A stretch of DNA of 26,904 bases from a virus: positions 1 to 26,904 of IMG/VR virus record IMGVR_UViG_3300030107_003023; one strand, 5' to 3'. Both the position numbers and the translations under genes were made by a program. Under the pieces are notes generated by a model. That model worked only from the letters and a program-made list of their open reading frames with translations. It was not told the DNA's origin and made no database searches. Positions 1 through 26,904 of this stretch are shown here, one piece after another. Every line of letters starts with the position of its first letter. Within the stretch, counting starts at the first letter, position 1.

Positions 1-280
1 TATGTTTATCATTATTAACAGTTACATAACAGTCTGCAGGAACAGTAAAAGAAACAGAAGCATTTACATCTACCTTACTGGGTATATTTAAATCAGTAGC
101 AGTCTTAGCAGCAAAAGTTTTATCTGCAGTATTATAATAAGTATCTTCTATACTAATAAAATTATCATCTATTAAAGCATATCCAATAGAACCTTCTACA
201 GTTTGATTTTGAGGTTCAGCTCCTGCATAAATAGAAACAATCTGTCCATAAGCATCGTAAAAAATGTAATTATAATTCAT
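1..280 (-). CDS. Unknown small tail-region protein (partial, C-terminus outside window)
   Basis: The frame opens at an ATG at 280, overlapping the TGA of the gpJ-like gene (ATGA), and stays open for 93 codons to the left edge. The product begins MNYNYIFYDAYGQIVSIYAG. It continues with GSIGYALIDD, then DTYYNTADKTFAAKTATDLN and SVSFTVPADCYVTVN. The beta-strand pattern and a Y-x-x-x-[DN]-x-x-x-F-x-x-K piece resemble small proteins encoded just after fibre genes, some of which guide fibre assembly. Without the end, no function can be given. Confidence 0.6.
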   Translation of the reverse strand, partial: MNYNYIFYDAYGQIVSIYAGAEPQNQTVEGSIGYALIDDNFISIEDTYYNTADKTFAAKTATDLNIPSKVDVNASVSFTVPADCYVTVNNDKH

Positions 281-1950
281 CTTTGCGCACCTATGGCACT
301 TAAAACACCATTTTTAAAACCTCTAGACCCATAATATTTTGCTGAAATAGATAAGCTACCCGCAGAAACTCCAGTAAATACATGACTTATACTTATAAAT
401 GGTAATGATGTAGGAACCAGTCTGTGTGTTACAGAATCCTCATCATCATGCATATTTACAACTTGGCCGAATGTATAAGTTTTAGTAGTTTGCCCGGTAC
501 AAAGAAGTTGAACAGCTATAGTTATTGAAGAATCTCCACCAATAAATCCATATACTAACGGTTGTACAAACAAATTTACAATTACGCTACTTGCAGCACT
601 AGTAGTAAAAGTACAAGCATTAGTAATAAGAGTAGGACTACCTGAAGTAATTACTGTAGAATTACTATAAACATCAGAAGTCTGTACTTGGCCAGAAGGT
701 ACAGTTACGGCATTACCGTCGATTTTTAAAGTTTTAACTGCTAGATCCGTTATATGAGCAGTATCTATAACAGCTTGATTAGCTGCTAAAAAATTTATTT
801 TTGCATCTGTTATAGCAGCATTAACTATATGAGCAGTATTTATAACAGCTTGATCATTTGCTAAAAAGTTTATTTTTGCATCTGTTATAGCGGCATTAGC
901 TATATCTGCACTTACTATTGCAGCAGTAGCAAACATTCCTTTATCTGCTGTTATAGCCCCGGCTTTTAATTTGGGTGTAGTTATAGCATCTTCTGATATA
1001 TCTGTTTCCTGTATACGTACAGTAGAAGCTATTGTTCCATTTGTAGAATTAAAAGGCCCAGCAACTCCTTCTTCACTAACAAAACGTATCCAGTAAAAAT
1101 AAGCTTCGCCAGCTGCAACAGCTGCATCAGTAGCTACCATAGACCCAGAACTACCTATAGAAGTAGCATTACCTATTTCATCAGCAGATTCAGCACAACC
1201 TGCCGACACATTGCCTACAATGTTACTACTACATGCTATTTCAGTAACTGTTTTAAATAACCCCCCACTACCTGAATCTGTAGATGAAAATTCTTTAGTA
1301 GCGCCTGCAGTTGGACCAGCTACAGCCCCACTGTCAACAGTAGACCCACTTGCATTAGTACCTGTAACAGTAAAATTTCTACCAGACTCATCACTACCTA
1401 AAGAAGTAATAGTTACTTTAGTAGGAGCATTAAATGTAATAGTGGAATTTTGAATTGTCCCATTAGTAGCATCTTGAGTTGAAAGAACCCCAGTAAAACT
1501 TAAATTACCAGCGCCTCCTAAAGTTTGAGACTCAGCAATTCCATCAGGATCTGCTGCTTGAGCATTTTGTCTAAATACTTCTGTATAAGAATGGTTAGAA
1601 TAAATAAAGTTAGGATCCGACCAATTTAAAACTACATTTTTAAAAGCCCCACTAACTGTAAAACCTGAAGGAGTAGGTGGGGTAAGTAAATGCGGGCCAG
1701 TTATAGAAGAAATACCTACATGTATTTCACTAGACTTGTTAGGATTAAAAGGGGCTGACTTAAGTTCTTTTGCTAAACCTGAATCAATTAATTCTCTTAA
1801 AGTTATAGCTCGGTCACGTTGATCTCCTCTTCGGCCTAACCTTATTTCAAGAGCTTCGCCTAAAGCTTTTAAATATGCTTTAAGGTCAGGAGATGCATCA
1901 GATGGAATTGCAGGAAGCCCAGGGACTTTTGTAGGTTTAAGTTTAGACAT
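277..1950 (-). CDS. gpJ-like tail tip protein with split fibronectin III domain
   Basis: This 557-aa protein starts with MSKLKPTKVPGLPAIPSDAS and LIDSGLAKEL, a base motif known from many phage tail proteins. An FN3-like domain begins at about 91 (TPPTPSGFTVSG, VVLNWSDPNF, SYTEVFRQ) and finishes at about 275-305 (GEAYFYWIRFVSEEGVAGPF). Between them lies a separate Thr/Ser/Gly-rich module at about 142-255 with TITSLGSDESGRNFTVTGTN. The next part has I-x-x-x-A-I-[TS]-x-x-K-[LI] repeats (ITTPKLKAGAITADKGMF; two 25-residue units at about 350-400), like the straight shaft of gpJ. A beta C-terminal domain (about 425-557) ends in LSAIGAQR. Host recognition or tip closure is the probable role. The stop overlaps the next ATG (ATGA). 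Confidence 0.6.
   Translation of the reverse strand: MSKLKPTKVPGLPAIPSDASPDLKAYLKALGEALEIRLGRRGDQRDRAITLRELIDSGLAKELKSAPFNPNKSSEIHVGISSITGPHLLTPPTPSGFTVSGAFKNVVLNWSDPNFIYSNHSYTEVFRQNAQAADPDGIAESQTLGGAGNLSFTGVLSTQDATNGTIQNSTITFNAPTKVTITSLGSDESGRNFTVTGTNASGSTVDSGAVAGPTAGATKEFSSTDSGSGGLFKTVTEIACSSNIVGNVSAGCAESADEIGNATSIGSSGSMVATDAAVAAGEAYFYWIRFVSEEGVAGPFNSTNGTIASTVRIQETDISEDAITTPKLKAGAITADKGMFATAAIVSADIANAAITDAKINFLANDQAVINTAHIVNAAITDAKINFLAANQAVIDTAHITDLAVKTLKIDGNAVTVPSGQVQTSDVYSNSTVITSGSPTLITNACTFTTSAASSVIVNLFVQPLVYGFIGGDSSITIAVQLLCTGQTTKTYTFGQVVNMHDDEDSVTHRLVPTSLPFISISHVFTGVSAGSLSISAKYYGSRGFKNGVLSAIGAQR
754..903 (-). repeat. 75-bp direct repeat (two copies) in the gpJ-like gene
   Basis: Two copies (754-828 and 829-903) with only scattered differences encode successive 25-residue units with the core AAITDAKINFLA. 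They form part of the helical/beta shaft. The high identity suggests a recent duplication; copy number may vary among relatives. Confidence 0.75.
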
Positions 1951-4005
1951 TTAAGTTGCCTTTATTTCATCTATACTTTGCGCAATACATACATCATTAA
2001 TTGTTTGTTTAGTTTCAATTTGTACTTCCCACTCTTGGGCTATAGTAGCAGGAAGCCGCATTATGGGCTCTTGTAAATATGCTTTGGTAGATATACCGCT
2101 AGGTACAGTTGTTGTTTGTTGAAGAAGATTTCCGCTAGTTAATGTTTGAGCATTATCACCAGTACCAGTTAAATTAATAGGAGCTGTACCTGCAAATGCA
2201 TTATCTCTAGAAGTTGCTAATTTTATACTATTTGCATCAACAGAAATAACAAAATACTCTGTATCATTGGACAATCCTGTTAAGGTTGTACCACCACCAT
2301 TACTATAAGTAACAGCAGACCCTGTTTCAAAACCATGAGCAGTTATTGTTATAGTATTGGTACCTGTAGTAACCGCACTAGTAGCTATAGTTTCTTTGTA
2401 AAGAACAAGAGAATAATTAGATATTAACGTACCATCTCCAAAAACTTTAACGACTACTGGGTTTGTTGCAAAAGAGTCAGCGTCAACAGATACATACTGC
2501 ATACTCATAGGAGCTGGAGTAACAAACTTACCAGATTTATAAGTTAAAGTTTGGGTAGTAGTGCCTGCTCTATATTTATGTATAGCGTCACCTACTATTA
2601 AATATAAATCTCCATTAGTAGGATCTTCATAACCACCACGTACTGCAGAAGCAGAAGATAAAGTAGTAAACATATTTTCCTGGCCTTTAGGATCATATAC
2701 CCAACCAGTAGAACTACTTAAATCAAATGCAACATAAGTTTCTTTATACCTAAAAGCAGATATAGCAGCAGGTCTGAAAGTACCTGCAGCATCTTTCCAT
2801 TGTTCAGGAGATATAACACCTTTAGATACTATTTGAACTTGATTACCTGTTATAGCTACAAGCCCGTCAGGACCTGCATATAATATATAATCGCCCATAT
2901 CAACAATAGAATTTTTGTTTAAACAGGCTTGAGCACTATCTAATTTAATTGCAGTCATTGACCCTGGATCAGTGCCACCTACAAAATAAGGCGAGCCTTC
3001 TGTCATTACTGCTATACCATTAGTAGTAACTCCAAGCCCTACAATATTTTTTTCTAAAGTTAATCTGTAATCTGCAGGCCATGCATGAGGTAAAAAAGGT
3101 TCACTAAAACAAAGCATTCTTCCAGAAAAACCAGCAAAAACACCGTTTGCTATAAAAGTTAAACCTAACATTTGCCCATCAGGATAAGCAGAAGAATTGT
3201 CATCCGGGGGGCCTATCCATGTTGTACTAGGTAAAATTTCACCTAAAGCATCAGCATCTGCATTATCTGTAGTAGTAGATCCACTGCTAATATCTTTTAC
3301 AAATTGAAACTCGGTATTAGTAGAACCAGTATTTGATCTATAAATTCTTCTTTTAAGCCCAGTAGTATAATAATTAACAGTGCCGCTTCCACTTGGGTGG
3401 GTAGGAATAGTAGTATTCATATTACTTAAAGTTGCAGTTTGTCCATTAGCCATTTGAACTATGTCACTTGCAGCGCTTGGAGGCCCTTCTTCTCCAGTAC
3501 CTAATACAAATGTATATACATAAGATACATCATTTGTTATAGCCCCAGCATCTGCATTACTTGCGGCATTAACAGACACAGTAGGTTTAACAGAAGGAGT
3601 AGGAATACCTAATCTGTGAACAACATCAGGTTTAGCTCCTGAACCTGATGTAATATCCGTATTAAAACTATATTTAGGAAAAGTATCCCCTGTAAAATAA
3701 ATACGATCATGGGCATCATTTATTACAGGACTATCAAGTAAATCTATATTAAGATTATCACCAAATTTAGTTAACCAAGTAGTATTATTGTAAACAAATA
3801 TACTTTTTTTATTTGCATTTGGGAGAGTTACTTCATTTGGAACTGAAGTAGTAAGATTAAAATCATCTAAATCATTTTGAATAGGAACAAGTCTACCGCT
3901 TTCAAGGTCTACGTTTTCTGCAGTTTGACCTATACCTTCTGCTAAAAGTCTTGGAGAAACGGCTGGAGCAATCCCTTTAAATCTATTAATTTTAAAATAA
4001 GCCAT
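1951..4005 (-). CDS. Large tail protein, possible nozzle (beta-propeller-like) with inserted domain
   Basis: This 684-aa protein begins MAYFKINRFKGIAPAVSPRL, then QTAENVDLESGRLVPIQ. The logic resembles tail tubular/nozzle proteins (gp12-like), which start with a K-G-G-I-S-x-x-P block and an N-V-[DW]-x-E-x-G-x-L segment. Residues about 135-265 carry a fibronectin-like part (VYTFVLGTGEEGPPS, RRIYRS). Next come propeller-like strands (GPPDD, GRMLCFSEP, ILYAGPDGLVAI). A separate module appears inserted at about 540-622, with ITITAHGFETGSAVTYSNGG. The last part resumes with EPIMRLPATIAQEWEVQIET. No nozzle gene lies in the usual place after the adaptor, so this is a candidate; a fibre-base protein is the main alternative. 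Confidence 0.5.
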   Translation of the reverse strand: MAYFKINRFKGIAPAVSPRLLAEGIGQTAENVDLESGRLVPIQNDLDDFNLTTSVPNEVTLPNANKKSIFVYNNTTWLTKFGDNLNIDLLDSPVINDAHDRIYFTGDTFPKYSFNTDITSGSGAKPDVVHRLGIPTPSVKPTVSVNAASNADAGAITNDVSYVYTFVLGTGEEGPPSAASDIVQMANGQTATLSNMNTTIPTHPSGSGTVNYYTTGLKRRIYRSNTGSTNTEFQFVKDISSGSTTTDNADADALGEILPSTTWIGPPDDNSSAYPDGQMLGLTFIANGVFAGFSGRMLCFSEPFLPHAWPADYRLTLEKNIVGLGVTTNGIAVMTEGSPYFVGGTDPGSMTAIKLDSAQACLNKNSIVDMGDYILYAGPDGLVAITGNQVQIVSKGVISPEQWKDAAGTFRPAAISAFRYKETYVAFDLSSSTGWVYDPKGQENMFTTLSSASAVRGGYEDPTNGDLYLIVGDAIHKYRAGTTTQTLTYKSGKFVTPAPMSMQYVSVDADSFATNPVVVKVFGDGTLISNYSLVLYKETIATSAVTTGTNTITITAHGFETGSAVTYSNGGGTTLTGLSNDTEYFVISVDANSIKLATSRDNAFAGTAPINLTGTGDNAQTLTSGNLLQQTTTVPSGISTKAYLQEPIMRLPATIAQEWEVQIETKQTINDVCIAQSIDEIKAT

Positions 4006-4211
4006 TATCCCCTCAATAAAACCGTTACTAACGTACCTGCTACACCAGATGTTAACAGAACACCAATCGTTGTCATCAACATACGAAAATCTTTTAATTC
4101 TTGTTTTAACTCAGCTAAATCATTAAATATCGTCTTATCCCGCTCTTCGCAACGTGCAACGTGAGCTTCGAGCCGAGCAGTTAGTTCATGTAATCTTTCT
4201 GTGTTTTCCAT
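4005..4211 (-). CDS. XhlA-like small membrane protein with coiled coil
   Basis: This 68-aa protein begins MENTERLHELTARLEAHVAR, a charged coiled-coil-like helix with heptad Leu and Ala positions (also LAELKQELKDF). It ends with a membrane segment at 43-66 (MLMTTIGVLLTSGVAGTLV) and two basic residues. A cytoplasmic coil plus one C-terminal membrane helix is the plan of XhlA-type holin-associated proteins. It is distant from the holin/endolysin pair at 11020-10249, so it may be a second lysis component or a membrane-anchored assembly factor. Its start and stop both overlap neighbours in TAATG form. Confidence 0.55.
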   Translation of the reverse strand: MENTERLHELTARLEAHVARCEERDKTIFNDLAELKQELKDFRMLMTTIGVLLTSGVAGTLVTVLLRG

Positions 4212-4402
4212 TAGTCGGCATCCGCTATAGTAATTGTTCCTGCCTCAGATAATTTTTTAATTACCACATATTCATTATTATTTTCATCTAACGGTACGGC
4301 ATATTTCACACCATCTACTGTCATTGCAATATGGTCTTTTTTATTTGTTTGAATATCATTAACATATTTAAAAGTGCCTGTTTTTATTTTATTTTCGTTC
4401 AT
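4211..4402 (-). CDS. Small fibre-partner protein B2
   Basis: This 63-aa protein starts MNENKIKTGTFKYVNDIQTN and continues with DHIAMTVDGVKYAVPLDENN and a helix (VIKKLSEAG), ending in TITIADAD. It shares layout and ending with the 62-aa protein B1 (5592-5404), with modest identity elsewhere. It follows fibre copy B directly (TAG then ATG) and is coupled to the next gene by TAATG. It is probably a paralogue of B1 that moved with the fibre gene as one cassette. A chaperone or attachment role is inferred only from this pairing. Confidence 0.55.
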   Translation of the reverse strand: MNENKIKTGTFKYVNDIQTNKKDHIAMTVDGVKYAVPLDENNNEYVVIKKLSEAGTITIADAD

Positions 4403-5404
4403 CTATAGCTCCGCACTTGCTGTATGGTTTGCTTCAATCTGAGGATAATAAGAAGAGCTTGCGTAACAAGATATCTTATGAATAGTAATGTGCTGTGCTG
4501 TGCTATTAGAATTTATCCCTGTAACCGTTGGAGTTGCTCTCATAGTCGTAGGAAAGAAAAGATTTGCGTAACCCAAATTAGTTGACACCCTTCCTCCATA
4601 CACCTGTGCATCGCCTTTATAAAAATACCTCTGACACCGAGAAAGATTTTCTTTAAAAGATTCATATTGAAATTCCGTAGCCGTATTGCCCAGCTCCATC
4701 TGTACGCCAGTCAAATGAAAATTATTGCTGTCACTATCAAAAGCATTTACTTGGCCTACAAACCTATTAGTATTATCGTTAGCCGCCCATGTTTCTTGTA
4801 AAGTACCAGAAGTATAATTAGTGCCACAAACTAATCCCCAGTACACATAAAGAGAAGCATTTGCATCATCACCAAATGCCCCTGTCGTGTCTGGTGGAAA
4901 TGTAATTGTCTTATATTCCCAAGTATTACTAGAACTGACTGTATAGGATTGACTGCAAACTCTAGTATTATCATTATCAAACAAATTAACGATATAAGTT
5001 CCTGTTTTGGTTGTGTTTACCCAAAAAGAAACCGTGATTGCCCTTGCTTGAGCATCACCTTTATTAATAGATTGTAAATCTTGACCTTCAAACACTTGTT
5101 GCAACAACACCAAATCATCTGCGGAAAGAGTCCCAGAAGCAGTTGTGCAGTCCATTTTTAACGATGAATAAAACCCGTCTGGTGTTGTTGTTGATTGAGA
5201 CATTGTAACCACTGTATTGCTATTCGTACCTGCTTCAACAAAACCCCATCTATCTTGAACATGGTAACCTGTGTCTGTATCTCCTACTCCTGATACTGAC
5301 GTAGCTCTTTGACAGATTGCCATATCTCCATTGTAGATAAAGTTTTTGCGTTCACCTTGCTGATAGGACGCTTGGGCTGCTGCTTTTCTTGCTTTACTTA
5401 CCAT
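4403..5404 (-). CDS. Receptor-binding tail fibre protein, copy B
   Basis: This 333-aa paralogue of the 354-aa fibre protein begins MVSKARKAAAQASYQQGERK, with YNGDMAICQRA and VQDRWGF near the front. A beta-rich body follows (AITVSFWVNTTKTGTYIVNL, YVYWGLVCG), then the signature MELGNTATEFQYESFKENLS and RCQRYF near 235-262. The last 70 residues differ from copy A apart from a shared AEL end. The 5' ends of the two genes are also alike in DNA over the leader coding part. It begins on the stop of the small B1 gene, and its own stop touches the next ATG. Parallel copies with unlike tips suggest two receptor specificities or exchange material. Confidence 0.65.
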   Translation of the reverse strand: MVSKARKAAAQASYQQGERKNFIYNGDMAICQRATSVSGVGDTDTGYHVQDRWGFVEAGTNSNTVVTMSQSTTTPDGFYSSLKMDCTTASGTLSADDLVLLQQVFEGQDLQSINKGDAQARAITVSFWVNTTKTGTYIVNLFDNDNTRVCSQSYTVSSSNTWEYKTITFPPDTTGAFGDDANASLYVYWGLVCGTNYTSGTLQETWAANDNTNRFVGQVNAFDSDSNNFHLTGVQMELGNTATEFQYESFKENLSRCQRYFYKGDAQVYGGRVSTNLGYANLFFPTTMRATPTVTGINSNSTAQHITIHKISCYASSSYYPQIEANHTASAEL

Positions 5405-5592
5405 TAGTCTGCTTCCGCTATTGTTAATGTGCCAGCATCTACTTGGCGTTTTATTTCCCGAAAATATCTATTGTCATCACCTAACGAAACAAAAAAAGGT
5501 TTACCATTTACTTTACAGTTAATGCCAATAACTTTTTCATTCCCATCTGGGCGAGAAGGCTCTTTTGTATAACGTGCGTTTTCTATTTTCAT
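5404..5592 (-). CDS. Small fibre-partner protein B1
   Basis: This 62-aa protein starts MKIENARYTKEPSRPDGNEK and contains NCKVNGKPFFVSLGDDNRYF and a short helix (FREIKRQVDAG), ending in TLTIAEAD. The same ending (AGTxTIAxAD) is found in the 63-aa protein encoded at 4402-4211, and both follow a fibre gene of the same family. A beta pair and a helix make up the whole protein. The next gene starts on its stop (TAATG). It could be a fibre chaperone or a small tip protein; I recognise no known family. The distance of three bases after the fibre stop suggests coupled translation. Confidence 0.55.
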   Translation of the reverse strand: MKIENARYTKEPSRPDGNEKVIGINCKVNGKPFFVSLGDDNRYFREIKRQVDAGTLTIAEAD

Positions 5593-5595
5593 AAT

Positions 5596-6660
5596 TTATA
5601 ACTCAGCATCAAAATTTAATTCTGATAGACCGTTTGAATAAAGACTGGAAATACTATCATTCGTCAATCCTGCTATATTTGTGCTTGAAGTTGCATAGAT
5701 AGAGGCATTAGTTCTTGTAAAGTACGAACCAATATCATCTGGGTCGGTAGAAACATAGTTACCAGAAGCACTTGTAAAAGAAAACTCGCCATTATTACGA
5801 CCTATGGTTGAGTGTCCCAACGTAAGTTGATTAGTTCTTTTTTCAACTTTAAAATCAAAGCCATGGCCTCTTGTATCATTAGTATTTAAACTGTTTCCTA
5901 CTCTTGCGTAACTTTGCATTTTAATTACTTCATAGTACCTTTGACATCGTATTAAATTTTCTGCATAGGTTTCATATTGAAAATCAGTAGCTGTATTGCC
6001 AAGTTCTAACTGTACATTTCCTAAATAAAGATGGTCTGTTCCCGCAGTTGTTGTAGTAACATCACTCCAGATAAAAACAATTATATTTGCCGTTGACGAA
6101 GTATCTATTGCTGCTGTAACACTATAATCTGCCCATGACGTAGTGACATTTAAATCTGCTGGCGTGTTTTCATAAGTAAAATTTGATGCTAATGTAGGGT
6201 TTGTACCTTCCACTCCCCAAGCTGAAATCATATCATCAGTAGGCGCATCTGCTGTAGATGACCAAGCAATGATAGCAGCTTTGACATTATCCATATTTGT
6301 AGTGGCATTAACTTTAGCTTTAAACGATAACGTAACTGTATTCCCAATTAAATTTTGACAGTTAATATTTTCAACAATTTGAGCTACACCAAATTTTTTG
6401 TTTGCTGTTTCTACATCTAAATCTAACGCATATTTATTGCCTGTAGGCACTCCAGAAGTAATCTGTGCAACATCCACAACATTGTCAGTATCCGAAAACA
6501 ATTTCCAACGGTCTAAAGTATAATCTGTATCAGCATTACTACCAGATTCCAATGTTGCTCCACGTTGAGCTACTGCAAAATCGCCATTACAAAGCGTGTT
6601 TTTGTTCTCGCCCTGTTGAAAGGACGCTTGGGCTGCTGCTTTTCGTGTTTTACTAGGCAT
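5596..6660 (-). CDS. Receptor-binding tail fibre protein, copy A
   Basis: This 354-aa protein begins MPSKTRKAAAQASFQQGENK, followed by LCNGDFAVAQRG and YTLDRWKL, a start pattern found in many phage tail proteins (N-G-[DN]-[MF]-x-[VI]-x-Q-R-x...D-R-W). A carbohydrate-binding-module-like beta region follows (VTLSFKAKVNA, LGNVQLELGN). Around 218-244 lies the family signature QLELGNTATDFQYETYAENL, then IRCQRYY. The end (about 245-354) is unlike that of the neighbouring copy and ends in DAEL. The conserved base, shared signature and variable end suggest that the last part reads the host receptor. It overlaps the small gene before it by eight bases. Confidence 0.65.
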   Translation of the reverse strand: MPSKTRKAAAQASFQQGENKNTLCNGDFAVAQRGATLESGSNADTDYTLDRWKLFSDTDNVVDVAQITSGVPTGNKYALDLDVETANKKFGVAQIVENINCQNLIGNTVTLSFKAKVNATTNMDNVKAAIIAWSSTADAPTDDMISAWGVEGTNPTLASNFTYENTPADLNVTTSWADYSVTAAIDTSSTANIIVFIWSDVTTTTAGTDHLYLGNVQLELGNTATDFQYETYAENLIRCQRYYEVIKMQSYARVGNSLNTNDTRGHGFDFKVEKRTNQLTLGHSTIGRNNGEFSFTSASGNYVSTDPDDIGSYFTRTNASIYATSSTNIAGLTNDSISSLYSNGLSELNFDAEL

Positions 6661-6826
6661 CGGCTAATTGCTCATCTGTTGGTTTAGATAGCGAAGGGTG
6701 TTTCCACTCTTTAATATAATCACCTTTTCCATCACTATCGTTTTGTAACAAAATCGTTCCTTCTGGACTAAAATCATCATTTGTTAAATCTGGGTATATT
6801 TTTTTAATTTTTGCAAATAAGCTCAT
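6653..6826 (-). CDS. Small XkdW-like fibre-partner protein (57 aa)
   Basis: The open frame extends upstream to an ATG at 6868, but I choose the ATG at 6826. It sits on the stop codon of the upstream fibre gene (TAATG), has an AGGACAGGATA ribosome site, and gives the natural start MSLFAKIKKIYPDLTNDDF. The 57-aa product contains LTNDDFSPEGTILLQNDSDG, then GDYIKEWKH and KPTDEQLADA. A-D-F-x-x-x-G-x-I-x-L-x-N-D followed by I-x-x-W and P-T-x-E-Q-L is like small XkdW-type proteins found after fibre genes. A role in fibre assembly or attachment is likely but not shown. It overlaps the next gene by eight bases. Confidence 0.55.
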   Translation of the reverse strand: MSLFAKIKKIYPDLTNDDFSPEGTILLQNDSDGKGDYIKEWKHPSLSKPTDEQLADA

Positions 6827-8436
6827 TATCCTGTCCTTGAAACTAATACGCCATTCATGTTTGTCCAATCTGCTCCAGCTATTATATTGCCAGAATCTTC
6901 TGAAACACCTCTAAAATATAATTCAAAATAGTCATCAACCCCATTTGCGTGAAGTATACCTGACGCAGTTACAACAGTTGCATAAAGGTCATCGTTAGTA
7001 AGACCTATCATTCTCGCTCTTCCTGCTACCATTGTTTGCGCACCGTTTTTATATAAATACACAATTAAGTCGTAAACATCTGTATTAGACAAATCATAAA
7101 GCTGTAGATTAAATTGGTAATATCCTGCAATTAATGGCGTAAACCGATAATTAGTTGAGCTATCAAAATACCCACCTACGTCAAAATCTTCTGTGTCTAA
7201 AGTTGCTTTTGAAACTACACCAGAACTTACTGTCTGATTGCTACCTACTCTTGCAAAAAAACAAGGGTTAGGCGTAATCGGCATGGTATTAAACTGCACA
7301 CCTTTATTATGCACATGGGTCATAGTCACATCACTATCTGCACCCATGTTAATGACTGCACCATCACTAGTGAAACTTAGGTCATCACCAATAGCAAAAT
7401 CCGCACTAGCTGTAGTCACATTAGATACATTAAAAGGAGCAAAAGCTATAATGTTAAGTTCGTCACTTACTGAAGCAGCAGAACCTAACACTACACTTGT
7501 GCCATTAGATGCGGTGTAATCACTCGTATCTAACACCACACCATTTAATGTAACTACAATCATTCCTGCGGTATACGCTAACGTCTGCGAGGCACTGTCT
7601 GAACCGCTAAAGGTTGTTTGTCCTGCGGTAGCAGAATATTTAAAAAGTGTTAATACTTGTGTAGACGCAGTAAAAGCTGCGAAAGCATAGATAATAAGTT
7701 CATCACCTACAGTAGCTGCATCTGTTAACACAACACTTGTAGTATTTGACGCTGTATAGTCCGTACCATTAATTAATGTTGCTCCATTAAGAACTACAAG
7801 TAAATTCCCAACTGAATACAATAAACTGTTAGAAGCATTGTCATTTCCTGAAAACGTAGTTTGCCCTGCAGTAGCAGTATACTTGTAAGTAGTTATACTA
7901 TTTGTACCTACTTGAGTATCTACATAAGCTTTAACAGACTGTTGTGTAGCTAAATGCGTAGCACTATCAGAAGCCATGTTATCTTCATCTTTAACTGGCA
8001 CTACAAAATCTATGTTCCCATCTGTATCATCATACGAAACATCAATAAAAGTTTCCGTTCCGTCTAACATACCCCCTACATAATCTTCTACTTGTTCTTG
8101 TGTTAATGTCGGAGAAACCGCATCTCGAATATCTTCTATAGCTTTAGCAGTTAAACGTAACTCTATAATATCGTCTGCACTAAATGTAGTTGCAGATGTA
8201 TTATCCTGGGCTCTTACTATAGTTAAATTATTACCGCTTCGTGCGGTAACTTTTACTATTTCTCTAGTAGTAGAATCACTAGCCCGTTCAAGAGTAGCGT
8301 AAAAATAATGCCCACTTGATAAAGCTGGAAAAACACTACCATCATCTACCGAAACACTAGTATCATCGTCAGCTAAACTACCTGTACTAAGTAGTGTCCT
8401 AGCATTATTAGTAAATTTAATGTCTGTAATGGGCAT
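6826..8436 (-). CDS. Tail fibre protein with C1q-like C-terminal head
   Basis: This 536-aa protein has a base domain at about residues 10-100 (LSTGSLADDDTSVSVDDGS, VFPALSSGHYFY, EIVKVTARSGNNLTIVRAQD), common at the base of phage fibres. A helix follows with ATQQSVKAYVDTQVG (about 163-178). Two beta-rich repeats of about 72 residues start near 182 and 263 (TATAGQTTFSG, VVLNG and DYTASN blocks). The C-terminal part, about 390-536, has FFARVGSNQTVSSG, YRFTPLIAGYYQFNLQL and a closing GVLVSRTG. This resembles the jelly roll of C1q/TNF-like heads, with the F-T-x-P-x-x-G-x-Y-x-F motif. Such heads form trimers and would contact the receptor. The stop overlaps the next ATG (TAATG). Confidence 0.65.
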   Translation of the reverse strand: MPITDIKFTNNARTLLSTGSLADDDTSVSVDDGSVFPALSSGHYFYATLERASDSTTREIVKVTARSGNNLTIVRAQDNTSATTFSADDIIELRLTAKAIEDIRDAVSPTLTQEQVEDYVGGMLDGTETFIDVSYDDTDGNIDFVVPVKDEDNMASDSATHLATQQSVKAYVDTQVGTNSITTYKYTATAGQTTFSGNDNASNSLLYSVGNLLVVLNGATLINGTDYTASNTTSVVLTDAATVGDELIIYAFAAFTASTQVLTLFKYSATAGQTTFSGSDSASQTLAYTAGMIVVTLNGVVLDTSDYTASNGTSVVLGSAASVSDELNIIAFAPFNVSNVTTASADFAIGDDLSFTSDGAVINMGADSDVTMTHVHNKGVQFNTMPITPNPCFFARVGSNQTVSSGVVSKATLDTEDFDVGGYFDSSTNYRFTPLIAGYYQFNLQLYDLSNTDVYDLIVYLYKNGAQTMVAGRARMIGLTNDDLYATVVTASGILHANGVDDYFELYFRGVSEDSGNIIAGADWTNMNGVLVSRTG

Positions 8437-8877
8437 TTAAGATACCGTTACTGTCCATGTTACTGTCATAGAGTCACTAGCACCTTTGTTTATAACAGAA
8501 AATTCTGTTCTACAAAGCATAGTGCCGCCTGAACTTGCATTAAAAATACCAGCTTCAGTTAATGCGCCAGTACCTGTACCTGCGGCAAAAGTACAAACAT
8601 AAGTAACTACTGCTCCTGAAACACTAGGAGTAGCTAATGCAGTTCTACTTCCGCTTACAACTGTTTCCAAAGCAGTATTGCCAACAACCGGATCAGTTGT
8701 TCCAGTACCCAACTCCATATGTGTCATGGCTGCAGGACTATTACTAGTTGTTTTCAACATACTAGCTGCAACAAAACCTTTACCTGCGGTTGTTACAAGA
8801 TTAGGAACCTCACGTATAAGCTCCCCATTCATTTCAAATTTTACATTCCCTGTTATATTAAAACCTTCATTAAACAT
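8437..8877 (-). CDS. Small tail-associated structural protein
   Basis: This 146-aa beta-rich protein begins MFNEGFNITGNVKFEMNGEL. It contains VPNLVTTAGKGFVAASML, then HMELGTGTTDPV, LTEAGIFNASSGGTMLCRTEF and a closing strand MTVTWTVTV. The set N-L-V-[TV]-x-x-G-[KR], a G-T-G-T-T-x-P loop, L-T-E-[AV]-G-[IL]-F and a final S-[ML]-T-V-[TN]-W-x-[VI] strand is shared by small proteins found beside tail fibre genes in many phages. It has a strong ribosome site (GAGGATTTTATA), and its stop directly touches the next ATG. Its place in the fibre region suggests a tail or fibre-base component. I know of no proven function. Confidence 0.5.
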   Translation of the reverse strand: MFNEGFNITGNVKFEMNGELIREVPNLVTTAGKGFVAASMLKTTSNSPAAMTHMELGTGTTDPVVGNTALETVVSGSRTALATPSVSGAVVTYVCTFAAGTGTGALTEAGIFNASSGGTMLCRTEFSVINKGASDSMTVTWTVTVS

Positions 8878-8888
8878 TATAAAATCCT

Positions 8889-9578
8889 CTAGCCGTTAAG
8901 CGTATACGTATTAAGTTGACTCTCATTAAGTTTGGAATTATTCCCAAGAATAAGATTAGCAGAAAAACTTTCTGACATAGTAGCTGAATCAGAAAGTGCT
9001 TTCGATATATTTACAGCATGAGTTTCAGCTACATTTACAACATTATTAACAGAATTAGTAGCAATACCTAAACTAAAAACAGTTGTTTCATTAAACCCAA
9101 ATGCATCTGAAGAAGCTTGCCCTACAGACTTAGCATGGCTTTCTCCTACAGAAACAGTATCTGTTTCAGGGTGGGAAACAGCTAATGCTATAGCTTCTAC
9201 TACCGAAGGAGTTTCTGCAAAAGTACGTGCCCAAGTTAAAGCTCTTGTAAAAGACTCTGACATAGTAGCTGAATCAGCTAAAGCTTTACCTACAGACGCA
9301 GCATGGCTTTCAGATACAGTAGCTGAATCAGCTAAAGTTTTACCTACAGACGCAGCATGGCTTTCTGACATTGTAACTGTTTCAGAAAATTCTTGGTCAA
9401 GAACCCTGGCTATAAGGTAAATATCAGCGGCAGTTAAATTAGAATAAGTAGCTAACACATTAGCAAAAGTACTAGAAGTTAAACCTTTAGCATTTGCGTA
9501 ACTGGCAATTAACTTAGCTTCACTATAGCTAATAGTAACTTTACCAGATACTTGTGTTATGCCTACTTTACCAGCCAT
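8889..9578 (-). CDS. Repeat-rich tail fibre protein
   Basis: This 229-aa protein has a helical N-terminal part (ISYSEAKLIASYANAKGL) and then a chain of about 18-residue repeats of the type D-S-A-T-[VM]-S-E-S-H-A-A-S-V-G-K-A-L-A. Two units at about residues 70-105 are nearly identical, and more decayed ones run to near residue 210. Such Ser/Glu/His-bearing periodic units are typical of fibrous shafts in phage tails. It starts on the stop codon of the BppU-like gene (TAATG), and a GAGGATTTTATA ribosome site for the next gene spans the short gap after its stop. A fibre or shaft role fits the neighbours, but the family is not recognised. Confidence 0.5.
   Translation of the reverse strand: MAGKVGITQVSGKVTISYSEAKLIASYANAKGLTSSTFANVLATYSNLTAADIYLIARVLDQEFSETVTMSESHAASVGKTLADSATVSESHAASVGKALADSATMSESFTRALTWARTFAETPSVVEAIALAVSHPETDTVSVGESHAKSVGQASSDAFGFNETTVFSLGIATNSVNNVVNVAETHAVNISKALSDSATMSESFSANLILGNNSKLNESQLNTYTLNG
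9264..9371 (-). repeat. 54-bp direct tandem repeat (two near-identical copies) in the fibre gene
   Basis: Copies at 9264-9317 and 9318-9371 share nearly every base and encode two 18-residue units (SESHAASVGK core). The high identity compared with the decayed repeats on both sides points to a recent duplication by slippage or recombination. Changing copy number would lengthen or shorten the fibre in frame. Confidence 0.8.
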
Positions 9579-9952
9579 TAGTCAAAATCCGCTCTTACAC
9601 TTAACTTAATTAAATCGTAAACAGTCTGTATTTTACTTGAACTGTTTGTAATCTCTATTTCTCCTTCAAAAGTACCGGCTGTATCTAAAGCACCTGTAGG
9701 AAATTCAACTGTACAAACGCCATTTGAAGCATCAGTTACAGTAGCTGTTATTGTAGATTTAACGGTTGTACTTCCTACCTGCCGTATTCTGAATTTTACT
9801 GTAGACCCTGATAAAGATATCGGAGCCCATGTTGTAGAGTCGTTTTCATCTAACGTGGCCCCACTTGCTGCAGTATTGCTATCTTTAAGAGTAAAAGTTA
9901 ATAACGGTAAATGGTCCCCGGTTACTAGTTTAATTGTCTCTGAATATGCCAT
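9578..9952 (-). CDS. BppU-like N-terminal domain tail/baseplate protein
   Basis: This 124-aa beta-rich protein contains the pattern GDHLPLLTFTLKDSN near the start, then SGSTVKFRIRQVG, CTVEFPTGALDTAGTFEG and a final strand YDLIKLSVRADFD. The run of G-D-x-x-P-x-L-x-x-T-L-x-D followed by L-[ST]-G-[SA]-x-V-x-F-[RK]-[IM]-[RK] is that of the Ig-like N-terminal domain of baseplate upper proteins (BppU_N). In this phage it stands alone, so it may be an adaptor that ties fibre proteins to the tail. Its ribosome site is weak, and the stop overlaps the next start (TAATG), which suggests coupled synthesis with the repeat-rich fibre protein. Confidence 0.6.
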   Translation of the reverse strand: MAYSETIKLVTGDHLPLLTFTLKDSNTAASGATLDENDSTTWAPISLSGSTVKFRIRQVGSTTVKSTITATVTDASNGVCTVEFPTGALDTAGTFEGEIEITNSSSKIQTVYDLIKLSVRADFD

Positions 9953-9958
9953 AGTTTG

Positions 9959-10249
9959 TTACCATTTTACTTTATCTGCCCAATATGCTGCAGACATTTT
10001 GCCTTTAGCAATGTTTTTAGAATGGCGGGCTTTAAAGGATTTTCTTTTGGCTTTCATCCTAGCGGATTCCCCTTTCTTCGGTTTTCCTGCAGTTGAAGCT
10101 CCTTGCTCGCCAAATCTAATAGTTTTTATTTTAGCACCTTCCTTGGCAACTACAATATGAGACTTTTTAGGATGATTCGGGGTACGTTTAGGCTTGTTAT
10201 ACCCACTAACCCCGGCTCTAGCTAGTCTCGGATCTTTCTTTGCTGACAT
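9959..10249 (-). CDS. Small basic phage protein, conserved type of unknown function
   Basis: This 96-aa protein is rich in Lys, Arg and His. It begins MSAKKDPRLARAGVSGYNKP and contains KRTPNHPKKSHIVVAKEG, IRFGEQG and RKSFKARHSKNIAKGKMSAA, ending in YWADKVKW. I recall this pattern as a common small protein of marine phages, possibly the group named DUF6321, but could not search. The basic charge and the FKARH..NI segment suggest nucleic acid binding or a packaged virion protein. It is coupled to the holin by TAATG overlap, and the next gene begins six bases after its stop. Function is not known. Confidence 0.6.
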   Translation of the reverse strand: MSAKKDPRLARAGVSGYNKPKRTPNHPKKSHIVVAKEGAKIKTIRFGEQGASTAGKPKKGESARMKAKRKSFKARHSKNIAKGKMSAAYWADKVKW

Positions 10250-10623
10250 TATTTTTTAAATCCTTTAATCCCCCGTATACCAAAAGATGCCGCAATTGAC
10301 GCATACATAGCATAAGTAAACCAACTAGGGGCTGCTTCTAATGCTACAAACCCCTGCGCTATATAAGGTTGCATCTGGGGAATAAACGATAAAGCTATGA
10401 TAACTATAAACAAAATAGTCCACGCTTCATCTTTCCATGAATCCGCTGACGCTTCAGCCATAATCTTTTCCCAACCTGCTTCGTGGGTAGCAGCCACTTT
10501 CATCACTTCAGCTTCTGCATTAGCTTTTGCAACTTGAGCTTTTGCTTTAGCTTTTGACTTAGCCACACGTCCTTCTACAAAAGTGTTGGCTAAATTAGCA
10601 ATCGGTCCTAAAAATCCTAGCAT
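10249..10623 (-). CDS. Holin of the GTA-type 3TM family
   Basis: This 124-aa membrane protein begins with a hydrophobic amphipathic segment (MLGFLGPIANLANTF). A Lys/Ala/Glu-rich helix follows to about residue 58, then the motif ADSWKDEAW and a membrane helix at 67-84 (TILFIVIIALSFIPQM). A second hydrophobic segment lies at 101-118 (WFTYAMYASIAASFGIR) before a Lys-rich end. The S-W-K-D-E-W motif before the first strong helix and the S-F-G-I-R motif after the second match the holin group known as GTA_holin_3TM. It lies next to the M15 endolysin, with a one-base gap before it and a TAATG overlap after it, which supports a lysis role. Confidence 0.8.
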   Translation of the reverse strand: MLGFLGPIANLANTFVEGRVAKSKAKAKAQVAKANAEAEVMKVAATHEAGWEKIMAEASADSWKDEAWTILFIVIIALSFIPQMQPYIAQGFVALEAAPSWFTYAMYASIAASFGIRGIKGFKK

Positions 10624-10624
10624 A

Positions 10625-11020
10625 TTAATAGCTCCATATAGTAGGTCTTGGAAACTGTTCGGAGGGTTCCATCATATCTAAATGAATAAAACGTGATGCA
10701 GCATCCCCTTTTTGACTAATTCCTATACCAGTAAAATATTCTAATTCTATCGCTAGATTTAAAACATTATATGCGTCCTGATAAGCAACTACAATGTCAG
10801 CAGCTAATCCATGTGCATGTGCCCCCGGCCTGGTCTTTTTCATTTCTATGGGGTGCTTTTCAGGATTTCTGTAACCACTTGATATTACCATACTTTTTCC
10901 GTATTTATGCCTAAGTTCCTGTAAAGCATCAAGAAATATAGGCCTCATAATACATACACCAGAAGCAGAGCATTTAAACTCGTCTTCTGAAAAATTAGGA
11001 TATTTGTGCCATTCGATCAT
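10625..11020 (-). CDS. Endolysin, M15-family peptidase (zinc D,D- or L,D-endopeptidase type)
   Basis: This 131-aa single-domain enzyme opens with YPNFSEDEFKCSASGVC, the usual F-x-x-x-E-F-x-C start of M15A peptidases. It then has VISSGYRNP (45-53), the metal motif HAHGLAADI with His68 and Asp75, and FIHLDM with His113 as third ligand, with Asp115 beside it. All expected ligands are present. Enzymes of this family cut peptide cross-links of peptidoglycan. No signal peptide is seen, so release would need the holin encoded immediately downstream (one base gap). The ATG is preceded by AAGGT. Its place between the ejection and fibre genes forms a small lysis cassette. Exact bond specificity cannot be told. 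Confidence 0.85.
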   Translation of the reverse strand: MIEWHKYPNFSEDEFKCSASGVCIMRPIFLDALQELRHKYGKSMVISSGYRNPEKHPIEMKKTRPGAHAHGLAADIVVAYQDAYNVLNLAIELEYFTGIGISQKGDAASRFIHLDMMEPSEQFPRPTIWSY

Positions 11021-11025
11021 AATAA

Positions 11026-14000
11026 TTACCTTATATTATTAAGGATAGGCATTAATCTTACCCACTCCCCCTTACCAAAAGAATCCCAAAGAGCATCAGC
11101 TACCGGAATTGACCCAATAACAGGGTTGTCCCCCCACCTACTACTATTTGCAGCCATAACACCCATTGATAATGGACCTAGCCACCCAGCTTTTTCAATT
11201 AACTCAAATGTATATTGGCCAGTAGGAGTATAATCACTTCTAAATGTTTGCCCAGTAGCTTCTCTAACTCCTAAAGCTTCATTAGGAATAATAGGCCCAA
11301 GACCTAATTGAAGTAAATATTTAGCGAGTTCTTTCATTTCTATGCCCAACGCTGCTAAAGGTAACATAGTGCCAGCAGCTAGCAACATTAGCATAGCTGC
11401 TCCTCCAAAATGTCCGTCTTCTGAATACCGGTTTTTTATTTCTCTGCCAGCCCCACCAATAACTACTTTACCGTAAGAGTAGAAAAATTGTTTAAGTTGA
11501 AACAAAACAGAAAACCAGGGATTGTTTGCCCAATTAGGTCGTTGTGCTGGATTAGGTCTTATTATTGATTCATCTACAAATCTTGCTATTGCATCTCTAA
11601 CCTTTTCTCCTTCTGGAGTATCAAAACCAAAACCATTATCAACGCTAGAATCACCAGAGTTCCAAGCTAAAATATCACTTAACTCTAACCCGGGAAACTC
11701 TTCTAACCATCTTTGGGCTTGGGCTTTTTGTTCTTGAGTAGCTGTGCTATCAGGGCCTAAAGTTTTAGAAAGATTTATTAAATAAGATCTACCCATAGAA
11801 GCTGCAAATACTCTAGTAAAACGAGTCCAAAAAGATAATCCAGTATACTTAAACCAAGTTTTCATAGTGCTTCGAGCCCAGGTGTTTGCAAAATCCATTT
11901 CTCCTACAGCAGTAAAAGCTACTTCTAATCCATCATAAGTAGAAGCCCCTACAGCTCTAGCAAAATCAACTCTTTCTTCATAAGGTCGATTCTGCATTTC
12001 CTGCATAGAAGAAATTAAATTACCAAAACTTTTTTGCCTTAGTATAACTGCGCCTAAATCCGGCAAAGAAGCAAAAACTGTAAACAGTAATGTTGTCATA
12101 ACAGTTAATACTGAAGATATGCTGTTAAACTGCCGCATGTAACTAGGTAAAGGTTCTACCCGGCCAAATTGTTTATTAATTGCATCTTTTAAAACAACTT
12201 CTAATTTTTCTCTATTAGCAAAATATTGATCCCTACCAGCTTCATTTACTTCTCCAGTTTGAGTATCAATAAATTCTTCTGGAAGTCTTACGGTTCCATC
12301 TGGGTTATACTTAGGACCAAACTGTTCATCAACAATACCTTGAACTATAGTGTCTAAAGCTTTCTTGCCGCCTTTTCGTTCCAGTTCTACTTTACGGGTT
12401 ATAAAATGTATATAACTTAATAAAGCTTGAGGAGCTTCTTGAAGAAGACCGGCTTTTCGTAAAGTTGAAGTATCTATACCATCAAAGTCTAAAGATCGTT
12501 CTTGGTTTAAAATGTTTGCAATCTCGATACCGTTTTCAAGAGGATTGTCTATCAAACCTTTAACAATCATTGCGGCTTCATCTACAGTAGGAACTTTAGG
12601 ATTTTTATTTAACTTAGGATCAGAAAGTATTTGTACTAATTTATTTTGGGCTTCTACACTTTCCATTAAAAGAATCATATCTATTTGTCTTGGAAAATAA
12701 TCCCCTCTTTTTCTAATAGTAACCCCATCAACTTTTGAAATATAAGAATCGTAAATATACTCTAGTAAATTTTTACGTAATCGAATTGCTTTATTTTTAA
12801 TTTCATCACTAAAATCTGGTAAGTTTGCAATATCTTCTGTAGCAATAGATTCATTTTCAGCAATTTCAAAAATTGCTTTGATATCAGGGTTTTGCCATTC
12901 AGTACCTTCTTTTAGTTTAGAACCAAGAATAGTTTCAGCACGATAAATAAAACGTCTTTCAGCATTACCTGCTAATTGGTGAAACCCTGCTATTTCTTTT
13001 GATTGAGATTGAGCATGAAAAAATTGACCAAGTTTTACGCCAGAAGGCCCAAGTGTTCTAAACCAGTTATCACTTGATGCTAAAAATTTAGCCCCAAGTC
13101 TAAACGGACCGCTTTGTAACATTTTTCTACCCATGTTTTTAACATAGGCTATAGCTTTTGGAGAAGTATTTTTAAGACTCTGCCCAACCCCTGCAAGTTC
13201 AAAAGCCTGAAAAGTACTTTTTCCTGCAGAACTATCTTTAAAAATACCAGGGATACCTGTTCCATCATTAATTCTACGTTCTGTACCATGATTAAATTTT
13301 AATTTATCTATAGCCTGGGTAATAAATTTTTGAGTTTGAACATCTGCTCTAAACCTGATTTCAAAAGCTGGAAAAGCTTCTCCTAAAACATTTGCAAGAT
13401 TATTAAAAAGTCTTTTTAGTTTATTTGCAATTTCTTTAATCCAGCTTTCTGCTACATTTGTAGCTTTAGTAGTTTCCCGCATTAACCAACTACCAACTTG
13501 GTCAGCTATATATTCATTAAGACCTGTTTCGCCATTAAAATATTGATGGTTTGTAATATTTATAGGTTCTTTTCTTACTACTGCTGCTTTTTGTATTAAT
13601 TCTATTTTTTTAGCTTCAAAAGAATTATTAAGATTTTTCCAAATCGCACTATTTTTTGTACTTGCTTCTAAAAGTGTGTCTATTGATTCTCGAACAAAAG
13701 TATGACCTAGTTCATGTGCAAAAACAGGTAACATTAATTCTAAAGATACATCTTTAGATTTATCCCGTACATAAACTCCAGCTGCATTTTCTTTTACAGC
13801 AAAATCTCTCATAACAATAATGTTGCTATCACCTAAAGGAACATTCATACCAAGAGGCCATTTCCCATTATTTCTTACAAAATCATTTATTACTTCATCT
13901 ATTCGAGAATCAGCATTAGATTGCACTTCGCCTAAAGACTCGTCTACTACTCCTTCAAATCTTTTTACCGCTTTTAAATAAGAATTTGCTACTTGCCCAC

Positions 14001-17000
14001 TAACATTAGCCCCTGTATATTTTTTAGTAATAGCTTCTGTAACTTCGCCTTCTTCAAGTATTTCTTTAAATATTAACAAACTTTTATTATTAGGCTGATC
14101 TTTTAAAGCGTCATTAGTTTGACCTAAATATTTATTTACAATCGTATTAAAATGCCCATAAGTATCTCTAAAAAAACCTTTATACGTATCCCTGTTGTCT
14201 ATTAAGTCTGATAATAATATGACATGTTGAGGAGTTTTAAGTTTAAGTAGATTAAATGCCCTTGACGCAAAATCTTTAAATGCTTCATATTTTCGATAAA
14301 GATTTGTTTCCTGCTCACTAACTTTACCTTTTGATTTTGTTATAACAAAATCAATATTTTCTTCTTTAACAAATTCATCATTTTCCCACAATCCTTCTTC
14401 TACCGTACCGTCGGTATAGGTAAAAGTACCCTGTCCGTGATAGTTACCATCCTTAAATTCACCGACATACTGGTCGCCATCGGCAAAGGTAAAGGTACCC
14501 TGTCCGTGCGGTTTGCCATCCTTGTATTCACCGACGTATTTATTACCATTGGGAAAGGTATAGGTGCCCTGTCCGTGCCTCACGCCATCCTTATATTCAC
14601 CAACGTATTTTTCACCATTGGAATAAGTATAGGTCCCCCGTCCATGCCTTTTACCATCCTTAAATTCACCGACATAAAATGACCCATCTTTATAGGTCTC
14701 TCGTCTTGCTGGTTTTTTAGCAGTAACTTCCTCAAGCTTTCCAAATAAACGAATACCTCTACTCCAATTATTTTTTATATTATGAGCTTTATATAAACCT
14801 CTATTATTTTGTTTAATAATTTTATTTACGGGAGTATCGTATTGAAGCTTTGAAGTAGGGTCATAACTTCTACTAGTAAATAAACCTTCTACAATTTCTG
14901 CTTGTGTTAAATCAGCAAAATCTCCTTCACCTTCAAACTCAACGTCATAAGCTTCCACACTTCCATCTGGATTATATGCTCGTTTACGATATAACTTATC
15001 TCTAGTAGGATCTATTATTGCTTGATCTAACTCTCTTATATGTTTATTTTCTACTTCCTCGCCTATGTAATCCATAATAGCTTTATTTATAGTTGTATAG
15101 TCCATAGACTGTTCAACACTAGAATCGTATAAATCCATATTTCGAGATTCAAAATACCATTCTTTAAATTCAGGGCTATATTTAATAAAATGAACTTTGC
15201 CAAGAAGCTCTTTAGCAGCAAATTCTAAAGTTCTTATTTTATTATCTCTTTCTAAATTTGCGGCTCCTGCAAAACCTTCTTCTGACATATCAATAGCTAC
15301 TTCAGGTTCTGCGTTCTTAAGATTTTCAATCTGTTTAAGAAAAGCTTTATACCGTAAATACTGGGTTTCTCCCGGTACAGTGTAACGAGGAGAAGAAGCG
15401 GGTAATGGGGCTTTGGTAAGAAAGTAATCGGCTAAAGTAAATGGATTATTAGTTACTTGGCCTTTAGCATCCCGTGTTTCAAATGTAGTGGCAGTTTCTA
15501 GTATGTCAGAAAGTTCTTTATTTGCTTCCGATAGCCTAGAAAAATCTTGTAACACCCCATTTCTAATTACAAGTCTTGCTAAAAATATTTCTCCATTCGT
15601 TCCTACATGGCCGGGCACTATCTCATTAGGCATTACAACAGGCATATTGTTAGCAACATTTACATAAGTTGTAACTTTTTCTCCGTCTTTAATATCATGT
15701 TTTACCCTAAGCCTGCCTACATTGTTTTTATAAATTTGAGTTTCTGTATCACTTAAAAAATCAAAAATATCTTTATTATTTACTTCTATAGTATACCCTA
15801 GGCTTTTTAACTCTGTTACAGCCCTACTTAATGCTAATTGATTTGATTGTTCACGAGTTATCCCTTCTCCAACTAAAGCAGTATCTGTAGCTACATTTAT
15901 AGCTTTACCATATTTAATTACATTACCTAATGTAATCTTACTACCTTCGGGTTTTAAAGTAGCTTTTTTACCTTTATCTTTAGTTGAAGACGATTGATGA
16001 TCTGTTTTAGGACCTTTTAATACAAAAATAGAATCCCTTGCACTTTGGGATAACAATTCGCCAACCAGTCTATACGTCCATTCTGTAGTATTGTAAGAGT
16101 CTTCTTTATAATCCGTATTTAGTGCATTAACACGATCAGCAATAGCTTCTGAAACTAATACATCTTTAGATTGAGACACAATCCTAAATTGATTTTCTTC
16201 AAGTTTTATATAAATAAAATTAGGGTTTCCTGCTCTTTGGTTAGCTTCTAAAGAACTTATGAAATTTTTTACTAAAGCATCACTAGCAGTTTGTTTAAAA
16301 CGCCTAAAGTTATTTATATCCTCTGCAATTCTTTGTCTAACATCAAAAGGTACACTTGGATCTGCAACTACTTGTTCTTCTACGTTTTCTACAATAGTAG
16401 TATCTAATTCGTTAGCTATTTGAGTTTGAATAGTCCTAAATTCGTTTTCTATTTTTGCAGGGTCTTCATGAATAGTTTTTGCCAATCCAGTTTTATTTTT
16501 AGCAACATAAGCTTCATAATCTTTCTGGGTATTTCTTACTGCATCCTCCAGTTGTTTTGAAGTTTGTTGAGGTCCAATAGGAACTATATTTCTTTCAGCA
16601 AAATTTCTATTTTTTTCTTTGTATTGTTGAAATGATAAAAGAGCTGTATATGCTTGTTTAAGTTTTGAAAGTTTTTTATTAGCAGTTTGTTCTACTAATG
16701 GTATGTCAGAAGGAGTTTCTTGTACTAACTCACCAGGAACAGTAGCCTCAACATTAGTAACCCCAAGATTTATTAATGCATCTATATCAATATTGCGATT
16801 AACATAATTTTCTGGGTCGCTTTGAGCAACAATTAAACTTTCAGCTTTTTTCCAGTTAGTTTCAAATTTTTCTATTTCGTCAGGTTTTGTAATTTTAGAT
16901 CTATTAACAGGTGCAAACGGTTGTAACCCAGGAGCTCTACGTTCTTCAGCTCCGACCATTTCTTCACGAGCTGTTTCAAGTGATTGTCTTTGTAATTGAC

Positions 17001-19929
17001 CTCTAGCGCTTTCTATTTGATTATTAATATTATATAAAGAAGTTTGAGACTCACTAGATAAGTTGCCTTCTGCCTCTACTATTGCTTTTTCTAGCCTTTG
17101 TATTTTATTATTAATTGCTTGTATTTGTTCTACTTCTTCAGGATGAGTTAATTCTAATCGGTCTTGTGTTCTTCTAAGCCCACCAGTAAATAATTTATTA
17201 TAAAGATCTACTTCATTACGAATACCAGCAGCAACATTATTTCTTAAAACATTATCTAAAAATTCACGTATTTCCGGGTCTACCCCTTCAATTCCTATAG
17301 GTTGTGCTATATCACGTTCTGCCCGTATTTGATTAAGTATTTGAACTTTATCTGCTACTAACTCTTTAATCTCATTTTCTGTTGTTTTTATAATATTATA
17401 AGTTCCTGCATCATCAATTCTAGCTTGATCTAATATTGCATCACGTTCTTTTGAAAGATCGCTTATAGTTTGTACTAAACCATTTAAAGGTAACGCAACC
17501 CCGCCTTCACCTGTTTCTTCGTAAGCTGCTGTTTGACCTAAAGTATCATCACCAGTAGATTTAGTTTCTACAATTTGTCTGCCAGTTAATGCAGCAGCTA
17601 AAGCAATAGTTTCTACTGTAGCACTTCTTTGATATTGTTCAGGTAAACGAGCTCGTTGTCTTTCAGCAGCTTCTTGTGCAGCAGCTAATGCTTCTTGATC
17701 TGTACCATCTACAGCTTGAGCAAAAATAACTCTAGAAGAGCCGTCTTCAGCTTTTATTTCAACTTGTACAGAAGTATCTGCATTAGCAGGAGCAACTGCG
17801 CTATAGCCAAGAGCAGCTTTTAAAGATTCAGGTGTAGCCCCGCCTTTTAAAACACCATTAATAATATTTTCGTTTGTAGAAAATATAAGGCCATCTTGAG
17901 CGTCAGGTTGCGCAGAAGCTGCTTTATTTACCCTAGCTACAGAAAGATTTGTATTTTTAACTTTTACAGGGTCGTATCCTAAACTGTCAAGGTCTATACC
18001 GTATTTACGTGCTATGTTATTTACGTTTTCACGATTAGATACCCACGTTGCATCTTTAGCCCCTAGGCCGGTTAATTCTAACTGAAGATCCAAATCAGCG
18101 TTAGGTTCTGCTGTAGGCCTTCCAGATAATACAGTTTCATCATCGACCCCTGTTTCTGCTGTATTTATCTTACCTAATACAGATTTTTCCCTAACCCTGT
18201 TTAACATTTCACGGGCTAGTTTAGGTGTAGCAGCAAGAGAGCCACCAGCAGCTCCAAAAGCTTTACCGGCCATTATGCCGCCAAACAAAGATTCACCCAA
18301 TCTTAAATAGGTATCCTGCAAAGTATAAGTAGGATCTATTAATAAACGCTGCGCTGCTACAACTGCTTCTTGCGAAGTTTCTGCAACACCTTCTCCTATT
18401 CCACCTTTTAATGTAGTACCGCCTACTGCTTTTGCAAAATTCTTTAAAGGTGAATTACCAGGCGCTGTAGCAGCTTTTGCCCTAGCTACTTTAAATAAAG
18501 TTTTTCTTAAATAATCTTCTGTATAAGTATCTATTAAAGCAATAGGCCCACCTAAAATTGCTGATTTTATTGCGGTATCAATATTTAATTCTTGGCCAGC
18601 CTCTTGAAATTCTTCAAGAGCCATTGGAGCACCTATAGCATAAGAAGCCCCAAAACCTCCTACACGGCCTCCTAGTTCAGCTCTATCTGTCCATTTTCTA
18701 CGAGTGTGTACGCCTTCTATAAGCTCTTTACTATCAGTATCAAGAGTTTCTTTTTTAATTAATTTTTTAGTTAAAATATCACCAAATATTTTTTTAAGAG
18801 ATGCTTTTCCTGCTACAGTTGCAAGTCCACCAGCAGCTACAACTGCAGGAGACATAGTCGCTAAGGTTGCCCCTACAAACCAACCAGCTAAAGATTCAAT
18901 ACCGTAAGGAACTGCTGATCCTACAGTTTTAACCGATACATCTAGAAATGTGTCAAGATCAGGCTCTTCTAATAATTGATCAAAAGTAGCAGTACCATCT
19001 AGTAACTTAGAAGCTTCTTCGTCCCGTACTCTTGCTCGTTCAAGATTTAAAGCTGCAGCTTCTTCATCACCTAATATAGTATTATAAATAGCACCAAGCC
19101 TATCGAAACTTGAAAATACCCCAGCTTTACCAGAGGATACTGCTCTACCAAATAACTCCCCCCTAGAATCAATAGCGTCTGTATACACAGGATCATACCC
19201 TATAGAAGAACCTTCATATAAGTCTTGTGCTACTTGTTCAGTAGTCATTATAGGATCGCCAAGTACACTAGTAGCGGCAGCTACATTACTTGCAAAATCA
19301 ATATCTCTTGATGTCATAGGACCCGATGGGGGTTCTTGAGTTACAGGTTGGGTAGTATCTGGTTCAGCAGCTTGTGCTTCAGGAAATACAAAATTAAGGG
19401 CAAGACCAGCAATATCAAAAGGCTTTTCTTCACTTGGAGATACAGCGGCTATTTGTGGTCCTGCTCCAATTGTGGGAGCCCCCCAAACACTAGCCCAATT
19501 AGAATCTGGCCGTTCTTCTATACCCCCAGGAATACTAGTCCATGTTTTATTTAAATTTCTAAAAATATCTTGTTGAATTTTAGGATCATCGGACTCTAAA
19601 TCTGTATCAAGATCTCTACCTGTTCTTTTTTTATAATCATCTCTGGCTAATTCAGCAGCAGCAATTCTTTGGCTTTCGGGAGAAAAATCAGGTAAATTTA
19701 ATTTTTCTTTATAAGTATCCCAAGTAGGAGCAATAAATTGAAATGACCCTGCTCCTGAACTTTTTAAACCCTGATTAGGCCCTGATACAATAGGAACATA
19801 TTGTCTTGGGTGATCTGAATAATCATCAAAAGTAGTACCCCCGTAAATTACATTTGGCTGACTATTGCTTTCTGCTCTAGCTATTTGGTCTAAAAGTGCT
19901 CCCATTCTTGGGGATTCTGATACTGCCAT
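11026..19929 (-). CDS. Giant multidomain ejection protein: GH104 lytic transglycosylase, MORN repeats, zinc peptidase motif
   Basis: This 2967-aa protein sits in the T7 gene 16 position. Residues 1-140 match the lambda R endolysin pattern: catalytic Glu20 in IARAESN, then DYSDHPR (36-42), SSGAGSFQF and WDTY (57-73), and DFSPESQ (81-87). This predicts cleavage of peptidoglycan glycan strands during DNA entry. A Pro-rich linker and Ala/Gly-rich hydrophobic stretches follow (about 334-380, 425-475 and 545-565). Coiled-coil-like helices lie at about 820-995. Four MORN repeats occupy 1752-1843. HELGH at 2072-2076, with NEYIAD (Glu2139) 63 residues on, gives a gluzincin-like metal site. Hydrophobic helices lie near 2605-2628 and 2841-2863. 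The family resembles the large polyvalent proteins that phages inject with their DNA. The GH104 and zinc sites look intact; protease action on host or virion proteins is inference. The start follows the upstream TGA by one base. Confidence 0.8.
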   Translation of the reverse strand: MAVSESPRMGALLDQIARAESNSQPNVIYGGTTFDDYSDHPRQYVPIVSGPNQGLKSSGAGSFQFIAPTWDTYKEKLNLPDFSPESQRIAAAELARDDYKKRTGRDLDTDLESDDPKIQQDIFRNLNKTWTSIPGGIEERPDSNWASVWGAPTIGAGPQIAAVSPSEEKPFDIAGLALNFVFPEAQAAEPDTTQPVTQEPPSGPMTSRDIDFASNVAAATSVLGDPIMTTEQVAQDLYEGSSIGYDPVYTDAIDSRGELFGRAVSSGKAGVFSSFDRLGAIYNTILGDEEAAALNLERARVRDEEASKLLDGTATFDQLLEEPDLDTFLDVSVKTVGSAVPYGIESLAGWFVGATLATMSPAVVAAGGLATVAGKASLKKIFGDILTKKLIKKETLDTDSKELIEGVHTRRKWTDRAELGGRVGGFGASYAIGAPMALEEFQEAGQELNIDTAIKSAILGGPIALIDTYTEDYLRKTLFKVARAKAATAPGNSPLKNFAKAVGGTTLKGGIGEGVAETSQEAVVAAQRLLIDPTYTLQDTYLRLGESLFGGIMAGKAFGAAGGSLAATPKLAREMLNRVREKSVLGKINTAETGVDDETVLSGRPTAEPNADLDLQLELTGLGAKDATWVSNRENVNNIARKYGIDLDSLGYDPVKVKNTNLSVARVNKAASAQPDAQDGLIFSTNENIINGVLKGGATPESLKAALGYSAVAPANADTSVQVEIKAEDGSSRVIFAQAVDGTDQEALAAAQEAAERQRARLPEQYQRSATVETIALAAALTGRQIVETKSTGDDTLGQTAAYEETGEGGVALPLNGLVQTISDLSKERDAILDQARIDDAGTYNIIKTTENEIKELVADKVQILNQIRAERDIAQPIGIEGVDPEIREFLDNVLRNNVAAGIRNEVDLYNKLFTGGLRRTQDRLELTHPEEVEQIQAINNKIQRLEKAIVEAEGNLSSESQTSLYNINNQIESARGQLQRQSLETAREEMVGAEERRAPGLQPFAPVNRSKITKPDEIEKFETNWKKAESLIVAQSDPENYVNRNIDIDALINLGVTNVEATVPGELVQETPSDIPLVEQTANKKLSKLKQAYTALLSFQQYKEKNRNFAERNIVPIGPQQTSKQLEDAVRNTQKDYEAYVAKNKTGLAKTIHEDPAKIENEFRTIQTQIANELDTTIVENVEEQVVADPSVPFDVRQRIAEDINNFRRFKQTASDALVKNFISSLEANQRAGNPNFIYIKLEENQFRIVSQSKDVLVSEAIADRVNALNTDYKEDSYNTTEWTYRLVGELLSQSARDSIFVLKGPKTDHQSSSTKDKGKKATLKPEGSKITLGNVIKYGKAINVATDTALVGEGITREQSNQLALSRAVTELKSLGYTIEVNNKDIFDFLSDTETQIYKNNVGRLRVKHDIKDGEKVTTYVNVANNMPVVMPNEIVPGHVGTNGEIFLARLVIRNGVLQDFSRLSEANKELSDILETATTFETRDAKGQVTNNPFTLADYFLTKAPLPASSPRYTVPGETQYLRYKAFLKQIENLKNAEPEVAIDMSEEGFAGAANLERDNKIRTLEFAAKELLGKVHFIKYSPEFKEWYFESRNMDLYDSSVEQSMDYTTINKAIMDYIGEEVENKHIRELDQAIIDPTRDKLYRKRAYNPDGSVEAYDVEFEGEGDFADLTQAEIVEGLFTSRSYDPTSKLQYDTPVNKIIKQNNRGLYKAHNIKNNWSRGIRLFGKLEEVTAKKPARRETYKDGSFYVGEFKDGKRHGRGTYTYSNGEKYVGEYKDGVRHGQGTYTFPNGNKYVGEYKDGKPHGQGTFTFADGDQYVGEFKDGNYHGQGTFTYTDGTVEEGLWENDEFVKEENIDFVITKSKGKVSEQETNLYRKYEAFKDFASRAFNLLKLKTPQHVILLSDLIDNRDTYKGFFRDTYGHFNTIVNKYLGQTNDALKDQPNNKSLLIFKEILEEGEVTEAITKKYTGANVSGQVANSYLKAVKRFEGVVDESLGEVQSNADSRIDEVINDFVRNNGKWPLGMNVPLGDSNIIVMRDFAVKENAAGVYVRDKSKDVSLELMLPVFAHELGHTFVRESIDTLLEASTKNSAIWKNLNNSFEAKKIELIQKAAVVRKEPINITNHQYFNGETGLNEYIADQVGSWLMRETTKATNVAESWIKEIANKLKRLFNNLANVLGEAFPAFEIRFRADVQTQKFITQAIDKLKFNHGTERRINDGTGIPGIFKDSSAGKSTFQAFELAGVGQSLKNTSPKAIAYVKNMGRKMLQSGPFRLGAKFLASSDNWFRTLGPSGVKLGQFFHAQSQSKEIAGFHQLAGNAERRFIYRAETILGSKLKEGTEWQNPDIKAIFEIAENESIATEDIANLPDFSDEIKNKAIRLRKNLLEYIYDSYISKVDGVTIRKRGDYFPRQIDMILLMESVEAQNKLVQILSDPKLNKNPKVPTVDEAAMIVKGLIDNPLENGIEIANILNQERSLDFDGIDTSTLRKAGLLQEAPQALLSYIHFITRKVELERKGGKKALDTIVQGIVDEQFGPKYNPDGTVRLPEEFIDTQTGEVNEAGRDQYFANREKLEVVLKDAINKQFGRVEPLPSYMRQFNSISSVLTVMTTLLFTVFASLPDLGAVILRQKSFGNLISSMQEMQNRPYEERVDFARAVGASTYDGLEVAFTAVGEMDFANTWARSTMKTWFKYTGLSFWTRFTRVFAASMGRSYLINLSKTLGPDSTATQEQKAQAQRWLEEFPGLELSDILAWNSGDSSVDNGFGFDTPEGEKVRDAIARFVDESIIRPNPAQRPNWANNPWFSVLFQLKQFFYSYGKVVIGGAGREIKNRYSEDGHFGGAAMLMLLAAGTMLPLAALGIEMKELAKYLLQLGLGPIIPNEALGVREATGQTFRSDYTPTGQYTFELIEKAGWLGPLSMGVMAANSSRWGDNPVIGSIPVADALWDSFGKGEWVRLMPILNNIR
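14401..14676 (-). repeat. Four tandem MORN repeats (69 bp each) inside the giant ejection protein gene
   Basis: Exactly four units of 23 codons encode residues 1752-1843. Each follows the MORN pattern Y-V-G-E-[FY]-K-D-G-x-x-H-G-x-G-T-[YF]-T-[YF]-x-x-G. A degenerate half unit (YKDGSF) precedes them and a decayed unit (EEGLWENDEF) follows. Sampled lines across the array are about 38-57% G+C, while nearby lines of the same gene fall to 17-25%. The array also uses GGC/GGG, CAC and ACC codons that are rare elsewhere in the gene. MORN repeats form an elongated beta hairpin stack used in binding, often near membranes or lipids; what this array binds cannot be read from sequence. Confidence 0.9.
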
Positions 19930-19930
19930 A

Positions 19931-22759
19931 TCATTCTTGAACCTGAGCTTGATTTTTAGTTTCTTCTAAATAATCTATAGCAGCTATAAAAGGATCTAAA
20001 ATATTAGGCGATATTTGACTAGCTAATTCTGAAAATTTTAAACTTCCAGCAAATTTTTCACCTGAAGGATCGTAAAATTGAATTTCTGAAACTTTATTAG
20101 GTTTATTTTTATCAGGTCTAATTATTCTTATACTATCTGCTATACCGCCTAACCTTGCAGGATCTACGGTATCAGAAAACCAATAGTTAAACCATGTTGT
20201 AGGAGACGCAAGACTAGCACTTTTAAATTCATTATTAAGCATAGCTAAATAAGCAGGTAACGCATTATTTAATTCCCTTCTTATTATTAATGCTTTTTTT
20301 GCATCTTTTTGAAATCTACTATTTCTTCTAAGTGCAGCTATAGATAAATTAAGTTCTCTACCTAATCTTTCTCTACTTTCCTTCCATTTTGTTTTTTCAT
20401 TTACCAACATAGCATCATCAAGAGCACGAGTAGAATCTGCTAACTTAGAAAGTTGTTTTTCAGTAGCACTATCTAATTCATTATAGTCAACTGCATTTGC
20501 ATTGCGAGAAGCAGTTACAGCTTTAATATAATTAGTATTAGCATTTTGCGCATCTATACTACGTGCAGTTCCTTCGGCAGCTACTGCATACCCAGACTTA
20601 GTCGGGTCACCTGTTACTGCTAAGTTTTGAAATTTAGCCATATTATCTGGAGTTCTTTGAGCTGCAGGTAAGTTTGCCCACAACATAGCTGCTGCCTCTA
20701 TAACATCAGGTCTACTCATACTAGATAAATCTTTAGCTGTTCTAACATCATTAGCTTGTAGATTTGCGGAAACTCTTCGTGCGTCTGGAGAACCGGGTTT
20801 GAATTTATCTAAAGGTATGCCACTTTCAAGATAACCCTTCATAAACTCTTCAACTCTTCCAAGTACTTCAGGATTATTAGGATCAACTTTTAAAGCTTCA
20901 ATACCTTGTTGATATGAAGCTTCTATATCGCCTCTTGCATCATCTGTAAAATTTGCAGAAAAAGCAGCTACACGTCTTGGGCCTGTTCCGGTCTCTGGTG
21001 CACCCCCAACTCTATCTAGCATAGGCAAACCAAAAGCCCCAGCTTCGCCTAACAAACGTCTTCTTTCATCTTCTGGAAATAAATTTTTTGGTTTTAACCT
21101 TTCTTCTATTTCCGTTTCAGTTAAAGGATTACCTTCGCTTTCTCTACGTGCTATTTCTTCTCTAACTGGCTGCCTTCTTCTCTCTAGCTCTGCTTCATAA
21201 GCATCCCTAGCCGCCATATTTTCAGGGTCATCCCCAAGAAATTGATCGGATACAGCGTCAGCTGCTTCTGCAGCTTGAATCCTTTGAGACTCTTGTCGTT
21301 TTAATTGCCCCGCGCCCCCTAAAAATCTTTGATCGGGGTCATCTGCTTTAATTAGTTCTTCTTCCAAATTATATTTATTAGCAAAAGTAGTTCCTCTAGG
21401 TAAATCTTTTGCTCGGTCTTGCGCTAATGTAGCTCGAAATTCATTTTTAAGATCAACATTATCTGCAAACTCTTCTGATAATCTACTTATAACTACATCA
21501 TTATATAAAGGAGTTTTATCATCTTGTCTTTTAGGGCCTACTACTCTTATATCTTTTTCAGGGTCTACAACAGTTCTAAAAGACCTTTTTGCACCTGATT
21601 TAAATCTTCCTCTTGAATTTATTTGTTGTTTAGTAGGTAAAAATAAGTCTACGGATTGTTTTACTTGTAAAGTTTTAGCCTCTGCTAACTTTACATTTTC
21701 TTCATCTATTTCATTTTCAGGAAGTCCACTTTCAGTACCTGCTGTAACCGGATCTCCTTCCGCATCAGTTTTTACTACAGAAGCTTTACCTGCAGTTGTA
21801 TCTTCTATTTGATTAGCCGCTATAGCTTTAGCTGCTTCTGATTTTTTAATAGCGTCAGTTAGTGCTTCGTTAAACGTAGCTTCGTCTATACCCATTTCTA
21901 ACACTTCTTTCCTAAGATGATCAACATCTCCTGTAGCAGCAGCTTGTTTTACAGTTTCCACCATTATAGTTTTTGTGGCTTCAGAATCTCTGGGAAGATC
22001 TCTAATTGCTTCTTCTAAAGGATCTATCATATTTACAGCCGGATCTTTATAATTAGCGTAAAGTAATTTTGCTCTTCTAAGATTACCTTCTATCGTATCA
22101 GCGCCACCTTGATTAATAGCCTGTCTTCTAGAATCTTCCAACAAACTTATAATTTGAGATTGATCATATACTGCTACTACATCGGAGTTTGAATTAGTTC
22201 TAAGTTTCGTAACAGGAAAAATACCTAAAAACTTACCGCTTTTATCATACTTGTTACCTATAATATTATATTTTTTTGTCCCATCAGCAGCTGTAAACTC
22301 CTGAATCCTGTTAAACTCATAATCTTCTTCTTCGCCTGATTCTACATTTAAAGTTTTACCCGCACCTGGCATTTTACTTACTCTATATTTAAGAAGCCTT
22401 TGAAATAATTTTTTATCTTCATTATCTTTAGATACGAGAGGAACTGTTACTTCTTTTTCTTCCCCAGTTTTATCGTCTATTATTGTTTGTGTATACGTTT
22501 TTGCGCCTTCAGGACCTAACAACATATTTACTCTGCCTCGATCAACAGTACCATCATCGTTAAAAAGTCCTAAATCTTCATGAGCTTTAAACAGTTCTAT
22601 GCCTTCTTTCTTCTGCATCTGTTTATATTCATAATCAGCTAATTGCTTAACTTGTAAAGTTTCTCTTGTTGACGGACCGGTTCCAGCTTTAAGAGCAGAT
22701 GATAAAAAACTTAAAGCTGGGGCTGCGCCAAAACCTTGTCGTGTATAACCATTAGCCAT
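19931..22759 (-). CDS. Large internal core/ejection protein, T7 gp15-like by position
   Basis: This 942-aa, strongly charged, mostly helical protein has no signal peptide and no clear membrane segment. It begins MANGYTRQGFGAAPALSFLS and continues through helical and short beta parts (ADGTKKYNIIGNKYDKSGKF near residue 165). A long Glu/Arg-rich helical region lies at about residues 505-570, and a C-terminal helical part ends near LDPFIAAIDYLEETK. Length and lack of enzymatic motifs fit a structural ejection protein such as T7 gp15 (747 aa), which lines the channel across the periplasm. The stop (TGA) is one base before the ATG of the giant gp16-like gene, so the two are translated together. An AAGGA site precedes the start. 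The role is inferred from order and size. Confidence 0.55.
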   Translation of the reverse strand: MANGYTRQGFGAAPALSFLSSALKAGTGPSTRETLQVKQLADYEYKQMQKKEGIELFKAHEDLGLFNDDGTVDRGRVNMLLGPEGAKTYTQTIIDDKTGEEKEVTVPLVSKDNEDKKLFQRLLKYRVSKMPGAGKTLNVESGEEEDYEFNRIQEFTAADGTKKYNIIGNKYDKSGKFLGIFPVTKLRTNSNSDVVAVYDQSQIISLLEDSRRQAINQGGADTIEGNLRRAKLLYANYKDPAVNMIDPLEEAIRDLPRDSEATKTIMVETVKQAAATGDVDHLRKEVLEMGIDEATFNEALTDAIKKSEAAKAIAANQIEDTTAGKASVVKTDAEGDPVTAGTESGLPENEIDEENVKLAEAKTLQVKQSVDLFLPTKQQINSRGRFKSGAKRSFRTVVDPEKDIRVVGPKRQDDKTPLYNDVVISRLSEEFADNVDLKNEFRATLAQDRAKDLPRGTTFANKYNLEEELIKADDPDQRFLGGAGQLKRQESQRIQAAEAADAVSDQFLGDDPENMAARDAYEAELERRRQPVREEIARRESEGNPLTETEIEERLKPKNLFPEDERRRLLGEAGAFGLPMLDRVGGAPETGTGPRRVAAFSANFTDDARGDIEASYQQGIEALKVDPNNPEVLGRVEEFMKGYLESGIPLDKFKPGSPDARRVSANLQANDVRTAKDLSSMSRPDVIEAAAMLWANLPAAQRTPDNMAKFQNLAVTGDPTKSGYAVAAEGTARSIDAQNANTNYIKAVTASRNANAVDYNELDSATEKQLSKLADSTRALDDAMLVNEKTKWKESRERLGRELNLSIAALRRNSRFQKDAKKALIIRRELNNALPAYLAMLNNEFKSASLASPTTWFNYWFSDTVDPARLGGIADSIRIIRPDKNKPNKVSEIQFYDPSGEKFAGSLKFSELASQISPNILDPFIAAIDYLEETKNQAQVQE

Positions 22760-22772
22760 AATTTATAGTTCC

Positions 22773-23375
22773 TTAAAAAGCAAAAGCCATAAGAGCTGTA
22801 GTAGCAAACCCACCTACAGTATTATATATAGAAGCTTTTCTAGCAGCTTTTGCTTGTCTATACTCAGAATCCCTTCGAGCATCCATTTTTGCCCCTTGCG
22901 ATAAAGTGCCCATAGCATCAGAAGATATGCCTTGCGCTATATTAATATAATCAGAAAGGCCTTTTGTTTGTAATTCCCTACCCATTCTACCGGCTACATT
23001 AACAGACCCAACAGCTCCTTTAGCAATTTCAAGATTTTGCCGTCTTAAAAAATCTCCTCTTGTGGCTCCATCCATTTGGCCACCATATCTACTCATCATA
23101 CGTTCTTGCATTTCTTTAGATCTTTGAGTCTGGCCAGGTATTCTTTCCCTAGCTTTTGAAATCATATCTTCCGGTAAAGTTTTTAGTTTAGCTATTTCTC
23201 CAGCTCTAAAGTCACTATAAGATCTTGAAAGATCGTATCTGTCTTGTAAAAGTCTTAATAAGTCTGTGTCAGGGTCACCTATGCCAGTGATAGGATTAGA
23301 ATAACCCCCACTACCTGAAAAGCCAGATGCGCTAAAAGACTGACCTGTAATTGGATTTATAAAAGGATCTGCCAT
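22773..23375 (-). CDS. Small internal core protein with C-terminal hydrophobic segment
   Basis: This 200-aa protein begins MADPFINPITGQSFSASGFS, repeats NPITG at about residue 27, and then forms charged helices with DLLRLLQDRYDLSRSYSDF and many Arg/Met/Gln residues (KEMQERMMSRYGGQ). The last 20 residues are hydrophobic, with YNTVGGFATTALMAFAF, and could cross or insert in a membrane. An AGGAG site upstream overlaps the previous stop codon and supports the start. It lies between the gp14-like protein and the large core proteins, so a virion-internal or ejected role is likely. T7 has no obvious extra gene here, so this may be a split or added core component. The family was not recognised. Confidence 0.45.
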   Translation of the reverse strand: MADPFINPITGQSFSASGFSGSGGYSNPITGIGDPDTDLLRLLQDRYDLSRSYSDFRAGEIAKLKTLPEDMISKARERIPGQTQRSKEMQERMMSRYGGQMDGATRGDFLRRQNLEIAKGAVGSVNVAGRMGRELQTKGLSDYINIAQGISSDAMGTLSQGAKMDARRDSEYRQAKAARKASIYNTVGGFATTALMAFAF

Positions 23376-23386
23376 TTTTTATTCTC

Positions 23387-24133
23387 CTACTTCAAATACT
23401 TCAAGTTTGTAGGTTGAATAAAAGAAGCAGCATTCAAACCAAAATTAGAAGAAGTATTAGAACTAGAGTTTCCAAAAAAAGAACTAGAAGGGGGGTTAAC
23501 ATATCCAGAACCAAAAGCTCCTCCAGCCCAACGCTCGCCTATACCTTGAGCTGGCCTTCTACTCATAGTAGTAGCATCATAGACTCCAGGTCTTGTTAAG
23601 GTACCACCTGACCTTTTATTTTTAATTGCTTGTCCTGTAGCAGTGCCAAGCACTCCAGCAACATTCTGAAACAAAGTCATATCAGCTCTTCTTTCAGCTC
23701 GTTTAGCAGCAGCATCTTGAATAGATTTATATGAACCTACATCCATGCCTATTTGAGCTCCAGAAGCCCCAACACCTTCAGTAATACTATAAATGTTTTT
23801 ACCTAAAGTAGATTGAAGACCGGCACCTTTAACGTCAGCTTCTGTGGCAGCAAATAAATCAGGTTGAATATAATCTAAAGTAGCTGTACTGCCTTCTCCT
23901 AAACTACCACGGCTTAATGCTAAACCTATTGGATTCATTTGAGCACGTTGTTGGGCTAATTCAGCATTTGCTAAAGCAGCTTGTTCTTTTCCATAGTCAG
24001 TTTCTGCATATTCTTTAAATACAGGTAACAAGTCGGTAGCTACATTCCAATTTTCACGTTCTTGAATAGCTGCAAATTGTCTAGAAGCTATTTCATATGG
24101 ACTAGGTTTATCTTTTTTTGGCTTTTTACTCAT
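23387..24133 (-). CDS. Internal virion protein, T7 gp14-like by position
   Basis: This 248-aa protein starts with a lysine-rich stretch (MSKKPKKDKPSPYEIASRQF) and continues with long Ala/Glu/Gln-rich helices (YGKEQAALANAELAQQRAQ). A Gly/Ala-rich weakly hydrophobic helix follows near residues 150-172 (NVAGVLGTATGQAI), and the low-complexity C-terminus is rich in Ser, Asn, Gly and Phe. Helices with one membrane-active Ala/Gly-rich segment are usual in gp14-like ejection proteins, which form the outer-membrane part of the channel in T7. The start is coupled to the upstream stop (TAATG). I see no catalytic motif. The role rests on order, composition and size. Confidence 0.5.
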   Translation of the reverse strand: MSKKPKKDKPSPYEIASRQFAAIQERENWNVATDLLPVFKEYAETDYGKEQAALANAELAQQRAQMNPIGLALSRGSLGEGSTATLDYIQPDLFAATEADVKGAGLQSTLGKNIYSITEGVGASGAQIGMDVGSYKSIQDAAAKRAERRADMTLFQNVAGVLGTATGQAIKNKRSGGTLTRPGVYDATTMSRRPAQGIGERWAGGAFGSGYVNPPSSSFFGNSSSNTSSNFGLNAASFIQPTNLKYLK

Positions 24134-24558
24134 TATATTCTCTTACTATAATCAATATTATCTAAAGACCAGCCGGTACGCATTAAATAAGATCCTACTT
24201 TTTGTAACGGAGACCCTGTTTCCATAATCTGGCACCCTGCTTCTTTTGCAAATTGTTCCAATTTGTCCCAACCGCATTTTAACTCATATTTTGTATGTAC
24301 TTTAACTGAGCATAAAATCCAGATAAACAATATTTTTTCATCTGTATACTCATCGCCTTTAATAGTTACTACTGCAAAACCACTTTTTGATATTAATAAA
24401 TAAGCTTCTTTAGATACACAAGCTGCATAAACATCTTCAGGCCTGTATTTATTTTGAGGTGTATTTATTAATAATTTTTCAATTTCGGGTTTTACCCAGC
24501 TCCATTCTTTCTTAATATCTCCTAATCTTAAATCAGAAAAAGGTTCTTCTTCCTGCAT
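24133..24558 (-). CDS. GNAT-fold-like small protein in the T7 gene 13 position
   Basis: This 141-aa protein has a pattern like an N-acetyltransferase fold. A strand pair (EAYLLISKSGFAVVTIKG) is followed by a hydrophobic strand (KILFIWILCSV), a helix (WDKLEQFAKEAGC), a strand and a final helix-loop with SYLMRTGW. T7 gp13, of similar length (about 138 aa), is also described as acyltransferase-like and lies before the internal virion genes 14-16. No clear acetyl-CoA binding R/Q-x-x-G-x-G/A loop is visible, so catalytic activity is doubtful and a morphogenesis role is more likely. The gene starts 26 bases inside the upstream gene and its stop overlaps the next start (TAATG). Assignment is by synteny plus fold pattern. 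Confidence 0.5.
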   Translation of the reverse strand: MQEEEPFSDLRLGDIKKEWSWVKPEIEKLLINTPQNKYRPEDVYAACVSKEAYLLISKSGFAVVTIKGDEYTDEKILFIWILCSVKVHTKYELKCGWDKLEQFAKEAGCQIMETGSPLQKVGSYLMRTGWSLDNIDYSKRI

Positions 24559-25219
24559 ATTTTTTAACGCTCCGTCTGGTAGAGTGAATCCCTCCGTAGT
24601 TTACTTTACCAGCTACTGCTGTATCTCCAAGACGGGCTCTTTTTTCCGCAGTAACGGTAGCTTCTGCATATAAATTAAAATAAAGAGAAGCTGACTGAGG
24701 ATCAGACCAGTCTTTCGAGGGGATACGAAGTAATCTTGATAAAGTGCCATTTACTATGGCATCTCTGTTATCCGACATAACTGTCGAATCACAAGACGTA
24801 GATGTATGAGTAGGTTTTAAAGCTACTCGTAAAATCAAACCTTCAGTTTTAGAAACTGAGGGTACAGGAACAATCCAAAAATTTTCCTGGTTTTGTTTAA
24901 GAATATATTCTGGGGTGCCAGTTGTAGTTCTCCAATCAGGTTTACGTTGTTCAAGTAAACCACTTGTAATAGGTTCTAAAACATCTCCATCATATATAGC
25001 CCACACTATTTTATGAACTATAGTTCCTGATGGAGCATCGAAATCATATTCGTAAATAGAAGATGTAGTAGTAATAGGATCAAGTTCTTTTTGATATATA
25101 GTAGAACGCTCGCATAAATCTATAACTGTAGATCTAATATGCTGATGTATAAGACTATCAGGACAAGAAGGCACTATAGGAATAATTTCTGGTATTAAAG
25201 ACTCGTATGAAGTTGCCAT
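24533..25219 (-). CDS. Second head-tail connector-like protein
   Basis: This 228-aa protein begins MATSYESLIPEIIPIVPSCP and continues with HQHIRSTVIDLCERS, a short amphipathic helix pair like the start of other tail-connector proteins. A beta-rich middle follows, containing YEYDFDAPSG and ENFWIVPVPS, then a C-terminal helical region with SLYFNLYAEA and a basic tail (KKYAGRRTFF). The helix-beta-helix plan matches the adaptor gene just upstream, so the two probably form successive rings between portal and tail. The start has an AGGAT-type site, and the stop lies inside the next gene, which overlaps by 26 bases. Gatekeeper or tail-tube-A-like roles are both possible; the connector role is inferred from fold-like features and position. 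Confidence 0.55.
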   Translation of the reverse strand: MATSYESLIPEIIPIVPSCPDSLIHQHIRSTVIDLCERSTIYQKELDPITTTSSIYEYDFDAPSGTIVHKIVWAIYDGDVLEPITSGLLEQRKPDWRTTTGTPEYILKQNQENFWIVPVPSVSKTEGLILRVALKPTHTSTSCDSTVMSDNRDAIVNGTLSRLLRIPSKDWSDPQSASLYFNLYAEATVTAEKRARLGDTAVAGKVNYGGIHSTRRSVKKYAGRRTFF

Positions 25220-25221
25220 AA

Positions 25222-25911
25222 TTATCCTACTTGTTTGTTAACAGAAGGTGAATTAACTTGATCCATTTCACCTTTAAGGCTAACAGCTTGTTGAAATAAA
25301 GTTAAATGGGAACTAGCCCTGGATTGATTAGAAGCAGTTTCTGCATCCTTCATATAAGCCATAAACAAAATATAATTCATTATGGCACTTCCATAAATAT
25401 CATTTACTCCTAAAGTAGAAGAGCCGCTACTTGAGTAATCAAGAACCCCTGGTACTACTGAATATATTATTTCAACAAAAGCATTACCTGCCACACCGGG
25501 ATACACATAAAATACTTTTGGGTCTGACTCATCATAAACCCAGTGTTTTACTATAGTAGTATGTTTGGATAAACCAGTAGCGGTTGGGTCATGCCAATTA
25601 GGATCTTGTGCATCCAAAGATTCTAAAGACACTTGGCGTATAGCTCGCCCCCCTGTAGCATCTCCTGCCGCGCTAGACATATTACGAAGCACTCGTAATA
25701 CTCTATTGCCCCCACTTGGTAAAGATTGTTGAGTACCAGTCGCTAACTGAATATTTGTATTGATAGAAGTAGCGTCAGGTTTTAATAACGCTATTTCACG
25801 TTGGGCATCATTAAGATAATTTAATAACTCTGCCTGCGTCCAACGTATATTTGTAGTATCTTGTAGAGTTATTTGTACTCTATCTAAAATGTTTTTAACT
25901 GTCAGAGCCAT
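25222..25911 (-). CDS. Head-to-tail adaptor-like protein
   Basis: This 229-aa protein opens with a helical segment, MALTVKNILDRVQITLQDTT, followed by RWTQAELLNYLNDAQREI. The pattern ([IV]L-R-[VA]-x-x-x-L-x-D, then W-[TS]-x-x-E-L-L-x-[YW]-[LI]-N-D-A-Q-R-E) is typical of phage adaptor proteins that bind below the portal. The middle is beta-rich, with LPSGGNRVLRVLRNM and a KVFYVYPG strand. The C-terminal half has helices with YILFMAYMKDAE, like the helical bundle of gp6/gp11-type adaptors. Position after the capsid genes fits the T7 gene 11 slot. I recall the family as DUF6682-like phage adaptors but could not check this. Confidence 0.7.
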   Translation of the reverse strand: MALTVKNILDRVQITLQDTTNIRWTQAELLNYLNDAQREIALLKPDATSINTNIQLATGTQQSLPSGGNRVLRVLRNMSSAAGDATGGRAIRQVSLESLDAQDPNWHDPTATGLSKHTTIVKHWVYDESDPKVFYVYPGVAGNAFVEIIYSVVPGVLDYSSSGSSTLGVNDIYGSAIMNYILFMAYMKDAETASNQSRASSHLTLFQQAVSLKGEMDQVNSPSVNKQVG

Positions 25912-25919
25912 CGGCTACC

Positions 25920-26321
25920 TCAACCTGCGTTAAGAGCCTCTTCCCATGCAGCTTCCCGCTGTTCTGTAGTTATGGTAGAGCCACTAAGTTTATTTACAAC
26001 GGCTGCTTTAGGAGTTCCATCTGTTTTAAAATTATCAGGATCACCAGTCTCAATAAGACCTTTCATTACAGCAACCAATTCTTCAAACCCATCATCTTCC
26101 GATTCTGCGGATTCAATAACTATTTCCGGTTCTTCATCAGCTACTTCAGCTACTTCTTCGATAACTTCTTTCGGTTCATCCGAAATAATTTTTGCACCTT
26201 GTTCCAAAGCAATAAGGCCTAACTCTTCTCTAACTTCCGTAGGCTCATCAGCTTTTAAAATAATAACATGCCCTTTTAAACTAGCGACACGCATATCTTT
26301 TTCTGTACTTACAACTTTCAT
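25920..26321 (-). CDS. Small acidic protein between capsid and connector genes
   Basis: This 133-aa protein has three parts. Residues 1-47 are compact and beta-like (MKVVSTEKDMRVASLKGHVI start). Residues about 48-80 are very acidic and low in complexity, with many Glu, Asp and Val. The C-terminal part is helical and contains LIETGDPDNFKTDGTPK and a closing Glu/Ala-rich helix. A short helix plus a D-F-x-x-D-G-x-P-K segment followed by a helix resembles C-terminal domains of small proteins next to capsid genes in Mu-like and other phages. That comparison is from memory and tentative. An AAGGAG site six bases upstream supports the ATG, and the protein ends nine bases before the adaptor gene. It could be a head-completion factor or assembly chaperone. 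Confidence 0.45.
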   Translation of the reverse strand: MKVVSTEKDMRVASLKGHVIILKADEPTEVREELGLIALEQGAKIISDEPKEVIEEVAEVADEEPEIVIESAESEDDGFEELVAVMKGLIETGDPDNFKTDGTPKAAVVNKLSGSTITTEQREAAWEEALNAG

Positions 26322-26337
26322 TAACTACTCCTTAGTT

Positions 26338-26369
26338 AATATGACCTCCTCCGAAGAAGAGGTCATATT
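26338..26369 (-). terminator. Strong stem-loop with UUCG tetraloop; possible terminator or RNA processing site
   Basis: An 11-bp perfect inverted repeat (AATATGACCTC / GAGGTCATATT) is extended inward, on the minus strand, by U-G, U-A and C-G pairs closing a C(UUCG)G tetraloop, giving a stem of about 14 bp. It lies in the only real intergenic gap of the window, after the decoration gene and just before the AAGGAG ribosome site of the next gene. No run of U follows the stem on either strand, so it does not fit a standard intrinsic terminator. It could lower read-through from capsid to connector genes, be an RNase site, protect the capsid mRNA 3' end, or affect access to the downstream ribosome site. 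Confidence 0.5.
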
Positions 26370-26396
26370 TAGTTGAGAGAGGTACATTTTATAAAA

Positions 26397-26804
26397 TTAA
26401 GATACAGTTACCCAAATCTCAATATCTCCAGTACCACCACCACCAGGGCCAGTTGCAACCAAGACATCAATTGTGTCATCAGCTGTATAAGCCCTCGGTG
26501 CGGTATTAGCATCTAGAGTATCTGTACCACCAGCCTGGCCAATCGTTGATCCATCAATGTAGTAATCAACATCTGAACCATCGCCAACGTCAAGCACAAG
26601 TGCAGTACCTGTATCTAAATCACCAGTTTTAACCACGATGTTGTGAACTGTTTCACCAGCAAAAACATCTACCATTTGAATCACATCATTTACTGCGATT
26701 GCAGTAGTTGCCGTAAACTTAGAGTAACGAACACCAAGAGTTCCACCTGGAAACGGCTTGAATGATGAATTTCCATCAACAGCACCTGAAGTATATGTAG
26801 CCAT
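26397..26804 (-). CDS. Probable capsid decoration or head-associated structural protein
   Basis: This 135-aa protein is rich in Gly, Thr, Val and Asp and has almost no predicted helix. It begins MATYTSGAVDGNSSFKPFPG and ends in a Gly-rich loop (GPGGGGTGD) and a final strand, EIWVTVS. No signal peptide or membrane segment is seen. An excellent ribosome site (AAGGAGG) overlaps the stop codon of the upstream capsid gene and fixes the start. A small all-beta protein directly after the coat gene is a usual place for a head decoration or stabilising protein. Sampled lines are about 43-50% G+C against about 25-30% in the core genes, consistent with codon use tuned for high output. The virion role is inferred from position and composition. 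Confidence 0.55.
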   Translation of the reverse strand: MATYTSGAVDGNSSFKPFPGGTLGVRYSKFTATTAIAVNDVIQMVDVFAGETVHNIVVKTGDLDTGTALVLDVGDGSDVDYYIDGSTIGQAGGTDTLDANTAPRAYTADDTIDVLVATGPGGGGTGDIEIWVTVS

Positions 26805-26818
26805 TTTCTAAATCCTCC

Positions 26819-26904
26819 TTAATAAGAAGTGTCAACACAGATAACACCGAAATCTTCAGTCGTTCCAGTATGATCAGCATTGAACTTAGGTTTACGGAGG
26901 CCGA
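26819..26904 (-). CDS. C-terminal end of probable major capsid protein (partial)
   Basis: Only the last 27 codons lie in the window; the gene continues past the right edge. The reading frame ends at a TAA at 26821-26819 and encodes a tail with the stretch TEDFGVICVDTSY. A hydrophobic strand such as FGVICVD at the very end is common in phage coat proteins, and the gene sits directly before a small glycine-rich virion protein and the connector genes, where T7-like phages have their coat gene. The sampled sequence here and in the next gene is richer in G+C than the ejection genes, as might be expected for very highly expressed proteins. The identity rests on position and on this short tail, so another head protein is possible. 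Confidence 0.55.
   Translation of the reverse strand, partial: GLRKPKFNADHTGTTEDFGVICVDTSY

Follow-up and report, generated by a model that had tools for sequence, protein, structure and literature searches.

Pam3 gp25 is a two-domain chaperone whose N-terminal domain of ~55 aa binds the TNF-like distal tip of the fibre gp24, which has an N-terminal helical docking part and is encoded by the adjacent gene (PMC9608196). In Alteromonas phages V22 (gp26-gp27) and A5 (gp8-gp9), a marine fibre and its cognate chaperone have been swapped together between distant phages (PMC7289586, PMC10579305), and the V22 fibre gp26 binds hosts only with the downstream gp27 (PMC7289586). It has been reported that carbohydrate-binding-domain, C1q and XkdW genes in metaviromic islands are among the most variable in marine phages, and that report lists XkdW as unknown (PMC3909814). 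For the XkdW family (PF09636; PBSX prophage; PDB 2hg7), the literature that we found gives no established function; when an XkdW-like gene was mutated in Bacillus phage Sam46, plaque type changed, with adsorption not clearly affected (PMC8190038).

In this study, we analysed a 26,904-nt stretch of viral DNA (the window; IMG/VR record IMGVR_UViG_3300030107_003023, positions 1 to 26,904), carried by a marine-type phage. A first-pass annotation had described three consecutive pairs of a fibre gene and a small gene, and all six ORFs were found at their positions, on the minus strand. PxD is our label for the family of partB and partC, after its VPxD..N..Y motif.

6826..8436, minus strand: fibA, 536-aa fibre (phrog_8469 tail fibre, E 2e-22)
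6653..6826, minus strand: XkdW-family partner of fibA, 57 aa (PF09636)
5596..6660, minus strand: fibB, 354-aa fibre (phrog_4492 tail fibre, E 9e-33)
5404..5592, minus strand: partB, PxD-family partner of fibB, 62 aa, no Pfam match
4403..5404, minus strand: fibC, 333-aa fibre (phrog_4492 tail fibre, E 5e-55)
4211..4402, minus strand: partC, PxD-family partner of fibC, 63 aa (AF2 model)
4005..4211, minus strand: g4005, 68-aa small gene directly 3' of the array, a conserved right-hand boundary

The genes had been described as joined by overlaps or gaps of at most three bases. This was true of the gaps (3 nt between fibB and partB; fibC and partC abut without a gap), but the XkdW gene and fibB overlap by 8 nt; the overlaps of fibA with the XkdW gene, partB with fibC and partC with g4005 are 1 nt each. 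The PHROG matches of fibC and fibB (5e-55, 9e-33), the conservation of the small-gene families and the mean pLDDT of the partC model (95) place the pairs above chance.

As with two-domain chaperones (Tfa or Phage_tail_APC, PF16778), the small genes lie directly downstream of fibres. However, Pam3 gp25 has 162 aa with a C-terminal helical trimerisation domain and the V22 and A5 chaperones have 195-239 aa with DUF4376, whereas the partners here are single domains of 57-63 aa. A Pfam search of the three window partners found no C-terminal helical APC/DUF4376 domain, and no sequence relation between them and gp25 was detectable. The Alteromonas modules have one fibre each, in contrast to an array of three fibres with two partner families. 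Puniceispirillum phage HMO-2011 encodes homologues of both types of gene: gp28 (364 aa, SAEL end) corresponds to fibC (38% identity over 97%) and gp27 (58 aa) to partB and partC; the order is kept, and a 68-aa gene follows. However, HMO-2011 has a single cassette of this kind, with many short fibre-like genes before it, and its annotation gives only a tail fibre and a hypothetical protein.

The anatomy of fibC was examined using an AF2 model (pLDDT 90). A leader helix (residues 4-13) is followed by a CBM4-like jelly-roll (residues 19-240, ~4685-5350), a hinge helix (residues 250-258) and a variable beta domain (residues 261-333, ~4403-4624) ending in -AEL. The order in fibB is likewise leader, jelly-roll, hinge, variable C-terminal domain and -AEL end. 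Residues 19-240 of the fibC model matched CBM4-2 (2y6j; VIA Z 12.4, rmsd 2.8, 163 residues) and also resembled CBM-like domains of phage tailspikes (5w6h, Z 11.2; 7xyc, Z 10.5). This region is thus predicted to adopt a CBM4/CBM22 jelly-roll fold, with putative sugar binding. In the alignment of CBM fibres, pairwise identity averaged 11% in columns 301-328, against 84% in the final three. The common leader, CQRY[YF] signature and -AEL end reported for fibB and fibC are real; however, the two had been said to differ in the last 70-110 residues, and their jelly-roll bodies are also just 26% identical.

fibA consists of a stem and a C-terminal C1q/TNF-like tip (~6829-7311), which was detected with a C1q-like profile built in this analysis. 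It did not match the Pfam C1q profile (PF00386); with our profile it falls together with gp31 of HMO-2011, a protein that does match PF00386 (4e-10). The partner of fibA, at 57 aa, scores 30 bits with PF09636, above the curated cut-off of 24.6 (E 4.4e-7). No Pfam match, XkdW included, was obtained for partB and partC, and profile-profile comparison found no relation between the XkdW and PxD families (hhalign probability 0.1%). The array does not consist of one cassette repeated three times.

No Pfam or NCBIfam model was found for the PxD family. In its AF2 model, partC has three strands followed by a helix, and a fold search with this model yielded nothing convincing (best Z ~5). Chemokines, the main matches near that score, were taken to reflect a common strand-helix arrangement. 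A match of the family to PDB 9rku (E 0.0013) was lost with a larger alignment, and a match of the PxD protein of locus L086 to 2kz6 has little bearing on PxD, since the aligned region lies largely in its APC part. This protein and that of L077 end in a Phage_tail_APC domain (PF16778; E 5e-13 and 1e-12 for the two proteins), a link between PxD and chaperones.

We investigated the relationship between tip type and partner type across viral loci. Single partner sequences were used for the partner scans, the first partner alignment being too variable; a viral-contig scan with fibB as a single protein found no relatives. Among 288 tip genes, a CBM fibre was followed by PxD in 135 cases and a C1q tip by XkdW in 86, with no crossed pair, although the loci share descent, so that each count is not a separate event, and neighbours would also co-vary through close linkage by itself. 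Both pairings occurred together in 47 contigs, none of them discordant, and the isolate phages (T4-like cyanophages, Ochrobactrum, Methylophilales, S-2L and others) were concordant in 8/8. Read backwards from the small gene, PxD was preceded by a CBM fibre in 137/138 and by an -AEL-type end in 138/138, and XkdW by a C1q tip in 85/87. At loci picked by XkdW alone, PxD followed 49 of 53 CBM fibres and XkdW none. At the 160 loci picked by PxD alone, PxD came directly after a CBM fibre in 146/147 and after an -AEL-type end in 146/147. XkdW is here tied specifically to C1q/TNF-like tips. The available part of the metaviromic island report gives no tip-partner pairing, -AEL rule or DNA joints (PMC3909814).

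An -AEL-type end was found in 149/153 CBM fibres, and -AEL fibres without an adjacent PxD gene exist (S-H34, Kolga). The sole PxD in the PxD-picked set without an upstream CBM fibre (L198) is preceded by a head-protein-like ORF with an abrupt SAEL end, probably a chimera. The L110 ORF resembles a frameshifted CBM fibre. The first-pass annotation had named, as evidence against its reading, small genes unrelated to each other and to fibre function. The former holds for XkdW and PxD, but the latter is contradicted by the tip-specific pairing.

Small-gene type matches fibre-tip type in hundreds of other viruses with hardly an exception, so the most likely role of the small genes is to help in tip-specific assembly, moving along with the fibre when receptor-binding tips are swapped between phages. 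We consider it likely that each pair comprises a receptor-binding fibre and a tip-specific, co-inherited assembly chaperone or temporary cap in an exchangeable cassette. The sequences themselves show the anatomy, the matching of tip and partner, the -AEL rule, the joints and the cassette turnover, whereas we infer docking, chaperone activity, contact with -AEL and the use of the joints in recombination. The fibre probably attaches to the tail through a short N-terminal helix (SKxRKAAAQAS); the CBM-like jelly-roll comes next, then the hypervariable C-terminal domain, which almost always ends in -AEL and probably touches the host. PxD (62-63 aa) would serve the -AEL fibres and XkdW the C1q/TNF-like tips, both most likely binding the nascent tip and aiding its folding and trimerisation, like the N-terminal domain of two-domain chaperones. 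As PxD and most XkdW proteins lack the trimerising C-terminal helical domain of Pam3 gp25, the mechanism cannot be identical. Fibre and partner move together between phages, and the DNA shared at the leader, the hinge and the 3' end of the partner probably provides the joints for recombination.

S16 gp38 and Mu Tfa are examples of permanent tip caps or adhesin parts, and the small proteins could likewise be kept on the virion tip, aiding receptor binding. Tip-specific pairing would be equally expected in that case, and the PxD protein that forms an in-frame fusion with the following C1q fibre in one contig (L055) would suit a structural role. However, the hypervariable fibre domain preceding PxD is much less conserved than PxD itself, which is not the pattern of a receptor-contacting adhesin. 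In addition, Pam3 gp25 was not found in virions by mass spectrometry (PMC9608196), and V22 gp27 detaches from the mature fibre (PMC7289586). A permanent cap is rather unlikely on this evidence, and we favour the assembly chaperone.

The small genes could also serve the tail in some other way and simply lie next to the fibres in the operon, so that the pairing would reflect block inheritance of short, tightly linked cassettes. The gene spacing, mostly 0-10 nt, implies strong linkage, and partner similarity correlates better with that of the jelly-roll (Spearman 0.34) than with that of the C-terminal domain (0.12), where co-variation is so weak that residue-level co-evolution is not claimed. However, the two families follow two tip types without crossing, within the same genomes and among very diverse phages. 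Linkage is also equal on the other side of the small gene, yet the next gene varies (a fibre, g4005 or others). We regard simple neighbourhood as improbable and retain the tip-specific chaperone.

Cassettes B and C have three stretches of DNA in common.

6565..6654, minus strand: joint 1 (leader) in fibB, with the fibC copy at 5309-5398; direct repeat D1, 90 nt, 74%
5936..6015, minus strand: joint 2 (QxELG...CQRY hinge) in fibB, with the fibC copy at 4626-4705; direct repeat D2, 80 nt, 76%
5387..5439, minus strand: joint 3 (partB 3' end and start of the next gene), with the partC-end copy at 4194-4246; D3, 53 nt, 75%

The partner genes do share 3'-end DNA, as had been noticed (the last 27 nt of partB and partC are 81% identical), and DNA-level comparison of fibB and fibC placed their sharing at the leader and hinge joints, the bodies being 43% identical. 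The common leader, hinge and partner 3' end would be expected after recent tandem duplication of one cassette and later divergence. However, fibB and fibC fall in separate clades (support 0.999 and 1.0) together with relatives from elsewhere, and neither comes higher than 112th of 146 when sequences are ordered by distance to the other. Moreover, partC is 75% identical to the partner in another virus (L008) and 33-36% to partB, and the tip and partner type of the first cassette are unrelated. The separate clades and the low DNA identity of the bodies leave recent tandem duplication unsupported and, in our estimate, very improbable; since the sharing is confined to the joints, recombination or gene conversion fits better.

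Related phages differ in cassette number and tips. L015, a close relative, has two cassettes; its fibA stem is 83% identical (residues 1 to ~260), and tip and partner have been replaced together, with a PF16778 protein in place of XkdW. In L013, the stem is fused to a CBM tip and one further cassette is present. L102 has the XkdW-B-C-g4005 gene order of the window. g4005 is 96% identical in L015, 94% over 32 aa in L013 and 78% over 40 aa in L102. The cassettes, the tie of the small genes to fibre function and the variation in cassette number and tip are supported, but local duplication and a stock for switching within one phage are not. Such a store of invertible or retroelement-diversified fibres would explain why one genome has several alternative tips, but we give it almost no credence: the cassettes have one orientation, the longest inverted repeats (31 nt at 71%, 21 nt at 86%) are weak and do not flank cassettes, as they flank alternative fibre ends in the Mu G-segment type, and no reverse transcriptase (RVT_1) match was found in the record, a 26.9-kb fragment.

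We tentatively propose, as one possibility, a general plug-in system in which -AEL is a docking tag read by the single-domain PxD and C1q-type tips by the unrelated XkdW, and the three joints allow exchange of tip and chaperone between unrelated phages. These results offer a testable function for XkdW and PxD, two small families without an established role. An -AEL fibre followed by a PxD gene of 50-65 aa would mark a receptor-binding tip and its partner in uncultured marine and freshwater phages, and such fibres, when expressed recombinantly, are predicted to need co-expression of the partner.

The window, a complete IMG/VR record of 26,904 bases, carried three fibre and small-gene pairs in a row, as the first-pass annotation had proposed, and all of their ORFs were located on the minus strand.

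8437-8877, minus strand: 146-aa gene flanking the array on the fibA side
8436-6826, minus strand: fibA, first fibre ORF, followed by a 57-aa gene
6660-5596, minus strand: fibB, second fibre ORF, followed by a 62-aa gene (partB)
5404-4403, minus strand: fibC, third fibre ORF, followed by a 63-aa gene (partC)
4005-4211, minus strand: 68-aa gene (g4005) flanking the array on the fibC side

Array neighbours were separated by gaps of at most 3 nt or overlapped by at most 8 nt. Close upstream, a 229-aa protein (8889-9578, minus) contained imperfect SESHAxSVGKALADSATMSES repeats. A 2967-aa protein (11026-19929, minus) contained four stretches of MORN repeats (PF02493, E 3e-29), seemingly unusual in such a phage protein. 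It also had a region weakly resembling M13-like peptidases, in which an HELGH motif occurs.

Both fibB (E 9e-33) and fibC (E 5e-55) matched tail-fibre PHROG 4492. In an AF2 model of fibC, built from 48 relatives (mean pLDDT 90), residues 4-13 form an N-terminal helix, the jelly-roll extends to about residue 240, residues 250-258 make up a hinge helix, and the C-terminal domain is small and all-beta. In a fold comparison, the modelled jelly-roll resembled CBM4-type carbohydrate-binding modules (Z 12.4), and phage tailspike domains of similar fold also matched. The C1q label of the fibA tip comes from a profile built here; Pfam itself matches a relative only. The 57-aa gene belongs to the XkdW family. 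The 62-aa and 63-aa genes form one family, named PxD here after its VPxD..N..Y motif, for which neither Pfam nor NCBIfam has a model and whose PHROG matches are mainly to two families of unknown function. The predicted model of partC was confident (pLDDT 95; strand-strand-strand-helix), and comparison of XkdW with PxD detected no relation.

We built profiles for CBM-type and C1q/TNF-like tips and for the partner types PxD, XkdW and APC, and ran them on 182 sequences related by descent. Among 288 distinct tip genes, CBM was followed by PxD in 135 and C1q by XkdW in 86, with no crossed pair (Fisher p 1e-63, not a literal value because the loci share descent). Both pairings occurred on 47 contigs, none discordant. 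Read backwards from the small gene, a CBM fibre preceded 137 of 138 PxD genes, an -AEL-type end all 138, and a C1q tip 85 of 87 XkdW genes. Against selection bias, 160 further contigs were chosen by PxD alone, a few overlapping the earlier set; the CBM fibre and the -AEL-type end each preceded 146/147 PxD genes, and no CBM fibre had XkdW next. Isolate phages picked by PxD obeyed the pairing (8/8), several with strongly diverged fibres. Some -AEL fibres had no neighbouring PxD gene. Partner similarity went more closely with similarity in the jelly-roll than with that in the hypervariable domain, so we make no claim of residue-level co-evolution.

An -AEL-type tripeptide terminated 149 of 153 CBM fibres (AEL 108, SEL 26). 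In a 48-sequence alignment, mean pairwise identity was 11% in columns 301-328 and 84% in the last three. That the C-terminus stays constant while the domain before it is hypervariable points to a fixed contact, for which the partner would be the natural candidate.

Other arrays varied. On contig L055 (2580-3338), an in-frame fusion joined a PxD partner to the N-terminus of the C1q-type fibre gene that comes next, and an XkdW+APC gene lay after this fibre gene. L008 (5130-10683) carried a similar but larger array: several successive C1q-tip genes, three of which had an XkdW gene of their own behind them, with one CBM+PxD cassette interleaved. L046, L090 and L096 shared a CBM fibre trio (~380 aa each) with PxD after the middle fibre only. 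On L198 (1926-2662), PxD lay behind a head-protein-like ORF ending ...EGSAEL, a possible recombinant or assembly chimera.

The array had been explained by duplication followed by divergence in the last 70-110 residues of fibB and fibC. The shared leader, CQRY hinge and -AEL end were confirmed, but divergence was not confined to that region. Likeness was limited to the leader, the QxELG...CQRY hinge and the -AEL end; alignment of both genes showed conserved leader and hinge at the DNA level and diverged jelly-rolls (26% amino-acid, 43% DNA identity). Between cassettes B and C, a repeat search detected three sizeable direct repeats (90, 80 and 53 nt; 74-76%), at the leader, hinge and partner 3' end. 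The same mosaic separated fibB from a fibre of the close relative L015 (DNA identity: leader 87%, jelly-roll 44%, hinge 83%, C-terminal domain 43%, partner 3' end 96%), whose neighbouring genes were mostly 87-98% identical to the window in protein. L015 has two cassettes versus three; its first fibre keeps the stem with a different tip, and a PF16778 chaperone replaces XkdW. L102 keeps the window's order (XkdW-B-C-g4005), and its third-cassette partner shares a 35-nt identical 3' run with partB. In L013, a CBM tip is fused to the stem, followed by a B-like cassette. In a tree, fibB and fibC fell in separate clades. Because of this joint mosaic, the turnover among relatives and the separate clades, the array looks assembled by unit exchange, not by recent local duplication, with the three joints as putative crossover sites.

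Fibre and chaperone cassettes as such are known. Known phage fibres depend on chaperones from adjacent genes, such as T4 gp38 and Mu Tfa (cited in PMC7289586); V22 gp27 (PMC7289586) and Pam3 gp25 (PMC9608196) likewise lie beside the fibre gene that needs them. The ~55-residue N-terminal domain of gp25 grips a TNF-like tip and its C-terminal helical domain trimerises (PMC9608196). The open-licence papers searched yielded no prior account of strict XkdW/PxD tip-to-partner matching, the -AEL rule or the three DNA joints. The main rival reading is that the small proteins form a permanent tip cap. In size, the small proteins of the window correspond to just the N-terminal domain of gp25; two relatives in the PxD family do have a C-terminal Phage_tail_APC domain. 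PxD and XkdW are thus probably minimal, tip-specific fibre-assembly partners, each of which would help assembly of its own tip type.
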